Assembly: GCA_016866875.1 (NCBI GenBank)
Contig: VGKY01000003.1
Location: 32,708-96,707 of the forward strand
Direction: 5' to 3'
Source: Candidatus Peribacteria bacterium
GTDB taxonomy: Bacteria > Patescibacteriota > Gracilibacteria > Peribacterales > Peribacteraceae
Length of the DNA stretch: 64,000 nucleotides
The position numbers were made by a program, and so were the translations under genes. Position 1 is the stretch's first letter; each line of letters opens with the position of its first letter. The notes below the pieces were generated by a model, which ran no database searches, was not told the DNA's origin, and was given only the letters and a program-made list of their open reading frames with translations. Shown here one piece after another: positions 1-64,000 of the stretch.

Positions 1-485
1 CCTATCCAATCCAGTGTCTCTCCTACTCCAGGAAGCTTGCGAAATTCCTGCCATGCTTTCGTGGCCGCTCCTTCTGTGTTCCGCACCCACGCCGGCCTGC
101 GATCTGCGTACTGTTCGAGAGCTTTGAAACGCTGTTCGAGTAAAGATATCTGTGTATCAACAATTGCCTCTGCATCTTCTCTGGTTTTTGGAGCTTCTTT
201 ACTTGAAGCAGCAACGATCTTTTCAATTGTCTGTAACTTGAGCTCAGTGGCTTGCAAATTCGCATCAAATGTAAGTTTCTCCAGTTGTGTCTTGGTCATG
301 TTCAGACGCTTATTTGCAAGCTCCGGTTGTAGACGTTGTGCCAACTCTTCAAGTTCTTCATGTTGAGAGAGAAGATTCACTGCATCCTGTGACTTGGTGA
401 CATCAGTGGTGAGAATTTTCAGTGCAGAATCGACTGGCTTGATTGTTTTCTCTGACGGTGCCGATGTGGTTGTTTCATTGCCCAT
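1..485 (-). CDS. Hypothetical coiled-coil protein, 3' end outside window
   Basis: This reading frame stays open from an ATG at 485 (MGNETTTSAPSEK...) to the left edge, giving at least 161 residues, so the C-terminus lies outside the window. The composition is rich in Glu, Lys, Gln, Ala and Leu, with long heptad-like stretches suggesting a helical, coiled-coil soluble protein. I see no signal peptide or catalytic motif. It is the third gene of a leftward operon with the 318-residue and 75-residue proteins, only 22 bases after the preceding stop. I do not recognise the family and propose no function. Confidence 0.7.
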   Translation of the reverse strand, partial: MGNETTTSAPSEKTIKPVDSALKILTTDVTKSQDAVNLLSQHEELEELAQRLQPELANKRLNMTKTQLEKLTFDANLQATELKLQTIEKIVAASSKEAPKTREDAEAIVDTQISLLEQRFKALEQYADRRPAWVRNTEGAATKAWQEFRKLPGVGETLDWI

Positions 486-507
486 ATATTTCTATAAGGA
501 GTAAAGA

Positions 508-1464
508 CTACGCTTTTGGAGGAGGAGGATTGACCGGAGGCGTCTGATCCTTTGCGGGACTCGATACTTCCGATGGCTTTTGATTTCCGGCGAGAGCGGA
601 CTCTGCAGGAGGCTTCGACGGCTCTGGCTTTTTGTAGACGTCGAAAATCGTCGGAGGAGGTACAACGTACTTTTTTCCTGGATTGTTTGATTCAAATACC
701 TTCCTTTCCTGAACCCAACGCCTGTGCTCTGCTTTCCACTTGCTCTCTAGCCCGGAACGGACAACAGGATCAACGGAAGCCTTCAATACCTCCTCACGCT
801 CCTCTGGCTTTAGTTTCTCCAAACTGGCCGTATCCCCTTTCGCCTGCTCCATCGCCATGCGGAACCGAAGACTTCCGCTGAAATCCAGCATGTTGAAAGA
901 CTCACCAATACTGGCGAGAAAATCGAAAATGATTGCACGGAGAAACTCCTGCGCCTCCGGGGGAAGTTTGCCAAGGATTTTGTCTACCTGTTCCTCGGCA
1001 CGCTCGGAAAGCGGAGCAGCCGGGAACGTGTCCAAGTATTTCTGCCCCGCATTCATCTCATCACTGAGCTGGCTGATTTCAAAACGCAGTGCCGCATCTG
1101 TCGCCTGCTGCTCTTTCTCAGAAGGGGCATCTGCAAGTGCCTTGAGGAGATCAGTGATGCCGCTGGTTGCCGCCTCACCGCCCATGGCCTGCTCAAAACT
1201 TTTCCATTTCTCAAAACCCTTCAACTTCGAGGAATCTGCCCCCTCATGAGCAAGATAGGCATTTGACCAGGCTGTCTGCAATTCATTCAGCACAGACATT
1301 TCTGTGATGGGCTGAGGATTTTCCTTGTCCTTCCCAGTATTTCGATTGCGCACACCAATCTCCTGACGCAGTGCACCAAGCTGGCTTTGGACCTCCTGAA
1401 TCGCCTCCTTCTTCTTCCGAAGTTCTGGTGTGAGTTCCTGCCGTTCTGCTTTTTCTTTTGGCAT
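508..1464 (-). CDS. Hypothetical helical protein, Pro-rich tail
   Basis: A 318-residue unknown protein. The first 60 residues are highly charged and coiled-coil-like (KAERQELTPELRKKKEAIQ), the middle is helical, and the last 60 residues are a low-complexity Pro/Ser/Ala/Lys tail ending PPVNPPPPKA. There is no signal peptide or membrane segment, so it is probably cytoplasmic. It starts 15 bases after the stop of the 75-residue gene and ends 22 bases before the next start, consistent with one transcript. The Pro-rich tail could be a flexible linker or interaction segment. I do not recognise the family. Confidence 0.75.
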   Translation of the reverse strand: MPKEKAERQELTPELRKKKEAIQEVQSQLGALRQEIGVRNRNTGKDKENPQPITEMSVLNELQTAWSNAYLAHEGADSSKLKGFEKWKSFEQAMGGEAATSGITDLLKALADAPSEKEQQATDAALRFEISQLSDEMNAGQKYLDTFPAAPLSERAEEQVDKILGKLPPEAQEFLRAIIFDFLASIGESFNMLDFSGSLRFRMAMEQAKGDTASLEKLKPEEREEVLKASVDPVVRSGLESKWKAEHRRWVQERKVFESNNPGKKYVVPPPTIFDVYKKPEPSKPPAESALAGNQKPSEVSSPAKDQTPPVNPPPPKA

Positions 1465-1479
1465 AAGAAATGAAGTAAG

Positions 1480-1707
1480 TTATTTGCCTGCAGTTGCTGC
1501 TGCTACAGCACCGCCAGCGATCTTTTCGACCGTCTGCTTCAGTGCCGCATTCCAGGGGATCGCCCGTGCGCGGTCGAGAATGGATTTCAGCCGATCAAGC
1601 TGCGGGGGTGTCATACGTGCGAGTCCCGCGAGCCAGTAGGCACGCTCAGCGTCCGTGAGCAGAAGACTTTCACGGATCATCGCCTGCAAAGAAGCGAGTT
1701 CGAGCAT
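1480..1707 (-). CDS. Small hypothetical protein, first gene of operon
   Basis: A 75-residue protein (MLELASLQAMIRESLLLTD...) predicted to be mostly helical, with an Ala/Gly-rich C-terminus (AGGAVAAATAGK). It is the first gene after a good promoter at 1728-1756 and lies 15 bases upstream of the 318-residue gene. The TDAERAYWLAGLARMTPPQL segment is a compact amphipathic helix pair seen in small regulatory or structural proteins, but I cannot assign a family. Its reality rests on the promoter, the tight spacing and coding-like composition. Confidence 0.6.
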   Translation of the reverse strand: MLELASLQAMIRESLLLTDAERAYWLAGLARMTPPQLDRLKSILDRARAIPWNAALKQTVEKIAGGAVAAATAGK

Positions 1708-1727
1708 GGGGTGTGTATTTCTCTTCT

Positions 1728-1756
1728 AGTATAACAAAAAAAGGCTATCGGGACAA
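1728..1756 (-). promoter_or_regulatory. Sigma70-type promoter of the leftward three-gene operon
   Basis: On the minus strand, TTGTCC (1751-1756) and TATACT (1728-1733) are separated by exactly 17 bases, with TTG immediately before the -10. This places a start site about 10-15 bases upstream of the 75-residue gene, in an otherwise unoccupied gap. Confidence 0.55.
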
Positions 1757-1867
1757 TATAGCGTAAAATGCGCAGTTGAAAGTAGAAATAGGCACATGGA
1801 GAATGCCGTACGGGATACCGTCCGGTTCATTATTCTTCATTCATCATTATTCATTCTTCATTGTCCT

Positions 1868-2215
1868 ATGAACGTCCAGCACTTCGAACAGGGATTCCAC
1901 TACAGCGACACACAGCTCGTCGTCGTCGCAAAAAAGATCGGCAAGCTCGCAACCTACTGCAAGCGCCTTCAGGATGAGTCATCAGTAATCCGCGTGGAGT
2001 CGGAGCATCGTCCGACGAAGAAAGACCGCGATGAAGTAAAAGTCATGATCACCGTGGATCTCCCGCAAGCAACACTGCGAGCGGAATCCCGACGCAAGGA
2101 CCCGATCGAGGCACTCGACCGCTGCATCGAGAAGCTCGAGCCGCAGGTGAAGCGGTATAAGGAAAAGCACACACCGAGTCTCCGGAGCCGCGTGGAGCGG
2201 AGGCACGGGAAATAG
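1868..2215 (+). CDS. hpf: Ribosome hibernation promoting factor HPF/RaiA family
   Basis: A 115-residue short-form protein. It matches the HPF/YfiA (S30AE) fold: N-terminal strand, VAKKIGKLATYCKRLQDESS helix, VKVMITVDLPQATLRAES strands, then the DPIEALDRCIEKLEPQVKRY helix and a basic tail (KEKHTPSLRSRVERRHGK). The family binds the 30S decoding region and inactivates or protects ribosomes in stationary phase. An upstream ATG at 1796 would add 24 residues encoded by an AT-rich heptamer repeat (about 1828-1863), so I prefer the ATG at 1868, where similarity begins. It ends 2 bases from the convergent DUF3048 gene. Confidence 0.8.
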   Translation: MNVQHFEQGFHYSDTQLVVVAKKIGKLATYCKRLQDESSVIRVESEHRPTKKDRDEVKVMITVDLPQATLRAESRRKDPIEALDRCIEKLEPQVKRYKEKHTPSLRSRVERRHGK

Positions 2216-2217
2216 GG

Positions 2218-3255
2218 TTACTCCCACTCCACTCTCCCCAGATCCGGTACCACCGTCATCCATGTCGACCCTGCGGAAAACCGCAGCGGCTGGTTATGCA
2301 GATCAAAAAATGTCAGGCCCGTATCGAATCCTTTGCTCTGCCACGTACCGGGGATGGCATACCCCGAACGAAACAGTATCGCTTCTCCTTTTCCCTCTAC
2401 CGGAATCGTGAGGCGTCCGAATTCTCCGATTTCGGCAACGGGTATCTGAAGCACGAGAACGTTATGGGGCTGAAGTCCGCTGATGACGCCTCCGTTGATG
2501 CGCAGATAGGAACCGTCGGGCAAGCTTCTGTACTCCACGTTATGAAGAGAGCTCAAAAAACTTATATGGATCAGTGATGCGCCGGACGCAGATGCCGGAG
2601 GACCACCGGTCGGATACGGCGGCCAGGAAACAGCGTTTGTCTCTTCCGGTAAAAGTTTTTCCATCACCGCATCGGAAAGGAACAGATTGTGCGGTGCGGG
2701 GACGTCGTCACGTCGAAGTGCGTAGGTACCATCATCAAAATACAGAACATTCACCGTGGTCAGCGTATCGAAAACTTTGGCTCTTTCGAAGGCTTCCGGG
2801 CTTCCTCCCGCATGCAGGATCGCACCGAGCCATGGCTGTGAAGCATCGACAAAGTACGGCCTCAGCGAGCGTACGGGACCGACAGACGCAGGCAAATTCT
2901 TGCGATCAAAAAGGGCAAGGAACCGGGAGATCATCCCCTCTACCGGAAATTCCATGATGAAGAGTGCCTTTTCGAGTCCGGACTGATACGGTCGGGCATC
3001 CTCCTGATTCTCGATCATCACACCGATGATGCTCCGCTTTTTTTGTCCTTCGGGAAACAAACTGAGACGAAGAAGAAAACCGGGAGGTGCAAGGGAAAAC
3101 TCAACGGGCTTTTCCTCCGCAGTACTCCCAGACTCTTTTTGCAAAACAGGAAGTGTGGAAAAAATGCCAAAGAAGATGGCAACAAGCACCACTGCAAAGG
3201 TGATGGAGAGCGAAACGGCAATCGCGGGGGCAATACGACGCATAGCAATGTACAT
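2218..3255 (-). CDS. DUF3048 (YerB-like) membrane-anchored protein
   Basis: About 345 residues. One N-terminal membrane helix (AIAVSLSITFAVVLVAIFFG) is followed by an extracellular DUF3048 region: RSIIGVMIENQEDARPYQSG, then VGPVRSLRPYFVDASQPW and a C-terminal domain ending in PDLGRVEWE. This matches the two-part DUF3048 N/C architecture of Bacillus YerB, whose function is unknown. The frame is open further upstream, but that extension lies inside rplY and is an Arg/Pro-rich shadow. I use the ATG at 3255, preceded by a GGAGG-containing stretch in the end of rplY; an ATG at 3243 is possible. It is probably co-transcribed with rplY. Confidence 0.8.
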   Translation of the reverse strand: MYIAMRRIAPAIAVSLSITFAVVLVAIFFGIFSTLPVLQKESGSTAEEKPVEFSLAPPGFLLRLSLFPEGQKKRSIIGVMIENQEDARPYQSGLEKALFIMEFPVEGMISRFLALFDRKNLPASVGPVRSLRPYFVDASQPWLGAILHAGGSPEAFERAKVFDTLTTVNVLYFDDGTYALRRDDVPAPHNLFLSDAVMEKLLPEETNAVSWPPYPTGGPPASASGASLIHISFLSSLHNVEYRSLPDGSYLRINGGVISGLQPHNVLVLQIPVAEIGEFGRLTIPVEGKGEAILFRSGYAIPGTWQSKGFDTGLTFFDLHNQPLRFSAGSTWMTVVPDLGRVEWE

Positions 3256-3256
3256 C

Positions 3257-3952
3257 TTACTTCTTCTTCTCCTCCTTCTTGGCGGCTGCAGCATCGGCGG
3301 CTGGAGCTGCTGCACCTTCTGCGGCAGCACCCTCGGCACCCGGAGCTGCTGCTGCACCCTCGGCACCTTCCACAGGAGCGGCAACTTCCACCACCTCCTC
3401 CTCACGGGGCTCCTGGACAACCGCGAGCACCGTTTCCGTCGACTCCTTCACCTTCACGCCGGACGGCACCTGCAGATCTGCAACAGTCACCACATCATGG
3501 AATTCCTTAAGACCGGAGATACTGGCAATGAGTTCGTGGGGAAGATCCTTCGGAAGACATCGGACGGTAACGTGATCGTGTGCAACGACGAAGATAGCAG
3601 CGAGTTCCTTGATCGCCGGGGCCTCGCCCGCAAAGCGCACAGGCACCTTCGTCTCCACTTCCTTCGTCATGTCCACGGCGTAGAAATCCACGTGGGCGAT
3701 CTGACCGCTCAAAGGATCGAGATCCACCTGATGGATCAGGGCCGGCACATGGCGACTTCCCAGACGGATCTCCACGATGGAGCTCTCTCCGGCTTTGGTA
3801 TACACGCGAGTGATCTCGCCCTTATCGCATGCGAGAGACTCAGTGGCTACCCCACTTCCGTACACGACACAGGGCACCTTCCCGGCACCACGCAGTACCT
3901 TGGGCTTGATGCCTGCGGTTCGAGCCTCTGCTTGTAACGCAATCATTTCCAT
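3257..3952 (-). CDS. rplY: 50S ribosomal protein L25 (TL5/CTC form)
   Basis: A 231-residue long-form L25 that binds 5S rRNA. The N-terminal L25 domain (GKVPCVVYGSGVATESL) is followed by a TL5-type beta C-domain with the typical DPLSGQIAHVDFYAVDMTKE motif. The C-terminus is a long low-complexity Ala/Gly/Glu tail ending in KKEEKKK. Long Ala-rich tails are common in CTC-type L25 proteins. It is followed directly by the DUF3048 gene on the same strand. Confidence 0.95.
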   Translation of the reverse strand: MEMIALQAEARTAGIKPKVLRGAGKVPCVVYGSGVATESLACDKGEITRVYTKAGESSIVEIRLGSRHVPALIHQVDLDPLSGQIAHVDFYAVDMTKEVETKVPVRFAGEAPAIKELAAIFVVAHDHVTVRCLPKDLPHELIASISGLKEFHDVVTVADLQVPSGVKVKESTETVLAVVQEPREEEVVEVAAPVEGAEGAAAAPGAEGAAAEGAAAPAADAAAAKKEEKKK

Positions 3953-4060
3953 TGCCGGTAGAGCCTAAAGGAGGGCAAGGGGGCGGTCAACGAGATTGAG
4001 TAGTTTGCGGAGGATGCAAACAGAGCGCAGGTTCTGGGTAGCCTGTAACCCCACAACCTT

Positions 4061-4816
4061 TTACCGCATAGGAGTTGCCTTATCCCTCCATTTCCAAAAG
4101 TACTTCATAGCGCTCAGGAGATGCGCGCGCCCTACGCGAGTACCAAGAAGCGAGAATACCCCACCCTCGCTCAATCGACGCTGACGATCGGCAACGGCAA
4201 CGGTTGGATAGTAGTGCACACGCTTTCCCCGCAACCAACAGCGCCGGCAGAGATCTATGTCTTCGAAGAAGAGAAAGAAACGATGGTCAAACCCGCCGAG
4301 GTCTTCAAAGAAGGCTCGCCGCATGAGTACACAACCCCCCGCCACCCAATCGGTATCGCGCTCCTGATCGGGGCTGATGTCGGACTGGAGATAGCGCTGC
4401 ACACGATGGGGAAAGAGCCTTCCGAGAACGGTGCGATTGGCAATCACGTCTATGGGTAGAGGAAAACGCCGGGCGGAGAAGCGCGCCGACCCATCTGGAA
4501 ACTGGAGCTTCGGTGCAAGGATGCCAATGTCTGGCTCTGCCTCCATCTTCCCCACCAATGTCTCCACTGCCGAAGGCGGGAGCATCTTCACGGGATTGTT
4601 GATGAGGATATAGGTGCCACAGGCGACGCGTGCACCCGCAGCATACCCACCACCAAATCCGAGATTGCGTGACGTCTCAACGATCTTCACCCGGGAATCT
4701 CCCGGCAACTGCCTTCGCAAGATCCCGATGCTGTCGGTGTCGGAGTGGTTGTCGACGACGATGACCTCCAGCCGGTCACCGATGGTCTGGGCAAGCAGCG
4801 CCCGGACACATGCCAA
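4061..4816 (-). CDS. Family 2 glycosyltransferase
   Basis: A GT2 enzyme of the rhamnosyl/WcaA-like group: LEVIVVDNHSDTDS (nucleotide-binding strand), SRNLGFGGGYAAGARVA, DWVAGGCVLMRR and FFLFFEDIDLCRR. It would transfer a sugar from an NDP donor to a surface polysaccharide. The annotated TTG start loses the first beta strand. In-frame codons upstream read PIVSAIVLSYRSPRDTLACV, the missing GT2 N-terminus, but between that and the upstream stop there is no ATG/GTG/TTG; ATT at 4868-4870 is the nearest candidate. The usual DxD region reads INNPVKM, without the canonical aspartates, so activity is uncertain. Heptamer repeats fill the divergent gap with uvrC. Confidence 0.8.
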   Translation of the reverse strand: MACVRALLAQTIGDRLEVIVVDNHSDTDSIGILRRQLPGDSRVKIVETSRNLGFGGGYAAGARVACGTYILINNPVKMLPPSAVETLVGKMEAEPDIGILAPKLQFPDGSARFSARRFPLPIDVIANRTVLGRLFPHRVQRYLQSDISPDQERDTDWVAGGCVLMRRAFFEDLGGFDHRFFLFFEDIDLCRRCWLRGKRVHYYPTVAVADRQRRLSEGGVFSLLGTRVGRAHLLSAMKYFWKWRDKATPMR

Positions 4817-4869
4817 TGTGTCGCGTGGACTGCGATAGCTCAGAACGATGGCGGAGACGATGGGCTGAA

Positions 4870-4952
4870 TACAAGGAGAAGGTAGAAAGTAGCAAGGAGC
4901 AGTGCCATGATTGTATGCGTAGCTACATGCTACCTGCTACCTACTACTTTCG
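4870..4952. repeat. Heptanucleotide-period repeat between GT2 and uvrC
   Basis: Units related to CTACNTN repeat with a 7-base period on both sides of the divergent promoter gap (for example GCTACAT, GCTACCT, GCTACCT, ACTACTT in 4921-4950). The repeat runs into the first codons of uvrC (MLPATYY) and probably into the start region of the GT2 gene. Confidence 0.6.
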
Positions 4953-7086
4953 CTGTTTGGACAATCCACACCTCCCCTCCCTTCGCAAACGCATCGCCAA
5001 GGCTCCGACATCGTCAGGGGTCTATCGCTGGAAAAACAGCAAGGGCGAGGTGCTGTACGTCGGCAAAGCGGTGAACCTCCGGGAGCGCCTGAGGAACTAC
5101 GTCGCGACAAAGGCAGATAAAGGTCTCGGACCATGGAAGCTTGCCCTGAGAAATCACCTTGCGGACGTTGACTGGACCCTGACGAATTCCGAGCTCGAGG
5201 CACTCATCCTTGAAACGAACCTCATCAAGGAAATCCGTCCGCGCTACAACGTGATGATGAAGGACGACAAAAATCACGTGTACGTCGAAGTGACGGTGAG
5301 CGACCCCTGCCCATCCATCGATGTCGTGCGGCAGATGAGCAATGCCAAGGCACGCTACTTCGGCCCCTTTCTCACCGCGTGGGAAGTGCGCCGCAGCCTG
5401 GAACTCTTGCAGCTGCTCCTGAGTTTCCAAGCATGCAAACGGGGACTGGAGAGATGCAATAAAGAAGCTCATCGCTCGCTATCCGCTACAAACCCTCCGA
5501 AGCCCTGTCTCGAGTACCAAATCGGCAAATGCAACGGACTCTGCATTGGCGCACTCACTCCCGAGGAATACTGCAAGCGCATCGATGCCGTCATGGATTT
5601 TTTCAAGGGCAACCGTGGAGCAGTTGCCATGAAAGCGCGCGAACTCATGGCACAGGCTGCTCAGGAAAAAAAGTTTGAGCGTGCAGGAAAACTCCGTGAT
5701 GCCCTTGCGTTCATTGAGCACCAGAAAGAGGGACAGATCGTCTCCGACCCGCACGGCAAAGACCTCGACATCATCGGTATCGCTCTCAGTACCGCACGGG
5801 CGCAGGCGGTTGCGCTCCGTGTCCGCGACGGCAAGCTCATCGGCGAACAGCTCTACCCGCTCATCGGGCAGCCAGAGAGCGTCACCGAGGCACTCACGGG
5901 ATTTCTTCCGCAGTACATAGAAGTGCAGACGTCCCTGCCCGCTGCACTCATCGTCCCGGAAGAATTTCCGGATCGCACGCTACTGGCCAAGCTTGCTACG
6001 GAGCGCACGGGGCGAAGGGTAGACATCATCGTCCCCGAACGTGGGAAGAAATCGCATCTCCTGGAACTCGCGATGCACAACGCCGAGGAGAAGCTCCGGG
6101 CGCAGGAAACCGCATGGGAGAGCGCTGCACGCAATCTTGAAGATGCGCTCAAAGAGCTGCAGGAAGCCCTCGCTCTTCCCTCTCCTCCCAAGCGGATCGA
6201 AGGCTACGACATCTCGCACCTCGGCGGAACCGAAACGGTCGGCAGCATGGTGGTAATGCAGAGCGGCAAGCCAGCGAACAAAGAATACCGATCGTTCACA
6301 TTGCGCACCGTACGGGAAGGAGAGATCGACGACTACAAATCCCTACGGGAAGTACTGCGCCGAAGACTGCGGCACCTTGTCGACGAACGAAAGCAGTGGG
6401 AGGAAAAGGGAGTGACAATCGGCAAAGCTCTCAAGAAAGACCGGGCAACCATCGCAACGATGCTCCCATGCGAAAACAGCAAGGAGCTCGCCTGCATCGT
6501 GGCACGGGAAAATGATCACCTCTGCGGCTGCGGCAGACTTGTAGAACTCGAGAACAAGGTCATCGCACTCGAGCCTTTGTGGATTGCCGAGGAATACCAA
6601 AAAGAGCGCCTGTGGTTCACGCTCGCACGATCGCTCCTCTCGACGCTGAAGAAAGGCAAGATCTACGCTGTAGCAACGCCGGAAACCCATGACGCACTCA
6701 ACGAGGTAGGCTTCCTGGATATCGATCATCCGCCGCCATGCATCAAGCACATGGGCAAAGCTACATCCATCCCGATGATGATGGAAGCACAGCGAAGCAA
6801 GCCCGACGCATCGCTCTGCGAGCGCCCCGACCTGCTCGTCATCGATGGAGGCAAGGGGCAGCTCAGCGCCGCACGCGATGCGATGCAGATCATCGGCATA
6901 GAACTGCCTGTTCTTGGCCTAGCCAAAAAACAAGAGGAGATCTTTGTACGGGGGAAAAAAGACCCCCTGATCCTTCCACAGGAATCCCCTGCAAAGTATC
7001 TCCTGATGCGACTGAGAGACGAAGCACACCGATGTAGTAACGCGCACAGAGAAAAGAGACTGAAGCGCAGAGTGCTGGGTGCGTGA
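4927..7086 (+). CDS. uvrC: UvrABC excinuclease subunit C with inserted GNAT-like segment
   Basis: UvrC makes the dual incisions in nucleotide excision repair. The GIY-YIG nuclease is clear (SGVYRWKNSKGEVLYVGKA), as are the Cys-rich loop (CLEYQIGKCNGLC), the UVR motif (EKKFERAGKLRDALAFIE) and the RNase H-like domain (EGYDISHLGG, DDYKSLREVL, DLLVIDGGKGQLSAA). Between the last two sits about 140 extra residues (about 490-630) resembling an N-acetyltransferase fold. The C-terminal HhH pair is missing: the protein stops soon after LRDEAHR. I use the ATG at 4927; an upstream extension to 4810 overlaps the GT2 gene and is not UvrC-like. Expected to work with UvrA/UvrB encoded elsewhere. Confidence 0.93.
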   Translation: MLPATYYFRCLDNPHLPSLRKRIAKAPTSSGVYRWKNSKGEVLYVGKAVNLRERLRNYVATKADKGLGPWKLALRNHLADVDWTLTNSELEALILETNLIKEIRPRYNVMMKDDKNHVYVEVTVSDPCPSIDVVRQMSNAKARYFGPFLTAWEVRRSLELLQLLLSFQACKRGLERCNKEAHRSLSATNPPKPCLEYQIGKCNGLCIGALTPEEYCKRIDAVMDFFKGNRGAVAMKARELMAQAAQEKKFERAGKLRDALAFIEHQKEGQIVSDPHGKDLDIIGIALSTARAQAVALRVRDGKLIGEQLYPLIGQPESVTEALTGFLPQYIEVQTSLPAALIVPEEFPDRTLLAKLATERTGRRVDIIVPERGKKSHLLELAMHNAEEKLRAQETAWESAARNLEDALKELQEALALPSPPKRIEGYDISHLGGTETVGSMVVMQSGKPANKEYRSFTLRTVREGEIDDYKSLREVLRRRLRHLVDERKQWEEKGVTIGKALKKDRATIATMLPCENSKELACIVARENDHLCGCGRLVELENKVIALEPLWIAEEYQKERLWFTLARSLLSTLKKGKIYAVATPETHDALNEVGFLDIDHPPPCIKHMGKATSIPMMMEAQRSKPDASLCERPDLLVIDGGKGQLSAARDAMQIIGIELPVLGLAKKQEEIFVRGKKDPLILPQESPAKYLLMRLRDEAHRCSNAHREKRLKRRVLGA

Positions 7087-7091
7087 GTCGC

Positions 7092-7652
7092 TTACGCCGC
7101 ATCGATATCATGCCCCCTCCTCTGGTAACGCGTGACGACGTCAGCGATGGCGGAGGCTACATGTGCTGCATGCGGTACGTAGCGCAACTTCACGGCGTCT
7201 CCCCCGAGCCCCTCTTTCAAATGCAACGTGAGCGAGCCGAAGGGAAAGAGATTGAGATACTGGGTAGCGGAGCTCACCCCTCCGACGTTCTCGAGGTGAA
7301 TCGGCTTCTCCTCATGCCGGATAAAAGACGTCTGATCCACAAGCACAATCTTCTCCGTCGTGACGAGGAACATATCGTAGCGCCAGTCGATGAACTCCCT
7401 AAGCACGTGGAAGAAGACGAACACCAGCCAGAGCAACACTGACCCGGCGATGATCTCGTAGAGCGGCCACTCGTACTTCCACGCGAGAAAGATGACCCCA
7501 AGGAAGACGGCAGTGATCATCATTTCCCGCACGGACTTAAAAACGAACGAGAGCCAATGGTACCGCGTCAGCAGCACTTCCTCTTCACCTTCCGTGCAGT
7601 AGCGCTGACGGATCTTCTGGGCGATGTTCGTATCGAGTGCAAAGAAACGCAT
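7092..7652 (-). CDS. Membrane protein with bacterial PH-like domain
   Basis: About 186 residues starting MRFFALDT. Two adjacent hydrophobic helices (REMMITAVFLGVIFLAW and IIAGSVLLWLVFVFFHV) are followed by a small beta-rich domain (DMFLVTTEKIVLVDQ, GGVSSATQYLNLFPFGSLTL) typical of the bPH2/DUF304 families. These are membrane-anchored PH-fold proteins of unknown role. The longer frame to 7730 is mostly upstream non-coding sequence, so the ATG at 7652 is preferred. It is convergent with uvrC, with 5 bases between. Confidence 0.78.
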   Translation of the reverse strand: MRFFALDTNIAQKIRQRYCTEGEEEVLLTRYHWLSFVFKSVREMMITAVFLGVIFLAWKYEWPLYEIIAGSVLLWLVFVFFHVLREFIDWRYDMFLVTTEKIVLVDQTSFIRHEEKPIHLENVGGVSSATQYLNLFPFGSLTLHLKEGLGGDAVKLRYVPHAAHVASAIADVVTRYQRRGHDIDAA

Positions 7653-7679
7653 AGGTGCAGTGTATCGCGGACAATCTCT

Positions 7680-7708
7680 TTGCAACATGCCATCCTTCTC
7701 CGTACACT
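7680..7708 (+). promoter_or_regulatory. Probable promoter of tRNA-Glu
   Basis: TTGCAA (7680-7685) and TACACT (7703-7708) are spaced by 17 bases and lie about 25 bases before the mature tRNA 5' end. Confidence 0.4.
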
Positions 7709-7732
7709 TCGCACGCGCTCTGTGACCCATTT

Positions 7733-7807
7733 GGCCCCATCGTCTATCGGCTAGGACACCTGGTTCTCATCCAGGAAAGCGGAGTTCGATTCTCCGTGGG
7801 GCTGCCA
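7733..7807 (+). tRNA. tRNA-Glu (anticodon CTC)
   Basis: A full cloverleaf can be drawn. The acceptor stem pairs 7733-7739 with 7797-7803. The anticodon arm has stem CCTGG/CCAGG and loop TTCTCAT, giving anticodon CTC. The T arm is CGGAG-TTCGATT-CTCCG. The discriminator is G7804 and the CCA end is encoded (7805-7807). The D-arm GTCTATCGGCTAGGAC is also Glu-like. Two truncated gene pieces lie immediately downstream, which fits tRNA 3' ends being common recombination sites. Confidence 0.95.
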
Positions 7808-7909
7808 TCCGACTCGCTTCGCTCGCTCGTGCTCTGCGGACTTCAAGCTCCGACCACCCTATTTTTCGGCGAGACAAGTGCCCCGATCGTAGCGCAAGAA
7901 GCAAATACC

Positions 7910-8173
7910 TCACACCCTCGCCATCTTCCACCCAAGCTCCAGTTGGCGATTGGAGACGGCCCAACGGTCGATCGCAGGGCTCACGGTCGCTGCGAGAAAG
8001 ATGTTTCCCAGGAGGTGCTTCACGGTAAATGGGATCTGGCCAATGAATGCCTCCCGCATCGAGCCTCCAAAGAGCACAGGACCGAGGAGGACCCCCGTGA
8101 GAAGATCGAAGAAAATCGTGGCTGCGATCGCGAAGAGCACGTAGTGCCACCACTGCCCTTTGGCGTGCCGCAA
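7910..8173 (-). CDS. Small multi-pass membrane protein, probably 5'-truncated
   Basis: The frame encodes a hydrophobic protein (QWWHYVLFAIAATIFFDLLT, then GQIPFTVKHLLGNIFLAAT) with about three membrane helices. The helix pattern and IPFTVKHLLGNIF motif resemble small DUF6580-type integral membrane proteins, but I am not certain. The only in-window start is a TTG at 8173. The same frame continues upstream as more hydrophobic sequence (VATSAVVIIGSAAQILRHAK) with no usable start, so the N-terminus looks lost. It overlaps, tail to tail on the other strand, a second truncated frame beginning around 8160-8193. Confidence 0.5.
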   Translation of the reverse strand: MRHAKGQWWHYVLFAIAATIFFDLLTGVLLGPVLFGGSMREAFIGQIPFTVKHLLGNIFLAATVSPAIDRWAVSNRQLELGWKMARV

Positions 8174-8192
8174 TATCTGTGCCGCACTGCCA

Positions 8193-8402
8193 ATGATGAC
8201 GACTGCTGACGTTGCTACGGTGGCTGCACACTACAAGCAGGTATTCACGGCAGCAGGATGGACGATGGGTGACTCAATGGAAGGAGGGGGTACATCGATC
8301 CTGCAAGCCAAGAAAGGAAGTCAGGATGCCGCTGTGATGATCGCAGGAGCAGCAGGACAGACCTCTATCACCATCGGGATCAGCGAGACAGACGAGGAAT
8401 AG
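8193..8402 (+). pseudogene. Truncated C-terminal domain of a lipoprotein-like gene
   Basis: The frame reads MMTTADVATVAAHYKQVFTA..., then AAGWTMGDSMEGGGTSILQ, and ends TSITIGISETDEE. This resembles the C-terminal YK-x-L-x-x-x-GW domain of small secreted proteins, where a strand-helix is followed by four beta strands. Nothing like the usual signal peptide or N-terminal half precedes it; the upstream DNA belongs to the oppositely oriented membrane-protein fragment. It therefore looks like the surviving 3' end of a gene cut by recombination next to tRNA-Glu. A short functional protein starting at 8160 or 8193 cannot be excluded. Confidence 0.45.
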
Positions 8403-8431
8403 CACGCGCTCTAGAGGTGCGCTTTGCACAT

Positions 8432-8461
8432 AAAGAGAGACCCGTCCGAGGAGCGGACGGG
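8432..8461 (-). terminator. Intrinsic terminator of candidate small RNA
   Basis: A perfect 7-bp GC stem CCCGTCC/GGACGGG (8441-8461) is followed in minus-strand sense by TCTCTCTTT. Confidence 0.65.
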
Positions 8462-8585
8462 CAACCCTCCTCCCTGCATCAAGTGAGTGAGTACAGGGCG
8501 GGCTGTTGTCTCTTCCGAGAAGCTCGCTGCGTGGTGCCATGCAGCATCGAGTGTCGGGCACTCAAGCTCCACACAAAAAGAGACT
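8432..8585 (-). ncRNA. Candidate structured small RNA (novel)
   Basis: On the minus strand a promoter (8592-8619) is followed at the predicted start site by GTCTCTT (8578-8584), which pairs with AAGAGAC (8508-8514). This stem encloses two hairpins: TTGAGTG/CACTCGA (8548-8565) and GCTGC/GCAGC (8526-8545). A third hairpin CCCTG/CAGGG (8472-8498) and a strong intrinsic terminator (8432-8461) follow. The transcript would be about 150 nt. The size and terminator could suit a 6S-like or regulatory RNA, but I recognise no known family. An overlapping ORF on this strand (to 8734) runs through the terminator stem and looks spurious. Confidence 0.4.
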
Positions 8586-8591
8586 AGGAGC

Positions 8592-8619
8592 ATCATAGGG
8601 AAAAGCACCGAATTGTAAA
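8592..8619 (-). promoter_or_regulatory. Promoter of candidate small RNA
   Basis: Minus-strand TTTACA (8614-8619) and TATGAT (8592-8597), each one mismatch from consensus, are spaced by 16 bases. The predicted start is near 8585, exactly at the 5' strand of the first stem. Confidence 0.5.
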
Positions 8620-8702
8620 GTAAATATGACATTTCACTGTACCCATCAGATAACCGCATACGCCCCGCCCCAGGAGGAACGTGGGTATACTCTGGTCCAC
8701 AT

Positions 8703-9686
8703 ATGGACATCCAGCGCACAGCGGCGGCGATCATGGCGGATCCTCATGCAAAGGAGGCAAGCCTGCGGCAGATGAACATGCCGTGGTTCATGACGCCATT
8801 TTTTCCCACGCTTGTTCAAGAGTCTCACCTCAGTGATGCCGATCGCGCGCTCGTTGAAGCATTTGCCCAAGACGGGTACGTGGTAGTCGATGCAGAGATT
8901 CCCAATCGCGATGCACTGATAGCACAGATGGTTGCCACACTGCATCCGATGTTCCGGGGTAGCAACCGGATTCAGGATGCATGGAAGGACAATGCAAACG
9001 CGAAGACCCTTGCGACACTGCCGCACATCGACCGCATCTTGCGGCTGCTCTACCAGCGAGACCCCATCCCCTTTCAGACCCTCAACTTCGCCCACGGCAC
9101 AGAGCAGCACACGCACAGCGACACGATCCATTTTCACTGCATCCCCCATCACTTCATGTGCGGTGTGTGGATCGCACTGGAAGACATCGATACCTCGTGC
9201 GGCCCACTCCACGTCTACCCGGGCAGTCACAAGATGCCCGCCTGGGACTTCCATGATCTCGGGCTCCCCTCCGGCAGGGAGTCCTATGCGCGCTACGAAG
9301 ACTGTATGCAGGCCTACGTGGAAGCAACCGGCATGCGCAAGCACATCGTGACCATGAAGAAAGGGCAAGCAGCGATCTGGGCGGCCACTCTGCTCCACGG
9401 TGGTGAGAGCATTACCGATGCGTCACGCACACGCCACAGCCAAGTGACGCACTACTATTTTGAGAATTGCCTCTACTACACGCCGATGCACTCCGATCCC
9501 TACATCGGAAAAATGCACCTGCGAAATATCACCGATATCCGTACGGGGCAACTTGTCCCCAATCGTTATGCAGGGAAAACCATCAGCGCCATCCCCGAGC
9601 CAGTGAGTCCTGTGCAGAGCGCTACCCTGGCCTCGAAGCATGTACTAAAAAGACTGCTGGCAAGAGCGAAGAAGACGCTGCAGTGA
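8703..9686 (+). CDS. Phytanoyl-CoA dioxygenase (PhyH) family oxygenase
   Basis: A 327-residue Fe(II)/2-oxoglutarate-type oxygenase. The double-stranded beta-helix carries HTHSDTIHF (His and Asp iron ligands of the HxD type), GVWIALEDIDTSCGPLHVYP (a PhyH signature) and a distal His in LLHGGESI. The substrate cannot be inferred; bacterial PhyH proteins hydroxylate lipids, amino acids or small metabolites. There is no signal peptide, so it is cytoplasmic. A TATACT hexamer about 14 bases before the ATG suggests a very short leader. Confidence 0.85.
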   Translation: MDIQRTAAAIMADPHAKEASLRQMNMPWFMTPFFPTLVQESHLSDADRALVEAFAQDGYVVVDAEIPNRDALIAQMVATLHPMFRGSNRIQDAWKDNANAKTLATLPHIDRILRLLYQRDPIPFQTLNFAHGTEQHTHSDTIHFHCIPHHFMCGVWIALEDIDTSCGPLHVYPGSHKMPAWDFHDLGLPSGRESYARYEDCMQAYVEATGMRKHIVTMKKGQAAIWAATLLHGGESITDASRTRHSQVTHYYFENCLYYTPMHSDPYIGKMHLRNITDIRTGQLVPNRYAGKTISAIPEPVSPVQSATLASKHVLKRLLARAKKTLQ

Positions 9687-9693
9687 GGAACCA

Positions 9694-10359
9694 TCACTCC
9701 GCACTCTTTCTCTTAAACCAATTCGCCGGGTGTCCGGTTCGTCTCTTCCAGTACAACCACGCAAGGACCATGCCGACTCCTCCGACGATGATCACTTTAA
9801 AGAACGTTTCAGCGGTGTCGATCCCCTGCATGAGCGACTCTGCGGCGGAAAGACCCGTATAACCCATGAGCATGAAGAAGAGGCTGCGGAGGTAAAACCC
9901 GCCATAGGTGGCCAGGAGAAATGTCCGCATGCGGATCTTGAGGATGCCGCAGAGCAGGGAGATCGGCGTCGATGGCATCACGGGAATCGCGCGCAGAAAA
10001 AGCAGCGTGAGCTCATCGCGGCTCGTGCCATTGAAGCGCCCGCCGAAGTGCTCGAGATCTTTGTGACACACCCCGATATACTTTCCAAAACGGGGAACGG
10101 CGAGATCCTCAAGTTTGTCGCCAATGACATAGAAGATCCAGGCACCGAACGTCTTGGAGAGGGTGGCAAGCGCGCAGATCCAGAGGAGATAGGGAATGCC
10201 GAGCTCCTGCGTGAGAACGATGCTCCCCGCGAGCGTGGAGACGAGCGGCGACGGAATCGGCGCGATGATCTCTTCGATAACGCCGCCGACCGTCACATAC
10301 AGGGGCAATGGTACGGTCTGCGCCATGTGCGTGAGCCACGCGATGATCCCTTCAAGCAT
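9694..10359 (-). CDS. DedA/VTT-family membrane protein
   Basis: A 221-residue protein of the SNARE-associated (VTT) superfamily. An N-terminal amphipathic segment is followed by VIEEIIAPIPSPLVSTLAGS, the conserved E-x3-P-x-P re-entrant loop. The second loop RAIPVMPSTPISLLCGIL has the expected FLRAIP motif, and membrane helices follow to the basic C-terminus. DedA proteins are lipid scramblases/flippases, including for undecaprenyl phosphate. It is convergent with the PhyH gene. Confidence 0.85.
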   Translation of the reverse strand: MLEGIIAWLTHMAQTVPLPLYVTVGGVIEEIIAPIPSPLVSTLAGSIVLTQELGIPYLLWICALATLSKTFGAWIFYVIGDKLEDLAVPRFGKYIGVCHKDLEHFGGRFNGTSRDELTLLFLRAIPVMPSTPISLLCGILKIRMRTFLLATYGGFYLRSLFFMLMGYTGLSAAESLMQGIDTAETFFKVIIVGGVGMVLAWLYWKRRTGHPANWFKRKSAE

Positions 10360-10379
10360 GCGGGCATCATACTACGGGC

Positions 10380-11570
10380 CTACGCTACCCACAGCAGCAA
10401 ACTCTTGAGATACTCCGTCTCGGGATGGAAAAGGTTCACAGGATGGTCAATAGCGAGTCGGTGGCGCTGCAGGATCCGGACAGATCGCTTCGCCTGGCGT
10501 GCTGCAGTGAAGACGACGGTTTGAAAGGTCTCGGTATCCATCTGGTACGAACAGGAGCATGTCAGAAGCAGTCCCCCGCTCTCGGGAAGTGCTTGCATGC
10601 CGAGACGGTTGAGATCGGCGTACGCCTTCTTTGCGGGCTCGAGATCTGCGCTGCGCTTTGCAAACGCCGGCGGGTCGAGGATCACAAAATCGTAGGCGCG
10701 GGGCTTGGGGGAGCGCCGGAGAAAGTGAAAGACATCTTCGGGATAGGTCGCGAAGCGAGAGAGATCGACGCCATTCATCGCCATGTGTGTTTGCGCAGTC
10801 TCCAGTGCAGCCTTGTCATAGTCGACGGCATCGGCCGCTGCAGCTCCTCCGAGGAGGGCGGCGAGCGAAAATCCCCCAACGTAACTGCAGCAATCGAGCA
10901 CCGTGCGATCTTTGGCCAGAGAGCGAACGAGCGATCGCATCTCGCGCTGATCGAGAAAGAGTCCTGTTTTCTGACTTCCCGAAAGTGAAATCAAGAATTG
11001 CATGCCACGCTCGGTCACGGGAACCTCCGTATCGCCTCCGCCCGCGATCCACCCTTCCCTCTCGGGCAATCCCTCTTTCTTGCGCGCACTCCCGCCGGAT
11101 TTTTCGTAGATCCCCGTCGGCGAGCACGCTTCTCGCAGTACGGCGATAACGGCATCGCGCATGCGATCCATGCCGAGAGTAGTGAACTGCACCGCAAGCA
11201 CCGATCCGTAGCGATCGACGATGAGTCCGGGGATGCCGTCGCCTTCGGCGTTGATCAGGCGGTAAGCCGTCGTATCTTCACGGGAGAAGAACGGATCTCG
11301 CAAAGCGACGGACTGCCGGATATTGTTTTGCAATGCATCCAGTGGATCGCCCTCGGTAAAGGAAATCGCTCTTCCGCAGATGTAGGCCTTGCTGTTCCAG
11401 TGCGCAAAGCAGAGGAAATCCCCCTTGGAACTCCGCACCTCGACGATGGCGCCATCCTCACAGGCGGGCGGTCGATCTACCGCCGAACGGAAGATCGCGT
11501 GGTGACGGTTGCGCAGGTGAACATCAGCCGCAGGTTTGAGAGTAATGATGGGGTAGGAAGCCATGAGCAT
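10380..11570 (-). CDS. rlmI: 23S rRNA (cytosine-C5) methyltransferase, RlmI family
   Basis: About 394-396 residues. The N-terminal PUA-like domain begins ITLKPAADVHLRNRHHAIF (typical of the RlmI PUA start). The central EEHD-like region has INAEGDGIPGLIVDRYG. The C-terminal Rossmann methyltransferase shows TGLFLDQREMR, VLDCCSYVGGFSLAALLGGA (SAM motif I) and the catalytic motif ILDPPAFAKR, plus TCSCSYQM. E. coli RlmI makes m5C1962 in 23S rRNA. Starts at 11570 and 11564 are both possible. A 30-bp palindrome sits immediately upstream. Confidence 0.9.
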   Translation of the reverse strand: MLMASYPIITLKPAADVHLRNRHHAIFRSAVDRPPACEDGAIVEVRSSKGDFLCFAHWNSKAYICGRAISFTEGDPLDALQNNIRQSVALRDPFFSREDTTAYRLINAEGDGIPGLIVDRYGSVLAVQFTTLGMDRMRDAVIAVLREACSPTGIYEKSGGSARKKEGLPEREGWIAGGGDTEVPVTERGMQFLISLSGSQKTGLFLDQREMRSLVRSLAKDRTVLDCCSYVGGFSLAALLGGAAAADAVDYDKAALETAQTHMAMNGVDLSRFATYPEDVFHFLRRSPKPRAYDFVILDPPAFAKRSADLEPAKKAYADLNRLGMQALPESGGLLLTCSCSYQMDTETFQTVVFTAARQAKRSVRILQRHRLAIDHPVNLFHPETEYLKSLLLWVA

Positions 11571-11573
11571 TAC

Positions 11574-11603
11574 CGTAGCGGAGGTTCATGAACCTCCGCT
11601 ACG
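11574..11603. repeat. 30-bp perfect palindrome, copy 1
   Basis: Left arm CGTAGCGGAGGTTCA, right arm its exact complement TGAACCTCCGCTACG. It is related to copies at 30709-30738 and 43349-43380, with paired substitutions preserving self-complementarity. It marks the 3' limit of the IS30 remnant. Confidence 0.9.
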
Positions 11604-11914
11604 AAATCTTTCTGGAATGCTTCCCGCGCACCCCGTGTCATCGCCTCCGCGGTTTGATCTGATAGGAGGGCTGCACGGAGCAGTTTGGACTTCCGCTCGA
11701 CGAAGATGGCAATGGCAGACACACCTACCACGAGATCGCTCTCCCAGTCGCCGTACCGCCGCCTGCTCTCCACCACCATCGGACGATCATCGATGGAACG
11801 ACGATGGGGAATCTTCGTGTGTCTGCGTCCGTCGGGAGCGCCGTACCACTTGCGCTTCTTCCCACGATTGCGGAGCTGCCTGTAGAGCTCCCCTTTCTCT
11901 ATGAAGCTCTTCTC
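11604..11914 (-). pseudogene. IS30-family transposase remnant
   Basis: The minus-strand frame reads EKSFIEKGELYRQLRNRGKK, then DGRRHTKIPHRRSIDDRP, SRRRYGDWESDLVVGVSA and IAIFVERKSKLLRAALLS. This is the middle of an IS30 transposase: the conserved R.SID.RP and GDWE.D motifs with the first catalytic Asp region. Two consecutive in-frame TGA codons lie just upstream and the frame runs into the palindrome downstream, so the N-terminal HTH and the C-terminal catalytic Glu part are both missing. It is an inactive fragment of roughly 100 codons. No IS ends or target duplication are visible. Confidence 0.8.
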
Positions 11915-12033
11915 TCATCAGAAAAGTATTAATGCCTTCGCGGAACTCTGCGTGTATTACAGCACGCTCCTCCTGCAAAGCTCCGGACAGATGGCTGCGC
12001 TGCTTCCGTAATAGCGTCAATTTGGATGGAAAC

Positions 12034-12062
12034 GTAGAGACGTGTCACCGGCACGTCTCTAC
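12034..12062. repeat. Inverted repeat GTAGAGACGTG / CACGTCTCTAC
   Basis: Two perfectly complementary 11-base arms (12034-12044, 12052-12062) around a 7-base spacer lie 11 bases upstream of the methyltransferase ATG. No T-run follows, so it is not a simple terminator. It is of the REP/MITE kind. Confidence 0.75.
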
Positions 12063-12073
12063 AATGACGTGTG

Positions 12074-13018
12074 ATGTCCCTGATCGAGTATCAACGTACC
12101 ATCCTTGCCGATTCTGTTCGGAATCGGGCGTTTAGCGATGCCCTCAAAAAGCTGATTGTTCCGGGAAAGACCGTGGTCGCAGATATCGGAGCGGGAACAG
12201 GCTATCTCTCGTTTCTCGCCCGCAAGCTCGGGGCCAAAGAATGTCACCTCTACGAAGTCTCTGAGCTGAGTGCTATCAGCAGAGATCTTGCGAAAGAGAA
12301 TGGCATCACTGGCTGCCAGTTCATCCACAAGCACTCGATGGATGTGAAGCACCCTCCGAAAGTGGATCTCGTCATCAGTGAAACCTTCGGGAACTTCGCG
12401 CTGGAGGAGTCGATCATTGGGAATCTCCATGATGCCAAGCGATTTCTGAAACCGGGAGGAAGCATCATGCCGATGAACCTTCGGCAATATGTCGCTCCGG
12501 TGGTGAGCGACCGCATACAGAAATCCATCGACACCTGGTCAGGCATTGAAGGTGATTTGCAGTGGAATGCAGCACGCGACACAGCAATGAACAATATGTA
12601 TGTGAAAGAGATTCACCCGGAAGATTTGCTGAAAGATGGTGTCCGAGAATGGGACAGTATGGATTTCTCCAAGCTGAACAAAGAACAACGCAAGGGGTGC
12701 ATCCCGTGGAAGCTGAAAGCTGAAAGCTCGAAGCTACAAACTATCTTTGGTTTCTGCCTTTGGTGGGAATCCACTCTCGCCCCCGGCATTACCCTCTCTA
12801 CAAGCCCCTATGAAAAACCAACGCACTGGCAACAGATCTATCTCCCACTTCTTGAACCGATCCCGCTGAAGAACAATGCAACATTGGAACTCAGACTGGA
12901 TGTCGATAGCCGCTACGATGTGCGGATCAATGTTGCTTGGAGGGCGACGGTGAAAGATGCCGCCGGGAAGACCTTGCAATCAATGAATCAGGATATGCGG
13001 AGAGGGTTTTTGTCGTAG
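12074..13018 (+). CDS. PRMT-like class I protein arginine methyltransferase
   Basis: About 314 residues with hallmarks of the eukaryotic-type protein arginine methyltransferase fold. SAM motif I is VVADIGAGTGYLSFLARKLG, the double-E loop is SETFGNFALEE (S-E-x2-G-x4-E-E) and the THW loop is YEKPTHWQQIYLPL, followed by a beta-barrel dimerisation domain. PRMTs methylate arginine side chains of proteins. An in-frame heptamer repeat (about 12709-12742) encodes KLKAESSKLQ inside the barrel domain. The track start GTG at 12071 is followed by ATG at 12074, which I use. Substrate unknown; arginine N-methylation is inferred from the motifs only. Confidence 0.75.
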   Translation: MSLIEYQRTILADSVRNRAFSDALKKLIVPGKTVVADIGAGTGYLSFLARKLGAKECHLYEVSELSAISRDLAKENGITGCQFIHKHSMDVKHPPKVDLVISETFGNFALEESIIGNLHDAKRFLKPGGSIMPMNLRQYVAPVVSDRIQKSIDTWSGIEGDLQWNAARDTAMNNMYVKEIHPEDLLKDGVREWDSMDFSKLNKEQRKGCIPWKLKAESSKLQTIFGFCLWWESTLAPGITLSTSPYEKPTHWQQIYLPLLEPIPLKNNATLELRLDVDSRYDVRINVAWRATVKDAAGKTLQSMNQDMRRGFLS

Positions 13019-13077
13019 AAGGGTGGGCCCCGCGCGCCACGCCTGCGTGCCGAAACGCACTACGGCGTGCAGGCACG

Positions 13078-13265
13078 GGGCCTGCCTGCCGGTAGGCAGG
13101 GGTGAAGGGGAAGGCCCTGCTTTGCGCCGCAGCGCTGTCGAGAGGGAAACGCCGAATCCTTGGAGGCGTTTCCTGCGAGACACAGGGCCGGGCGGAGGGG
13201 TGTTGGCGCGCGGAGAGTTTTTCTTTCCCCCTTTCTTTTGTCTGGCTGACAAAAGAAAGGGGGAA
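13078..13265. repeat. Structured ~190-nt repeat element, copy A
   Basis: Nearly the same sequence occurs at 23073-23258. Shared blocks are GGGCCTGCCTGCCGGTAGGC, CGCCGCAGCGC, GGAAACGCC...GGCGTTTCC and a terminal hairpin CTTTCTTTTGTC/GACAAAAGAAAG. In this copy the final stem is extended by TTTCCCC/GGGGAAA. It lies between the convergent PRMT-like gene and rlmH and holds no gene. Confidence 0.85.
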
Positions 13266-13286
13266 ACCAACTACGCATCTCGCTTC

Positions 13287-13751
13287 TCAATGATGATACC
13301 CACTCCCCCTCCCAATTTCGCACGCTCGATACAACTGCTCCAAAAACACCACACGACAGAGTTCATGCGGCAATGTCATCGCGCTGAGTCTCAGCAATCG
13401 ATGCGCCTTCTTCCGTACAGCATCGTTCAATCCATACGCACCGCCAAGCACAAAGAGCATGGCATCCCCTCGGTCCTTTGCATTCTGCAACTCTTTTGCA
13501 AATACCGCGGATGTCATCTCTCTCCCCCGTTCATCGAGTACCCATAGACTTCCCGACCGTTTTTCCACTGCTGCGATAATCCGCTCCGACTCCTCTTCTC
13601 TCTGCTTCTCGGGTTCGCGCGCTTTGCTCGCGGGCAATTCTGCGATGTCGAATGCCAATGCATGGCCTAATCGATCCGCGTAATCCTCACACGCAGCTTT
13701 TGCCCAGGAAGATTTGAGCGAGCCGATGCAGAGAAGGGTGATGCGTTGCAT
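13287..13751 (-). CDS. rlmH: 23S rRNA pseudouridine1915 N3-methyltransferase
   Basis: About 154 residues, the normal RlmH length. It is a SPOUT/trefoil-knot enzyme starting MQRITLLCIGSLKSSW. The knot motifs are MLFVLGGAYGLND and MTLPHELCRVVFLEQLYRA, ending SGYHH as in RlmH (the C-terminal YHH is characteristic). The frame is open to 13802, but those residues (FDYAQGD) are encoded by a dispersed CTTCGAC/GCTCAGG-type element, so the ATG at 13751 is chosen. Confidence 0.93.
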   Translation of the reverse strand: MQRITLLCIGSLKSSWAKAACEDYADRLGHALAFDIAELPASKAREPEKQREEESERIIAAVEKRSGSLWVLDERGREMTSAVFAKELQNAKDRGDAMLFVLGGAYGLNDAVRKKAHRLLRLSAMTLPHELCRVVFLEQLYRACEIGRGSGYHH

Positions 13752-13777
13752 AAGGGAATCAATGTTAGCGATGTCAC

Positions 13778-13850
13778 CCTGAGCGTAGTCGAAGGGCAAC
13801 ATCGCGTGTCTATGGTTCGTCCCTCGACTACGCTCGGGATGACAGGCTCA
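13778..13850. repeat. Pair of GTCGAAGG / CCTCGAC-type dispersed elements
   Basis: CCCTGAGCGTAGTCGAAGGG (13778-13797) is followed about 25 bases later by the inverted form CCCTCGACTACGCTCGGGAT. Related copies occur at 33478-33497 and 51258-51283. It fills the gap between rlmH and rlmD. Confidence 0.7.
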
Positions 13851-13862
13851 CCATGACACGCT

Positions 13863-15374
13863 TTACCCCTTCCTCTGCAGCACCGCCACCGTCTCGATAT
13901 GCGACGTGTGTGGGAAGAGATCCACCGGCTGTACCGTGCGCAAATCGTAGCCATCGTTCAGTATCACCCCAAGATCGCGGGCGAAGGTCGCTGTATTGCA
14001 CGACACATACACCAGTCGCTCAGGCTTGTGAGCCAGGACTCCTGCCAATGCCTTCGGGTGCATTCCCGCGCGCGGCGGATCGACGATGGCGACGGTGAAC
14101 GTATGCTTCCCATCGGGAGAGAGCTGGTCCCCGATCACCTGCTCCATGCGCCCCTTATAGAAAGTAATGTTGCCGATACGGTTTTTCCCAGCGCTGCGTA
14201 GCGCATCCTCCACCGCGGTGGGATGGCTTTCGACTCCTACGACTTTCTGGGCGAACCGCGCGACGTACTGACCGATGGTTCCCATGCCGCAGTATGCATC
14301 AAGAACCGTATCCTTTTGGGTGATCTGTGCCCCATCGACGATCATCTGGTAGAGCTTTTCTGCGCCCAAGGTATTGGTCTGGAAGAAAGAGAACGGAGAG
14401 ATCTCAAAGGACAAATCGAAGAGGCGCTCGGTGATCGTTGGCTTGCCCGCAAGGCAGTGCACCTTGGGCTGCTCGGGCTTGTCATTGAGACCGAGATTTT
14501 CAATGACGAGCAACGACTTGAGACCCGAGCGTCCGGCGAAGCGCATGAAGTGCTGGAACACGGGCTCCAGCTCCTTCTTTCGCGCTTTTACCGTGAAGGC
14601 AATCATCATCTCGCCAGTGTGCACGCCGCGACGGAGCAGGAGCGTACGCAGAAGTCCTTTGTGGGTCTTGGGATTATGGACAGGCAGGTGCGAGTCCGTC
14701 ATGAAGCGACGGACATCACTCAGGAGCGCTCCAATCTGCTCGTCGTACAGGTGGCACTCCGTGATCGGCAGGACCGTCTGCCACTGGCCAGGCTGATGAA
14801 AACCGATCGTCGGCCCCTCGTCGAAGTAGATCCGCTTGCCCGCCTGTTCCTCAGTGCGCATGGAAGAAAAACCAAAGGAGAGCTCGAGCTTGTTTCTGTA
14901 GTGGTACACCTGCGGACTCGGGATGATCTTGAGCACGCGACCCGGGAGGTTGGCCCGCACGCTCTCGTCGCAGGGCGTGAGGTGCAGGAGCGTCTCACGG
15001 ACGATATCCTCTTTGTACGCAATCTGCCGTTCATAGGGAAGATTTTGCCACTGGCACCCCCCGCACTCGTGAAAGTGCTGGCAACGGGGCATGACCTCAT
15101 CTTTTGCCTTGCGGATGATTTTTTTCACCTTGGCCTCGGCGCTATTTCCCCGAAACTTCGTCACGACGATCTCGACCTGCTGGCCAGGGATAGTACCAGG
15201 GATAAACAACGCGCAATCGCCGATTCTGGCAAATCCATCGCCTCCAAAGCTCAACTTTTCGATGGTGACCGTATGCACCTGTCCGGGGTACACCGTCATT
15301 GTAGGAGAAACGCCAGGGGCTACGGAATTTTGGGCCGATTGGCCCGCCGAATCATCGGAAGCAGTATTTGACAT
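13863..15374 (-). CDS. rlmD: 23S rRNA (uracil-C5) methyltransferase, RlmD/RumA type
   Basis: About 503 residues. An N-terminal TRAM domain (TVTIEKLSFGGDGFARIGD) is followed by a 4Fe-4S cysteine cluster (CQHFHECGGCQW). The RumA methyltransferase core has DAYCGMGTIGQYVARFAQ, VDPPRAGMHPKAL and the nucleophile loop YVSCNTATFARDLG. The family makes m5U in rRNA (1939 or 747 in E. coli) or tRNA; the exact target cannot be fixed from sequence. The ATG at 15374 is used because further upstream codons overlap the divergent zincin gene. Confidence 0.9.
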   Translation of the reverse strand: MSNTASDDSAGQSAQNSVAPGVSPTMTVYPGQVHTVTIEKLSFGGDGFARIGDCALFIPGTIPGQQVEIVVTKFRGNSAEAKVKKIIRKAKDEVMPRCQHFHECGGCQWQNLPYERQIAYKEDIVRETLLHLTPCDESVRANLPGRVLKIIPSPQVYHYRNKLELSFGFSSMRTEEQAGKRIYFDEGPTIGFHQPGQWQTVLPITECHLYDEQIGALLSDVRRFMTDSHLPVHNPKTHKGLLRTLLLRRGVHTGEMMIAFTVKARKKELEPVFQHFMRFAGRSGLKSLLVIENLGLNDKPEQPKVHCLAGKPTITERLFDLSFEISPFSFFQTNTLGAEKLYQMIVDGAQITQKDTVLDAYCGMGTIGQYVARFAQKVVGVESHPTAVEDALRSAGKNRIGNITFYKGRMEQVIGDQLSPDGKHTFTVAIVDPPRAGMHPKALAGVLAHKPERLVYVSCNTATFARDLGVILNDGYDLRTVQPVDLFPHTSHIETVAVLQRKG

Positions 15375-15411
15375 TTTAGTAGTTTTACAGTATAAAATAC
15401 TACCATTTTTC

Positions 15412-16308
15412 ATGCACATGAGAGTCATGCGCCTCGCCACGATTATCGGCATAGCCCTAGTACTCAGCGCCACTCCCAGTACTTCCGGGCAGAGCGTAGC
15501 ACAGAACCATGCCGTCGCAAGCCTCGGCAGTTTCTGGCAGGCCAAGCTACGCACCGCTTCTTCTGTGAAGCGTACGGCTCTCCGGGCGCGCAAGAACCGC
15601 AGTCCGCTCATCGCCCAGGTATCGCCATCTGTGAAGCAGGCTGTGAAAAGTGATACCCATGTTGCAGCTCCGCTTCCCCTGTTGCCCGTCGTCGATCAGC
15701 CGGATATCCGCATGGCCGATCGCATCATCGCCAACGAAATGTTCCGCATGATGCCAAGTCCGTGCATTGCCGCCCTCAAGAGCTTCTATGTCCGCTACGA
15801 ACCAGACGCCCCGCGAGGTCTTGCCGGAAAGGAAAATATCATCGTCAGAGGAGGCCTGCCCGAAGAGGAATTTCGCGCGCTGCTCGTCCATGAATTCGGC
15901 CACGTGATGGATCTCGGTTGCTTCCAGGGCACGCCCGATGCCGGCGAGACAGCGTTCAAGGATGGCGGAGAGATGATGTACCGCAACGATCCGAGCATCG
16001 CGTTCTACGAGATCTCCTGGACAGCCAGTAACGTGCAGAAGTCTGGCGTGAAACCGGAGGATTTCGTTACAGGCTACGCCGCATGGGATGTCTTCGAGGA
16101 CTTCTCCGAATCCCTTGCCTACTACGTATTCCAGCGCAGCGCATTCGTCGAGCGTGCAAAGAGCAATGCTGCAATCGCTGCGAAGCTCCGGTGGTTTGAA
16201 ACGTACGCCTTCCCTGGAGGAGCACCGATGATCGAAGGGCTGCACCAGTGGTCAGGGCAAGTACCATGGGACAGTACGAAACTGCCGTATAAATGGAATG
16301 CTCGATAG
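15412..16308 (+). CDS. Secreted putative zinc metallopeptidase (HEFGH)
   Basis: About 298 residues with a signal peptide (MRLATIIGIALVLSATPSTS), a linker, then a zincin domain. Zinc motif LVHEFGHVMDLG gives HExxH, and FEDFSESLAYYVF, about 65 residues later, supplies the probable third Glu ligand. This arrangement matches anthrax-LF/Mop-like gluzincins that act outside the membrane. The substrate is unknown. ATG codons at 15412, 15418 and 15427 are all possible; the last gives the cleanest signal peptide. It is divergent from rlmD, with an AT-rich gap holding TATAAAATACT. Confidence 0.75.
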   Translation: MHMRVMRLATIIGIALVLSATPSTSGQSVAQNHAVASLGSFWQAKLRTASSVKRTALRARKNRSPLIAQVSPSVKQAVKSDTHVAAPLPLLPVVDQPDIRMADRIIANEMFRMMPSPCIAALKSFYVRYEPDAPRGLAGKENIIVRGGLPEEEFRALLVHEFGHVMDLGCFQGTPDAGETAFKDGGEMMYRNDPSIAFYEISWTASNVQKSGVKPEDFVTGYAAWDVFEDFSESLAYYVFQRSAFVERAKSNAAIAAKLRWFETYAFPGGAPMIEGLHQWSGQVPWDSTKLPYKWNAR

Positions 16309-16330
16309 TAGGCGAACCGGGAACTGGATA

Positions 16331-16370
16331 AAAAGCTGACACCGGAAAGCTGAACGCTATAAGCTATCTT
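16331..16370. repeat. AGCTGAA-type heptamer repeat
   Basis: Degenerate 7-base units (AAGCTGA, CACCGGA, AAGCTGA, ACGCTAT, AAGCTAT) directly precede the next ATG. Confidence 0.55.
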
Positions 16371-16371
16371 C

Positions 16372-17178
16372 ATGTTCCGTTATCGCCTGCTTTTGGTCCT
16401 GTGGCTCCTCTCTGATCTCGCGGTATTTGCAGTGGCCTACGCACTGGCGTACTTCCTGAGAGTCGGGCCTATCCTTTCGACGGATTTTCTCCTGGGGAGA
16501 TTCCTCGTGGTAACGCTGGCTGTTGCACCCGCGTGGCTCGTCGTCCTTGCAACGACGCGAACATTTGCGCTCACGCGAAGCCAGGCGACCCTGCGCAACG
16601 CGGCGTACATCGCCTATGCCTGCCTCGTGGGCATAGCGCTCTTCACCATCTCCTACTACTTCACCTACAAGGAATTCTTCAGCCGCATGCTGCTCGTCTA
16701 CGCTTTCACGCTCAGCGTATTGGGCACGCTCGCATGGCACATCCTGTGGGAACGCCTGCAGCGCGGCTTCCTGCGCCGCAACCCGCCTGCCTTTCCCACC
16801 CTGCTTGTCGGCGTCACGCGCGAATCGCGTGCGCTACTCCAATCGATGCGCGTTCACAGGAGCGCCCTCAGACCCGTCGCGATCCTCGATGGACGCGGCG
16901 TGAAAGATGAGGAAATCGAAGGCACCCCCGTGCTCGGCAAGCTCAACAAGCTCGAGGAGGTACTGTCGCGCTTCGGCATCACCCACGTGATCCAGGCAAG
17001 CGACCTGGAGCAGTCGATCAACCTGCTTTCCGCGTGCCGCAATCGTGGCATCACCTACATCCTCCTTCCCTCCGTCCTCGGCATCGTCGAGCGCGACGAA
17101 TCGGTCGAATCCATCGAGGGAGTGCCGGTAACCGTGGTGCGTCCGAAAGGAGGTTGGTGGGGATGGTTTCTGCGTTAA
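16372..17178 (+). CDS. Membrane protein like the N-terminal half of polyprenyl-P sugar transferases
   Basis: A 268-residue protein. Four to five N-terminal membrane helices (LLVLWLLSDLAVFAVAYALA...) are followed by a Rossmann-like CoA-binding-type domain (FPTLLVGVTRESRALLQSM, VAILDGRGVKDEEIEGTPVL). This is the N-terminal part of PssY/WbaP-type undecaprenyl-phosphate sugar phosphotransferases. It stops at VRPKGGWWGWFLR, just where the catalytic Bac_transf domain would begin, so it is not itself a transferase. It may be a stand-alone regulatory or partner subunit. It precedes the NDP-sugar pyrophosphorylase. Confidence 0.75.
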   Translation: MFRYRLLLVLWLLSDLAVFAVAYALAYFLRVGPILSTDFLLGRFLVVTLAVAPAWLVVLATTRTFALTRSQATLRNAAYIAYACLVGIALFTISYYFTYKEFFSRMLLVYAFTLSVLGTLAWHILWERLQRGFLRRNPPAFPTLLVGVTRESRALLQSMRVHRSALRPVAILDGRGVKDEEIEGTPVLGKLNKLEEVLSRFGITHVIQASDLEQSINLLSACRNRGITYILLPSVLGIVERDESVESIEGVPVTVVRPKGGWWGWFLR

Positions 17179-17187
17179 TGCGGAATT

Positions 17188-17228
17188 GAAGAAAATCCAT
17201 TCCGCATTCTGCATTCCGAATTCATACT
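17188..17228. repeat. TTCCGCA-type heptamer repeat
   Basis: Units TTCCGCA, TTCTGCA, TTCCGAA, TTCATAC lie in the short gap before the pyrophosphorylase GTG start. Confidence 0.55.
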
Positions 17229-17234
17229 TCGTCC

Positions 17235-18257
17235 GTGCACGCCTTCATCCTCGCCGGCGGATTCGCCACACGTCTCTGGCCACTCACCGAGTCGCGCCCC
17301 AAGCCGCTGCTGCCCCTTGCCGGCAAGCCGATCCTCACGCACCTCGTCAGAAGCATTCCGCCAGAAATTGCTATCACGGTCAGTACGAATGCCGCATTCG
17401 CCGATGCCTTTCATCAGTGGAAATTGCAATCCGACGACCTGCGCCCCACCCCCCACGCCCCCATCGACATCCTGATCGAGGACACGCGCTCGGACGACCG
17501 TAAGCTCGGCGCGCTCGGTGCTGTAGCGCAGTGGATCAACCATACGAACATAGAAGACGATGTGCTCCTGCTCACGGGGGATAACTACTGCGGCTTCGCG
17601 TTCGATCCCTTTTTTGCATTCATTCAGCACTCTTCACAGTCCCCCGTCATCATCGCGCACGATATCCACGAGAGATCGCTGGCCCGCGCATTCGGCACGG
17701 TGGTACTGGAAGATCCCCGAGGCAAGACACTTACGGCCATCGAAGGCGGGAGAGTCGAGAAGGTCCAAAGTTTTGAAGAGAAACCCGCAGAACCGAAATC
17801 GACCTATATCTCCACAGGAGTGTCGTACATTCCCAAATCCCACCTGCGCGTTCTCGTAGAGTTCGCGGAGAAGCACCCCGACAATGTCGGCGGAATTTTT
17901 GAGGAATTCCTGAGGAGAGGCATCGATGTATGCGCCTACATCCCTGAGGAAGGACAATGGTTCGATATCGGCTCGTTTGAATCGTACATCGAGGCAACAA
18001 GGGTACTCGTTCAAGGACTCAAGAAAGATCCCAGCTCCCAGGTGGATGATCCAGGAAAATGTATTGGCAGCGTGGTGATCGGAAAAAACTGCCGCATCCA
18101 AAACTCCACCCTCGAAAACGTCGTACTCTTCGACCATTGCATCATCGAGAACAGCGATCTCCGAGACTGCATCTGCGACGACGGATGTGTCATCGATGGA
18201 ATAGATCTTCGCGGAAAGATGCTCCGGAAGAACACGCACCTCGTCAGGGGACATTGA
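17235..18257 (+). CDS. NDP-sugar pyrophosphorylase (sugar-1-P nucleotidyltransferase)
   Basis: A 340-residue enzyme. The N-terminal nucleotidyltransferase has the signature AFILAGGFATRLWPLTESRP with PKPLLPLAGKP, a metal-binding DNYCG, and FEEKPAEPKSTYISTGVSYI. The C-terminal hexapeptide left-handed beta-helix follows (IGSVVIGKNCRIQNSTLENV). It resembles RfbA/GlmU/mannose-1-P guanylyltransferases; sugar and nucleotide are not certain. It uses a GTG start at 17235. It supplies activated sugar for the polysaccharide genes in this window. Confidence 0.85.
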   Translation: MHAFILAGGFATRLWPLTESRPKPLLPLAGKPILTHLVRSIPPEIAITVSTNAAFADAFHQWKLQSDDLRPTPHAPIDILIEDTRSDDRKLGALGAVAQWINHTNIEDDVLLLTGDNYCGFAFDPFFAFIQHSSQSPVIIAHDIHERSLARAFGTVVLEDPRGKTLTAIEGGRVEKVQSFEEKPAEPKSTYISTGVSYIPKSHLRVLVEFAEKHPDNVGGIFEEFLRRGIDVCAYIPEEGQWFDIGSFESYIEATRVLVQGLKKDPSSQVDDPGKCIGSVVIGKNCRIQNSTLENVVLFDHCIIENSDLRDCICDDGCVIDGIDLRGKMLRKNTHLVRGH

Positions 18258-18360
18258 CAGGAGTAACTAATTGAATCGCAACGTCTGTTTTCGGGTATCG
18301 GCGGAAATTCCCATTTTCAATTTTCCATTCTCCATTCCCGCCCCTACACTTGCCTCCTGT

Positions 18361-19026
18361 ATGCGCCGATCAATCGTCGCCGGCCTGTCGCTCTGTGTGC
18401 TCCTCGCTTCCTGCGGCCGGGGCACCCGTGCCACGTACCAACTGACGTTCAATACCGAAGATGCCTCACGACTTTCTGAGCTTTCACTCGCAGTGACGCG
18501 CGTCGTGGAGCGCATGCTCGAAAGCATGGGTGAAGAGGTACGCGGTCTGGACATCGCACAGAGAGGAGCGGGGCCAGAGCTTTCCTTCACCACGGAGACT
18601 GCTGCAGCAGCAGAACTGCTGAGAGAGGATCTCACGACGCCTTTTACTCTGACCATCATGCGGGAATCCAAGCAGAGCGAAACGCCCACAGTCAGCATCG
18701 ATGCTCATGGCGGTTTTATGGAAACAGGCATTCATCAGGGGCACCTCGAATGGGTGATAGCGTCCGAAGAGCCAGACAATCGCGGCCGCATCACCCTGCA
18801 ATTCAATGCAGATGGACGAGAGCTCATGCGTAAGGTGTTTAAGCAGAACGTGGGCAAGAACATCGGCATCTTCGTGCGCGGCAATCTTGTGGCGAAGCTG
18901 CAGGTGGATACTGCAGAACTCAAAGACGACATCATCATCACTGGCATCCCCACAGTTGCACTCGCCCGCGTCTTCGCGGATGACGTGAATGTGGGACTTC
19001 ACGTGCAATTCACTCCCCTTCCGTAG
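18361..19026 (+). CDS. Lipoprotein resembling the SecD periplasmic (P1) domain
   Basis: About 221 residues. Lipoprotein signal LSLCVLLASCGRG has the lipobox LASC. The mature part aligns by eye with the periplasmic region of the SecD encoded next: TRVVERMLESMGEEV corresponds to VLERRINSLGVSE, and RKVFKQNVGKNIGIFVRGNL corresponds to QELTKRNVGKRLAIFVGGDL. No membrane helices of SecD are present. The frame is open upstream to 18271 but there it encodes a heptamer repeat, so I use the ATG at 18361. It ends 4 bases before secD. The likely role is a SecD-associated envelope partner (inference). Confidence 0.7.
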   Translation: MRRSIVAGLSLCVLLASCGRGTRATYQLTFNTEDASRLSELSLAVTRVVERMLESMGEEVRGLDIAQRGAGPELSFTTETAAAAELLREDLTTPFTLTIMRESKQSETPTVSIDAHGGFMETGIHQGHLEWVIASEEPDNRGRITLQFNADGRELMRKVFKQNVGKNIGIFVRGNLVAKLQVDTAELKDDIIITGIPTVALARVFADDVNVGLHVQFTPLP

Positions 19027-19030
19027 TTGT

Positions 19031-21463
19031 ATGTCACCCAACCGATCCCTGCTCCGGTCATCTGCAACGTTATTTGTTGCGGCAATTCTGATCATCATCT
19101 CTCTCCCACAAGAGTGGCGAAGCGGCATTCCGCTGCTCCGATGGCCGTCGATCCACTACGGACTCGATCTCGCGGGAGGAACGCAACTGGATTTCCGCAT
19201 CTCGGAACAAGAAATGCTCGATCAGCGCGCCGCACTCGAGCAGGGTATTGAGCAAGCAAATGCGCAGGGAGCGAGTGTGGAGACCATCGGCAACCTCGAA
19301 ATGCAGGTCACTGCGCTCGACGAGCAGCAGCGCAACGTGCTGGAGGCTATCCGAACAGTTCTGGAACGCCGCATCAACAGCCTGGGAGTGAGTGAAGCGA
19401 CGATCACGCCCTCGGTGATCGGCAACGAAAAGCACCTGCTCGTGGAGTGTCCTGGTGTTGTTGATGTCCAGCAGTGCATTGCAACGGTCGGCAAGACCAT
19501 CAAGCTGGAATTCAAAGAAGAGTACACGGAGGCCACGGCCGAGTACCGTGCTGGCGTGGAAAAGTCTGTGCGGGATGCACAGCGACGCCTGTCGGAAAGC
19601 GGCATCACACTCGCCGCGCTCGCCGAGGACATGAGCGGCAAGCTCGGAGTGATCTCGCTTGGCGAGCAGCTGTACTTCAAGAGCACGCTCCCCAAGGGCC
19701 TGGAAGATCTCTGGAATCTGTCGCCGAAGAGCGGCGTGCAGCGCAGGGAGGCAACCATCACCGTCCCCTCTCAAGATGAGCAGGGCAACCCAACCGAGAA
19801 AATGGTCGATGGCATCTTCCTGAGTGAAATCACACGCGCAAAGACCCAGACTGGCCGCACGGTGAATGAAGCCCCGACGGCCTTCACGCTCTTGCAGCGT
19901 AGCGAGGATGGCGTGAAGTACGTCGAGCACATCAAGGGGCCTCTCGCCGCATCCACGTCTCCGCGAATCGTCGGGACTCTGCGCGCCATGAAAGCGGGAG
20001 AACTCAAAGCGGTTGCGATGGATGACGGCACCAGTAGGGTCCTCTTCCTGCGTACCTTCATCCCCGGTAGTGATGAGGCGCACGTGAGCCACATCCTCGT
20101 CGCGTACAAAGGAGCAACCCAAGCCGCCTCCTCGGTGACACGCACCAAGGAACAGGCTGCCGCTCTCGCCCGGGAACTCAAGGTGGAAATCGCTGCGGGA
20201 GCAAGCTTCGAGCAGATTGCAAAAACGAAGTCCGACGCCGATTCCGCCAGTCGTGGAGGCAAGATGGAGGCCGTGGCGAGAGGCACCATCTCTCCGGGCT
20301 TCGAACAGGTAGCATTCAGCCAGGATGTCGGAACTGTAAGCGACCCTGTCGAGACGCAGTACGGCTACCACATCATCCGCACCGATGCTCCTCCGAGCAC
20401 CTCTGCCGACATGGTGGGCTACGACGAACTGATCATCGCCGCGGATCCGGATGCTCTGCGAGCCGGCCAGATCCTCGCCGACCTGCAAGCCGGCCGCGTG
20501 CGCTCTAAAGAAGAGGCTGTCACGTTGCGTTCCATCTTCTTCTCGCTCGAACCCACCGGCTGGAAGGACACAGCGCTTGATGGCAAGCACTTCCGCTCTG
20601 CGACGGTGACGCTCGATCCCGTGACCAATATCCCCGTGGTGCAGATCCTCTTTGATGAGGAGGGCGGCAGACTCTTCCAAGAGCTCACCAAGCGCAATGT
20701 CGGCAAGCGCCTCGCGATCTTCGTCGGTGGAGACCTCATTTCCGCACCGGTGGTACAGGGGGAGATCTCCGGAGGATCGGCCGTGATCACCGGCAGTCAA
20801 AACTTCGACGAAGCCCGTCTCCTCGCTCAAGACCTCAACACCGGAGCGATCCCCGCACCCATCTTCCTCGCTGGGCAGCGCACAGTGGAGGCCACGCTCG
20901 GAGCGGATGCCCTGCGCACATCGATGCAGGCCTCCGCGGTGGGCATCGTGCTCCTCATGATCTACATGCTCCTGGTCTACCGCATGCTCGGCGCTCTCGC
21001 CAATATCGCCCTCACGCTCTATACGCTGCTCTACTTCGTGATGATGAAGCTGCCCCTCTTCCTCTTCTCAGGGCAGTACGTCGTGCTCACACTCGCGGGT
21101 ATGGCCGGCATCATCCTCAGTACGGGTATGGCGGTGGATGCCAACGTGCTAATCTTTGAACGCATTAAAGAAGAGCTTCGACGTGGCAGGAGCTTCGCCC
21201 TCGCGCTCGAGACGGGATTTGAGAAGGCATGGCCCAGTATCCGCGACGGCAACGTCTCTACGCTCATTACCTGCTCTATCCTCTTCATGATCGGTACGTC
21301 GATCGTTCGCGGCTTCGCGATCACCCTCGGCCTCGGCGTCTTCCTCTCGATGTTCACGGCGATCACCGTGACAAAGTGGCTGGCGCGCAAGGTTGCCGCT
21401 ACGCCGCTTGCGGAGCGAACGGAGCTCTTTGGGGTGAAGCGGTCACCGCCGCAACAAGGCTAG
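19031..21463 (+). CDS. secD: Protein translocase subunit SecD with inserted parvulin (PpiC) domain
   Basis: About 810 residues, much longer than a typical stand-alone SecD of comparable type (400-620). SecD landmarks are the first membrane helix, HYGLDLAGGTQLDFRI, the P1 repeat (VGKRLAIFVGGDLISAPVV), and a six-helix membrane domain with GMAVDANVLIFERIKEEL carrying the proton-coupling Asp. Within the periplasmic loop, residues about 349-453 (DNA 20075-20389) form a rotamase: HVSHILVAYKGATQ, AKTKSDADSASRGGKMEAVA, FSQDVGTVSDPVETQYGYHI. A fused PPIase could fold exported proteins as they leave SecYEG. The ATG at 19031 is used. No secF follows in this window. Confidence 0.93.
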   Translation: MSPNRSLLRSSATLFVAAILIIISLPQEWRSGIPLLRWPSIHYGLDLAGGTQLDFRISEQEMLDQRAALEQGIEQANAQGASVETIGNLEMQVTALDEQQRNVLEAIRTVLERRINSLGVSEATITPSVIGNEKHLLVECPGVVDVQQCIATVGKTIKLEFKEEYTEATAEYRAGVEKSVRDAQRRLSESGITLAALAEDMSGKLGVISLGEQLYFKSTLPKGLEDLWNLSPKSGVQRREATITVPSQDEQGNPTEKMVDGIFLSEITRAKTQTGRTVNEAPTAFTLLQRSEDGVKYVEHIKGPLAASTSPRIVGTLRAMKAGELKAVAMDDGTSRVLFLRTFIPGSDEAHVSHILVAYKGATQAASSVTRTKEQAAALARELKVEIAAGASFEQIAKTKSDADSASRGGKMEAVARGTISPGFEQVAFSQDVGTVSDPVETQYGYHIIRTDAPPSTSADMVGYDELIIAADPDALRAGQILADLQAGRVRSKEEAVTLRSIFFSLEPTGWKDTALDGKHFRSATVTLDPVTNIPVVQILFDEEGGRLFQELTKRNVGKRLAIFVGGDLISAPVVQGEISGGSAVITGSQNFDEARLLAQDLNTGAIPAPIFLAGQRTVEATLGADALRTSMQASAVGIVLLMIYMLLVYRMLGALANIALTLYTLLYFVMMKLPLFLFSGQYVVLTLAGMAGIILSTGMAVDANVLIFERIKEELRRGRSFALALETGFEKAWPSIRDGNVSTLITCSILFMIGTSIVRGFAITLGLGVFLSMFTAITVTKWLARKVAATPLAERTELFGVKRSPPQQG

Positions 21464-22614
21464 AAGTCTTCTGGTGCGTACAGCCGTCCATGCTTCAGCT
21501 CTACCGGTATTGTCTGCTGTACAGGCAAGACATCACCGGACGTTCGTCCTGCCAAAGCAATAAGTATTTTTCTATATATTTCGGCGACGATACGATTCTG
21601 TTTATCGCCGGACTCCCCGTAATGATCGACGCCCGGGGCAGAATTGATTTCAATAACCTGATAGGAGTTCTTCTCGGCATGCAAAGGCTTCCTGATATCG
21701 TCTTGCACCATCAAATCCAAGCCGCAATAACGCAGGCCCATCGTCTTCACAATCTTTGCCGCAAGGGTGGCATAGCTGGGATGTATGTCTGCTGTCGCAT
21801 CCACCGCTTCACCCCCACTCGAAAGATTCTTGTTATCGAGAAGAGCAAACGCAGAACCCATAGGAAGAACGGTAGCGCGCGTCATCTTGTAGCGACGCAA
21901 CCGGTTACTGATCCGGAAATCATTAGTTTGGATTTTTGTATCCCTTCCGCGCAGCTCGAAATCTTCCTGTTTCGCGCAGAGCAATTGATCAATGGTGGAC
22001 ATACCATCGCCGGTCACCGTAAGAGGCAAACGCTCGTAAGCCGAAAGAACCTCGCCGTCCAATACAACGATTCTATAGTCATGGCCCTCGACCAGAGGCT
22101 GAACCAGAAACACCTTATCGATCTTGGTGATGGCGCGTGCGGCCTGCATGAATGTTCGCCTGTCATTTGCAACACACACAAGCCTGCCTTGTGAAGCCGT
22201 ATTTGGCTTCAATACCACTGGGAAACCTACATTGTTTTTCGCATGTTGGTATGCCGCATCCACGCTATCGCCACTGAGAAGGGATTCCGCAAATTGCGGC
22301 GCGTAAAACGTCTTGCCAGGGATAACGTTAAAACCCGCCTGTTGTAAAAAATGGGAAGCAAAGCCTTTGTCTACCGCCACCTCCATAGAACCCATGCCAT
22401 TCAAATCAAAATGCGCACCACGAAAGTAGGTTTTGGTGCCGTCGGTCCGGGTCACACATCCGAAATGTTGCCATACCGGCTCAATTTCGACCTGAATTCT
22501 CATTTCATCTCCGAGCATCTTCATCATCTTCGCTATGTGACGCGCAGGAAGATTTTCAAGGCGCAAGCGCCTTCGTTCGAGTTCAACGTTGGCGATAGGA
22601 ATGCTTTCGCTCAT
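21460..22614 (-). CDS. ATP-grasp ligase (cyanophycin/glutathione synthetase-like)
   Basis: About 384 residues from MSESIPIANVELERRR. ATP-grasp features are ASHFLQQAGFNVIPGKTF, VGFPVVLKPNTASQGRLVCV (ATP-binding Lys), KVFLVQPLVEGHDYRIVVLD and the Mg-binding end LRYCGLDLMVQDD...YQVIEINSAPGVDH. This layout is closest to the ATP-grasp part of cyanophycin synthetase and bifunctional glutathione synthetases, which join carboxylates to amines. The N-terminal and substrate parts are too divergent to name the product. An upstream ATG at 22704 would overlap folB. It overlaps the end of secD by 4 bases, tail to tail. Confidence 0.8.
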   Translation of the reverse strand: MSESIPIANVELERRRLRLENLPARHIAKMMKMLGDEMRIQVEIEPVWQHFGCVTRTDGTKTYFRGAHFDLNGMGSMEVAVDKGFASHFLQQAGFNVIPGKTFYAPQFAESLLSGDSVDAAYQHAKNNVGFPVVLKPNTASQGRLVCVANDRRTFMQAARAITKIDKVFLVQPLVEGHDYRIVVLDGEVLSAYERLPLTVTGDGMSTIDQLLCAKQEDFELRGRDTKIQTNDFRISNRLRRYKMTRATVLPMGSAFALLDNKNLSSGGEAVDATADIHPSYATLAAKIVKTMGLRYCGLDLMVQDDIRKPLHAEKNSYQVIEINSAPGVDHYGESGDKQNRIVAEIYRKILIALAGRTSGDVLPVQQTIPVELKHGRLYAPEDF

Positions 22615-22702
22615 AAAGTTGATTACTTTAATCCATCTTCGAATGTAGTCAAATAGAACGGACCCGAGCAAAAAGAGGAGGATTGGCTCATAATGCCGTC
22701 TC

Positions 22703-23044
22703 ATGAATACTCTTACCATCCACGACCTCGAACTCTGGACCCATATCGGTGTTCCCGAAGAGGAACGTAAAACCGAGCAACGGATCCTGGTGACAATCGA
22801 ACTCCTGAGTGATCTTTCCCCTGTAGGAAAAACCGATGACGTCACGCAGGGGATCGACTACGAGCAGTTGGTCCATGATGTCCGCGTTCTCGCCAAAATC
22901 GAACGGAAGACGATCGAGCGGCTTGCGGAAGATATCGCAGCGATGATTTTGAAATCCTATAAGCCAGAATCAGTGAAGGTGTCTGTGTTGAAGCAACCGC
23001 TGCCGGGAGTGAGAGGTGTAAAAGCAACCATCACTCGACCATAA
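22703..23044 (+). CDS. folB: Dihydroneopterin aldolase
   Basis: A 113-residue FolB. It has LTIHDLELWTHIGVPEEERK (conserved FolB start with the catalytic Glu), IDYEQLVHDVRVLA, TIERLAEDIAAMIL and VKVSVLKQPLPGVRGVKATI. It converts 7,8-dihydroneopterin to 6-hydroxymethyl-dihydropterin, between the FolE and FolK steps encoded downstream. It is separated from folK by the ~190-nt repeat element copy B. Confidence 0.92.
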   Translation: MNTLTIHDLELWTHIGVPEEERKTEQRILVTIELLSDLSPVGKTDDVTQGIDYEQLVHDVRVLAKIERKTIERLAEDIAAMILKSYKPESVKVSVLKQPLPGVRGVKATITRP

Positions 23045-23072
23045 AAGTACACTGGAGGAATCCGCAGCCACT

Positions 23073-23258
23073 GGGCCTGCCTGCCGGTAGGCAGGGGTGA
23101 AGAGGAAGGCACAGCTCTGCGCCGCAGCGCAGTCGAGCTGGAAACGCCGAAGCCTTGGAGGCGTTTCCAGCGAGACCCAGGGCCGAGAGGAGGGGCTTTG
23201 GCTGCGGGTGCGCTTTTCTTTGCTACTTTCTTTTGTCGCGCAGACAAAAGAAAGTAGA
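23073..23258. repeat. Structured ~190-nt repeat element, copy B
   Basis: It matches copy A (13078-13265) over its full length. The closing stem is CTACTTTCTTTTGTC/GACAAAAGAAAGTAG; compared with copy A the outer pairs differ but remain complementary. It sits inside the folB-folK gene string, so it is transcribed or tolerated within an operon. Confidence 0.85.
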
Positions 23259-23268
23259 TTGATACTGC

Positions 23269-23772
23269 ATGGTTCCCAATCAACACATCTACATCGGCCT
23301 CGGCTCCAATATCCACCCGGAAAATCACCTCCGGAAAGCTGCCTCTATGCTTCGTAGTCACTTCCCCGCTATCCAGTATTCCTCTGTGTACAGATCCTCT
23401 GCACGCGAAGTGGAGGATCAGGATGATTTTTTAAATGCCGTAGCGCATGCCACCACAGAAAAATCCCCGGGGGAGATCCATACCATCCTCCAGGCAATCG
23501 AATCCTCCCTTGGCAAAGCTCCACCCTATCGCTTTGGCCCACGTACCATCGATCTGGATCTACTGCTCTGCGGGGACATGGTTATCCCTCATAAAGATGG
23601 CTGTCAGCTCGTTGTTCCCCATCCCAGAATGCATGAACGCCGGTTCGTTCTGGGACCGCTCTGTGAGCTCATTGATCCTCAAACTCTCCACCCCCTCCTC
23701 GGAGTATCGTGGGAGTCTCTTCTAGAAAAAACTCTGGATCAACACTGTGCACTCACGCCTATCACACTATGA
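23269..23772 (+). CDS. folK: 2-amino-4-hydroxy-6-hydroxymethyldihydropteridine pyrophosphokinase
   Basis: A 167-residue HPPK. It has [19 protein letters not shown] (FolK start motif), [20 protein letters not shown] and the signature [18 protein letters not shown] with metal-binding Asp pair, then [20 protein letters not shown]. It transfers pyrophosphate from ATP to hydroxymethyl-dihydropterin. It is followed after 7 bases by folE, giving the pathway cluster folB-folK-folE. FolP is not in this window. Confidence 0.95.
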
Positions 23773-23779
23773 TAAGAGC

Positions 23780-24322
23780 ATGGAAAAGCTATTCCATGAT
23801 CTTCTGAAGGCCATCGGCGAAGACCCCAAGCGTACTGGTCTTCTCAAAACCCCCAAACGCGCTGCTGAGGCCATGAAATTTTTAACGAAGGGCTACGATG
23901 AGAGCCTCAAAACGATTGTGAACGGCGCGCTCTTCCCCACAGAAACCGATGGCATGGTGATCGTCCGGGACATCGAGTGCTACAGCCTCTGCGAGCACCA
24001 TCTGCTCCCCTTCACAGGAAAGGTGCATGTGGGCTATGTGCCGAGCAAGCATGTGCTGGGCCTCAGCAAGATCGCCCGCATCGTCGATATGTATGCGCGT
24101 AGGCTCCAAACCCAGGAGCGCCTCACACAGCAGATCTGCGATGCCCTGGAGAAGGCGCTGAAGCCCAAGGGTATTGGTGTGGTCATGGAAGCCAATCACT
24201 TCTGCATGATGATGCGGGGAGTGGAAAAGCAGCACAGCCAGGCCATGACCAGCACCGTGAAAGGATTGATGAAAAAGGACGAAAAGACACGGGAAGAATT
24301 TTTGCGGCTGATTGGACGGTAG
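23780..24322 (+). CDS. folE: GTP cyclohydrolase I
   Basis: About 180 residues. FolE motifs are [20 protein letters not shown], the zinc/active-site [38 protein letters not shown] and the second Cys region [14 protein letters not shown]. It catalyses the first committed step of pterin/folate synthesis, GTP to dihydroneopterin triphosphate. The frame is open from 23747, but the ATG at 23780, just after the folK stop, gives the canonical N-terminus. Confidence 0.95.
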
Positions 24323-24328
24323 TCCGTT

Positions 24329-25309
24329 TTACGCACCCAGAGCCACGCTTCTCCGCGTTGATGTAGGACCACTAAGGTACAACTCCCGCGTCCCTGCAGC
24401 GACTTTTGCAATCGCCCGATTGACCTCGGAAGAAAGCTCTATGCCCAGCAGCTGCGCGACCTCCTGCACTTCCTGGGCCGTAACTCTCCCACTCTCGATG
24501 GCCTCAGCCCAGACTGCATTTTGGGTGGCAATGAACTTGTCATTGAACATGTACCCCGTTTGTTCGGCCTGCTGTGCGATTTCCTCTGAAGAAAGCGTTC
24601 CCTGCTCCACTCCATCCATCCACACGGCGTTCTGCAGATCCTCCACCTTTCCGGTTTCGGTGAGCACTTCATTCCACAATCCCTCATGATTCTCTCGGAT
24701 ACCATCCGCTACATCCTTGCCCTCCCCATACACAGCAGCCGGCCGATCATTTCTGTCATAACCCGTCACATCGATGACATGCGTTTCGGTATCACCCTCG
24801 AGAAGCACCGTGTCATCTGTGACTTCTTGGCCATCCACAATCAACACAGCACCATTGCCTGACTGCAAATCCACCTGATCTGTATGACGCTCTTCGTGCA
24901 CTAAAATCCCCTGAAGATCCGCTTTGGCACCATGTGCCACCTGATTGGCACTCACATAAATCTCAGAAACTTCTCCGTCAACCGGAGCCATGCCTCCAAC
25001 TCCCGGAGCAAGATTGGCAACCTGAACACTCCCGTATTCCGCTGCAAGCGGCGCGATCACATTCTGTCGATGCTCGAGTATCTGGCGAATCTCATTCGCG
25101 GTCTCATCGACGATTCCCTGGCGCACCTCAAACTCCAGCAACTTGAGCTCGATATCGATCTGCCGCGATACATCGTCTAAGGTCGTCGCATACTGTGTGG
25201 CACGCTGCAGGCGCTCCTCTCCTGAAAGGATTTCCATCGTCCCCGGGTTTTCTGCCAGTACTAGTGAACTTCTGTTCATGCGCACAGTGTGCATGCGACG
25301 ATCGGGCAT
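24329..25309 (-). CDS. Hypothetical protein with HEERH zinc-protease-like motif
   Basis: A 326-residue protein of unknown family. The centre contains LQGILVHEERHTDQVD, an HExxH sequence in a plausible helix after an AHG..ADLQ strand, which suggests a metallopeptidase-like fold. The surrounding sequence is acidic. The C-terminus is helical with two related segments (LQNAVWMDGVEQGTLSSEEI and ATQNAVWAEAIESGRVTAQE), an internal repeat of roughly 30 residues. No signal peptide is evident from the start at 25309. It is convergent with folE. The peptidase role is only inferred from the motif. Confidence 0.6.
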   Translation of the reverse strand: MPDRRMHTVRMNRSSLVLAENPGTMEILSGEERLQRATQYATTLDDVSRQIDIELKLLEFEVRQGIVDETANEIRQILEHRQNVIAPLAAEYGSVQVANLAPGVGGMAPVDGEVSEIYVSANQVAHGAKADLQGILVHEERHTDQVDLQSGNGAVLIVDGQEVTDDTVLLEGDTETHVIDVTGYDRNDRPAAVYGEGKDVADGIRENHEGLWNEVLTETGKVEDLQNAVWMDGVEQGTLSSEEIAQQAEQTGYMFNDKFIATQNAVWAEAIESGRVTAQEVQEVAQLLGIELSSEVNRAIAKVAAGTRELYLSGPTSTRRSVALGA

Positions 25310-25393
25310 GCATTTCTAAAGTCATGCGAATTGCTCACACTCAAATTTTATCTCTTCTATAAGCCAAGATTCCGTTCCATTCGAAGTCGGAAA

Positions 25394-25432
25394 CTTTTCA
25401 ATTTTCCATCTTCAATTTTCAATTCATAACCT
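25394..25432. repeat. TTTTCAA-type heptamer repeat
   Basis: Units TTTTCAA, TTTTCCA, TCTTCAA, TTTTCAA, TTCATAA lie just downstream of the dihydrofolate reductase stop. Confidence 0.6.
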
Positions 25433-25933
25433 CTTCTCATACACCAGAAACGTGTACGCCGGCTGCCCTTCTTGTGCTTCATGTCTCTCACTGCTCACTT
25501 CCATCCACTGCTTGGAGTGAAACTCGGGAAAGTACGCATCACCCGCGATCGTTGTATGTACACGTGTCAGGTACACACGATCTGCCTTTGGTAATGCTTC
25601 TCTGTAAATCTCCCCTCCACCAATGACAAAAACTTCATCTTCACCTTTTGCCATATTTCCGTTTTGCCCCTTTGCCTTCTCCAGTGCCTCCTCCAACGAA
25701 CCCACCACGTCACATCCCTCTGCTCTCAATCCCTTCTGCCGCGTAATCACAATATTGGGTCGCTTCGGAAGTGGATGGCCGATGGACTCGTAGGTCTTTC
25801 GGCCCATGATCACAACATGCCCCTGCGTCGTGCGACGAAAATACTGGAGATCCGCAGGGATATCCCACGGAATCCTCCCATGATCGCCGATCACGTTGTT
25901 TTCGGATGCCGCTGCTATGAGAGAGATGCGCAC
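25424..25933 (-). CDS. folA: Dihydrofolate reductase
   Basis: A 169-residue DHFR. It has ISLIAAASENNVIGDHGRIP, WDIPADLQYFRRTT (catalytic acidic residue), HVVIMGRKTYESIG (NADPH binding) and VFVIGGGEIYREALPKADRV. It reduces dihydrofolate produced by ThyA, encoded 17 bases upstream on the same strand. The KAKGQNGNMAKGEDE segment before FVIGGG is a low-complexity insertion relative to the family. Confidence 0.95.
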   Translation of the reverse strand: MRISLIAAASENNVIGDHGRIPWDIPADLQYFRRTTQGHVVIMGRKTYESIGHPLPKRPNIVITRQKGLRAEGCDVVGSLEEALEKAKGQNGNMAKGEDEVFVIGGGEIYREALPKADRVYLTRVHTTIAGDAYFPEFHSKQWMEVSSERHEAQEGQPAYTFLVYEKRL

Positions 25934-25950
25934 ACACCCATTGTATCACA

Positions 25951-26784
25951 TTACACCGCAATCGGCGCCTTGATGCTGGGGTGCGGATCGTAGTGGAGGA
26001 TTGCGAAATCCCCAAAGCGGAAATCGAAGATGGATTTCACGTCAGGATTGATCTTGAGCTGCGGCAGTGCCTTGGGCTCGCGCGATAACTGTAACCGCGC
26101 CTGCTCGATGTGATTTTTATAGAGGTGCACATCACCGAATGTGTGGACGAAATCGCCGACACCCAGTCCGCACACCTGCGCGACCATGTGTGTGAGAAGG
26201 GAATAGGACGCAATGTTGAAGGGCACGCCGAGGAAGACGTCGGCAGAGCGCTGATAGAGCTGGCAGCTCAATTTTCCATTTGCGACATAAAACTGAAACA
26301 GACAATGGCACGGCGCAAGCGCCATCCTCCCCTGCTCTACGTTCTGCTGCGGACCGATGGACTCATCGGGGAGATCTGCAGGGTTCCACGCAGAAACAAT
26401 GAGGCGGCGTGAATGCGGTCGGGCCTTGATCTGCTCAATCACTTCGCTCACCTGATCGATCACGCGCCCATGGGGCCCCTCCCACGCACGCCATTGCTTG
26501 CCGTAGACCGGGCCGAGATCCCCCTTTTCTGTCGCCCATTCGTCCCAGATCGACACGCCATTCTCCGTAAGATAGTTGATGTTCGTGGATCCCATCAAAA
26601 ACCAGAGCAGCTCATGGATGATGGCACGCGTGGAAAGCTTCTTCGTTGTCAGCATGGGAAATCCCTCGTTCAAATCAAACCGCATCTGCGCCCCGAAGAT
26701 GGAGTACGTGCCCGTCCCCGTGCGGTCGTCTTTGACGGTGCCACTCTCGAGGATATGCTGCAGGAGATCGAGGTATTGGCGCAT
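25951..26784 (-). CDS. thyA: Thymidylate synthase
   Basis: A 277-residue ThyA. It has [40 protein letters not shown], the catalytic Cys loop [32 protein letters not shown] and the C-terminal folate-binding stretch SIKAPIAV. It converts dUMP to dTMP using methylene-tetrahydrofolate. It forms a thyA-folA pair; a heptamer repeat (26791-26830) separates it from the TrmB gene upstream. Confidence 0.97.
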
Positions 26785-26790
26785 GGAGAC

Positions 26791-26830
26791 TCATGCTACA
26801 AGCTCTAAGCTCTACGCTACAAGCTACTTT
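26791..26830. repeat. GCTACAA/GCTCTAA heptamer repeat
   Basis: Units GCTACAA, GCTCTAA, GCTCTAC, GCTACAA, GCTACTT in exact 7-base register lie between thyA and the regulator gene. Confidence 0.65.
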
Positions 26831-27573
26831 CTCCCCGCATATCTCCACGCCATCTCGAAAATCTGCCGCTGCGTCTCGGCGACTTCCTTGCTTTCGATGA
26901 TGACACCGAAAACCTCCTCGCCGTGCCCAAAGGAGCAGATGGCGACTTTGTGATCGTAGATATTGATCTCGTTGCGGAAATCGAAATCTTTGGTGGGAAC
27001 AAGACGAATCTCCCGGAGCCTTTGACGGTCTTCTCCATGAACTTTCTTTCCCGCGGCATCATCGGGCGCAATGCCGCGTAGGTGGATGCCGCGCTTCACA
27101 CGCGCAGCGACGTACTCCTCGTCATAGCCTGGCCAAAACTGTCGCACGGCTGCGGAGTTGGCAAAGTTCAGAAGTTCGCCGCTCGCCATGAGCGTATCTT
27201 CGTACACCTTGCGCACACCTTCCCACCCCTCAAAGAACCGCACGTGAGGACTGCGGTGCTTTGCTCCTTGCAAGGAGCGCAGTTCCGGAAGCACACGCTC
27301 GAGCGCTTCGGCATTCTTGCGCGCCTCGATGCTGAGGTACTCCGGAGCAACGGGGGCGTACCACTTCGCGCGCATCTTTCTTTCCATGGTGAAGATCCCC
27401 TTTTGCACCATCCCCTCAAGCGCGTTGTAGCTCGTGATGCGGTTGAGCTTGCTCAATTTCGCGTACTCCGATGCTGGTGCGGATCCAAGGGAAAGCCCAA
27501 CGAGATAGAGCTGAGCCTCTTTATCATCGAGACCGATGCTTTCGAGGATGGGAAGGAGTGCACGGGGCATCAA
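26824..27573 (-). CDS. TrmB-family transcriptional regulator
   Basis: A 249-residue protein. The N-terminal winged helix (LESIGLDDKEAQLYLVGLSL, NRITSYNALEGMVQKGIFTM) is typical of TrmB/archaeal-type regulators. A coiled segment and a C-terminal effector-like domain follow (VRFFEGWEGVRKVYEDTLMA, ICSFGHGEEVFGVIIESKEV). Such regulators are frequent in CPR genomes and archaea; the ligand is unknown. It is divergent from glnA across a gap of about 260 bases, so it may control glnA-amt or itself (inference). Confidence 0.85.
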   Translation of the reverse strand: MMPRALLPILESIGLDDKEAQLYLVGLSLGSAPASEYAKLSKLNRITSYNALEGMVQKGIFTMERKMRAKWYAPVAPEYLSIEARKNAEALERVLPELRSLQGAKHRSPHVRFFEGWEGVRKVYEDTLMASGELLNFANSAAVRQFWPGYDEEYVAARVKRGIHLRGIAPDDAAGKKVHGEDRQRLREIRLVPTKDFDFRNEINIYDHKVAICSFGHGEEVFGVIIESKEVAETQRQIFEMAWRYAGRK

Positions 27574-27831
27574 AAATGGAGAATGAACAATGATGAAGAA
27601 TTCAATGACTTTGTGAGAGTAGCAAGTTGTTATTATTTTTTACAACAAATATGCCCTGAGAATTTTTTGTGTTAATTCCTTATGGGAATAGGAGATACTA
27701 AGGAAGAGAAGCGTTGATCAAAATAAGAACAGTGCAATTCTTGTGCACAGAAAGTTATTTCAAGAACACGAGACTCATTCCACAATCGCCTGGAAATTCT
27801 TCTTAACTTAATTCTTCATTACTCAATTCCT
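27574..27831. other. Intergenic regulatory gap between TrmB regulator and glnA
   Basis: This 258-base AT-rich gap separates divergent genes. It contains an imperfect hairpin GTTGT...ACAAC in a T-rich tract near 27626-27648, and a heptamer repeat directly before the glnA ATG (about 27800-27830). I see no convincing -35/-10 pair or riboswitch. Confidence 0.5.
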
Positions 27832-29334
27832 ATGAACCCCATCTCTTCCCCTCTCAAAGACGCGCTCGTCGCGGATGCAAAATTCGCCCGCGCAGGGGCA
27901 GATCTCGAGTTTACTCCGGCGATGAAAACCAAGGCTGATGTCATTGCGTTTGCCAAGAAACACAACGCCACCTTCGCGGACTACACCTTCGTCGATGTCC
28001 CCGGAACGCTCCAGCACACCACGAAGCCCATCCATGAGCTTGCCGACATCTTCGAAGGCGGAGCGGGATTTGATGGAAGCAGCATTCGCGGATTTCAGAA
28101 CATCGAGGAGAGCGACATGCTCCTGATGCCCGACCCTGCTTCGGCCATCCTCGATACGTTCCATGGCGAGCCGACGGTGGCGCTTCTGTGTGATGTGAAA
28201 GACCCAACCTCGGGAAAGCTCTACGACAGAAGCCCGCGAACCATTGCACGCAGGGCCGTAGAGCATCTGCAACAGAGCGGTATTGCTGACACCGCCTACT
28301 TTGGCCCGGAGGCGGAGTTCTTCGTCTTCGACTCCGTCCGCTACGACCAGAGCAGCAACGGATGCTTCTACGAAGTGGATTCGAAGGAAGGCATCTGGAA
28401 TACGGGAAAGACGGAAGAGGGAGGAAACCTCGGCTACAAGATCCGCAACAAAGAGGGGTATTTCCCCGGTGCTCCCATGGATCAGCTCAAGTCCCTGCGC
28501 GCCGCGATGGTGAGGGAACTCGAGGCCTCGGGCATCAAGATCGAAACAGTCCACCACGAAGTGGCGACAGCCGGCCAGGGCGAGATCGACATGGAACGAG
28601 ACGAAATGCTCACCATGGCCGACAAGCTCATCCGCTACAAGTACATCCTGAGAAACGTCGCCGCGCAATTTGGCAAGACGGTGACCTTCATGCCCAAGCC
28701 TCTCTTTGGAGACAATGGCTCGGGAATGCACGTCCACATGAGTCTGTGGAAGGAAGGAAGCCCCCTCTTCGCCGGAGGAAACTACGCGGGCTTAAGCGAC
28801 ATGGCGCTTTCCTACATCGCTGGACTCCTCAAGCACGCTCCGGCGCTCTGTGCTCTCTGCAACCCGACGACCAACAGCTACAAGCGCCTCGTCCCGGGCT
28901 TCGAAGCTCCGGTGAACCTCATCTACTCCGCCAGAAACCGCTCCGCGGCGATCCGTATCCCCATGTATAGCCAGAACCCCAAAGCCAAGCGCGTGGAGTT
29001 TAGGATGCCCGATGCCGCCTGCAACCCCTACCTCGCCTTCTCGGCGCTGCTGCTTGCAGGACTCGATGGCATCGAGCAGGGCCTGAAGCCTGGTGCTCAC
29101 ACGGACGAAAACCTCTACAAGATGGATAGTGCGAAGCTCAGCCAAATCCCGCATGCACCAGCAAGCTTGGACGCAGCACTCGATGCTCTCGAAGCAGACC
29201 ATGCGTTCCTCACGAAGAGCGGCGTCTTCTCCGAAAGCTTCATCGCAGGCTACATCGAAGGCAAGCGCGCAGAGTGCTCCGAGGGCGGCATGCGCCCGAC
29301 ACCTTGGGAGTTCTACCGCTACTTCGACGTGTAA
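27832..29334 (+). CDS. glnA: Glutamine synthetase, type I
   Basis: A 500-residue GSI. It has GGAGFDGSSIRGFQNIEESD (beta-grasp end), YFGPEAEFFVFDSVRY (metal-binding Glu), GSGMHVHMSLWKEG, FEAPVNLIYSARNRSAAIRI (ATP-binding KP/R loop) and VEFRMPDAACNPYLAFSALL. ENLYKMDSAKL matches the adenylylation-loop Tyr region of GSI-beta enzymes, so covalent regulation is possible if an adenylyltransferase exists elsewhere. It makes glutamine from glutamate, ammonium and ATP. It is followed 50 bases later by the ammonium transporter; no P-II gene is nearby. Confidence 0.97.
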   Translation: MNPISSPLKDALVADAKFARAGADLEFTPAMKTKADVIAFAKKHNATFADYTFVDVPGTLQHTTKPIHELADIFEGGAGFDGSSIRGFQNIEESDMLLMPDPASAILDTFHGEPTVALLCDVKDPTSGKLYDRSPRTIARRAVEHLQQSGIADTAYFGPEAEFFVFDSVRYDQSSNGCFYEVDSKEGIWNTGKTEEGGNLGYKIRNKEGYFPGAPMDQLKSLRAAMVRELEASGIKIETVHHEVATAGQGEIDMERDEMLTMADKLIRYKYILRNVAAQFGKTVTFMPKPLFGDNGSGMHVHMSLWKEGSPLFAGGNYAGLSDMALSYIAGLLKHAPALCALCNPTTNSYKRLVPGFEAPVNLIYSARNRSAAIRIPMYSQNPKAKRVEFRMPDAACNPYLAFSALLLAGLDGIEQGLKPGAHTDENLYKMDSAKLSQIPHAPASLDAALDALEADHAFLTKSGVFSESFIAGYIEGKRAECSEGGMRPTPWEFYRYFDV

Positions 29335-29344
29335 TCACCCGAAA

Positions 29345-29383
29345 CTGCTCCCTGCTACCTTCTCCCTTCTCCCTTCCCCTCCC
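29345..29383. repeat. CTCCCTT-type heptamer repeat before amt
   Basis: Units CTCCCTG, CTACCTT, CTCCCTT, CTCCCTT, CCCCTCC run with 7-base spacing right up to the transporter start codon, where a Shine-Dalgarno would be expected. Confidence 0.65.
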
Positions 29384-29384
29384 C

Positions 29385-30692
29385 ATGGAACTCACCCTCT
29401 CCGACATTGCCTACTCCCTCGACACCGTCTGGGTGCTCCTGAGTGCGTTTCTCGTCTTCTTCATGCAAGCAGGGTTCGCTCTCGTCGAAGCAGGATTCAC
29501 GCGATCCAAGAACGCCGTCAATATCCTGATGAAGAACTTCAGCGACTTCCTCATCGCATCCATAGCCTTCTTTGCGGTTGGGTACGCCCTCATGTTTGGG
29601 TCCGGCAACGGATTTGTGGGATGGACGGGTTTCGCCCTCAGCGGCGCAGAACGCGAGGGTCTTCCCGTTATGGCATTCTTCCTATTCCAGCTGGTCTTCG
29701 CAGGCACTTCGGCAACCATTTTGAGTGGCGCGATGGCCGAGCGGACGAAGTTCTCCACGTACCTGCTGATCTCTCTGTGTATGACAGCGCTGATCTACCC
29801 CGTCGTTGGGCATTGGGCATGGGGTGGAGGATGGCTGGCGGAGCGCGGTTTTGTGGATTTCGCGGGATCGGGAGTGGTGCACGCCGTTGGGGGCATTGCT
29901 GGGCTCGTCGGTACGCTGCTTCTGGGCCCGCGTATCGGCGCATTCGATCAGGATCCCAGCGTCCATAGGGGTCACAACATCATGCTGGCCGGCCTCGGGG
30001 TTTTCATCCTCTGGTTTGGGTGGTTCGGTTTCAATCCCGGATCGCAGATTGCAGCGAGCGGCGTCCAGAACGCCGATGCGATTTCCCTGATTGCAGTGAA
30101 CACCAACCTTGCCGCAGCAGCCGGGGCCCTCTGCGCGCTCTTCCTCACATGGGCAACGACGCGGACTCCCGATCCCGGCATGCTCCTCAATGGTGCTCTT
30201 GCGGGCCTCGTAGCCATTACCGCAGGATGCGCGGCAGTCACTCCGGCTTCGGCGCTGATCATCGGCATCATCGGCGGCATGACGATGGTCGCAGCGACCA
30301 GCGGACTGCGAACAATGCGAATCGATGACCCTGTTGGTGCCGTGCCTGTCCACGGAGCTGCCGGCATCTGCGGCGTCCTTTGCGTAGGTCTCTTCGCAAC
30401 GGACGGAGGATTGCTGATGGGGGGCGGCACCGCGCTCCTCCAAACGCAAGCATTGGGAATTGCAGCGATCACCACATGGACTGCAGGAGCCTGCGGCATC
30501 CTCTTCGCACTCCTGCGAGGAACGGTCGGACTGCGCGTATCGCCTGCAGAGGAGATTCACGGTCTCGACAGGGCCGAGCACGACATCGCCGCATACGTAT
30601 GGGAAGAGAGTCCATCACTCACGGATTCTTCCTCGATACATCTAGGAAGCATTCCGGTGAAGAAGGTTACACAGCCTGCGATGATGCATTGA
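29385..30692 (+). CDS. amt: Ammonium transporter (Amt family)
   Basis: About 435 residues with roughly eleven membrane helices. Amt motifs are FFMQAGFALVEAGFTRSKNA, GHWAWGGGWLAERGFVDFAG, GSGVVHAVGGIAGLVG (conserved pore His), FGWFGFNPGS and DPVGAVPVHGAAGICGVLCV (second pore His). It imports ammonium for the glutamine synthetase encoded upstream. The ATG at 29385 is used; the longer frame overlaps glnA. Confidence 0.95.
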   Translation: MELTLSDIAYSLDTVWVLLSAFLVFFMQAGFALVEAGFTRSKNAVNILMKNFSDFLIASIAFFAVGYALMFGSGNGFVGWTGFALSGAEREGLPVMAFFLFQLVFAGTSATILSGAMAERTKFSTYLLISLCMTALIYPVVGHWAWGGGWLAERGFVDFAGSGVVHAVGGIAGLVGTLLLGPRIGAFDQDPSVHRGHNIMLAGLGVFILWFGWFGFNPGSQIAASGVQNADAISLIAVNTNLAAAAGALCALFLTWATTRTPDPGMLLNGALAGLVAITAGCAAVTPASALIIGIIGGMTMVAATSGLRTMRIDDPVGAVPVHGAAGICGVLCVGLFATDGGLLMGGGTALLQTQALGIAAITTWTAGACGILFALLRGTVGLRVSPAEEIHGLDRAEHDIAAYVWEESPSLTDSSSIHLGSIPVKKVTQPAMMH

Positions 30693-30708
30693 TCAATGGA
30701 CTGAGCCC

Positions 30709-30738
30709 CGCAGCGGAGATTCATGAATCTCCGCTGCG
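30709..30738. repeat. 30-bp perfect palindrome, copy 2
   Basis: Left arm CGCAGCGGAGATTCA, right arm TGAATCTCCGCTGCG. Relative to copy 3, a T-A pair is replaced by C-G symmetrically on both arms. It lies between the convergent amt and thioredoxin-lipoprotein genes. Confidence 0.9.
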
Positions 30739-30755
30739 AGAATGCATGCTATGGA

Positions 30756-31493
30756 TTACTTCAACAATGCCTTCATCTGGGTCTCCGTCGGGCCTTGGAT
30801 GGAGGAGATCTTCTTGCCGCTGCCATCGACAACGACGAACGTATGCTGGTACGTCACACCGTAGCGCACCTTGAGATCCTTCGCAGTGTCGTAATCTACT
30901 GCGTAGATCGATCGCGAGAACGCATCGGAGGGAAACCACTGCTTGAGAAGTGCATCTGCTTTCTTGCACTCTGGACACCACGCGGCATGGAAGAAGAGCA
31001 CCTTGGTCTGGCCATTGGTGAGTACGCCCTCTGCGTAGGGTATATAGGAAGCCTCGCTTTGCTCCATACGCTCAGCGGAAGATGGAACGGGAGTGGGAGC
31101 AGCAACGGGAGCTATAGCGGGGACAGAAGCGGGGGCTGAAGCCGGAACGGAAGCAGGATCAGCGGCACCGACAGGCATAGGCAGACGTACGTCAACTTCT
31201 TGCAGTCGCAATTGCCCGTCCATCGTCACCATCATGCCCTCAGGAAGCATCAGCGTGATGCCACCAGAAAGCGTCACCATGCCGTTGGCCTGAATCTTCC
31301 CTCCATTGGAAAAGGTGATGTCCTCTGTGAGCCGGGTCACTTCACCATCCTTCTGCAGGAGCGCTATGCCATCGCGCATCAGCACGCCGTCCGAAGAAAC
31401 TTCCGCGGACTCGCTCTGGGGGACGGCGCTGTGTGAACATGCGGCGAGCGCAAAAACACAGAGAGCTGCAGCAAAGGATGATCGAACATGCAT
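30756..31493 (-). CDS. Lipoprotein with DUF6799-like and thioredoxin domains
   Basis: About 245 residues. The signal MHVRSSFAAALCVFALAACS has lipobox LAAC. Next comes a beta-rich domain of repeated short units (SDGVLMRDGIALLQKDGEVT, GKIQANGMVTLSGGITLMLP) resembling DUF6799. After an Ala/Pro linker comes a thioredoxin fold with VLFFHAAWCPECKKADALLK (CPEC redox motif) and GVTYQHTFVVVDGSGKKI (cis-Pro position replaced by H-T). It is probably an extracytoplasmic thiol-disulfide protein. The ATG at 31493 is preferred over the longer frame. Confidence 0.8.
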   Translation of the reverse strand: MHVRSSFAAALCVFALAACSHSAVPQSESAEVSSDGVLMRDGIALLQKDGEVTRLTEDITFSNGGKIQANGMVTLSGGITLMLPEGMMVTMDGQLRLQEVDVRLPMPVGAADPASVPASAPASVPAIAPVAAPTPVPSSAERMEQSEASYIPYAEGVLTNGQTKVLFFHAAWCPECKKADALLKQWFPSDAFSRSIYAVDYDTAKDLKVRYGVTYQHTFVVVDGSGKKISSIQGPTETQMKALLK

Positions 31494-31546
31494 AGGGAAG
31501 TGTGGAATGGGGCACGAGGATACCCGACGACGCACCCTGCGCCAAG

Positions 31547-32236
31547 TCACGGCGAAGAGCGACTATCCTGCCTCGTGCGATCTTTTCGGCCCTCGGCCCA
31601 TGAAGACGGACACATCTTTTGAAACGGACAGACGTCGCATGCACGCTTGCGCGCGGCGCAGACAGCTCTGCCGTGGCTGATGAGTAACGTCGTGAGCGTT
31701 CCCCAGTCTTGCGGAGTCGTACCGCGCATCAAATCACGCTCCACCGCTTCCGGAGATCTCCCGCGGCTCAGTCCCAGACGCTTCGCTACCCGGTAGACAT
31801 GCGTATCTACGGCAATGCCCTCGTGAATGCCGAACGCCGCCGAGAGGACGACCGATGCAGTCTTTCTCCCCACACCCGGAAGAGCGACAAGTTCGTGCAT
31901 TGCCCGCGGCACCTCCCCGCCGTGACGCGCGATGAGCAGCTTGCACATGGCCTGAATGTGCTTGGCCTTGTTGCGATAGGTGCCGCACGAGTGGATGTCA
32001 TGCTCGAGCTCTCTCAGGGAAACCTCTGCATAGTCGGCGGGTGCGCTGTACTTCGGGTACAGAATCTTCTCCGTGACCTTATTCACCCGCGCATCGGTGC
32101 ACTGCGCAGAGAGGATCGTGGCCACGAGCAAATCAAAGGGCGTTCGGAAGTGCAGAAATGTCTTCGGAGGCTGGTGATGCTGCTTCAGAGTGCGCAGGAC
32201 AAGCGGAATGGTGATCGCCACGGGATAATGAAACAT
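31547..32236 (-). CDS. nth: Endonuclease III
   Basis: About 229 residues. HhH-GPD glycosylase/AP lyase: ILSAQCTDARVNKVTEKILY (catalytic Lys lies in the following HhH), LVALPGVGRKTASVVLSAAF, GIAVDTHVYRVAKRLGLSRG (catalytic Asp) and the C-terminal 4Fe-4S cysteines CAARKRACDVCPFQKMC. It removes oxidised pyrimidines in base excision repair. The start at 32236 (MFHYPVAIT) is chosen because the longer frame translates a heptamer repeat (SVSHSPFSMFHY). Confidence 0.93.
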   Translation of the reverse strand: MFHYPVAITIPLVLRTLKQHHQPPKTFLHFRTPFDLLVATILSAQCTDARVNKVTEKILYPKYSAPADYAEVSLRELEHDIHSCGTYRNKAKHIQAMCKLLIARHGGEVPRAMHELVALPGVGRKTASVVLSAAFGIHEGIAVDTHVYRVAKRLGLSRGRSPEAVERDLMRGTTPQDWGTLTTLLISHGRAVCAARKRACDVCPFQKMCPSSWAEGRKDRTRQDSRSSP

Positions 32237-32261
32237 GGAAAAAGGAGAATGGGAAACTGAA

Positions 32262-32292
32262 TTCTCCATTTTCCATTCTCAATGTTCCCTTG
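32262..32292. repeat. TTCTCCA-type heptamer repeat
   Basis: Units TTCTCCA, TTTTCCA, TTCTCAA, TGTTCCC lie in the divergent nth/exonuclease gap. Confidence 0.6.
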
Positions 32293-32312
32293 ATACGTTA
32301 GGCTCCTCTCCC

Positions 32313-32897
32313 GTGCCAACCTTTCCCCCGTTCACCGTCTTCGACGTCGAAACGACCGGACTGGATCCGCGTCGCGGGCACCGGATCATCGAGATCGCCG
32401 CTCTGCGCATCGAGAATGGAACGATCCTCCATACCCAACCCTTTGAATCCTATGTGAATCCGGAGAGGAGCATCCCACTGGAGGCTTCGCAGGTGAACAA
32501 GATCACGGATGCCATGGTAAGGAACGCACCAACGATCGATGCTGTACTGCCGCAGTTTCTCTCCTTTGCCGCCGGTTCCATCCTCGTCGCCCACAACGCG
32601 GAGTTCGATATGAGCTTCCTCCACAATGAAAAAGAGTTCTGCTGGGGCTACGTGGAGCTTCCAGAGTGCCTCTGCACCATGCGACTCTCGCAATCGATGT
32701 TTCCGCACGAATTCCGCCACAACCTTGATACGCTTGCAATGCGACTCAAGCTGCCGCTCCCAAGTGACCGCCACCGCGCGCTCCCCGATGTCCTGCTTGC
32801 AGCCACAGCCTTTGGAAAGATGCTGGAAATGGGGAAGATCGCTTCGATTGAGGATTTGCGAAAGCGTAGCTCTTTCGCCTCACTCGCACGGAAATGA
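32313..32897 (+). CDS. DEDDh 3'-5' exonuclease (DnaQ/PolC epsilon-like)
   Basis: About 194 residues from a GTG at 32313. Exo motifs are FTVFDVETTGLDPRRG (Exo I), LVAHNAEFDMSFLHNEKEF (Exo II) and DRHRALPDVLLAATAF (Exo III with His). It resembles proofreading subunits and stand-alone RNase T/DnaQ-like nucleases. The first 26 codons of the longer frame are repeat sequence, hence the GTG. It is divergent from nth. Confidence 0.88.
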   Translation: MPTFPPFTVFDVETTGLDPRRGHRIIEIAALRIENGTILHTQPFESYVNPERSIPLEASQVNKITDAMVRNAPTIDAVLPQFLSFAAGSILVAHNAEFDMSFLHNEKEFCWGYVELPECLCTMRLSQSMFPHEFRHNLDTLAMRLKLPLPSDRHRALPDVLLAATAFGKMLEMGKIASIEDLRKRSSFASLARK

Positions 32898-32988
32898 GGT
32901 CGCAACCTGTCCGTGATGAGAATGATAGAGAAGCCGTAAATCGGTTGAAATGCGGCCCTGAAGAGCGGAAACTTTTATCGTCTTTTTC

Positions 32989-33438
32989 ATGGCAGTTCTC
33001 CCCGTCATCACCGGCCAAGACCATCCTGTCCTTCGAGGACAGGCAAAAGTCGTCGCGAAGGTGACCAAGGAGATCCAGAAGCTCATTCGCGATATGCACG
33101 ATACCGTGCGCAGCGAAGAGGGGGCGGGTCTTGCCGCGCCGCAGGTGGGAAGGAGCGAGCGAGTATGCCTTGCACTCATCACCGGACGGATGACACCACT
33201 CATCAATCCCGTGATCTCCTGGAAGAGCGCAGAGATGGAAACTGCGGAGGAAGGATGTCTCAGCCTCCCGGGCATCGTCGTCGCCGTCCCGCGCGCCGTC
33301 GCGATCTCTGTGAAGTACCTCGATGCCAAGGGAAAACCCCAGGAGCGGAAGTTACGCGGCTTCGACGCGCGTGTCGTCCAGCATGAGGTGGATCATCTGG
33401 AGGGAGTATTGATTGTTGATTACCAGACTATCGGGTAA
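32989..33438 (+). CDS. def: Peptide deformylase
   Basis: A 149-residue PDF. All three signature boxes are present: EEGAGLAAPQVGRSERVC (GxGLAAxQ), EEGCLSLPGIVVAVPR (EGCLS, metal Cys) and VVQHEVDHLEGVLIVD (QHExDH, metal His pair). It removes the formyl group from nascent N-terminal methionine. It is co-oriented with gatB downstream, separated by a dispersed element at 33478-33497. Confidence 0.96.
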   Translation: MAVLPVITGQDHPVLRGQAKVVAKVTKEIQKLIRDMHDTVRSEEGAGLAAPQVGRSERVCLALITGRMTPLINPVISWKSAEMETAEEGCLSLPGIVVAVPRAVAISVKYLDAKGKPQERKLRGFDARVVQHEVDHLEGVLIVDYQTIG

Positions 33439-33477
33439 TACTGGATCGAGATGCCCGCACTGGAAGCCATCATCGGC

Positions 33478-33497
33478 CCTTCGACAAGCTCAGGACC
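33478..33497. repeat. CCCTTCGACAAGCTCAGGAC dispersed element
   Basis: Member of the CTTCGAC/GCTCAGG element family, also seen at 13778-13850 and 51258-51283, here between def and gatB. Confidence 0.6.
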
Positions 33498-33526
33498 AAT
33501 CGTAGATTGCCTCTATTCGATGCTAT

Positions 33527-34999
33527 ATGTCTCTTAATCTCGAATGCATCATCGGCCTTGAGGTCCATGCGCAGATGAGCACGAAGACCAAGATGTTCTG
33601 CGGGTGCGACAACGATGCATGGAACAAAGCCCCCAACGTCACGGTGTGCCCTGTCTGCATGGGACACCCGGGAACATTGCCCGTCGTGAACGCCGAAGCG
33701 GTGACCAAGGCCGTGCGCACGTCTCTCGCGCTTGGGTGCACCGTCGCTTCGGACTGCCACTTCGACCGCAAGCACTACTTCTATCCCGACCTCCCTTCGG
33801 GATTCCAGATCTCACAGTACGATTTCCCCCTCTCCAAGGCCGGAAGCGTGGCATACGAGCTCAGGGATGGCAGTGGGAATGTCACAAGTGAGCGCGTCTG
33901 CCGCATCACGCGGCTGCACATGGAAAACGACGCAGGAAAGCTCACGCACCGTTCGACAGGGCTCACGGCAGGCAGAGGAAGCAAGACCTTGTGCGACTAC
34001 AACCGCGCAGGGACACCGCTCATGGAGATCGTCACAGAGCCCGACCTTCGCTCCGCAGCAGAGGCTGTGGCCTTTGCGCAGGAACTCAGACGGATCCTCA
34101 TCGCCGTCGATGCCTCGGAAGCCGACATGTTCAAAGGCATGATGCGTTTCGATGCCTCCATCTCCCTGCGGGAAGTCGGGACGGAGAAGCTCAATCCCCG
34201 CAGCGAGATCAAGAATCTCAACTCGTTTAAGTCTCTCGAAAAAGCGCTGCAGTATGAGGAAAAGAGGTTACGCAGCCTGTGGGAAAAAGAGGGGGGACCA
34301 CTCAAGGGATCGATCACCGTCGGCTGGATGGATGAGGAGGAGAAGACGCGCCTGCTTCGAGACAAAGAAACTGCCGACGACTATCGCTACTTCCCCGAAC
34401 CCGACATTCCACCACTGCACTTTGCATCAAAGGAACTGCAGGCGATCAAAGCTCAGCTCCCCAAGCTCCCCAAAGAGCTGCGCGATCACTACCTCTCGCT
34501 TGGGCTCGACAGCAAACAGGCGATGCAGGTGATGGATGACACAGCACTACGGTCGGTCTTCGATGCGATCTACACGAAAACGAAGGACGGCAAGCGCACC
34601 GTGAGTCTGGTACTCACGCAGCTGCTGGGATTTCTCAATGCAGCAAACAAGGCAATAGGCGATGGGCCCGATGCGACAGAGCTATTGGAGCTTGTAGAAG
34701 CCATCGATGCAGGGACGATCTCCGGCAATGCCGGAAAGGATGTGATGGAGAAGATGGTTGCAACAGGCAAATCTGCAAAGGACATCATCGCCGCCGAAGG
34801 CATGCAGCAGATCAGTGATGACGGAGTGATCGAAGCGCTCGTGAAGCAGGCCATTGCGGCAAACCCGAAGGCAATCGCATCGTGGAAAGCGGGCAAAGAA
34901 GCGGCGCTCGGAGCGATTGTCGGTTGGGTGATGAAAGAGAGTAAAGGACAGGCAAACCCCGGGAAGGTGAATGCCATGCTCAAGAAGCAGCTGTCGTAG
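33527..34999 (+). CDS. gatB: Asp-tRNA(Asn)/Glu-tRNA(Gln) amidotransferase subunit B
   Basis: A 490-residue GatB. The start is ECIIGLEVHAQMSTKTKMFC, with Zn-site cysteines (CGCDNDAW, VCPVCMGHPG), DRKHYFYPDLPSGFQISQYD, GMMRFDASISLREVG, EIKNLNSFKSLEKALQYE and a C-terminal YqeY-type tail (KEAALGAIVGWVMKESKGQ). It phosphorylates and amidates mischarged tRNA with GatA/GatC, encoded elsewhere. Length and motifs are normal. Confidence 0.97.
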   Translation: MSLNLECIIGLEVHAQMSTKTKMFCGCDNDAWNKAPNVTVCPVCMGHPGTLPVVNAEAVTKAVRTSLALGCTVASDCHFDRKHYFYPDLPSGFQISQYDFPLSKAGSVAYELRDGSGNVTSERVCRITRLHMENDAGKLTHRSTGLTAGRGSKTLCDYNRAGTPLMEIVTEPDLRSAAEAVAFAQELRRILIAVDASEADMFKGMMRFDASISLREVGTEKLNPRSEIKNLNSFKSLEKALQYEEKRLRSLWEKEGGPLKGSITVGWMDEEEKTRLLRDKETADDYRYFPEPDIPPLHFASKELQAIKAQLPKLPKELRDHYLSLGLDSKQAMQVMDDTALRSVFDAIYTKTKDGKRTVSLVLTQLLGFLNAANKAIGDGPDATELLELVEAIDAGTISGNAGKDVMEKMVATGKSAKDIIAAEGMQQISDDGVIEALVKQAIAANPKAIASWKAGKEAALGAIVGWVMKESKGQANPGKVNAMLKKQLS

Positions 35000-35051
35000 A
35001 ACATTGTTCGTAACTTGTGGTTTGCGAAAAAACCAAGAAACGAACAAGCGG

Positions 35052-35618
35052 CTAGTCGGCTCGACTCATATACGCCCCCGTCTCCGTGTTGATCTTCACC
35101 ATGTCGCCTTCATTGATGAAGAGCGGAACGTTGACCTGCAGGCCGCTCTCAAGAACGGCGGGCTTGTTGCCTCCGGTCGCCGTGTCCCCACGCACGCCGG
35201 GGGACGTCTCGGTGACTTTCAAGGTAACCGTGGACTTGAGCTCGATGCCGATAGGCTTGTCATCGAACATCAGCGCATCCAACTCCCCACCCTCGACGAG
35301 GTACTTCCCCGCATCGCCGATGATTTCCTCGGAGAGGGAGAACTGGTTGTAGTCGTTGAGATCCATGAATCCGTACCCCGTGGCGTCCTTGTAGAGGTAC
35401 TGCACGCGGCGATACCCGACATCGGCAGGCTCCACCGTTTCACTGCCCTGGAAGTTGCGGGCAACCACGGCTCCCGTCTTGAGGTTCCTGAGCTTGCACT
35501 GCATGTTGGCTTTGCTCTGGCTCTTGCGGCCAAATTGGGACGCTACGACGATATAGGGCTCGCCATCGAGAACGACGGCACGACCGGGCTTGAGTTCGGT
35601 GATGGTGAGGAGCGCCAT
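35052..35618 (-). CDS. efp: Elongation factor P
   Basis: A 188-residue EF-P with three beta-barrel domains: TELKPGRAVVLDGEPYIVVA, KTGAVVARNFQGSETVEPAD and GDTATGGNKPAVLESGLQVN. It relieves polyproline stalling. The domain I tip that carries the modified Lys/Arg in other bacteria reads GRKSQSKANMQCKL. By my alignment from the KL(R/K)N anchor, the residue equivalent to E. coli Lys34 is Gln, flanked by Lys. The modification state is therefore unclear, though the alignment around the tip could shift. Confidence 0.95.
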   Translation of the reverse strand: MALLTITELKPGRAVVLDGEPYIVVASQFGRKSQSKANMQCKLRNLKTGAVVARNFQGSETVEPADVGYRRVQYLYKDATGYGFMDLNDYNQFSLSEEIIGDAGKYLVEGGELDALMFDDKPIGIELKSTVTLKVTETSPGVRGDTATGGNKPAVLESGLQVNVPLFINEGDMVKINTETGAYMSRAD

Positions 35619-35704
35619 AACGGGAAAAGTCTACAAAAACAGGGGAAAGAGGGAAGGGCAAACGCGAAGAATTACGACAAAACGACCGTCACCGGACATG
35701 CGGC

Positions 35705-37615
35705 TTACTGCGCTCCTGCAATGATCTCTTTATTGAGCTGAACCATAGAACGGCGCACGGGCGTCACCAATTCCGATTGCTCAGGCATGGCATGGTACAG
35801 CGCGCGGAGGATGCGCCCGGCATCCGGATTACCCTGTAACTCCTTCAGTTCAGTAAGCAACTGGTTTCTGCGCGAGCGCGGCATGCGGTAGACAAACACG
35901 CGATCGGTGATCGCCGAGACGACGGCAAGCACCTGTTCGTCGGTCAGATGCGGCAGGACAACAACCGGCTGCTTGGGCAGAAGTGCCAGGGCAGCCTCGC
36001 GGATGGCCGGAGCAAAATCAGCCTTCTGATCGGCAACGGCGACGGCAAAGCGCCCGAGAAGCGCCTTGGATTCCGCAACGCTCTGCGCATCGAGCCCGCT
36101 GTCTAGCGCATCGAGCAACGCGAGATGCGGCTCAAGCGCCGTCCACGCTGCAGCCATGTGCTCCGTATCTCCGCTTTCCGCTGCCGCAGCGAGCGTCGAG
36201 AGGCCATCGAGCAACATGGCAGACTGCACGCGCTCCACGCCTCCTTCCCCGGGCAGCGCCGCAAGCGCCTCGAGCACGGTCTGCTTGAGCAGATACTCTC
36301 CTTCTCCTACGGCCGCAGCCGCCGTCTGCGCAGAGTCGACGGAAACCGCCTGCTGGAGAAGGAAATGTGCTTCCGTATCATCAGTGGATGTCCCTGCGAG
36401 TGCCACGAGCGCCTGCTTGTACTCTGCCAGAGGCTTCTGGACGGCATCGGTTTCTCCCTCCTGCAAGAGAGCTGCGGCTTCGTCGAGACGCACGCCAGCA
36501 TAGGCGATTTGCTTCTCCACGCGCGTTCGCCCGTCGAAGGTAAGCATCACATCCACTGCTTCGGCAGCACGCTTCACCGTATAGAGAGGAGAGGTAGGCA
36601 GGATGCCTGCACGTGCCACTCTGCGCTCCTGCTGGAGTGCAGCGACGTCCTTGCGATGCACCGCATCGCGACTGAGGTTCTGAGACACCCAAGCATCCGC
36701 AAATGCGGAAGCAGCGATGCGACGAATGAGCGGTACGCTACCCGACCACGCCTGCATACGGTCTCCGGCAGCAAGGCGCGTCTCGTTGCCCTCGCGCAGT
36801 ACGACAGCGGATCTGTTGTAGACATCGACCGAGAGGAGATCTCCTCGCGTGATGGATACGCTTCCTTCGTGCACAGTGACGCTGCCTTCCGCAAGCGCCA
36901 CGGTGATGCCCCTTAGCGGAGCGGGGATGAGTCCCTGCACCCAGATCCGACCGCTAAGGATACTGAGTGTTGGAACGATCTCCGGTGCAGGCTCGAGGCG
37001 CTCCGTGAGATCCTGGAGAATAACCTCCGTATCGCTCGCCATGCGCACTACTCCATCGTCGCGAAGGAGAATGCTCGCCTCGCCATCACCCGTCTTGAGT
37101 TGCATGCCGGGCACCAGAGCCAGCTCGGCCTCAATCGGCTGCCACAAACCGGCAACGGAAACGAAGACCTCACCGCGCGTGGGCAAGAGCGTTACGATGG
37201 AAGCAGCGCGGGATGCAGGAGCGAAAAAGAGAGCGGGGCTGATGCGCACGGATACGGCGACGACGGCCACCGCTGTCACCCAGGCAATGCTGCGATACGA
37301 CCGCTGCACCGCAACCTGGGGGGCAAGACGAGGCAAGATGTACGACTGCCACATATCACGGGAAAGCTGCACGGGGGGGATGAGTGCCGCGCGCACGCGG
37401 TCGAAGAACGCCACGGGCGACTGCGTAACGACCCGAGCGATATCCTGCCAAACGCGTGCATGGGCATCACGATCGGGGCTCACTTCGAGGGCTGCCGCAC
37501 GCAAGACTGCCGGCGCTCCGATACCCTCTGAAACTCTCGCGAATACGCGATCGCGTGCAGCCTTTGTGGGGCCAACAGCGGACGCCAAGCGGGAGAGACG
37601 GGTCTCAAGCTTCAT
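35705..37615 (-). CDS. Anti-sigma-like membrane protein with FecR and DUF5667 domains
   Basis: A 636-residue protein overlapping the ECF sigma gene by 4 bases (ATGA-type). The N-terminal cytosolic part (about 110 residues) precedes a membrane helix (SIAWVTAVAVVAVSVRISPA). A FecR-like beta domain follows (LLPTRGEVFVSVAGLWQPIE, LSILSGRIWVQGLIPAPLRG). Next is a DUF5667-like helical segment starting ILPTSPLYTVKRAAEAVDVM, then a long helical Ala-rich C-terminus. The arrangement and operon make it the probable anti-sigma/sensor for the neighbouring sigma factor. No zinc-binding anti-sigma motif is seen. Confidence 0.8.
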   Translation of the reverse strand: MKLETRLSRLASAVGPTKAARDRVFARVSEGIGAPAVLRAAALEVSPDRDAHARVWQDIARVVTQSPVAFFDRVRAALIPPVQLSRDMWQSYILPRLAPQVAVQRSYRSIAWVTAVAVVAVSVRISPALFFAPASRAASIVTLLPTRGEVFVSVAGLWQPIEAELALVPGMQLKTGDGEASILLRDDGVVRMASDTEVILQDLTERLEPAPEIVPTLSILSGRIWVQGLIPAPLRGITVALAEGSVTVHEGSVSITRGDLLSVDVYNRSAVVLREGNETRLAAGDRMQAWSGSVPLIRRIAASAFADAWVSQNLSRDAVHRKDVAALQQERRVARAGILPTSPLYTVKRAAEAVDVMLTFDGRTRVEKQIAYAGVRLDEAAALLQEGETDAVQKPLAEYKQALVALAGTSTDDTEAHFLLQQAVSVDSAQTAAAAVGEGEYLLKQTVLEALAALPGEGGVERVQSAMLLDGLSTLAAAAESGDTEHMAAAWTALEPHLALLDALDSGLDAQSVAESKALLGRFAVAVADQKADFAPAIREAALALLPKQPVVVLPHLTDEQVLAVVSAITDRVFVYRMPRSRRNQLLTELKELQGNPDAGRILRALYHAMPEQSELVTPVRRSMVQLNKEIIAGAQ

Positions 37616-38217
37616 GACAATGGTGAAAACGATGGAATCGACGCTTTGTTACGCCCTTCTCGATATTCTGACGGCAATTCTTGTTCAAGCTTCTTCAGGG
37701 CACGGAATTTGAGGATCCGCGAAGCCCCCTGGGTCAGGCGCAGTACGCGTGCCACCTCGTCAGCTGGCAAGCCGGCGATGTAGTGCAGGACAAGCACATC
37801 GCGGTATCTGCGTGGGAGATTATTGAGCGCCTTGCGCACGACGCGAACGATCTCGCGCTGACGCACGATGCCGTCCGCTGCATTGAGGGTATCGGGATCG
37901 GGCAGGGACTCGTCGATGTCTTCCCAGGTCCGACTGCCGCGATAGGCATCGATGATGGTGTAGCGCGCGACCCGAAAGAGCCAAGCACCAAAGGGAACAT
38001 CCTTGCGTACCTTGTAGGTGTGAAGCTTCTCCCACGCCTTCACGAAAATCTCTGCGACAAGATCCTCAGCCACTTCCGATGGAGCCCGAAACGCGCAGTA
38101 ACGATAGACCTGAGGAAAGTAGAAATCGTAGAGCTGCGAAAACGCCTCCGTATCACCCGTCTGGGCATCGGCGACGAGAGCCATAACCTGCTCCGGCCCC
38201 AAGGAAGATTTTTCCAT
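37612..38217 (-). CDS. ECF-type RNA polymerase sigma factor
   Basis: About 201 residues. Region 2: FSQLYDFYFPQVYRYCAFRA, AEDLVAEIFVKAWEKLHTY (core-binding region) and PFGAWLFRVARYTIIDAYR. Region 4: LNNLPRRYRDVLVLHYIAGL, PADEVARVLRLTQGASRILK. The -35-recognition helix is atypical: QGASRILKFRALKKL instead of GTVKSRLSRARKKL. The start at 38217 gives the normal ECF N-terminus. It is translationally coupled to the FecR/DUF5667 protein, a standard sigma/anti-sigma operon. Confidence 0.9.
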   Translation of the reverse strand: MEKSSLGPEQVMALVADAQTGDTEAFSQLYDFYFPQVYRYCAFRAPSEVAEDLVAEIFVKAWEKLHTYKVRKDVPFGAWLFRVARYTIIDAYRGSRTWEDIDESLPDPDTLNAADGIVRQREIVRVVRKALNNLPRRYRDVLVLHYIAGLPADEVARVLRLTQGASRILKFRALKKLEQELPSEYREGRNKASIPSFSPLS

Positions 38218-38291
38218 GGCCAGCAGTATACTCCTCTGACCCCTCAAGGAAAGGAAAAATCAAGAGAAATGGCTTTCCTAGTGGAAATACG

Positions 38292-40121
38292 CTATTCCCA
38301 CTCTATCGTTCCCGGCGGCTTATTGGTGAGGTCCAGAAAGACCGCATCGACCCCTGGGAGAGCCATGATCCGCTTGGTCATCGACTGCAGGACTGCCGAA
38401 GGGAGCACATAGGCATTGGCGGTCATGGCATCGGTAGACTCGATCGGACGCAGGACGATGGATTGCCCACCGGGCTTTGTGCCACAGGGGAGAAGTACCA
38501 CAGGGAATTGCCAGATCTTTTCGTAGAGTCCTGCGCGCTGCATTTCGTGGAGCACGACGTCATCGGCTTCCCGAAGCAGATCCGCTCGCTCGCGCGTAAT
38601 CGCACTCGGATGCAGGGAAAATTTCACCGGTGCGGATTGTGAGGTGCAGAGCAACACGCGATTGATCTCTTTGTTGCTGTTGGGGATCTTCGTCGCAAGC
38701 TCGAGAAGATCCTGCGTCACCTCTGCGGGTCGATCGTGGAATACGACAATCGCATGACGATACGTTCGCCCGTCTCCCTGCACACCAACGGACTGCACGG
38801 GTAGCACCATATACGGAGCGTCCTGCGCCAACTGCTCCCTGCTCCCTGCTCCCTGCTCCCTGTTTTTTGCACACAAAATCCTGACGCCAAGCCCCGGCCC
38901 CGGAAACGGATGTCTCCAGACGAGCTCGTGAGGCAGTCCGAGTTCTTCACCGAGGATGCGCACTTCGTCTTTGTAGAGCTCCTTGAGTGGCTCGATGACG
39001 AGCCCCTGATCGATCATCTTCTGAATCGCCTCCACGCGGTTGTGATGGGTTTTGATCTTATCCGCATGCTTCGTGCCCCCTGTCTCAATGGTATCCGGAT
39101 AGATAGTCCCCTGCCCGAGCATCCATTCTCCAGCTTTGAGCTTTGAGCTATGAGCTTTGAGCGCATCAAAAACCCTTCTCTGTACATCGAGAAACGTATT
39201 GCCGATCACCTTCCTCTTCTCCTCCGGATCACACACGCCCTCCAGTTTGCGGAAGAACTCCTCGGACGCTTCTTCGATGTGCAGGTTATTGATACCCAGT
39301 TTTTCAAAGGCCTCTTCTATCATCTTCACTTCGCCTTTACGCATCAGCCCCGTATCCACTAGCAATCCCTGCACGCGGTCAGCACCCAGGACTTTGTTGA
39401 GGAGTGTGAATGCAACCGTGGAGTCCACGCCGCCGGAAACGAGCATGAAGACCTTTCGGTCTCCCACATCTTTTTTGATCTGCTCTCCGACATGATCGGC
39501 ATAACTCTTGATGGACCACTGCGCCGGCTTGCATAGCTTCGCAAACCGCTCCAGCACCTCCATGCCATGCTCGGTATGGGTCACTTCGTTGTGCCACTGG
39601 ATACCGAAGAATCTCCGCTCCGCGTTCATCATCGCGGCGTTGATGCAATCCTTCGTACTCGCTATGCGCACAAATCCCTCCGGCAACTCTGAGACTTCGT
39701 CTCCATGCGACATCCAAACAGTCCACTTCTCCGGAAGACTATCGAACAAATCATTCTTCATTGTTAATTTTTCATTCTTCATTCTCTGCGCCTCGGTACG
39801 TCCATACTCTTTCACCTGCGCAGGGCTCACCTTGCCACCGAGGGTATGTGCCATCCACTGGTGCCCGTAACAAAGTCCCAATACCGGAACGCCGAGATCA
39901 AAAATCCCTGTATCCGCCTGCGGACTCCCCTTCTCGTACACACTCTGCGGGCCGCCGGAGAGGATAATGCCGGCGACTCCTTGTAATGCTTCCGGATCGG
40001 TATCGCACGGATAGATGTACGAAGGATAGCCAAAACGCCGGATGCGGCTTGCGATCAAATGTGCGTACTGTCCTCCGAAGTCCAGTATCGCAATGCTGCC
40101 GGTATGGACGGGGCCTTCCAT
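38292..40121 (-). CDS. guaA: GMP synthase (glutamine-hydrolysing), long form
   Basis: About 609 residues versus about 525 in E. coli. The N-terminal class I amidotransferase has LDFGGQYAHLIASRIR, VLGLCYGHQWMAHTLGG (nucleophile Cys) and GIQWHNEVTHTEHG. The ATP-pyrophosphatase has KVFMLVSGGVDSTVAFTLLN. The C-terminal domain has PFPGPGLGVRILCAKN, then an extra lobe (VQSVGVQGDGRTYRHAIVV, IPNSNKEINRVLL) before the usual end SKPPGTIEWE-like TNKPPGTIEWE. The extra lobe matches the insertion seen in eukaryotic GMP synthases. Three heptamer repeats are translated in frame. The track start is a GTG at 40127; I use the ATG at 40121. Confidence 0.95.
   Translation of the reverse strand: MEGPVHTGSIAILDFGGQYAHLIASRIRRFGYPSYIYPCDTDPEALQGVAGIILSGGPQSVYEKGSPQADTGIFDLGVPVLGLCYGHQWMAHTLGGKVSPAQVKEYGRTEAQRMKNEKLTMKNDLFDSLPEKWTVWMSHGDEVSELPEGFVRIASTKDCINAAMMNAERRFFGIQWHNEVTHTEHGMEVLERFAKLCKPAQWSIKSYADHVGEQIKKDVGDRKVFMLVSGGVDSTVAFTLLNKVLGADRVQGLLVDTGLMRKGEVKMIEEAFEKLGINNLHIEEASEEFFRKLEGVCDPEEKRKVIGNTFLDVQRRVFDALKAHSSKLKAGEWMLGQGTIYPDTIETGGTKHADKIKTHHNRVEAIQKMIDQGLVIEPLKELYKDEVRILGEELGLPHELVWRHPFPGPGLGVRILCAKNREQGAGSREQLAQDAPYMVLPVQSVGVQGDGRTYRHAIVVFHDRPAEVTQDLLELATKIPNSNKEINRVLLCTSQSAPVKFSLHPSAITRERADLLREADDVVLHEMQRAGLYEKIWQFPVVLLPCGTKPGGQSIVLRPIESTDAMTANAYVLPSAVLQSMTKRIMALPGVDAVFLDLTNKPPGTIEWE
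38832..38862. repeat. CTCCCTG heptamer repeat inside guaA
   Basis: Four tandem CTCCCTG units encode REQGAGSREQ in the GuaA C-terminal domain, in frame. Confidence 0.85.
39132..39163. repeat. AGCTTTG heptamer repeat inside guaA
   Basis: Units AGCTTTG, AGCTTTG, AGCTATG, AGCTTTG encode LKAHSSKLKAG just before the conserved QGTIYPD motif, in frame. Confidence 0.85.
39750..39786. repeat. ATTCTTC heptamer repeat inside guaA
   Basis: Units of the ATTCTTC family encode MKNEKLTMKND in the amidotransferase domain, at the variable loop before VWMSHGDEV. Confidence 0.85.
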
Positions 40122-40176
40122 GGGCACAGCTTAGCGTGGCAGGCGGGGAATTGACAAAATTTGCGGGCAATGGAGA

Positions 40177-40623
40177 ATGGGCATCCATATGACACTGCGT
40201 GAAGAGATCGAATCCAAGTTACATACATGTAATCAAGTATTGAGTGGTATCGTCAACCGCCTGTACACAAGTCGCGATCTCGCCAGCGCAGCAAAAGAGG
40301 CGGACACATTCAAGAAGGATACACTCGCGCTAATCGCTACGGTCATAGACAAACGACGTGAGGAGCTTGCGCAGACCATAGAACCCAAAGAGCTTGTAAA
40401 ACTTGCTCCGGAGGATTTCCTCCTTCAAAGAGTGGTAGTAACCCAGCAACTCACTTCCGTCTTTCGTACGGCGATGCATCGGCCTCCAAACTTTGCGCAC
40501 AATAATCGCATCATCGAGCCGATTGCCTGCGCGCAGCAGCTCCTGCAAGCAGCTCTGAAACGCATTCCAGAGGACCCCTCCGATCCACTCATGGATTCAA
40601 CGGATGTGTTTGACGTGGAGTAA
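40177..40623 (+). CDS. Hypothetical helical protein
   Basis: A 148-residue protein of unknown family, predicted almost entirely helical (TLREEIESKLHTCNQVLSGI, RELAQTIEPKELVKLAPEDF). There is no signal peptide or cofactor motif. An ATG at 40189 is an alternative start. Its last 35 bases overlap the 3' end of the convergent O-antigen-ligase-like gene. It is separated from the divergent guaA by a short gap. Supported by coding-like composition and position only. Confidence 0.55.
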   Translation: MGIHMTLREEIESKLHTCNQVLSGIVNRLYTSRDLASAAKEADTFKKDTLALIATVIDKRREELAQTIEPKELVKLAPEDFLLQRVVVTQQLTSVFRTAMHRPPNFAHNNRIIEPIACAQQLLQAALKRIPEDPSDPLMDSTDVFDVE

Positions 40624-41950
40624 GCACGACTGCCAAAAGAATCCACACTGTATACGCAACGGCGCTGTCTTCCCATGCATGGAGGAAGAGAGCAGCGATG
40701 GAGATACCGAGGAACATGAGAAAAGCTGACAGCTGACAGCTGACAGCTGCCAGCTTCTTAAGGATAAGGACAACAAATCCCAAATACAGTACAAAGCCTA
40801 TCCATCCAAGCTCGACTCCCATCTGCAAATACCAGTTCTCGGGAAGCAGCGGGCACTGACAGCTCTGACCCGCAGGTTGCACCTGAACACCTCCGACAAA
40901 CACGCAGAGATCCGGATGCGCAGAGGCCCACGATGCATCGGAACCCGATGGTAACTCCACGCAGGTATCACTGAAGCGATTGCTCGCGGGACCGGCCGTG
41001 CCAAGCCCGAGTCCCCAAGGATGTTCTTTCATAGTCATGAGCGCCTGCAACGGGCGCTCGATGTGACCGGCCGACGAGGTTGCTCTCAGTATGACGTGGG
41101 GGAATGCTACAACGGCAATAGTTGCGAGAAGGAGCAGGAAGCAGGTGGCAAGGAGTACATGCTTCCGAGGAAGATGCTTCCATGCAATGATTGCGCTAAC
41201 GACTGCGGCTGCAATCCATGCGGAGCGGGAAAAGGAAAAGACAATGGCAATAAGGAAGCTGAAAGCTGAAAGCTGAAAGCTGAAAGCTTTTCCCCGAAAC
41301 GCCATAGTGAGTGCAAGACTCCATGGTATGAGCATCCACAGTCCCATTTGATTTGGTCCGCTGAATGTGGACTGCATCCTGCGAATCCCGATACTTTCAA
41401 TCTGCTGAAAGGCCGCAAGGGGGCCACCGGGAACATACAAGGAATGACGATCGCTGTAGCCAAGCCAGGTGAACCACGACATCGGCAGGAACATCGTAGC
41501 CATGCCGTACACAGCGACGATCACCCCCGCCCCCAGCAGTACCGCTCCTCCAGAACTGATGAATGATGATGACCATGGAACGCGGCGAAGCACGAGGAAG
41601 GCGACGAGCGGAAGGAAGTCGTATTTGAAACCGAAGGCGTAATGGGGAATGGAGAATGATGAATGGAGAATGATGAATTGTATGAGTGACCACAGCACTA
41701 ACCCCAATATGCAGAGATCCAAAACATCCATTCTTAATTCTTCATTCTTCATTCTTAATTTCGCTGTCCATTCCACCACCGCAATGAGCAAGATCACCCC
41801 AAGGAGTGCCTCTTTCCAAAGCGCCAGTATGGGAAGCGGCGCACTCCCCGGCCCCGCGATCAGTTTCGTGAGAACCGAGACAAGGAATGCATGAAACGGA
41901 AGGGCTGCAATGAGCACCAGAACCAGCCGTTCGCGCGTTCTTTGTAGCAT
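40589..41950 (-). CDS. O-antigen ligase/polymerase-like membrane protein
   Basis: About 453 residues with ten or more hydrophobic helices. It has the large periplasmic loop typical of WaaL/Wzy proteins between ERPLQALMTMKEHPWGLGLG and NWYLQMGVELGWIGFVLYLG, plus SGPNQMGLWMLIPW. The motif HPWGLGLGT followed by NWYLQ matches the O-antigen ligase (PF04932) pattern. It would join or polymerise lipid-linked glycans at the outer face of the membrane. Four heptamer repeats are translated in frame (peptides LRMKNEELRM, ILHSSFSIPHY, FSFQLSAFSF, AVSCQLSAF), mostly next to membrane helices. Confidence 0.82.
   Translation of the reverse strand: MLQRTRERLVLVLIAALPFHAFLVSVLTKLIAGPGSAPLPILALWKEALLGVILLIAVVEWTAKLRMKNEELRMDVLDLCILGLVLWSLIQFIILHSSFSIPHYAFGFKYDFLPLVAFLVLRRVPWSSSFISSGGAVLLGAGVIVAVYGMATMFLPMSWFTWLGYSDRHSLYVPGGPLAAFQQIESIGIRRMQSTFSGPNQMGLWMLIPWSLALTMAFRGKAFSFQLSAFSFLIAIVFSFSRSAWIAAAVVSAIIAWKHLPRKHVLLATCFLLLLATIAVVAFPHVILRATSSAGHIERPLQALMTMKEHPWGLGLGTAGPASNRFSDTCVELPSGSDASWASAHPDLCVFVGGVQVQPAGQSCQCPLLPENWYLQMGVELGWIGFVLYLGFVVLILKKLAAVSCQLSAFLMFLGISIAALFLHAWEDSAVAYTVWILLAVVLTPRQTHPLNP
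40721..40756. repeat. AGCTGAC heptamer repeat inside O-antigen-ligase-like gene
   Basis: Four to five AGCTGAC units encode AAVSCQLSAF in frame. Confidence 0.8.
41256..41288. repeat. AGCTGAA heptamer repeat inside O-antigen-ligase-like gene
   Basis: Four AGCTGAA units encode FSFQLSAFSF within a membrane helix. Confidence 0.8.
41643..41680. repeat. GAGAATG/ATGAATG heptamer repeat inside O-antigen-ligase-like gene
   Basis: Five 7-base units encode IILHSSFSIPHY; a second block at 41726-41762 (ATTCTTC units) encodes LRMKNEELRM. Confidence 0.75.
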
Positions 41951-41984
41951 GCTTTGGAATTGTCATCCTGAGTCCGTGCTCGGG

Positions 41985-43340
41985 TCAATTGCCCATTCCC
42001 AATCGAGTGACATCGTCACGGAACACCTCTCCCTGTGAGAGGACATTCTCCACGACATCAATGCACTTCTTCCTGACCTTCTCCCCATAGAGCTTCGGCG
42101 CTTTGCGCATCTCTTTGTTGTCCCACGCAAACTCGATCATTTGCTTGATGAGCGAAGCATCCACGGGAGGTGCAATGAGATTACCTCCGGCCATCGCAGA
42201 CTCTGACCGGTCGGACCCGAACCGGAGCGTGACGCAGGGAACACCGAGCACATTCATTTCCTCCTGCATCGATCCACTATCGGTCGCACACACAGCAGCC
42301 TTACTCATGGCTGCAATGACATCGCCGTACTCGGACCATACATCGCTCAAGACGAAGTTCTTGTGATCCTTCGCAAGGGTCTCCAATTCCTGCTGCAGTC
42401 CGAATTTTTCGAGAGCCATCTTGGTCTGGTTCATATTGATGAGTAGCACGTTGCGTCCTTCGAGAATCAACCCCTTCATCGCGTCGTAGATCGCACGGAA
42501 GCGCTTTTCCGAAACACAGTTCTCCCTGCGGTGGATGCAGAACCGCACGAAGTCACCATCTGCTAGCAAAGGATATTGCTCAAAAATTTTTACCCTTCCT
42601 GCCTTTCCTGCCCTTTCTGCCTTCTCGAGTGCCTCCATCGTCGCATCCACCACGGAATTCCCGACAACAAAGATTCTGTCTTCGGAAAATCCTTCACTGA
42701 GCATGAACTCCCGATCAAGCTCCACCGGAGCAAGGTGGATTCCCGTTGCCGCCTCACTGCAGCGCGTATTGAACTGCTCGGGATACGGCTCCTGTGAACC
42801 GCTCGACCAGTTGTTCCGATTCATGAGGAAGTTCCTCCAAGCATGTGCGTCGAAGCTCTGAGAAGGCTCAAAGCTTAAAGCTGATAGCTTATAGCTCGGA
42901 GTCAGCGTCCGTATCCCCGCCTCGACGTGCACCGAGGAAAACATATGACAAAACCCAGCATTGCTCGCAGCCATTGCCGTCGTCGTATCGCCGTGGACAT
43001 AGGGGATGACAACCTTGCCGCGCTTTTTCCATTCACCGATGACATACCCGAGCCTCCCAATGATCTGACTCACGACCTCATGCATAGCCCCGCGGACATT
43101 GAGATTGAAATCCGGCTCCACGCCAAACTCCTTGAGCATGCCTCCGGAGAGATTTTCGTCGTAGTGCTGGCCAGTATGTCCAAGGACGACACAGTGACCG
43201 CGCTGCTTCAGCTCGAGGTACAGCGGAATCTGCTTAATGATATCGGGCTTGGTTGCAATGAGGATAACGTGAACGTGTCGATCCTTGTGGGATGCGATTT
43301 CTTCGATGAGTTTCGCCGAGCGGTAGGTGATTTCTTGCAT
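41985..43340 (-). CDS. wecB: UDP-N-acetylglucosamine 2-epimerase
   Basis: A 451-residue GT-B-fold epimerase, longer than the usual 370-390. It has VVLGHTGQHYDENLSGGMLK, GYVIGEWKKRGKVVIPYVHG, HVEAGIRTL (conserved Glu), FCIHRRENCVSEKRFRAIYD, and a C-terminal UDP site CATDSGSMQEEMNVLGVPCV with LRFGSDRSES. It converts UDP-GlcNAc to UDP-ManNAc, the donor that WecG/TagA-type transferases use. Two translated repeats are present: a heptamer block at about 42866-42900 (SYKLSALSFEPSQSF) just after IRTLTP, and a nonamer block at about 42590-42630 (KAERAGKAGR). Confidence 0.9.
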   Translation of the reverse strand: MQEITYRSAKLIEEIASHKDRHVHVILIATKPDIIKQIPLYLELKQRGHCVVLGHTGQHYDENLSGGMLKEFGVEPDFNLNVRGAMHEVVSQIIGRLGYVIGEWKKRGKVVIPYVHGDTTTAMAASNAGFCHMFSSVHVEAGIRTLTPSYKLSALSFEPSQSFDAHAWRNFLMNRNNWSSGSQEPYPEQFNTRCSEAATGIHLAPVELDREFMLSEGFSEDRIFVVGNSVVDATMEALEKAERAGKAGRVKIFEQYPLLADGDFVRFCIHRRENCVSEKRFRAIYDAMKGLILEGRNVLLINMNQTKMALEKFGLQQELETLAKDHKNFVLSDVWSEYGDVIAAMSKAAVCATDSGSMQEEMNVLGVPCVTLRFGSDRSESAMAGGNLIAPPVDASLIKQMIEFAWDNKEMRKAPKLYGEKVRKKCIDVVENVLSQGEVFRDDVTRLGMGN

Positions 43341-43348
43341 TGGTACTA

Positions 43349-43380
43349 CCGTAGCGGAGATTCATGAATCTCCGCTACGG
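43349..43380. repeat. Perfect palindrome, copy 3 (32 bp)
   Basis: Left arm CCGTAGCGGAGATTCA, right arm TGAATCTCCGCTACGG. It lies between gpmA and wecB, both leftward, so it is not confined to gene ends facing each other. Confidence 0.9.
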
Positions 43381-43401
43381 AGTTGATGCGGATAATTCTT
43401 G

Positions 43402-44043
43402 TTATTTCAACACCGTTCCCTTCACCACCATGCCGGGGACTTCGCGTACCTCTTTCTCGGTCACTCTTTCGCCCGCAAAAGTATAGACATAGGGTACGGA
43501 ACAAAAGATCTCCATCACCGCTGCTTCATTGGGCTGCATCCCGTCAAGATTTTTTATGATGGGACGGAGGCTGTTACCGTGAGCGACGATGAGCACGTTC
43601 TTGCCCGCGGCAAGAAGTGGCAACACGTACTCCTTGAAAAACGGCCACGTGCGGCGCTCGCAGTCTTCGATGCTCTCCCCGCCCGGCGGACGCGTGGAAT
43701 AGCTCCTGCGCCAGAGCTTCACCTGTTCCTCTCCGAATTTTTTGATGGTCTCACCCTTATTGAGCCCCTGCAGATCTCCATAGTGACGTTCATTCAACGC
43801 AGAATCCGCAACAGGAGATATCGGTGACTGGCCGTGGCCTTCTACGAATGCTGTGTACGTATCGACGGATCGCTTCAGGCGCGAGACGAACACTACATCG
43901 AAGTGAACATCCTTCATGCTCTTTCCCGCAAGCACCGCATCGGCTCTTCCCGCAGATGTGAGACCGACGTCCGTCCAACCCGTGAAGCGATTTTCGAGGT
44001 TCCACTGCGATTGGCCGTGACGAAGGAGAACGAGCATGCTCAT
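43402..44043 (-). CDS. gpmA: 2,3-bisphosphoglycerate-dependent phosphoglycerate mutase
   Basis: A 213-residue histidine-phosphatase-superfamily enzyme. It has LVLLRHGQSQWNLENRFTGW (phospho-His), ALNERHYGDLQGLNKGETIK, RPPGGESIEDCERRTWPFF and VLIVAHGNSLRPIIKNLDGM (second His). It interconverts 3- and 2-phosphoglycerate in glycolysis. It is slightly shorter than E. coli GpmA, lacking part of the C-terminal tail. A hairpin terminator lies just upstream at 44083-44109. Confidence 0.94.
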   Translation of the reverse strand: MSMLVLLRHGQSQWNLENRFTGWTDVGLTSAGRADAVLAGKSMKDVHFDVVFVSRLKRSVDTYTAFVEGHGQSPISPVADSALNERHYGDLQGLNKGETIKKFGEEQVKLWRRSYSTRPPGGESIEDCERRTWPFFKEYVLPLLAAGKNVLIVAHGNSLRPIIKNLDGMQPNEAAVMEIFCSVPYVYTFAGERVTEKEVREVPGMVVKGTVLK

Positions 44044-44082
44044 GGCACAATGGTAACAGAATCCGCTGACGCAGGATCACAA

Positions 44083-44109
44083 AAATGCCGCAGGATCGCT
44101 GCGGCATTT
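44083..44109. terminator. Strong hairpin (possible bidirectional terminator)
   Basis: An 11-bp stem AAATGCCGCAG/CTGCGGCATTT has a 5-base loop. The flanking A and T bases would give a U-tract in either direction. It lies upstream of gpmA, in the gap before the 105-residue gene. Confidence 0.6.
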
Positions 44110-44406
44110 CCTGGAGTCAGAAAGGAGTATTCCTGCTGGCAAGCAAGCTTCACGTAGACATTCGTCGCGTTGTAGCAGACATCAATGCGAGAGCTGTAGA
44201 GAGAAGGGAAATGCGCGTACGCATGGAAGTGAGGGGGAAAGTTTGTATTAAAATGTATATTTATTACAATTGATCAAGTATTGCTTTTGCAGAATTTTAA
44301 AGCACTTTAAGGGTAATGTACGCACAACGCAGACTGCTCCTCTGCACCATGGCTCACAACAGGTGTACCGGGGCATGCGGTCGATGCATACTGTGACATA
44401 GCACTC
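44110..44406. other. Gene-poor gap upstream of small membrane protein
   Basis: About 300 bases, AT-rich in the middle (GTATTAAAATGTATATTTAT). A frame of 62 codons (to 44273) exists but has no recognisable features, so I do not call it. No RNA gene or clear promoter pair is visible. Confidence 0.4.
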
Positions 44407-44724
44407 ATGGACATCCGTGACATCTCCAGACACCGGTACAGCCACACCATGCTCTGGGCGGTGCTGCTCTCTTCGCTCGTCATCGCGATCGCAGCGACAC
44501 TCGGTCGCGCCGTGGCCAATGTAAAAGCTGCACTCATAGACAAGCCCGATATCGCCGTGTACTTGCTCCTCAAAGACGAGGGCATCACACACTCCGTGCT
44601 CCTCAGGAGCAGTGCAGGCCAGCGCGACTACCTCGTGCAAACGAAAACCGGCCCTAAAGTGGTAAAGCTCAAAATGGGAGAGAAGGAATGGTACGTCAGC
44701 AATATCGACACGATGCATGAATGA
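44407..44724 (+). CDS. Small single-pass membrane protein, hypothetical
   Basis: A 105-residue protein. One N-terminal membrane helix (MLWAVLLSSLVIAIAATLGR) is followed by a small outside domain (DIAVYLLLKDEGITHSVLLR, YLVQTKTGPKVVKLKMGEKE) with four short beta strands. I do not recognise the family. It ends 22 bases from the convergent WecG-like gene. Confidence 0.6.
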   Translation: MDIRDISRHRYSHTMLWAVLLSSLVIAIAATLGRAVANVKAALIDKPDIAVYLLLKDEGITHSVLLRSSAGQRDYLVQTKTGPKVVKLKMGEKEWYVSNIDTMHE

Positions 44725-44746
44725 GAGAAAAAGTGCGATTCTGCCA

Positions 44747-45478
44747 TTAGTGACGTTCTGTTTTGGTTATAACGAGAAACGGAAACACAATCGTTGCATG
44801 GATCATGCGCTTCCATCTCTGCGGCTCTTTACAGAGTCTCCACAGCCACTCCAGTCCCATGTGCTGCATCCACTTCGGAGCACGGGTGATGCGACCGGAG
44901 AGAAAATCGAATGTGCCCCCGACGCCTATGGCAACGCGCACGCACGGCATCTTCGAAAAATGCTTCGCAATCCAGAGATCCTGCTGAGGTGCTCCATAGG
45001 CAACGAGGAGCAAGTGCGCCCCTGAGGAATTCACGCGCTGTATGATGTCCTCAGCATCGGCATCGCGCGGTGATCCCTCATAGGTACCAACAATTCTTAA
45101 TTCTGCATTCTTCATTCCTAATTTGTCTCTTGCCCTCTCTCCTACACCACCCCTCCCCCCCAAGAAAAACACGGGAACGTTCTGATCGAGCTTCCCGCAC
45201 AACTGCTCTACAAAATCGACTCCGCTCACGCGCTCAGCAATCTCCTGCCCCACCCACCTCGCCGCCCGCAGGATCCCCACGCTGTCCGGGAGGTTCAGTG
45301 TCGCCGATTGCATCACGGCACGAAATGCGGGATTCCTCTGCCCCTCCACGAGCATCTCGCTATTTGGGGTCATTACATGATGTTGCCCCGCACTCTTCAA
45401 CATGTTCCCCACTCGAAGAACCGCTTCGTTCATCATCACAGCGTCAATCGGTACACCAAGGATGCGCACGCGTTCCAT
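44747..45478 (-). CDS. wecG: WecG/TagA/CpsF-family glycosyltransferase
   Basis: About 243 residues (GT26). It has ILGVPIDAVMMNEAVLRVGN, HHVMTPNSEMLVEGQRNP, NLPDSVGILRAARWVGQEIA (conserved Asp), SGVDFVEQLC, VFFLGGRGGVGERARDKLG and LLLVAYGAPQQDLWIAKHF plus GVGGTFDFLSGRITRAPKWM. Members transfer ManNAc(A) to a lipid-linked GlcNAc, which fits the WecB encoded nearby. A heptamer repeat at 45090-45125 encodes LGMKNAELRIV in frame. Starts at 45478 and 45487 are equally plausible. Confidence 0.88.
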   Translation of the reverse strand: MERVRILGVPIDAVMMNEAVLRVGNMLKSAGQHHVMTPNSEMLVEGQRNPAFRAVMQSATLNLPDSVGILRAARWVGQEIAERVSGVDFVEQLCGKLDQNVPVFFLGGRGGVGERARDKLGMKNAELRIVGTYEGSPRDADAEDIIQRVNSSGAHLLLVAYGAPQQDLWIAKHFSKMPCVRVAIGVGGTFDFLSGRITRAPKWMQHMGLEWLWRLCKEPQRWKRMIHATIVFPFLVITKTERH

Positions 45479-45490
45479 ACGTTGCATCTT

Positions 45491-45526
45491 CCATTTTCCA
45501 TGTTCAATTTTCAATTCTTCAATCCG
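45491..45526. repeat. TCCATTT/TCAATTT heptamer repeat
   Basis: Units TCCATTT, TCCATGT, TCAATTT, TCAATTC, TTCAATC lie in the divergent gap between the WecG-like gene and the Cys-rich protein gene. Confidence 0.6.
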
Positions 45527-45530
45527 GAAA

Positions 45531-46073
45531 ATGAGTCCTATTGCATTCCCGAGAGAAGGTGAGGAAAATCCCTCCATGGCACGCATCCCCGAGGGATTCG
45601 GATACATCGCGGCGTACCTTGGCGGAGTCGCCACCCTCCTCGTGCTGCAAGCGCTGCAGCCGCAGACGAAGGTCGTGGTAGTCCCCGGAGCAGCCAATAT
45701 TTTGGCGAGACCTACGGCAAACCTGCAGCAGAGACAGCCCGCTCAAGTGCCCCTGCCACACCCAGCAGCAGATCCCGCTCCCGCCATCCCAGCTCCTGAG
45801 CCTGCTCCTGCTTCGGCACCTGTCGCAGAACCTGCACCAACCACACAACCCTCCTCTCCTCCAGCCCCTGCCTGTAGCAGAGACGAGGATTGCACAAGCC
45901 CAACGTCCTTCTGCGCTATCCGCTTTGGCGTTTGCCAAGAACTTGCGAAACCGACCTGCGCCTGTCAGGGGGCCAAGACACTCGTGTGCACCGATGCCGC
46001 CCGAAGAATGAAGAGCACAGCCTGCGCAAAAGGATGCGTAAGTCTGCCGAGCGGGGGACAGTGCGTAGAGTAA
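45531..46073 (+). CDS. Membrane-anchored Cys-rich protein
   Basis: About 180 residues. An N-terminal membrane helix (IAAYLGGVATLLVLQALQPQ) is followed by a Pro/Ala-rich linker of about 60 residues. The C-terminal domain carries at least nine cysteines (CSRDEDCTSPTSFCAIRFGV, CACQGAKTLVCTDAARR, ACAKGCVSLPSGGQC). The C-x5-C-x7-C-x6-C spacing is reminiscent of Dickkopf-N-like or knottin folds held by disulfides outside the cell. The adjacent DsbA-like lipoprotein could oxidise it (inference). An ATG at 45576 is an alternative start. Confidence 0.65.
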   Translation: MSPIAFPREGEENPSMARIPEGFGYIAAYLGGVATLLVLQALQPQTKVVVVPGAANILARPTANLQQRQPAQVPLPHPAADPAPAIPAPEPAPASAPVAEPAPTTQPSSPPAPACSRDEDCTSPTSFCAIRFGVCQELAKPTCACQGAKTLVCTDAARRMKSTACAKGCVSLPSGGQCVE

Positions 46074-46133
46074 GGAGCGACTCCCATTTTCCTTGGCGTC
46101 GGATTTGGTGTTGGCGTTAGGATGCTCTTGATC

Positions 46134-46838
46134 ATGCGCACATCCCGCACATATTTGGCAGTTTGTCTCCTCCTGGCGTCGTGTGCGCACGTCCATCCTG
46201 TCATCCAAGAAAGTAGCGAGGTCTCCTCTGCTGAAACGCCTGCATTTGAGAGCGACGGCGAAGGAGCGGCGTTGCAGGCGAGCATCGTGCCCTCCGCATA
46301 TACGGGATCATCACTCGCGGAACGGGCCCTTCCTACCGGATTTCTGGAAGTCGGCGATCGCGATGCACCGCACACGATGCTCCTGATCACCAATCATCAG
46401 TGCGGATACTGCGCAGATTTCTCCGTGGAACATATTCCGGTGCTCGTGGAGCGCTACATCCGACCGGGGATCCTGCGCCTTTCGGTAGCCATCCTACCGC
46501 TGAAGAAGTACCCGGGGAGCGCAGAGGGAGTAGTCGGGTTGCTCTGCGCCGCCGCACAGGGCAAAGGGTGGCCCATGCATACTCTCCTCTCGGAAGGTAC
46601 GCGCATCGATCGCGAGCTGCTGCTGAAACGTGCACGCACACTGCAAATCGACGAGACGGCATTCGCAACGTGCCTGGAGGACGAAGCGAGTCATGGGATG
46701 TTACAGTCCCAGCATGCCTGGATCCGGAGTCTGGGCGTGGAGGAAGTCCCAACGTACTTCATCGACGGAGTGCGCTACACGGGACTTCCGTATGCGGCGG
46801 ATCTGGAGGCACAGCTATCGGAAATATTGCAGAAATAA
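46134..46838 (+). CDS. DsbA-family thiol-disulfide oxidoreductase lipoprotein
   Basis: About 234 residues. Lipoprotein signal TYLAVCLLLASCAHV (lipobox LASC), linker, then a DsbA/BdbD-type thioredoxin domain: LITNHQCGYCADFSVEHIPV (CGYC active site), helical insertion, and VEEVPTYFIDGVRYTGLPYA with cis-Pro (VPTYF). It is expected to introduce or transfer disulfides outside the membrane. It follows the Cys-rich protein gene by about 60 bases. An ATG at 46122 is 12 bases upstream. Confidence 0.85.
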   Translation: MRTSRTYLAVCLLLASCAHVHPVIQESSEVSSAETPAFESDGEGAALQASIVPSAYTGSSLAERALPTGFLEVGDRDAPHTMLLITNHQCGYCADFSVEHIPVLVERYIRPGILRLSVAILPLKKYPGSAEGVVGLLCAAAQGKGWPMHTLLSEGTRIDRELLLKRARTLQIDETAFATCLEDEASHGMLQSQHAWIRSLGVEEVPTYFIDGVRYTGLPYAADLEAQLSEILQK

Positions 46839-46839
46839 T

Positions 46840-46868
46840 TGACCATATTGAGAAAAATACTTATAATG
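46840..46868 (+). promoter_or_regulatory. Near-consensus sigma70 promoter
   Basis: TTGACC (46840-46845), 17-base spacer, TATAAT (46863-46868). It is the best promoter seen in the window. It begins just after the DsbA-like stop and drives the 121-residue unknown gene with a leader of about 80 bases. Confidence 0.8.
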
Positions 46869-46957
46869 ATAATTAGTTCCTTGTTCAGTCGGCTCTAACT
46901 TCTGTGCCATGCGGCGCAACCGTCTCAACCTGGAAACGCATTTGAAGGAGGCCCATC

Positions 46958-47323
46958 ATGAATCGTGTTGTGGTCTGCACGAGCAGACGAAAAATCGTAA
47001 CGCAACTGGGAGAGTCGTTGGGAACGGGATGGAGTGTGCAACATGCACCGATCCCAACAGCCATCGGCGATGCATACTGCGTCGTTACGCACATGGAAGA
47101 CCCCAACGCGGTCGTCATGGCGGATAACGCACTGGATGCCAACAGGGTGTCCATCTCCATCGTGGAGACCATCCACCAGCGGCACGAGCGCTTGAGCCAG
47201 GGGGATTTCGATGCCTTTCAGGTGCACTGCCTGGACGTTCACGTCCTCGCAGCCCGCCTCGAACAAGGCCTCGCCCGTAGCCGCTTAAAGAAGGAGAGAA
47301 GAGCCAAACTGGAAGCGAACTAG
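46958..47323 (+). CDS. Unknown 121-residue protein, probably highly expressed
   Basis: It has a strong promoter, an ideal Shine-Dalgarno (AAGGAGG, 8 bases before the ATG) and a textbook terminator. The protein begins MNRVVVCTSRRKIVTQLGES and ends in a very basic tail (ARSRLKKERRAKLEAN). The first 50 residues look alpha/beta (strand VVVCTS, helix, strand YCVVTHMEDPNAVVMADN). That is faintly receiver- or STAS-like, but no signature motif is present. The second half is helical. There is no signal peptide. I do not recognise the family; its independent, strong expression unit suggests an abundant cytoplasmic or nucleic-acid-associated protein (inference). Confidence 0.8.
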   Translation: MNRVVVCTSRRKIVTQLGESLGTGWSVQHAPIPTAIGDAYCVVTHMEDPNAVVMADNALDANRVSISIVETIHQRHERLSQGDFDAFQVHCLDVHVLAARLEQGLARSRLKKERRAKLEAN

Positions 47324-47343
47324 CCAGCTCTGCTGGCAACCGT

Positions 47344-47373
47344 CCGTGCCCCTCTGGGGCACGGATAGTTTTT
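47344..47373 (+). terminator. Intrinsic terminator
   Basis: A 9-bp stem CCGTGCCCC/GGGGCACGG with a TCT loop is followed by ATAGTTTTT. An extra small hairpin GCCAGC/GCTGGC precedes it at the stop codon. Confidence 0.85.
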
Positions 47374-47390
47374 GCATTGCGAAGAGAAAG

Positions 47391-47510
47391 ATTATTGCAT
47401 GTCGTCCTTCGATACGCCGCGCTGTGTCACTCTGAGTAGTCCAGCACCTTTTCACGAAAAGGTGCTGGGCGTATCGAGGAGCGACCAGCGCAGCTACTCA
47501 GGATGACATG
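47391..47510. repeat. Nested inverted repeat with CTCAGGATGACATG end
   Basis: Arms CCAGCACCTTTTC/GAAAAGGTGCTGG are nested inside GATACGCC/GGCGTATC, flanked by CTGAGTAG and CTACTCAG. The end sequence TCAGGATGACA resembles a second site at about 41960 (TGTCATCCTGA). No gene is seen here. Confidence 0.6.
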
Positions 47511-47776
47511 CTATACATCCTCACCACCTTTCTCCGACTCGTTGCGCCTGAAACAATCTCCACATTGGACTGGGCAAGAGAAAATGTATCGGCAAGAAAC
47601 TCCACCAATGCCGCATTTGCTTTTCCCTCTTCCGGCGCTGCCGCGATGTCGATCTTTAGTGTCCCATCCGCCATCACGCCTTTGATTTGTGTTTGACGCG
47701 CTCCGGGATGAACACGAACGATAAAGGTAAGTTCTTTCTGAATGTGTAACTGTCTGCGCAGATGCTCAATATCCAT
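47498..47776 (-). CDS. DUF167 (YggU) family protein
   Basis: A 92-residue protein with the DUF167 pattern: FIVRVHPGARQTQIKGVMAD, LKIDIAAAPEEGKANAALVE and VEIVSGATSRRKVVRM. The family is small, conserved and of unknown function. It lies just upstream of trmD on the same strand, with a heptamer repeat between them. Confidence 0.88.
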   Translation of the reverse strand: MDIEHLRRQLHIQKELTFIVRVHPGARQTQIKGVMADGTLKIDIAAAPEEGKANAALVEFLADTFSLAQSNVEIVSGATSRRKVVRMYSMSS

Positions 47777-47784
47777 CGCGGATA

Positions 47785-47820
47785 CTCTCTACCTTCTCCC
47801 TGCTACTTTCTACTTACTGC
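47785..47820. repeat. CTACCTT/CTCCCTG heptamer repeat
   Basis: Units CTACCTT, CTCCCTG, CTACTTT, CTACTTA lie between DUF167 and trmD, overlapping the trmD stop. Confidence 0.6.
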
Positions 47821-48521
47821 AGATTCCCCTTCCTCCACTTCTCAATCTCCCCGTGGTGTCCTGAAAGCAGCACATCGGGAACACGGAGGCCACGAAATTC
47901 CTCCGGCCGCGTGTAGTGCGGATATTCTTTTTTTCGGCCAAGAGAAGCCGAGAAACTCTCTTCATGTGCGGAGGCTTCTTTGCCAAGCACTCCGGGAATA
48001 TGCCTAGAAACGGCATCGATCAGTACCATCGCCGGAAGTTCGCCTCCCGTAAGGACATAATCGCCGATGGAAATCTCTTCATCGATCCAGCCTCCATCGA
48101 TCACGCGCTGATCGATGCCTTCATAATGTCCGCAGAGGAGAATGAGCCAATCGTTCTTCGCCAACTTCTCCACCTTCGCCTGCTTCAACTTTTTTCCCCT
48201 CGGCGAAAAATAAATCCGATGCGGTATTTTTAAATCTTCATTCTTCATTCTTAATTTTTCTGTGACTTCTTCAATCGCTTTAGCAATCACATCAACTCTC
48301 ATCAGCATCCCCGCCCCTCCCCCGTAGGGACTATCATCCACTTGATGGTATTTCCCCAGGCCAAACTGCCGGAGATCATGCAGATAAATCTGAAGAGGTT
48401 TGTCATCCTGCCTGTCCTCCGTAGCTCCATCGGGTGCGAAGGAGGAAGCCCGCCGAAGAATGCTCTCGGTGAGAGGACCTTGGAACATCGCCGGAAACAG
48501 AGTGATCACATCAATGCGCAT
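47814..48521 (-). CDS. trmD: tRNA (guanine-N1)-methyltransferase
   Basis: About 235 residues. SPOUT enzyme making m1G37. It has MRIDVITLFPAMFQGPLTES, YHQVDDSPYGGGAGMLMRVD, LLCGHYEGIDQRVIDGGWID and EISIGDYVLTGGELPAMVLI (knot). Two repeat-derived insertions are visible: SSFAPDGATEDRQDD after ESILRRA (a CTTCGC/AGCTACGG-type element), and EKLRMKNEDLKIPH (heptamer repeat, about 48235-48262) in the variable linker. Both keep the frame and avoid the knot. Confidence 0.95.
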   Translation of the reverse strand: MRIDVITLFPAMFQGPLTESILRRASSFAPDGATEDRQDDKPLQIYLHDLRQFGLGKYHQVDDSPYGGGAGMLMRVDVIAKAIEEVTEKLRMKNEDLKIPHRIYFSPRGKKLKQAKVEKLAKNDWLILLCGHYEGIDQRVIDGGWIDEEISIGDYVLTGGELPAMVLIDAVSRHIPGVLGKEASAHEESFSASLGRKKEYPHYTRPEEFRGLRVPDVLLSGHHGEIEKWRKGNLQ

Positions 48522-48524
48522 GCG

Positions 48525-49415
48525 TTATTGGAACATCCTCTCCCACTTTCCTGTATCCACAATCTCTACTTCTTCAGCCACAGTTGTCCTTCTGCCCCTC
48601 CGCGGCTCCAAGCGTTCGTAGAATGACGGAATATCCTCGCACTGATACAAAATACCGCAAGCGATTCTCTTGGACGTATCCATAGCAAGGTGGCGTGCCT
48701 TTGCTGCATCGACTGGCTTGTGCCCTTCTGTATTTGCATCGTAGCAGCGCTCCAGAAGCATTTCATGCGTCGCAAAATAGTTGTACGTGGGGCACGCCTG
48801 AAGGATGTCGACGAAAGCGAATCCGCGGTGAGCGATCGCAGCCTTGAGCACACGTGTCATCATGGCGATATCACCGGACCAAGCTCTCGCGACGAATGTC
48901 GGCTCCAGCGAGAACACGAAGTCCATGGCGTTCAGAGTGTGCTCGGGGATGCCGTTCGGGGAGCTATTCATTGGCTGCCCCTGCTGCGTAAGGCTGCTGG
49001 CCTGCCCCGTCGTCAGCCCATAATTGCCGTTATTGTAAAGGACAAAGGTCATCGGATAGTTGCTGCGGATACCATGGACAAGATGGCCGACGCCCTCGGA
49101 GAAGCTTGCTCCGTCTCCGCCAAAGGCAAGGACAGGAATCTTCGGGTTTGCAAGCTTTGCACCAGCAGCAAACGGGATCACACGGCCATGGAGGCCGTGG
49201 AAGCGGTAGCCGAGAAGTTTGTCGCTCGTATTGCCATGGCACCCAACGTCGTAACAGAGAAGCACTTGATGGGGAGCAATGCCGGACTCTACGAGTGACC
49301 GCTTCACCGCCGTCCAGATGCCATAGTCGCCGCAGCCATCGCACCACGTGCACTGATTGGCACAGTGGTAGGCATGCATCTTCTTGGCCGAGGAGGAATC
49401 GAGAGGAATAGACAT
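48525..49415 (-). CDS. korB: 2-oxoacid:ferredoxin/flavodoxin oxidoreductase, beta subunit
   Basis: A 296-residue TPP-binding subunit. It has CANQCTWCDGCGDYGIW (Cys pair near the cluster/TPP site), CYDVGCHGNTSDKLLGYRFH, the TPP motif AFGGDGASFSEGVGHLVHGI...YNNGNYGLTTGQ, and GFAFVDILQACPTYN. It works with KorA, encoded 5 bases upstream, in CoA-dependent oxidative decarboxylation of a 2-oxoacid. Substrate (2-oxoglutarate, pyruvate or other) is not fixed by sequence. Confidence 0.9.
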   Translation of the reverse strand: MSIPLDSSSAKKMHAYHCANQCTWCDGCGDYGIWTAVKRSLVESGIAPHQVLLCYDVGCHGNTSDKLLGYRFHGLHGRVIPFAAGAKLANPKIPVLAFGGDGASFSEGVGHLVHGIRSNYPMTFVLYNNGNYGLTTGQASSLTQQGQPMNSSPNGIPEHTLNAMDFVFSLEPTFVARAWSGDIAMMTRVLKAAIAHRGFAFVDILQACPTYNYFATHEMLLERCYDANTEGHKPVDAAKARHLAMDTSKRIACGILYQCEDIPSFYERLEPRRGRRTTVAEEVEIVDTGKWERMFQ

Positions 49416-49416
49416 G

Positions 49417-49450
49417 GAAGCTATGAGCTATGAGCTATGAGCTTTGAGCA
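49417..49450. repeat. AGCTATG heptamer repeat at korA 3' end
   Basis: Units AGCTATG, AGCTATG, AGCTATG, AGCTTTG encode the last residues of KorA (SKLIAHSS) and its stop. Confidence 0.75.
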
Positions 49451-51232
49451 TAATTCGTCGACGAAGAAGGGACGGCCGTCGTACTTCAGAATCTTGTCTT
49501 CAATCGCAGGCCCGCCGACAAGCTGAATCACCTGTCCCAGTTGCCCGCCGTGATTGCACTCCACGAGTACCGTCCTCTTTGCCTTGCTCATCAATCTCTT
49601 CAATCGCTCCGTCTTCATCGGCCACAGATACGTGTAGTGAAGATAGATGGCTTTCAGCTTTCGGCTTTCAGCTTTCAGGACATCAAGAATGGGCCCCTTG
49701 TTTGATCCCCAACTCACAACCAAAAGATCAATATCACTGACAGCTGACAGCTGACAGCTGACAGCTTTGCCAGATGAGGAATCCATGGTGAATATTGTCG
49801 GCTCCGGCATCTCCCGCTCCATCGCTTGCATCTTCTTCATCCTCTTTTCCATTTGCTCCACGGCATTCTTCGCAGTCTCATCGACCGAACCGTCTCCACT
49901 ATGTTCATCCCCCTGTGCACAGTACGTCGCTGCCTCGGCTCCGGGAAGCCACCGTGGCGAGATGCCATCTTTTGCCGCAGGATCGTAGCGATCGGCACTC
50001 TTGAGCTTCTTGAGCGCTTTGGGGTCCGTGACGAGTAGTCCGCGATCGAGCTTCGCTTTTTTCTGATCGTAGGACGATTGCGTATACAGCGCCTCGGCGA
50101 TCTGCTTGTCGGTCATCACCACAACCGGTGTCTGGTACTTCTCGGCGATGTTGAAGGCATCGGGCATCACATCAAAACAATCCTGTGCATCGGACACAGA
50201 CACCACACAACGGGCGAATTCGCCGTGAGCAGAACCGATGGCAAGGAGCAGATCTCCCTGTCCCGTCCACGTGGGAAGCCCCGTTGCGGGTCCCGGACGC
50301 TGCGCGAGGACGAACACAGAAGGATTTTCGATGATGGCATTCAACGACAGTGTTTCCGTCATAAGATCGAACCCGCCACCAGATGTCCCCGTCGCCGCTC
50401 TGGTACCCATGAGCATCGCCCCGCTCATCATCTGCGCTGCGGTGATCTCATCCTCCGCCTGCTTGATCACCATGCCCGTTTCATTTTGCATCTCGGCGAT
50501 GAAGGAGAGCAGCGGTGAACTCGGCGTCATCGGGTATCCACAGTACATCCTGCATCCTGCATGAAGAAGCCCGAGTCCCATCGCCTGACTTCCGGTAATG
50601 AGCAGGTGATCCTTCCAACGCACATCGGGTTCAGGTAACTGCACAGCATTCTTCATTCGTAATTCTTCATTCTTCATTCCCTGCACGAAGTCGAATCCCT
50701 CATGAATACATTGGAAATTCATCTCCAGAACCTTTTCCCCCTTGTGCCCAAACTGTTCACGAACAAGATCCTTGAGATCATCCGCGCTTCTGCCGAGGAT
50801 CGACCAGACAACCGATGTAATGAGCACATTGCCGAGCATCGGCTTTGCTTTGATCTTTTGGAGGATTTCCTCCGAAGGCAGGTTCACGATAGTCACGCCA
50901 CGATCGTCGAGCGATTTCTGCACATCGTACGGAAATTTCCACTGTGGAGTCTGGTGAATGATGACTCCCCCCTTCTTCACTTCGAGAGCATTGCGCTCAA
51001 GACCGTGATGGTTGAAGCAAACGAGAATGTCGACCTGCGTCTCACTGCTCTCTATCTGCTCGTCAGAGACATCGAGCTGAAAACTACTGTGCCCACCCTT
51101 GATGAGCGACATGTATTCACGGTATCCGAAGAGGCAGTACCCTGCGCGCTTCAAGCCCTTCGCGCACATTTCGCCCACGGAGTTGACCCCCTGACCCTGT
51201 GCCCCGGTTACCTTGAGAGATACTCTGAACAT
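49421..51232 (-). CDS. korA: 2-oxoacid:acceptor oxidoreductase, gamma-alpha fusion subunit
   Basis: A 603-residue fusion. The N-terminal gamma domain starts MFRVSLKVTGAQGQGVNSVG and includes GYREYMSLIKGGHSSFQLDV. The alpha/pyrimidine domain follows: LLITGSQAMGLGLLHAGCRM, PMTPSSPLLSFIAEM, GAMLMGTRAATGTSGGGFDL, AQRPGPATGLPTWTGQGDLL. Domain II is at the C-terminus (LVVSWGSNKGPILDVLKAES). Three internal heptamer repeats are translated in frame (MKNEELRMKNA, VSCQLSAVSD, LKAESRKLKA). A partial copy of the gene start lies upstream at 51283-51318. Forms an operon with korB; electrons likely go to the flavodoxin encoded next door. Confidence 0.92.
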   Translation of the reverse strand: MFRVSLKVTGAQGQGVNSVGEMCAKGLKRAGYCLFGYREYMSLIKGGHSSFQLDVSDEQIESSETQVDILVCFNHHGLERNALEVKKGGVIIHQTPQWKFPYDVQKSLDDRGVTIVNLPSEEILQKIKAKPMLGNVLITSVVWSILGRSADDLKDLVREQFGHKGEKVLEMNFQCIHEGFDFVQGMKNEELRMKNAVQLPEPDVRWKDHLLITGSQAMGLGLLHAGCRMYCGYPMTPSSPLLSFIAEMQNETGMVIKQAEDEITAAQMMSGAMLMGTRAATGTSGGGFDLMTETLSLNAIIENPSVFVLAQRPGPATGLPTWTGQGDLLLAIGSAHGEFARCVVSVSDAQDCFDVMPDAFNIAEKYQTPVVVMTDKQIAEALYTQSSYDQKKAKLDRGLLVTDPKALKKLKSADRYDPAAKDGISPRWLPGAEAATYCAQGDEHSGDGSVDETAKNAVEQMEKRMKKMQAMEREMPEPTIFTMDSSSGKAVSCQLSAVSDIDLLVVSWGSNKGPILDVLKAESRKLKAIYLHYTYLWPMKTERLKRLMSKAKRTVLVECNHGGQLGQVIQLVGGPAIEDKILKYDGRPFFVDELCSKLIAHSS

Positions 51233-51257
51233 GCATGTGGGGGAACGATATACGCAG

Positions 51258-51283
51258 GGTCACCCTGAGCATTGTCGAAGGGC
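51258..51283. repeat. CTTCGACAATGCTCAGGG dispersed element
   Basis: Element of the CTTCGAC/GCTCAGG family lying exactly at the 3' end of the duplicated korA start, as if inserted there. Confidence 0.65.
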
Positions 51284-51318
51284 TGCGTGCCGGTGACTTT
51301 GAGAGAAATACGTTTCAT
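51283..51318 (-). pseudogene. Duplicated korA 5' end (first ~12 codons)
   Basis: The minus-strand ATG at 51318 opens MKRISLKVTGTQ, nearly the same as the korA start MFRVSLKVTGAQ at 51232. After TQ the frame enters a dispersed repeat (PFDNAQGDP) and then stops. It looks like a decapitated copy or the original start displaced by an insertion. Confidence 0.7.
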
Positions 51319-51333
51319 AAATAGTGTTCTTCA

Positions 51334-51801
51334 TTATGCATTCTTCCGTGGTAATTCCTTCATAATCTTCCCCCCCCACTTCTTCACCCTCTCCTCCTGC
51401 CCATAGGGTTCGTTGACGATGAGGAGCGCATCACCGAGGATCTTCCCTCCGTGATCGAGGACGAACCTGCGCATGTGTTCCCCCGCTCTGCAGGTGTAGA
51501 AATACCGGTCATCCCCAAGCGCGACGATGGCGACGGGCTTGCCGGCAAGATTCACTCCCTTCGCGCGATCTTGGAGAAGATCGTGCATGTGCGGGTTCAT
51601 CTGCCCCTCGATACCACCGGTGTTCCATGTACCCGAAGCAAGGATGAGAAGATCTTCTCTGAGTAGCTCCTCTGGCTTCGTCGCTTCCGCACGTTGCAAT
51701 GTGCATCCGACGTTCTGGCCACGAAGGAACTCCTCAAGAACTCTCACCACATACTCGGTGTGGCCGCTCGTGGAGGCGTAGATGATCTGAATCGTAGACA
51801 C
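51334..51801 (-). CDS. Flavodoxin
   Basis: A 155-residue short-chain-type flavodoxin. The FMN phosphate loop is IIYASTSGHTEYVVRVLEEF, followed by LLILASGTWNTGGIEGQMNP (first FMN-stacking loop, Trp) and VAIVALGDDRYFYTCRAGEH (second loop, Tyr). It carries electrons at low potential. Its position upstream of korAB suggests it is the electron acceptor of the 2-oxoacid oxidoreductase in this organism (inference). Confidence 0.92.
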   Translation of the reverse strand: MSTIQIIYASTSGHTEYVVRVLEEFLRGQNVGCTLQRAEATKPEELLREDLLILASGTWNTGGIEGQMNPHMHDLLQDRAKGVNLAGKPVAIVALGDDRYFYTCRAGEHMRRFVLDHGGKILGDALLIVNEPYGQEERVKKWGGKIMKELPRKNA

Positions 51802-51847
51802 ACATGCATGGTACCCAAAAACACGTCACAATGGATAAAACCAGTAT

Positions 51848-51893
51848 TTGCTAAATAATTATTAATATTTTATAATAATATTTTAGCGAGAAG
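51848..51893. other. AT-rich block, partly inverted copy of 53126-53160
   Basis: This block (TTTGCTAAATAATTATTAAT..) matches, in reverse complement, the AT-rich block before the FHA-like gene (TTAGCAA...). Together they flank the segment holding the small ORF, the CoA-ligase remnant and the FHA-like gene. Either block may also serve as a promoter region. Confidence 0.35.
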
Positions 51894-51958
51894 TCCCCAA
51901 AAGTACAGCTTCCGACACCCGACGACGGACTCCGCGACGAAGAGCTTGTAGAATCTGA

Positions 51959-52138
51959 ATGTCCGAACGTTGTGATCAACAGGTCACCCATGCGCTTTTT
52001 GTGGCACAGCTCTCAAATATCGCAGAGAAAATCTGGCACTGGAGTATGTGGAAGAAGGCGCCCAAACCTGACCCAAAAATCCTTGCAGTGACACAGGAGT
52101 TCACACTTCCCTCTCCAGACGACAAGCCGAGCAAGTAA
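51959..52138 (+). CDS. Small hypothetical protein (59 residues)
   Basis: A short frame starting MSERCDQQVTHALFVAQLSN and ending TLPSPDDKPSK. It is amphipathic and helical in the first half with an aromatic centre (IWHWSMWKK). A TGA directly precedes the ATG. It stops 10 bases before the duplicated CoA-ligase fragment. No family is recognised; support is codon-like composition and filling an otherwise empty gap. Confidence 0.35.
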   Translation: MSERCDQQVTHALFVAQLSNIAEKIWHWSMWKKAPKPDPKILAVTQEFTLPSPDDKPSK

Positions 52139-52148
52139 CATCCATTCC

Positions 52149-52243
52149 GTGAACATCCACTCCATCGCCATCGTCGGATCGAGCTCTAGCCCCCACAAAG
52201 TAGGGCACATGATTGTTAAAAATCTCCTCACGCAGGGATTTCG
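52149..52243 (+). pseudogene. Duplicated 5' fragment of the acyl-CoA synthetase gene
   Basis: The sequence is nearly identical to the first ~95 bases of the CoA-ligase gene at 53218: NIHSIAIVGSSSSPHKVGHM, then IVKNLLTQGFRG, against SIAIVGASSSPHKVGHMIFK there. Similarity ends at about 52243, where the 3' end of the oppositely oriented FHA-like gene begins. Clearly a partial duplication about 1 kb upstream of the intact gene. Confidence 0.85.
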
Positions 52244-53124
52244 GGGTGCAGTGGCTCCTCCAATTCCGCTACATTTTGAACACTATTCCCAAAACCAACG
52301 CCATCCCGAGACATCACGCTAGGATCGTAATGAACGACAAAGGACCCCTGACGGCAGGTAATAGGGTTAAGCGAACCTCGGTCAAAAACAAAAAGCTTAC
52401 TGCCTTTGAGGAAAACCATGATCCCCCCTCGAGATAGGCCTGGATCACCCCGTACTTCACCTACCACGGGAACTTTGATTGTTTGGCCCAATGCCCTGTT
52501 GAAAAGTCTTGAAAACTCCAAGGGCCTTCCGAGGATGATCCATTCCCCGTCGCTCAAGAGATGCGTGCGACCTTCAATTTCTATTTGCCCACCCTGTTCA
52601 TGCGGAGAATACACAATCACTGTCCTACTACACTGAATGAGAGCGGATTGAGTCGCATCCAAGGCCACACGATCGTTCTCATTTTGAAAAGTGACGTTTA
52701 CGACATTTTTTCCTGCTGGGTAGCTAGTTCTGGTGAGTAGGAGCGCGTCACCCCCGAAAGTGGTCATTGACATACCCGGCTGCTTTGGGAGAGCAATCAA
52801 TTTCTCACACACGTTGTACAGTGGAGAGCCCGGCTGAGAGAGATCCTCCGGATGAGTAGGCAACACAGCCTCTCCTTTTCGCATTCGCTGCAGCAAGGCT
52901 TCAAGAACTCTGTATTCGTTATAGGGGAGTGTGTTAATGAGTCGTGCGAGCTCTGCTACTGGTAGCATTTCCGGTGACCCATCACCCACTTTTATGGACA
53001 TTGCGCCTGCAACGGCATTCTGCGTGCGGCCGAGAATCGTACTTAGGTGGTCTTCCCCTGGCACGATCGCGAAAGCTTGGGGTTCGGGAGTGCTTGGGTT
53101 GTTGTCTGAGGAATTGAGAACCAT
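52228..53124 (-). CDS. FHA-like domain protein
   Basis: A 298-residue protein. The N-terminal half is an unassigned helical region (PVAELARLINTLPYNEYRVL). The C-terminal half resembles a forkhead-associated domain: HLLSDGEWIILGRPLEFSRL (GR motif), DPGLSRGGIMVFLKGSKLFV (SR-x-H position as SRGG) and FDRGSLNPITCRQGS (GS-x-N). FHA domains bind phosphothreonine. The final residues (EEPLHPEIPA) are encoded within the duplicated CoA-ligase fragment, so its 3' end was created at that junction. It is divergent from the CoA ligase. Confidence 0.6.
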   Translation of the reverse strand: MVLNSSDNNPSTPEPQAFAIVPGEDHLSTILGRTQNAVAGAMSIKVGDGSPEMLPVAELARLINTLPYNEYRVLEALLQRMRKGEAVLPTHPEDLSQPGSPLYNVCEKLIALPKQPGMSMTTFGGDALLLTRTSYPAGKNVVNVTFQNENDRVALDATQSALIQCSRTVIVYSPHEQGGQIEIEGRTHLLSDGEWIILGRPLEFSRLFNRALGQTIKVPVVGEVRGDPGLSRGGIMVFLKGSKLFVFDRGSLNPITCRQGSFVVHYDPSVMSRDGVGFGNSVQNVAELEEPLHPEIPA

Positions 53125-53217
53125 TCATATATTTTATGATAATATTTAATATTTAGCAATAACGCTAAGAAATTGTTGTTTGCATCATTATATGTTATAG
53201 TAATTACTCTTCTTACA

Positions 53218-55323
53218 ATGCAAAACATCCACTCCATCGCCATCGTCGGCGCAAGCTCCAGCCCCCACAAAGTAGGGCACATGATTTTCAAAAATCTCCT
53301 GACGCAGGGATTTCCGGGTGATGTGTACGCGGTGAATACGAAGGGGGAAGAGATCCTCGGCAAGAAATCCTACGCGACTATCGCTGAGATCCCCAAGGCA
53401 GTAGATATGGCGGTGATCGTCACGCCGGCTCCCACGGTTCCCGGCATTCTGGAGGAATGCATCGCCAAAGACGTACAAACCGTCATCATCATCAGCGCGG
53501 GATTTAGTGAAACGCACACAGAGGAAGGAAAACGATTGGAGGAGCAACTGTGTTCAAAACTGAAAGCTCACGACTCCACGATGCGTGTCATCGGGCCCAA
53601 CTGCCTCGGCATTCTCATTCCCCGCCTCGGTCTCAATGCCTCGTTTGCCAAAGATCTTCCCAAGCCGGGGTCGATTGCCCTCATTAGCCAATCGGGTGCA
53701 ATGGCCGTGGCACTCATCGATCAGTCGATCAGTCTCGACATCGGCTACGCGAGTATCTGGAGTATCGGCAACAAGACGTTTCTCGACGAGTGCGACTACT
53801 TGGCCATGTGCGAAGCGGATCCCAACACCACGGTCATCGGACTCTATCTGGAACAGATCAACGATGGGCGGAAGTTCATGGAAGCCGCGCGACGCATTGG
53901 AAAGACGAAGCCGGTCGTCCTGCTAAAATCCGGAGTATCCGAGGCAGGAAAGAAAGCCGCTGCGTCCCACACAGGAGCGCTTGCGGGATCCAGCGCCGCC
54001 ATCGATGCAGCGTGTGCACAAGCGGGCATTCATCGCGCGGCGACTGCCGAGGAATTTCTCATGCTCCTGCAGATACTTTCGACGCAACCGGCACTGAGAA
54101 CTCGAAACGTCGCCATCATTACCAATGCCGGCGGCCCGGGCATCCTCGCAAGCGATGCAGCGGAAGCGGCAGGGCTGCACTTGCCACCTCTGCAGTCGTC
54201 GATCGGCGACAGACTAAAGAGTTCTCTCCCCTCTTCGGCAAGCATAGGGAATCCCATCGACGTCATCGGTGATGCCTTAAGTGATCGCTACGTTGCGGCA
54301 CTCGACGCCGTAGGCGACGATCCGGGCATCGACGGCGTGGTGGTGCTCCTCACCCCACAAGTCATGACTCCCGTGCGTGAAGTCGCTCTGGCGATCACGG
54401 ATTTTCACAAGCGTTTTCCCCTCATGCCCGTCACGGTCTCGTTCATGGGCGGCGCAAGCGTTGAAGACGGGAAAACCATCCTGAGAGCTGGAGGAATTCC
54501 CTCATTGGAAAACCCCGAAGACGCGGTGCGGGCGATGGCGGCTCTCCTTCCCGCCAAAGCGTCTGCGACGCGATCCAAAGAACGCATCGCTTCTCGAAGA
54601 CAGAAACAGGCGCACGCTATCCTCGATGGAAAATCCGGATTGCTCTCCGAAGACGATGCAGGGAGGCTTCTCAGACTGTATCAGCTCTCCGTTCCCGCCG
54701 GACGTGTGGCCGACACCGCAGAGGAAGCCGTACAGTTCGCCGACAGTATCGGGTATCCCGTCATCGCCAAAATTAGCGCACCACAGATCCTCCATAAGAC
54801 GGATGTCGGGGGCGTGAAGGGTAACCTGCAGAACGCTGACGACGTCCGCACGGCCTTTGAGGTCATCAGAACCAATGTTGCGGCATCCCGAACTTCCGTG
54901 CTCCATTCACCGCCTTCCGAAACTTCAGCGAAGGCGGAGCCATGTGCCATTCTCATTCAGCAGCACCTTCCCCCCGGCAACGAATTCATCGTGGGAGGCT
55001 TGCAGGATCCTGCGTTCGGACCAATGGTCATGGTGGGACTGGGTGGCATCTATACGGAGCTCTTCCGGGATACGACTTTTCGTATCGCTCCGATGGATGA
55101 GCATGAGGCATACCGTATGCTGACGGAGCTCAAAAGCTGGAAGCTGCTTCTGGGAATGAGGGGAAAAGCCCGAAGCGACATCGACGCGCTTGCGCGAGCC
55201 ATTGTCGCAGTGTCGCAGATGCTTCATGAATGCCCGCAGATCACCGAGCTCGATTGCAATCCGGTGCTCGTGTCTGACGAAGGCATCTCTGTGCTGGACG
55301 CCAAAGTTGTTGTGCAGCCTTAG
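53218..55323 (+). CDS. acd: ADP-forming acyl/acetyl-CoA synthetase (fused alpha-beta)
   Basis: About 701 residues. The alpha part has a CoA-binding Rossmann domain (SIAIVGASSSPHKVGHMIFK) and ligase domains (RVIGPNCLGILIPRLGLNA, ISQSGAMAVALIDQ, VVLLKSGVSEAGKKAAASHT with the phospho-His). The beta part is an ATP-grasp (YQLSVPAGRVADTAEEAVQF, ISAPQILHKTDVGGVKGNL, VGLGGIYTELFRD, ITELDCNPVLVSDEGI). It makes ATP from acetyl-CoA, ADP and phosphate. A palindromic repeat is translated in frame near 54900-54945 (SVLHSPPSETSAKAEPC). The ATG at 53218 is used; a TTGTTG-17-TATAGT promoter precedes it. Confidence 0.93.
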   Translation: MQNIHSIAIVGASSSPHKVGHMIFKNLLTQGFPGDVYAVNTKGEEILGKKSYATIAEIPKAVDMAVIVTPAPTVPGILEECIAKDVQTVIIISAGFSETHTEEGKRLEEQLCSKLKAHDSTMRVIGPNCLGILIPRLGLNASFAKDLPKPGSIALISQSGAMAVALIDQSISLDIGYASIWSIGNKTFLDECDYLAMCEADPNTTVIGLYLEQINDGRKFMEAARRIGKTKPVVLLKSGVSEAGKKAAASHTGALAGSSAAIDAACAQAGIHRAATAEEFLMLLQILSTQPALRTRNVAIITNAGGPGILASDAAEAAGLHLPPLQSSIGDRLKSSLPSSASIGNPIDVIGDALSDRYVAALDAVGDDPGIDGVVVLLTPQVMTPVREVALAITDFHKRFPLMPVTVSFMGGASVEDGKTILRAGGIPSLENPEDAVRAMAALLPAKASATRSKERIASRRQKQAHAILDGKSGLLSEDDAGRLLRLYQLSVPAGRVADTAEEAVQFADSIGYPVIAKISAPQILHKTDVGGVKGNLQNADDVRTAFEVIRTNVAASRTSVLHSPPSETSAKAEPCAILIQQHLPPGNEFIVGGLQDPAFGPMVMVGLGGIYTELFRDTTFRIAPMDEHEAYRMLTELKSWKLLLGMRGKARSDIDALARAIVAVSQMLHECPQITELDCNPVLVSDEGISVLDAKVVVQP

Positions 55324-55461
55324 CTCGGCTGATGCGCAGGCGTTTCCGAGTGCGTTGCGCTTCCGTGAACCCTGTTTCTTATCACATAGCCGGGAAAAAT
55401 GTGGCCGACGAATCCTGGCGAGTTGCTTCAATGGTCAGAAGCCCTGTACCCTTCCTTCACT

Positions 55462-56424
55462 ATGAAATTCTCCAAATTCTTCAAGCGTTGTGTAGAAATC
55501 GGGATCGATGCCGACGTCCGCGGCAAAAAGCAGATCGAGAAAATGCTCAAGAAAGAGCAAAAGCGCCAAGAAAAGCTCGAAGGCGTCGAGAAGGAGCTCG
55601 CAGATCACGAACGCACGTGGAACCCCTACCAGGATTGCCGCATCATCAATGGAACGGACAGCGTGGACGTAAAACGCTTGGCGGTCGGGATAGACATCGA
55701 AACACCGGAAATGCTGCTGATTGACCGTATGCGGGAGAAGGGCGAGAAGGTAGATGCCGTTTTGATCCATCACCCCGAGGGTCGCGCATTGGCAGACCTC
55801 GACAAAGTCATGGATCTGCAGGTGGACGTTCTTGCTTCGCTCGGCGTGCCGGTGAACCACTCCGAAGCACACCTGCGCCCGCGCCAGGATCGCGTCTGGC
55901 GCTCGATCCACGCCGATAACCTCTTCCGCACCGAGCGCGCTGCGGAGCTCCTGAGTATCCCCGCTTTCTGCTGCCACACCATCACGGACAACCTCGTCTG
56001 GCGCTACATTGAGAAGCACATCTGCTCCAAGCAATACGACGATCTCGGAGAGATCCTCAATGCCCTTCTGGAGATTCCCGAATACAAGCACTACGCGCTC
56101 AAGGGCAATCCGCCGATCATCGTGAACGGATCTAAGGGTTCTCGCCCCGGCAAGATCACGGCTACGGAATTCACCGGAGGCACCAATGGCCCCGAGGAAC
56201 AGCTCATCGCACAATCGCATGCCGGTGTCGGTACGATCCTCTCGATGCACGTCACGGATAAAACGCTCGAGGAAGCCAAGAAGCACCATGTGAACATGGT
56301 GCAATGCAGCCACATGGCAAGTGACGCGCTCGGCATCAACCTCATGCTCGACATCCTCGGCAAGGAGGAGAAACATCTCTCGACGCTCGACATGTCGGGC
56401 TTCATCCGTGTGAAGAGAAAATGA
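55462..56424 (+). CDS. NIF3-like (DUF34) family protein
   Basis: About 320 residues. It has VGIDIETPEMLLIDRMREKG, DAVLIHHPEGRALADLDKVM (metal-binding His pair), GVPVNHSEAHLRP, IPAFCCHTITDNLVWRYIEK and QCSHMASDALGINLMLDILG. This matches the NIF3/DUF34 dinuclear-metal fold seen in archaea and thermophilic bacteria, whose biochemical role is debated. The first 30 residues (KKQIEKMLKKEQKRQEKLEG) form a charged coiled extension. The ATG at 55462 is used. Translationally coupled (overlap) to the following membrane protein. Confidence 0.75.
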   Translation: MKFSKFFKRCVEIGIDADVRGKKQIEKMLKKEQKRQEKLEGVEKELADHERTWNPYQDCRIINGTDSVDVKRLAVGIDIETPEMLLIDRMREKGEKVDAVLIHHPEGRALADLDKVMDLQVDVLASLGVPVNHSEAHLRPRQDRVWRSIHADNLFRTERAAELLSIPAFCCHTITDNLVWRYIEKHICSKQYDDLGEILNALLEIPEYKHYALKGNPPIIVNGSKGSRPGKITATEFTGGTNGPEEQLIAQSHAGVGTILSMHVTDKTLEEAKKHHVNMVQCSHMASDALGINLMLDILGKEEKHLSTLDMSGFIRVKRK

Positions 56425-57155
56425 GAGGGCCCCTCTCCCTCATCAGCACCTCCCTTTCCTATGCACGCACACAGCAAACGCTTGTTGGCGTCACGCTGTG
56501 GTTGCTGCTACTCCCCGGAGTTGTGGTCCAGACGGTTCCCAGATTGATGGAAGAACGTGCAGGAGACGTGCTTTTCCTCACCACCACACAGCAGTCCTCT
56601 TTCATACTCATTACCTTCTTGATCATGCTTGCATGCTCCGTGGTGATGCTCTGGGGAGGTGCATGCGTTATCGTCATCGGGCGCAAGTTGGTGCGCTCGC
56701 GCGCAGGGAGAAAGCGCTCTTCCGTGCGAAGTGTGATGGGCGAAGCGCGCACGTACATCATCCCTCTCATCCTCACGGGAATCCTGCGTGCCTGTATGAC
56801 CCTCCTGTGGAGCCTGCTCCTCGTCATCCCCGGCATCATCTATGCCGTACGTACATCGATGTACTCCATCATCGTCATCACCGAAGGCATCTCCTACCGC
56901 GCCTCGCTACGGAGGAGCAAGGAGATCGTATCCGGTGCCACGTGGGCCGTGCTCTGGCGCACGGTAGCGATCTTTGCCGTGCTCTTCTTGCCCATACATA
57001 TTCTCTCCATCTTCTTTGAAGCCATGACGAAATCGTCTGTGAGCATTGGGCTGCCGCTGATGACGGATGTGATCATCGCATCCCTCTTCGCCCCCATGAC
57101 GGCTCTCTCGACCTTCGCAATGATGGTGATGTTCGATGACCTCAAGAGGAGATAG
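56421..57155 (+). CDS. Multi-pass membrane protein (DUF975/GPDPase-membrane-like)
   Basis: A 244-residue protein with about six hydrophobic helices (LVGVTLWLLLLPGVVVQTV, SFILITFLIMLACSVVMLW). It has the helix-helix motif LLWSLLLVIPGIIYAVRTSM followed by SYRASLRRSKEIVSG, typical of DUF975/glycerophosphodiesterase-membrane-domain-like proteins. These are integral proteins of unknown role. Its ATG overlaps the stop of the NIF3-like gene (ATGA). It faces the convergent rplT. Confidence 0.65.
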   Translation: MRGPLSLISTSLSYARTQQTLVGVTLWLLLLPGVVVQTVPRLMEERAGDVLFLTTTQQSSFILITFLIMLACSVVMLWGGACVIVIGRKLVRSRAGRKRSSVRSVMGEARTYIIPLILTGILRACMTLLWSLLLVIPGIIYAVRTSMYSIIVITEGISYRASLRRSKEIVSGATWAVLWRTVAIFAVLFLPIHILSIFFEAMTKSSVSIGLPLMTDVIIASLFAPMTALSTFAMMVMFDDLKRR

Positions 57156-57205
57156 CGCGCCGATCTCACGCTGAAAAACCCAACGGGCCATCATGATGGA
57201 AAAAC

Positions 57206-57553
57206 CTATGCACCCCGGACAGCTTTCACGACAGCGGCAAAGGCCTGCGGCTCGTGAATCGCAAGCTCCGAGAGAGCCTTGCGATCGAGGGCGATCTTCT
57301 TGGTTTGCAGCCCTTTGATGAACGGCGCATACCCCATACCGTACTCTGCAAGCGCGGCATTGAGACGGACGATCCAGAGCTGACGGAACGTCCTCTTCTT
57401 GGCCTTACGATCGCGATACGCATAGCGTCCGGCCTTGAGCACTGCCTCATTGGCCTTCACGAAGGTCTTGCTGCGCATGCCGCGGTACCCTTTCGCAAGC
57501 TTGCGGATTTTCTTGTGACGCCGGTGACGGACGATGCCTCGCTTGACTCTCAT
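57206..57553 (-). CDS. rplT: 50S ribosomal protein L20
   Basis: A 115-residue L20. It has [40 protein letters not shown] and [20 protein letters not shown]. It binds 23S rRNA early in assembly. It is the last gene of the infC-rpmI-rplT operon. A weak hairpin plus T-run (CCCGTTGGGTTTTT) lies just after the stop on the minus strand. Confidence 0.97.
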
Positions 57554-57617
57554 GATGGAAAAGAAATGGCTGGGAGTGAAGTCATGGGGAACCGCGTCAC
57601 ACCACGACGCACAGAGA

Positions 57618-57812
57618 TTAGAGGTACGGAAGGAGGCCCCTCAGCCGAGTTGCCTCGGTCGAGGAGACGACGAGCGTGCGCTTCATACGCTTCTGACGCT
57701 TGTTCTTCTGCATAAGCAAATGGTTGCGACTATGCCTCTTGAGGGCAAATTTTCCGCTTCCGGTGCGCCGAACGCGCTTCTTGCTGCCGCTATGGGATCG
57801 AATCTTGGGCAT
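57618..57812 (-). CDS. rpmI: 50S ribosomal protein L35
   Basis: A 64-residue L35. It has [20 protein letters not shown] and [20 protein letters not shown], ending [18 protein letters not shown]. Normal length and context between infC and rplT. Confidence 0.95.
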
Positions 57813-57859
57813 AGGTACCGGCGCATCCTAATGAAGAACTGGGTGAATGCAAAGGATAA

Positions 57860-57962
57860 AGGGATAAAAGTTTGCAGGATTTGCGGGATTGCAGGGGCTG
57901 CAAAGTCCCCTTTCAATGCATCGTTCAACAGCGAAACTTCGCAACCCTCGCAAACTCCGCAA
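57860..57962. repeat. Nonamer-period repeats in the infC-rpmI gap
   Basis: On the minus strand, 9-base units GTTGCGGAG, TTTGCGAGG, GTTGCGAAG repeat between infC and rpmI, plus a second block TTTGCAGGA, TTTGCGGGA, TTGCAGGGG on the plus strand. It sits where the leader that regulates L35/L20 could be. Confidence 0.55.
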
Positions 57963-57974
57963 CCTTCTCAACCT

Positions 57975-58535
57975 CTACTTCCTGGCCCGAAGAACAACCA
58001 CAAAGTTGTTACCCTGCATACGCATCTCCTGCTCCACTTCTGCATCCTCCTGCAGGGCGGCGACAACGCCCTTCAGTTTGTCTACGGCGAAGGATTTGTT
58101 GCCAAGCTCGCGCCCTCTCAGGCGAACGACGAACTTCACCAGATGGCGCTCTGTAAGGAATTCCTTCGCGCGATCCACGAGACGGTCGAGATCATGCTGA
58201 TCCGTGCGAAAACCAAACCGTAGCATTTTGACTTCCGTCTGCTTGCTGCCACTCTTCTGCTTACGCTCCTTCTTCTGCTGTTGGTAGAGATATTGGCCGA
58301 TGTCCCCGATCTTCACGACGGGCGGGTTGACCTTACCGGCAATCTCGATGAGATCGAGCTCTGCTTCACGAGCCTGCGCGATGGCCTCAGCCAGAGAAAC
58401 CTTGCGCGAACCTTCGTCGGTCACGAGGAGCACCTCTGCAGTAGCAATCTGCTCATTGGTGCGCGGCCTGCGAGCATCGCGCGAGGAATGATGCGATCCG
58501 ATGTACTGTCTGCGTTTCTGCATGGACACGGGCAT
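57975..58535 (-). CDS. infC: Translation initiation factor IF-3
   Basis: About 186 residues. N-domain: RPRTNEQIATAEVLLVTDEG, SLAEAIAQAREAELDLIEIA. Linker and C-domain: QQQKKERKQKSGSKQTEVKM, LRFGFRTDQHDLDRLVDRA, RGRELGNKSFAVDKLKGVVA. It selects the initiator tRNA and start codon on the 30S subunit. The start may be 58535 (MPVSMQKRR) or 58523 (MQKRR). First gene of infC-rpmI-rplT; nothing here shows an unusual AUU start. Confidence 0.95.
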   Translation of the reverse strand: MPVSMQKRRQYIGSHHSSRDARRPRTNEQIATAEVLLVTDEGSRKVSLAEAIAQAREAELDLIEIAGKVNPPVVKIGDIGQYLYQQQKKERKQKSGSKQTEVKMLRFGFRTDQHDLDRLVDRAKEFLTERHLVKFVVRLRGRELGNKSFAVDKLKGVVAALQEDAEVEQEMRMQGNNFVVVLRARK

Positions 58536-58575
58536 CGTGAAGGGGCGCGACGAGAACGTCAATCACCCCCCGAAC

Positions 58576-59442
58576 TTATTGTCGTGTGTATAGGCCCAGC
58601 TCAACGCTCGCCTTGTACCATCCGGGCGCACCGCCGGCATCGAGCGTCAGTGCGTCGATCTGCATCATCTGCATCGGCCAGATCTTCGACGAGCGCAGCG
58701 TCTGGGCCATGGCCGGCGACACGGCCCGGCGCATCGTCGGCAGTGCGGACGTGCGCAGGATGTCGCGGAGAGACCGCTCGAAGCTCTGAGAAGAGAACGA
58801 GCGCAGCAACTGTGCATCCGCAGATCGCGGCTCTTCTATGTACGACAGGAGATCGGCATTGAGGTACTGCTCAAGGGCGACGATCGCCGTAGGACTCTCC
58901 ATCTCCGTGAGCCGAAGCAACTGCAACCGCTCGCTGTCTGTGAGCGCATCGGCGATAGACAGTGATCCGCAGAGCTGGATGAAAGCAATGAGCGCATCGA
59001 GCCCCTCTTCATGGATGCCAAGCGTCGTGCGCACCGGAGTGCGACGCAGTCCGCCTCCTGCATCCTCGACATTGCCAAAGGTCACCGGGGAAAAGGAGGA
59101 CAGCCTTGCTGAGGCCCGTAAGGACCGGAAGAGCACATCCAGTGCGGACACCGTCTTGTCGAGATCGGGCTCCGTAGGCAGGGCGTAGACGCGCATGCGC
59201 TCCTCGGGAGAACCTATGCGCAGGGCATCGGAAAGTTCCGCAAGTTCTCGCTGCTCGGCAAGCACGCGCGCACGTCGCTCAAGCTGAGGGATCTCCGTGA
59301 CGAGCGGCAAGGCATCCGCACGCACGCTGCGCACGGCAACCGCGTGCTCGCGCAGGAGCGTTCCCGCGAGAAACAGCAGACATCCAGACACTGCCCAGAG
59401 CGCTACCGTGATGAAGGGCCTGCGATTGCGCATGTCGTTCAT
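58576..59442 (-). CDS. PilO-like membrane protein (putative)
   Basis: A 288-residue protein. One N-terminal membrane helix (FITVALWAVSGCLLFLAGTL) is followed by a coiled-coil segment (EIPQLERRARVLAEQRELAE) and a mixed alpha/beta domain, the layout of type IV pilus PilO or Tad/T2SS GspM-like inner-membrane proteins. It overlaps the upstream gene by 4 bases and both share the same architecture, as PilN-PilO pairs do. No other pilus genes are in the window, so the assignment is tentative. Confidence 0.5.
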   Translation of the reverse strand: MNDMRNRRPFITVALWAVSGCLLFLAGTLLREHAVAVRSVRADALPLVTEIPQLERRARVLAEQRELAELSDALRIGSPEERMRVYALPTEPDLDKTVSALDVLFRSLRASARLSSFSPVTFGNVEDAGGGLRRTPVRTTLGIHEEGLDALIAFIQLCGSLSIADALTDSERLQLLRLTEMESPTAIVALEQYLNADLLSYIEEPRSADAQLLRSFSSQSFERSLRDILRTSALPTMRRAVSPAMAQTLRSSKIWPMQMMQIDALTLDAGGAPGWYKASVELGLYTRQ

Positions 59443-60029
59443 CGGAAATGCAGGGTGATGGTAAAGGGTGAGTGCGGACCGATACGGGGATCTTGCAGCC
59501 GCGTGAATGCCGGCGGCGTCACGCGCACGACGCGCTCATCGGTGCGCAGTGCTTCCAGAAACTGTGCGAGAACGGTCATGCTACTTAAGCCCACACCCGA
59601 TACATCTCCGCTGATCGCTGCTTCCCCATCGCCGTACGTCATGGACGTGATGACGATGGCGCCGCCATGATCGGGAGTTGCCGCATGAGCGGTGGCCCGC
59701 ACGGAACGGAGAAAATCCATGGGATGGATCTCTCCGATCTTGGCATCGACAAGGGAACGATAGGGGGTGCCGCTCAGGGGAAGGACATCCTCATTGCGAC
59801 GGCCTTCAAGCGCGGTGACTTCGCCCCGCAGGACCTCGGCCTGAGATTGCAACGATGGGATGTCACGCATTTCCCCCTGCACTTCGACGGCCGTGAGCAT
59901 GGGCAGTACGAGGATGCGCGAGATAATGAGCGCTCCGGAGAAGACTGCAGAGAAGAGTGCCAGCGGTTTCCCGTAGCGATACAGAATTCCGTGGATGATC
60001 GTGCCGGCGTCTGCGCGCGAGAGAGCCAT
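59439..60029 (-). CDS. PilN/PilO-like membrane protein (putative)
   Basis: A 196-residue protein with an N-terminal membrane helix ([20 protein letters not shown]), a short coiled-coil ([20 protein letters not shown]) and a ferredoxin-like beta-alpha domain ([37 protein letters not shown]). The [10 protein letters not shown]-like strand pair is typical of PilN/PilO periplasmic domains. A minus-strand TATAAT at 60044-60049 would give a leader of only about 8 bases. First of a coupled pair. Confidence 0.55.
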
Positions 60030-60197
60030 GCGGGTTTCCCATCATTATACCAAAAAACCGACGTCTTTGCGATGCCTACATGGCAGCGCGTATGGGGTTT
60101 GTTGGGCGGAACCCAAAGCCCAATCAACACAAGGGCTTGCCCAGTTCTCTCATCTCAAGAAAACCTGTATATTGTCGATATTCCTTCCCCCTTCCCC

Positions 60198-61281
60198 GTG
60201 GAAGAGCTCCTCAGAAAACTCCGGGAACTCCAGTCAGCCCTGCACACGGGAAAGGACTCTCTTTGAGGGCAAAGGAATTCCCAAGCGCATCGCAGAGCTC
60301 ACCGCTCGCACGGAGGACTCTACGGTGTGGAACGACCAGCGTGAGGCCAACCGCCTCTTTGGCGAGCTCAAGACGCTGCGCAAACTGTGGGACCCCATTA
60401 CGCATCTGGAGACGGAGCTACATGATCTCCTGGAGCTGACAGAACACGCCTCCCCCATAGACCTCATGGATCTCGAGAGAGAGGCCGCAAAATTGGAAGG
60501 GCAATGGAAGCAGCTCGAGTCGCAGCTCTACCTTTCCGGGGAATTCGATGCGGGTCACTGCTACCTCACGATCTCCGGAGGCGCCGGCGGTACGGAGGCC
60601 CAGGACTGGGCGGCGATGCTCCTGAGGATGTACCTGCGCTACTGCGAGAGAAACGGATGGAAGACGGAGCTCGTCGACAGGACCGACGGTCAGGAAGCTG
60701 GTATCAAGTCCGCCTCGGTCTACGTGGAAGGACCCATGGCCTACGGGTATCTCAAATGTGAGCGCGGAGCGCATCGCCTCGTGCGTCTCTCGCCGTTCAA
60801 CGCGAAAAACCTTCGCCAGACAAGCTTCGCACTCGTCGAGGTGCTCCCCGAAATCGCGGAGGCTGAAGTGGCGATCAGCGCGAGCGAACTCAAGATCGAC
60901 ACATTCCGAAGCGGCGGTGCGGGCGGGCAGAACGTGAACAAGGTGGAGACTGCCGTGCGCATCACGCACCTACCGACGGGGCTCGTGGTTGCATGCCAGA
61001 GCGAACGTTCGCAACTGCAAAACCGCAACCGCGCGATGGCGATGCTGCGGGCCAAACTCCTCGAAAAGAAGCACGCCGAAGATGCGGCAACCAAGAATGA
61101 GCTCAAGGGCGCTACGCAGAGCGCGGACTTCGGGCAGCAGATCAGAAGCTACGTGCTGCACCCCTATCAGATGGTGAAAGACCTACGGACGGAGGTGGAA
61201 ACAAGCAATACACAGGCAGTGCTCGACGGAGATCTGCAGGAGTTTATCGATGCCGAGCTTAAGCGCCTTGCAAAGACGTAG
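60198..61281 (+). CDS. prfB: Peptide chain release factor 2, programmed +1 frameshift
   Basis: Two frames joined by a +1 shift. The first runs from a GTG at 60198 ([20 protein letters not shown]) to CTT TGA at 60261-60266; skipping T60264 continues as GAG GGC ([18 protein letters not shown]). An AAGGA stretch sits just before the site, like the SD-like element in other prfB genes. Total about 360 residues. The RF2 anticodon tripeptide SPF ([12 protein letters not shown]) and catalytic GGQ ([19 protein letters not shown]) are present. RF2 terminates at UAA/UGA; the in-frame UGA gives autoregulation. Confidence 0.93.
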
Positions 61282-61329
61282 CCCACAAAGCACTCAAGGT
61301 GTGCTTCACATGTGTACTTGCGACCGAAA

Positions 61330-61360
61330 AAAACGGGGCCCCTTACAGCAACCCCGTTTT
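61330..61360. terminator. Terminator between prfB and the histone gene
   Basis: A 9-bp stem AAAACGGGG (61330-61338)/CCCCGTTTT (61352-61360) gives T- and A-runs on both strands. It serves the convergent prfB and histone genes. Confidence 0.8.
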
Positions 61361-61379
61361 AAAGAACCATTGCAGATGC

Positions 61380-61550
61380 TTACAGATCACACGGGCGAAC
61401 CGTCTTGCGACCGTTGTCACCGGCGCGCTTGACTGCGGCCTCGAGAGCGTCCTCGAGGAACGCGCTTGCGGACTCCGCGAGGTCACCGGCGGCCATCATG
61501 TTGTGCTTCTTGATGAGCTCTTTGATCTTCGAAGCGACGACGTAGGACAT
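61380..61550 (-). CDS. Bacterial histone-fold protein
   Basis: A 56-residue protein, too short for usual ORF cut-offs. It reads MSYVVASKIKELIKKHNMMA, AGDLAESASAFLEDALEAAV and KRAGDNGRKTVRPCDL. The central long helix and the end RKTVRPCDL match the histone fold (compare GRKTIKAEDI in archaeal HMf). The length corresponds to minimal bacterial histones such as those of Bdellovibrio, which lack part of the last helix. It is expected to bind and compact DNA as a dimer. It stands alone, facing prfB across a terminator; the start ATG at 61550 follows a GGGGATAAAGG leader. Confidence 0.75.
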   Translation of the reverse strand: MSYVVASKIKELIKKHNMMAAGDLAESASAFLEDALEAAVKRAGDNGRKTVRPCDL

Positions 61551-62221
61551 GGGGATAAAGGGGAAGGAAGTAGACGGGCAGATAGTACCAGCGCAAATCG
61601 CCCCTGCAAGCGAATAATTGCCGTCAAATGGTGAATTTGTCTTATCAAAAGCAATTGACGAAATAGACTTTTTGCAAGGAATTATGCTGCAAAACGCCGA
61701 TCCGCCCTATTGTCCACTAAAATCTTCTGGCGGTGTGCGCTGGAAAAAATACGAACCGATTTCGCCCAAAATTTGTAGGGCGGGCGGCATTCCTCCCAGG
61801 CCCTCCTTCCGCCCGCCCGCAGAAGTGACCCTTTCGGATTGGACGATTTCAGGTTTTTCGTTCCGCTTTTAGCGGAGAACTCTAGGCTTCGCCCAGTTTG
61901 GCGGCAAATTCTTTTCTTTAACGTTTCGGCGTATGCGATATCCAGCACCAGTAAAATGTGCCCCGCGGAGTGAAACGAAGTGGGGCCTACTGGTGCTGGA
62001 TATGGGAGAGGAGGTGGTGCATCCACTTGCCCTCCGTAGCTTCTTGACGGCTATAGCACGGAGTGCGACGGCTGTTAGCGAAGGAGGGTTGAATCCTTGC
62101 GCCACCGACGAACCGCATACGCCGTGTTGTATGACCGTTCCGTTTATTGGTTGGGGGGAAAACACTCAAAACAACAAGAACACACATGGATTGGTTGCTG
62201 ATTATTGCGTATCATTGAGAC
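61551..62221. other. Gene-poor repeat-containing region, AT-richer than flank
   Basis: No supported gene in about 670 bases. It contains a Cys/Arg-rich spurious frame, several inverted repeats (see 61937-62003) and an element at about 62027-62085 with arms CCTCCGTAGC and GCGAAGGAGG. It marks the border to the AT-richer lipid-gene segment. Confidence 0.6.
61937..62003. repeat. Long inverted repeat ATATCCAGCACCAGTA
   Basis: A 16-bp perfect stem (61938-61953 with 61988-62003) encloses a second GC-rich stem GCCCC/GGGGC. It would form a large hairpin. No terminator T-run follows. Confidence 0.8.
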
Positions 62222-62851
62222 ATGCAAGAAAAAGACCATTTGCACCAGCTGCATGCATTTTCTGCCAATGAAGCTGCATTTCAGCATTCCTTTGGTACCT
62301 GGAGGCAGAAAGTATTTCTGCCATTACTCAAAATTTTGGATAGAGCCAATGTCAGCCCAGACGCACTTTCGTTGCTGGGGATACTGGTGATGTTTTTACT
62401 GCCTCTCGGTTTTTTGTATTCACCGGTATTCCTCATATTGGCATATGTGCTTCACTTATTCTTAGATGGAATAGATGGAGCATTGGCTCGTCACAAGGGG
62501 ATTGCTTCTCAGCGGGGAGCATACTTGGACGTTGTCGTTGATCATGCGTCATTGGTAGCCACAGTACTGACATTGCAGTGGTTTGGATTGGGGGGGAGCT
62601 TCTGGTTGCTGCTCTATAGCATTTGCTACCTCATCTTGGTTGTACATTTTGTGCTGATGAATGCACGAGGCAACCCACCTACTTTCCCTGTCATTCGTAC
62701 AAAATATCCGCTGTTTTTGCTGACAGTACTGATTGGTTTTGGATTGATACAGACAGTATGGCTTGAATGGTTTTTGATGGTTTTTGCGCTCTACTACGCA
62801 GCAATGGTTGTTATTTATCTTGTTCTTTTTCGATGGAGTCTCCCCTCATGA
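62222..62851 (+). CDS. CDP-alcohol phosphatidyltransferase
   Basis: A 209-residue integral membrane enzyme. The family signature DG-x2-AR-x8-G-x3-D-x3-D is complete (DGALARHKGIASQRGAYLDV then VVD). Five to six helices follow. It would transfer a polar headgroup to a CDP-activated lipid. It overlaps by 4 bases (ATGA) with the CarS-like gene, so the two probably supply and use the same CDP-lipid. Base composition is clearly AT-richer than most of the window. Confidence 0.9.
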   Translation: MQEKDHLHQLHAFSANEAAFQHSFGTWRQKVFLPLLKILDRANVSPDALSLLGILVMFLLPLGFLYSPVFLILAYVLHLFLDGIDGALARHKGIASQRGAYLDVVVDHASLVATVLTLQWFGLGGSFWLLLYSICYLILVVHFVLMNARGNPPTFPVIRTKYPLFLLTVLIGFGLIQTVWLEWFLMVFALYYAAMVVIYLVLFRWSLPS

Positions 62852-63351
62852 TAGTACTGGCTGATGCGATTCTGACGTATGTTCCTGCGTACTTTGGCAA
62901 CATGATGCCCCCTATTGCCGGTGCACTTAAATTGCCGCTTGGGTATGCCATCGCGCCTACAAAGTTGGGGAGAAATAAGACATACAGAGGCATATATTCT
63001 GGAGTGATAGGAGGAGTATTGGGCAGCTGGTTGTTATGGTCATTGCAATGGGGGTGGTATGGAACACAGTCTTTATCGCTATCCATCATTGCCGGAGGAC
63101 TGATGGGATTTGGCGCATTAGCAGGAGATGCCGTGAAATCAGGGTTCAAGCGATGGAAAAACATTCCATCGGGAAAACCGTTTGTGCCATTCGATCAATT
63201 GGATTTCATCTTAGGGGGTAGCCTCTTTGCGTATATCGTGATGCCAATACCTTGGGAAATATTGCTGACCGCACTGATTATTACACCCCTCTTACATCTG
63301 CTTGTGAATATTCTGGCATACCATTTAAAGCTAAAGAGTGTATGGTGGTGA
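62848..63351 (+). CDS. CDP-archaeol synthase-like (CarS/DUF46) membrane protein
   Basis: About 167 residues with four to five helices. It has ILTYVPAYFGNMMPPIAGAL (start typical of CarS: NxxP), APTKLGRNKTYRGIYSGVIG (G-x-NKT-x-RG), GFGALAGDAVKSGFKRWKNI (GD..KS..KR) and the signature VPFDQLDFILGG. In archaea CarS makes CDP-archaeol from CTP and a diether phospholipid; bacterial members act on unknown lipids. Coupled to the CDP-alcohol phosphatidyltransferase. The ATG at 62848 is chosen for the overlap. Confidence 0.85.
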   Translation: MIVLADAILTYVPAYFGNMMPPIAGALKLPLGYAIAPTKLGRNKTYRGIYSGVIGGVLGSWLLWSLQWGWYGTQSLSLSIIAGGLMGFGALAGDAVKSGFKRWKNIPSGKPFVPFDQLDFILGGSLFAYIVMPIPWEILLTALIITPLLHLLVNILAYHLKLKSVWW

Positions 63352-64000
63352 GATCGCGTTGAGCCGTCGGTTCAATCTCGAACACTTTGTGCTGGTATGC
63401 ATACCGATGCCACTCCCGCTTCATGCAAAATTCACTGAATGTCGTCCACCCTGTGTAGAGCAGGTGTCTCAATGAAAAACACTGTGAAGGAACATGAACC
63501 GAATCAATCGTCTTATTCGTAATAAGTGCCTGAAATGCCTCTGTGCGATTTGGCTGTGGTTTGGATGTTGGAATATCAATGTAGAAACCAAGATCTCGCG
63601 GATGATGAGCATCTGATCCGATTGCATAAAATGCATGCTCTCCATTTTTCACAAGTGACTGTGAAAGTCGTACGCTTTCGCACAGCTTCTTTTCAACATT
63701 GTGCAGCCATGTCCAAGGCATGTACTCGAAAAATTTTTCCAGTAGAAGATAGCATCCATTTTGCATTTCAAAGGCTGGTACCTGTCTCAAAAATTCCAGC
63801 ATTTTCTCTTCGCTGGGGAATAGTTTCTTGAGCGGATTGCCGGTGAGAAACGGATGAGGAACGAACCATTGCAGATCGGAGTCCCGCAGGTATGCAAGCA
63901 TTTCCGATACATTCATAGCGAATGGTTTGAGTAGCATAGGATGATCGTCGTACCAGTCGTGTTCTGCGAATGCGATTATCTCAATGCCCTTTCCTTCATT
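63281..64000 (-). CDS. PHP-domain phosphoesterase-like protein, 5' end outside window
   Basis: The frame stays open to the right edge: beyond the ATG at 63937 it reads GIEIIAFAEHDWYDDHPMLL, so the true N-terminus lies outside. PHP metal-site motifs are AEHDWYDD, WFVPHPFLTGNPLKK and AIGSDAHHPRDLG. The family includes phosphoesterases and polymerase-linked exonucleases; the substrate here is unknown. Its 3' end overlaps the convergent CarS-like gene by about 70 bases, which is unusual. AT-rich like its neighbours, it probably belongs to the same acquired segment. Confidence 0.8.
   Translation of the reverse strand, partial: NEGKGIEIIAFAEHDWYDDHPMLLKPFAMNVSEMLAYLRDSDLQWFVPHPFLTGNPLKKLFPSEEKMLEFLRQVPAFEMQNGCYLLLEKFFEYMPWTWLHNVEKKLCESVRLSQSLVKNGEHAFYAIGSDAHHPRDLGFYIDIPTSKPQPNRTEAFQALITNKTIDSVHVPSQCFSLRHLLYTGWTTFSEFCMKREWHRYAYQHKVFEIEPTAQRDLTTIHSLALNGMPEYSQADVRGV

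Follow-up and report, generated by a model that had tools for sequence, protein, structure and literature searches.

A candidate small structured RNA gene shared by two species of one Peribacteria genus

The locus and its transcription signals

The DNA analysed here (64,000 nucleotides, hereafter the window) belongs to contig 3 of the 1.12-Mb genome of a Candidatus Peribacteria bacterium, an uncultured lake bacterium. Judged by its PhyH-like gene, the closest named relative is Candidatus Peribacteria bacterium MaH-04nov19-177 (genome G001). The candidate RNA sits on the minus strand between the remnant of a lipoprotein-like gene and a gene for a PhyH-family dioxygenase (Table 1). Of the lipoprotein-like gene, the C-terminal ~70 residues are left when it is compared with its relative in genome G004 (57% over 70 aa). 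A sequence-only reading of the locus had placed the candidate next to tRNA-Glu and truncated genes; truncation of the plus-strand neighbour was indeed borne out, whereas the tRNA-Glu gene (7733-7807) in fact lies ~620 nt away. Between 7910 and 8402, two opposed genes abut at ~8205, each apparently without its 5' part, as if one deletion had taken both starts. In G001, a gene for a DUF7672 membrane protein (locus L019:2876-3124) is found between the PhyH-like gene and the RNA, and it is missing from that place in the window.

Elsewhere in the window, the UvrC frame (4810-7086, plus strand) contains a GNAT acetyltransferase-like segment (PF00583, above cut-off) at about residues 556-621, splitting the RNase H endonuclease domain; on visual comparison, an insert occupies the equivalent place in the UvrC frames of the G001 and G004 loci. 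Within 38832-50679 there are eight short tandem arrays, all built of 7-nt units but differing in unit sequence (CTGCTCC, AGCTTTG, AAGCTGA and others). A perfect 11-bp palindrome at 11574-11603 falls within 11570-12020, where the fragments beside it are presumably reminiscent of an IS30-type transposase; a Pfam search with these fragments gave no match.

Table 1 Features of the candidate RNA locus (window coordinates)
Feature	Position	Strand	Remarks
Candidate structured RNA gene	8430-8586	-	5' end predicted at ~8586, 3' end at ~8430; fold z about -4
Sigma-70-type promoter	8592-8619	-	TTTACA (8619-8614), 16-nt spacer, TATGAT (8597-8592); 10/12 matches
Predicted closing stem P1	8508-8584	-	8584-8577 with 8515-8508, continued by 8570-8564 with 8525-8519; from the fold
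Predicted hairpin GAGUGCCCGACACUC inside P1	8549-8563	-	From the fold; this genome only
Conserved hairpin GCUGC-AUGGCACCAC-GCAGC	8526-8545	-	10-nt loop (8540-8531) identical in both genomes; two stem pairs compensated
Predicted third hairpin (CCCUG...CAGGG)	8469-8501	-	From the fold; homologue has a hairpin at the equivalent place with another stem, ACUUNNUGCA in common
Intrinsic terminator-like hairpin	8440-8462	-	9 pairs; the pyrimidine tail is weak; compensated at two pairs in the comparison with G001
PhyH-like (phytanoyl-CoA dioxygenase family) gene	8703-9686	+	PF05721, 3.8e-15; in both genomes it points away from the RNA
C-terminal remnant of lipoprotein-like gene	8205-8402	+	Points towards the RNA; G004 has an intact relative
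Small membrane-protein-like frame	7910-8173	-	Downstream of the candidate RNA on the same strand

The sigma-70-type hexamers that had been read upstream of the predicted start are present as described. The claim of an intrinsic terminator with a T-run held in part: the hairpin is there, but the T-run behind it is weak (TCTCTCTTTAT), as is the T-tract of the homologue in G001. Taken alone, the promoter and terminator of the window copy occur near chance frequency. In the 2.4-kb neighbourhood, one promoter was found against 1.1 expected from shuffles and two terminators against 2.3, which is no excess in either case. Over the whole window, a strict terminator definition gave five terminators against 0-2 (mean 0.8) per shuffle, and the promoter and terminator of the candidate are the only ones to stand 60-350 nt apart on one strand, with no such pair in six shuffles.

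The fold and a same-genus homologue

Folding of the 155-nt segment gave a minimum free energy of -69.8 kcal/mol and a z score of -4.2 (-3.6 on repeat), a value of -4.2 being reached by 3 of the 639 minus-strand windows (0.5%) sampled every 100 bases along the window. By part, z was -3.0 for the P1 domain, -2.4 for hairpin 3 and -4.2 for the terminator, and near 0 to +1 for the flanks. The plus-strand reading of the same stretch is partly stable too (z -2.4), as expected of hairpins. In agreement with the arrangement first proposed, the predicted closing stem encloses two hairpins, and a third hairpin and then the terminator come after it, P1 beginning 2 nt past the predicted start. The strongest folds sampled in the window were those covering a perfect 19-bp inverted repeat and a 24-nt CCCTGAGCGTAGTCGAAGG-type inverted repeat (13224-13266 and 13772-13844).

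When a covariance model of the single window copy was run on 94 kb of neighbourhood loci, it revealed a homologue (E 0.012) in one genome of the same genus, G001, where the RNA again lies ahead of the PhyH-like gene and in divergent orientation to it. BLASTN of the candidate against 40 relatives matched only the candidate itself, and family- and class-wide genome searches with the single-sequence model likewise returned the self match only, missing the homologue probably because of stricter filters. Local alignment of the two copies scored 45, against a mean of 26.4 and a maximum of 43 in 1000 shuffles, so that the sequence by itself supports homology. The flanks of the RNA are no longer alignable between the two genomes.

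The G001 copy has a 12/12 promoter match (TTGACA-16-TATAAT, L019:3142-3169) with the same 16-nt spacer as in the window, set against 20 sites of 9/12 or better in 128 kb of strand (~1 per 6.4 kb). Both copies begin with TAGTYYCTTTT, 5 nt (window) or 6 nt (G001) past the -10 hexamer. They further have in common the hairpin CUG(C/U)AUGGCACCAC(G/A)CAG, the stretch ACUUNNUGCA and the terminator CCC(GU/AG)CCGCU(C/U)CUCGG(AC/CU)GGG. Folded alone, the G001 copy has at its 5' end a closing stem that corresponds to P1 (z -4.85); this stem appears again when 56 nt of extra upstream sequence is included (z -5.3). The middle is variable: the gap from P1 to the loop hairpin is 18 nt in the window and ~100 nt in G001, where ~100 nt of other hairpins take the place of the GAGUGCCCGACACUC hairpin. 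Of the two hairpins originally described within the closing stem, one is thus conserved in the homologue and the other is not. Comparison of the two sequences shows that the predicted promoter position, the P1 clamp, the invariant loop AUGGCACCAC and the terminator hairpin are conserved, the third hairpin poorly, and that the putative gene is syntenic in two species of one Peribacteria genus.

In a covariance model built from the two copies together (R2), window 8586-8430 and L019:3176-3425 each align over their full length. Once the variable inserts are taken out of the two-sequence alignment, 98.2% of the scored cells are paired. Five compensatory changes are two-sided, one of them in P1a, two in the loop hairpin and two in the terminator, and P1 has several one-sided changes besides. 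When one strand was slid by 1-3 columns as a control, 40-53% of the cells paired and compensation fell to zero; the observed counts were matched by 14 of 500 pair shuffles. The P1 part was placed by hand after insert removal and its counts therefore lean towards structure, whereas the loop-hairpin and terminator parts align unaided; with two members in the family, the covariation comprises five events only. The sequence-only reading had named loss of the stems in relatives as evidence against an RNA gene, and had called for a search for homologues and covariation. This search yielded one syntenic homologue from the same genus, in which the stems are kept with compensatory changes in all three helices and the promoter is in a conserved place. 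Since a second species of the genus keeps the folds with matching base changes, the minus-strand segment very probably represents a real gene for a small structured RNA of a narrowly distributed family.

Distribution and known RNA families

Two of the five genomes of the genus contain the RNA. The other three lack it, and unfiltered searches of the ~4 kb surrounding their PhyH or tRNA-Glu genes did not reveal it either. With R2, and at the sensitivity that it offers, neither 40 relatives nor 353 genomes of the class yielded a further convincing member. The model's weak matches in G023, G014 and G004 (E 0.19-5) were discarded because the loop hairpin is absent from all three loci; of these, only the G023 match was inspected in its surroundings, and it lies across the 3' end of a coding gene and that gene's terminator. 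Weak matches in locus L009 (G003) were judged to be chance. The exact loop-hairpin pattern occurs in 27 viral contigs, in which the full model sees at most an 18-20-nt hairpin, and phage and plasmid searches gave no significant match. As expected from the first reading of the sequence, which had recognised no family, an Rfam/Infernal scan of both copies returned nothing beyond chance matches at E<=10. The absence of an Rfam match and of a third member among the 353 genomes of the class indicates a very narrow distribution.

6S RNA (RF00013), which had been singled out for checking, resembles the candidate in length and in having its own promoter. Its model matched neither copy even at E<=10 and found no match in the candidate's own genome, so that 6S RNA is not indicated. 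Unlike in 6S RNA, the 5' end of the candidate is predicted to pair with the middle of the molecule and not with its 3' end, hairpin 3 and the terminator come after, and no central bubble resembling an open promoter is formed. The candidate has a short GGAA-containing segment near P1, a point of likeness to the bacterial small SRP RNA (RF00169). However, the SRP covariance model did not match it, and its absence from sister species indicates that it is not SRP RNA, which would not be absent there. Across the candidate's own genome and 29 relatives, the SRP model gave no match at E<=1 in 29 of 30 genomes, the exception (E 0.75) being below the cut-off, and it matched 13 of 14 control genomes.

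The closest likeness is to independently transcribed, trans-acting bacterial small RNAs, with which the candidate shares a length of 150-250 nt, a predicted promoter of its own, an intergenic position, an intrinsic terminator-like hairpin, a structured body with a conserved loop predicted to be exposed and a narrow phylogenetic range. For the candidate, a consensus match puts a promoter at the conserved position in both genomes, and the secondary structure is conserved with covariation on two sequences. The candidate differs from such RNAs in its weak U-tract, and neither a chaperone site nor a target was identified for it. In the literature searched, we found nothing on small RNAs of Peribacteria.

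Alternative readings and a proposed mode of action

The near-chance frequency of the promoter and the terminator, together with the truncated genes of the locus, would suit a chance fold in decaying intergenic DNA, with the similarity to G001 as a functionless remnant of shared ancestry. We consider this improbable: the flanks have become unalignable, yet the promoter position, P1, the loop and the terminator align with compensatory changes. A short mRNA, part of which folds, appears similarly unlikely. The loop segment CTG-(C/T)AT-GGC-ACC-AC(G/A)-CAG is readable as L-(H/Y)-G-T-T-Q in a frame that is open in both genomes, in the window over 31 codons that start at a GTG and in G001 over 53 codons that start at an ATG at L019 ~3190, and one of the two differences inside the six shared codons is a synonymous third-position change; this frame is what keeps a small coding role in consideration. 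The peptides of these frames have nothing alike beyond the six codons, however, their lengths differ, and no ribosome-binding site was found upstream. Moreover, the changes keep base pairs, and the compensation in P1 and the terminator falls outside any shared frame. When the other frames were compared with the relatives' loci by tBLASTn, nothing convincing emerged except the PhyH start. The earlier reading saw no sensible ORF in the stretch; between the two genomes, six codons over the loop are shared in frame and nothing else.

A promoter followed by a folded domain and a terminator is also the layout of an attenuator, and the small membrane-protein-like frame follows further along the minus strand, so that a cis-acting leader (riboswitch or attenuator) could be imagined in which the terminator controls this gene. 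It is very unlikely that the candidate acts in this way, as the downstream genes differ between the genomes and lie far beyond the terminator: in the window the gene is ~265 nt past it and seems to have lost its 5' end, the DNA in between runs antisense to a decayed gene, the downstream gene of the homologue is unrelated, and no antiterminator alternative was recognised.

The best explanation as a whole is thus an independently transcribed gene for a small structured RNA, which we regard as reasonably probable with its transcription and regulatory role included. RNA polymerase with sigma-70 would start at ~8586; the ~155-nt transcript would fold co-transcriptionally, with P1 clamping the domain, and would end at the 8462-8440 hairpin. 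More tentatively, the clamped multi-branch domain may display the loop for pairing with a target RNA or for binding a protein, the rest of the domain being free to drift in length. The constancy of promoter position, clamp, loop and terminator, combined with a free interior length, would fit a small RNA with the loop as its working part. Given an RNA gene, such loop-mediated regulation in trans is a possibility that we hold at somewhat under even chances. The exact complement of the 10-nt loop occurs at one other site in the candidate's own genome and at five in G001, none of them orthologous; duplexes between the RNA and the PhyH gene were computed without controls and given no weight. A far more speculative idea, which we think most improbable, is a strongly transcribed, lineage-specific RNA whose loop AUGGCACCAC has a new housekeeping-like function, for example binding the ribosome or RNA polymerase, in Peribacteria without a recognisable SRP RNA.

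To our knowledge, small RNAs have hardly been studied in bacteria of the Candidate Phyla Radiation. The locus described here provides a concrete, testable candidate RNA gene with a defined predicted start and end and an invariant loop, and it suggests that RNA genes can be recovered from raw sequence even where Rfam and an ordinary BLAST search of relatives fail to show them.

Follow-up and report, generated by a model that had tools for sequence, protein, structure and literature searches.

The pair of lipid genes near the end of the 64,000-nt stretch of DNA analysed here (the window) is very probably carried as cargo by a gene cassette that belongs to a chromosomal, integron-like element of Peribacteraceae, an element with an IntI-related recombinase, an attI-like site and tandem cassettes carrying structured attC-like sites. 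We observed its anatomy and conserved polarity, the co-occurrence of sites and recombinase across the phylum, strong covariation within the sites, and a cassette common to two genera. The genome (G000) is a Peribacteraceae (CPR/Patescibacteria) draft of 1.12 Mb, 98% complete and in 36 contigs, and the window is the terminal 64 kb of its 96.7-kb contig C3; because the contig ends where the window ends, the downstream part of the lipid cassette is absent. The features discussed below are as follows.

61911-62137, + strand: attC-like site of 227 nt, scoring 120.5 bits with covariance model R1, whose training set includes this site.
62129-64000, no strand assigned: body of the cassette, running to the contig end; the whole cassette measures about 2.2 kb in locus L034 (1158-3392).
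62222-62851, + strand: CDP-alcohol phosphatidyltransferase, 209 aa (PF01066, E 3.7e-12).
62848-63351, + strand: CarS-like CTP:lipid-phosphate cytidylyltransferase, 167 aa (PF01864, E 1e-29, full length).
63281-64000, - strand: PHP-like metallophosphoesterase gene, C-terminal 239 aa, with its start beyond the contig end.
1821-2624 of locus L057 on contig C20 of the same genome, strand not given: IntI-related tyrosine recombinase.

The original prediction had read the gene pair as a complete CDP-alcohol transferase overlapped by a CarS-like gene, and the domain matches listed above bear out both identifications, as does the ATGA overlap between the 3' end of the transferase gene and the likely CarS start at 62848. 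The translated transferase has a complete DxxDGxxAR-x8-GxxxDxxxD motif, in common with the archaetidylinositol-phosphate and phosphatidylinositol-phosphate synthases that are its nearest curated models, but it scores far under both cut-offs (54 bits against an equivalog cut-off of 180 for NF040950, and 47 bits against 170). It also matches PDB 5d92 (E 2e-6). The CarS-like protein is homologous over its full length to CarS of Aeropyrum pernix (ApCarS, PDB 5guf; E 1e-12), both proteins bearing the signature GDxxxSxxKR...DQLD, and the residues that are invariant among 15 CarS homologues are also present in 5guf. It differs from the archaeal enzyme in staying below the archaeal equivalog cut-off (PRK04032, 123 bits with a cut-off of 148) and in not being surrounded by an archaeal lipid pathway.

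CarS occurs in 15 of the 74 genomes of the family, and a transferase lies within 1.4 kb of it in all 15, mostly adjacent and on the same strand. The coupling of the two enzymes that had been proposed is thus borne out, and the two form an accessory module whose members always occur together. Only the copies in the window and in genome G015 belong to a recognised array, the other 13 of the 15 lying outside one, and a search for CarS on phages or plasmids gave no match. Fusions of transferase and CarS in two relatives (L026 and L032) were considered and rejected, as the fused frames have no PF01066 match and the extension in L032 reads out of frame.

Searches of G000 for CdsA, PlsC and GGGPS gave no match, and genuine CdsA was found in none of the 74 Peribacteraceae genomes; 13 PF01148 matches in the family were rejected as CdsA, since all 13 coincide with CarS genes. 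With PlsC, CdsA and GGGPS absent from G000, the pair probably serves headgroup exchange on scavenged lipids by way of a CDP-lipid, in agreement with the headgroup modification first proposed. CarS would form the CDP-lipid from CTP and a scavenged lipid phosphate, the transferase would swap CMP for a polar alcohol, possibly inositol phosphate, and the headgroup may then be trimmed by a neighbouring phosphoesterase, which is PHP-like here and Exo_endo_phos-like in other genomes. Among the 74 genomes, CarS was the only lipid enzyme of the CTP-transferase type that we saw, and four genomes carry a PlsC-type acyltransferase.

The third gene of the cassette converges on the 3' end of CarS and overlaps that end. 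Its product, which is 90% identical to a protein in L034, has TEHA/AEHD and GSDAHHP motifs; the assignment to PHP is weak because the gene in the window has no Pfam match of its own, and a homologue beside CarS in L021 matches PHP_C only weakly (E 0.002). The predicted structure (pLDDT 34) was too poor for use. Phosphoesterases recur beside CarS, as PHP-like proteins in the window, L034 and L021 and as an Exo_endo_phos-type cluster in L019, L025 and L030.

The GC content of the lipid-gene segment is 45.1%, as compared with 55.9% (sd 3.0%) upstream, and none of 1216 windows of the same size is as low, so that the segment is indeed AT-richer, as had been noted. The 670 bases of repeats said to precede the gene pair could not be recovered: a repeat search of this region returned a single 16-nt inverted repeat but no direct ones, and what stands there instead is the single 227-nt folded site. 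This site has 56% GC and is continuous with the sequence on the prfB side. Following prfB is a 56-aa ORF (61381-61551, - strand) with a histone-fold-like sequence (MSYVVASKIKELIKKHNMMAAGDLAESASAFLEDALESAVKRAGDNGRKTVRPCDL), its match to PF00808 (E 0.019) falling under the cut-off. No known RNA family in Rfam matched positions 61200-64000.

The site contains an AAC core (61920-61922) and a GTTT spacer, followed by an 11-bp stem (CGGCGTATGCG/CGCATACGCCG) that encloses inner hairpins, and then a GTT core (62126-62128). It is the distal site of an array, and its + strand in the model is the equivalent of a canonical attC bottom strand. Across 74 sites from ten arrays outside the family, 96.4% of the cells are paired, and two-sided changes are found in 28 of the 35 pairs; none of 500 shuffles paired as well, and sliding one partner reduced pairing to 31-48%. 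The alignment was fitted to the model, a procedure that favours pairing, but the two-sided changes are far above the slid controls. Pairing is maintained despite free sequence variation of the arms, and this holds for inner hairpins distant from the cores as well. The site thus preserves pairing rather than sequence, as attC does. In Peribacteraceae sites (alignment A1), the loop of the first inner hairpin (about 61950-61965 in the window) has a conserved TGTATAATTTGCC resembling an extended -10 box, and could be a promoter inside each site.

A close relative of the lipid cassette was found in STB_185 (G015), a Peribacteraceae genome that genome classification places in another genus, on contig C19 (L034/L028). 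Positions 62103-64000 of the window match L034 1132-3033 with 91.3% nucleotide identity over 1.9 kb; the homology sets in at 62103, still within the site's 3' end, and continues to the contig end. The L034 copy is flanked by sites on both sides, the next one starting at 3393, and is one of several cassettes in an array of six sites (123-247, 555-689, 1022-1157, 3393-3527, 3869-3994 and 7189-7319) that ends on the right with a tyrosine recombinase (8992-9804). Besides the PHP-like/transferase/CarS cassette, this array carries genes for an Mrr-type endonuclease, for an antitoxin-like protein, and for a cation-efflux protein accompanied by two DsbA-like proteins. CarS and the transferase are oriented against the canonical direction of cassette genes. 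Between the two genomes, the recombinases are 53% identical in amino acids, as against 91% nucleotide identity for the cassette, a contrast that argues for horizontal acquisition. The original prediction had also proposed such acquisition; what it missed is the vehicle, an integron-like cassette array. We infer from the copy common to the two genera that the cassette has moved.

The left site bodies of the shared CarS cassette differ between the two genomes, as do those of another shared cassette (L062/L103), and in other cassette comparisons the site and about 130 nt move as one. Several sites resemble chimaeras of two half-sites with mismatched left and right stem arms (L113 8470-8619, L103 3102-3259, L067 8292-8446 and L112 619-1229). 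Neither the differing left bodies of the CarS cassette nor these chimaeras would be expected from plain capture of cassettes. Exchange within sites, through homologous recombination or through another cleavage position, may take place. Further arrays with about a dozen sites were found in L213, L214 and L216. Contigs C9, C56 and C97 of genome G061 end at or inside a site, as would follow if assembly had broken at the near-identical sites within a single long array.

The spread of the element was examined with two models, R1, built from 13 sites and used for calling sites in place of the attC model of IntegronFinder, and A3, a profile of 14 family recombinases. R1 sites occur in 15 of the 74 family genomes and, beyond the training range of R1, in 62 of 379 genomes that sample the phylum evenly. 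A3 scores were bimodal: 52 of the 379 genomes exceeded 195 bits, and other tyrosine recombinases reached at most 165. Sites and recombinase co-occurred strongly (40 genomes with both, 12 with the recombinase alone, 22 with a site alone, 305 with neither; p = 1.6e-27), also outside the family (p = 1.7e-25); in the 22 of the 62 site-bearing genomes just mentioned no recombinase was detected. The element is also present in G376 and G199, each of which is assembled as a single contig.

Polarity was uniform. In the 23 genomes from outside the family with sites and recombinase on one contig, every one of the 57 nearby sites is located 5' of the recombinase and on its strand; one extra site in G199 lies 180 kb from the recombinase. 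Cassettes outside the family have a median length of 793 nt; 42 of 51 have complementary ends, and in 49 of 57 the longest ORF is directed away from the recombinase. Within the family, 49 of 69 ORFs point away from it (p = 6e-4).

A scan of contig C20, which carries the recombinase of G000, found no site, so that array and recombinase are on separate contigs in this genome. The recombinase gene is near the start of C20, in the orientation expected if the end of C3 and the start of C20 form one array, and the two contig ends are presumably joined in this way. Beside the recombinase gene, at 2-1597 of L057 (- strand), is an AT-rich ORF for a helicase of the Schlafen type (PF09848), which is probably carried as a cassette. 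A common, unscored box of AAC followed by TATACGAA-type repeats, recognised by eye just upstream of the family recombinases, resembles an attI site. Closely related recombinases (L166, L168, L173 and L175, from G248, G119, G208 and G381) come from different CPR families, and one of them belongs to another class; this distribution suggests movement of the element, or of its recombinase gene, between lineages.

Both by sequence (165 bits) and by fold, the best PDB match of the L034 recombinase is IntI4 of V. cholerae (2a3v); the predicted structure is of moderate quality (pLDDT 76, pTM 0.49) and served for fold ranking only. The two proteins share the catalytic core and an SPL at the C-terminus, but the alignment omits chain residues 183-240 of 2a3v, the region of the integron-specific insert. 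The distance from the KDR box to LRHSFATH is 73 aa in all CPR recombinase rows examined, as compared with 115 aa in IntI1, and the matches to TIGR02249 leave profile positions ~178-237 unmatched, none reaching the 265-bit cut-off. All examined CPR recombinases are thus, to judge by their sequences, without the I2 insert. A tree of 51 proteins placed the CPR recombinases, three IntI and six CPR Xer proteins in three groups; with its three IntI rows and long branches, it is compatible with I2 absence being ancestral as well as with loss. The closest plasmid recombinase, from a Chryseobacterium plasmid (L205; 40% identity), is also without I2, and several weak R1 matches (16-18 bits) lie in intergenic gaps downstream of it (2776-6195).

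The arrays share many traits with chromosomal integrons (of Vibrio and Xanthomonas, and the archaeal ones described in passages of PMC9668308): tandem cassettes, structured sites, an IntI-related recombinase diverging from the array, an attI-like site beside it, complementary cassette ends, and ORFs mostly directed away from the recombinase. They differ in their CPR hosts, in sites that span about 90-230 nt, fold in a branched manner and often have an unbroken outer stem, and in a recombinase without the I2 insert that defines IntI. Of the criteria for an integron, at least two structured sites within 4 kb are present in L034 (six) and in L213, L214 and L216 (about a dozen); a tyrosine recombinase (PF00589, E ~1e-45) heads the array and is linked to sites in the 23 non-family genomes; and, by inspection, an attI-like site lies beside the recombinase gene. 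An IntI-specific I2 domain near patch III is absent, making the element an integron variant rather than a strict member. Integron integrases are held to descend from an Xer-like recombinase that gained the I2 helix (PMC7790495), a helix reported from no other protein and required for capturing cassettes from single-stranded sites (PMC7790495), and surveys, according to passages of PMC9668308, recognise IntI by the I2 region. The CPR proteins share with XerA, XerC and XerD the tyrosine recombinase fold and the lack of I2, but form a separate group in the tree and are linked to cassette arrays.

These resemblances bear on an alternative that we consider unlikely, namely that an Xer-type recombinase targets the sites as double-stranded, Xer/dif-like palindromes, the arrays being tandem integrations of mobile modules and the folding a by-product of the inverted repeat. 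The missing I2 helix and a resemblance of the recombinase to XerA as well speak for it, as does the outer stem, which in 33 of 58 sites is an unbroken 11-bp inverted repeat; no canonical-like bulge was identified, and an asymmetry of the GTTT and T spacers is common. However, the free variation of the arms with pairing kept, inner hairpins included, favours a structural reading over sequence-specific duplex binding; the cassettes are integron-like in being mostly of single-ORF size, polar and complementary at their ends; and the CPR recombinases group apart from the CPR Xer proteins. It is very unlikely that the AT-rich contig end comes from another organism through an error of assembly or binning. 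The GC shift does coincide with the last 1.9 kb of a draft-assembly contig, but the site, with its 56% GC, is continuous with the sequence on the prfB side, the same layout recurs inside long contigs and single-contig genomes elsewhere, and G000 also holds a recombinase with an AT-rich neighbour on C20.

Ordinary horizontal transfer of the CarS/transferase pair, with the neighbouring hairpin unrelated, would suit the 13 of 15 family pairs that lie outside recognised arrays; we hold it to be highly improbable here, because the homology between genera already includes part of the site's 3' end, and because sites flank the L034 cassette on either side. Scarcely credible is the remaining reading, part of the original prediction, in which the pair belongs to archaeal-type membrane synthesis in a CPR bacterium: the CarS homology fits it, but G000 has no GGGPS, the matches in relatives cover only the C-terminal part of that profile and were taken as generic TIM barrels, and the CarS score stays under the archaeal equivalog cut-off. 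Lacking PlsC, CdsA and GGGPS, G000 points to headgroup swapping rather than to such synthesis.

In the integron-like element that we favour, the recombinase would act on sites at AAC|GTT and join the resulting ends to attI, and cassettes would by this joining be captured and shuffled; recombination, like the activity of the enzymes, is here predicted from sequence. Several observations weigh against this reading: the missing I2 insert, the differing left site bodies and the half-site chimaeras, the separate contigs of array and recombinase in G000, the reversed orientation of CarS and the transferase, the 22 genomes with a site alone, the fitting of the covariation alignment to its model, and the recognition of the attI-like box by eye. 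Without the I2 insert, the recombinase would have to read the folded sites in another way or act on double-stranded palindromes. We put the chance at about even that there is a CPR-wide integron lineage whose recombinase acts on folded single-stranded sites without I2, as an ancestral pre-I2 state or as an independent solution. In excerpts of the open PMC literature on bacterial and archaeal integrons (PMC9668308, PMC9024848, PMC8352920) and on CPR defence systems (PMC12259885), we found no description of such integrons in CPR bacteria, and searches across the open PMC set returned none of any integrons in CPR. Our results suggest that surveys requiring an IntI-specific domain would miss such elements.

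With arrays across the CPR, conserved folded sites and an I2-less recombinase, the transition from Xer to IntI becomes directly testable. CPR bacteria with their small genomes would gain a mechanism of gene exchange, with a cargo that includes enzymes of lipid headgroups, a restriction endonuclease, thiol oxidoreductases and a protein for cation efflux. An I2-less integron lineage, if this reading is true, would be a dedicated gene-capture platform for these streamlined, host-dependent bacteria.
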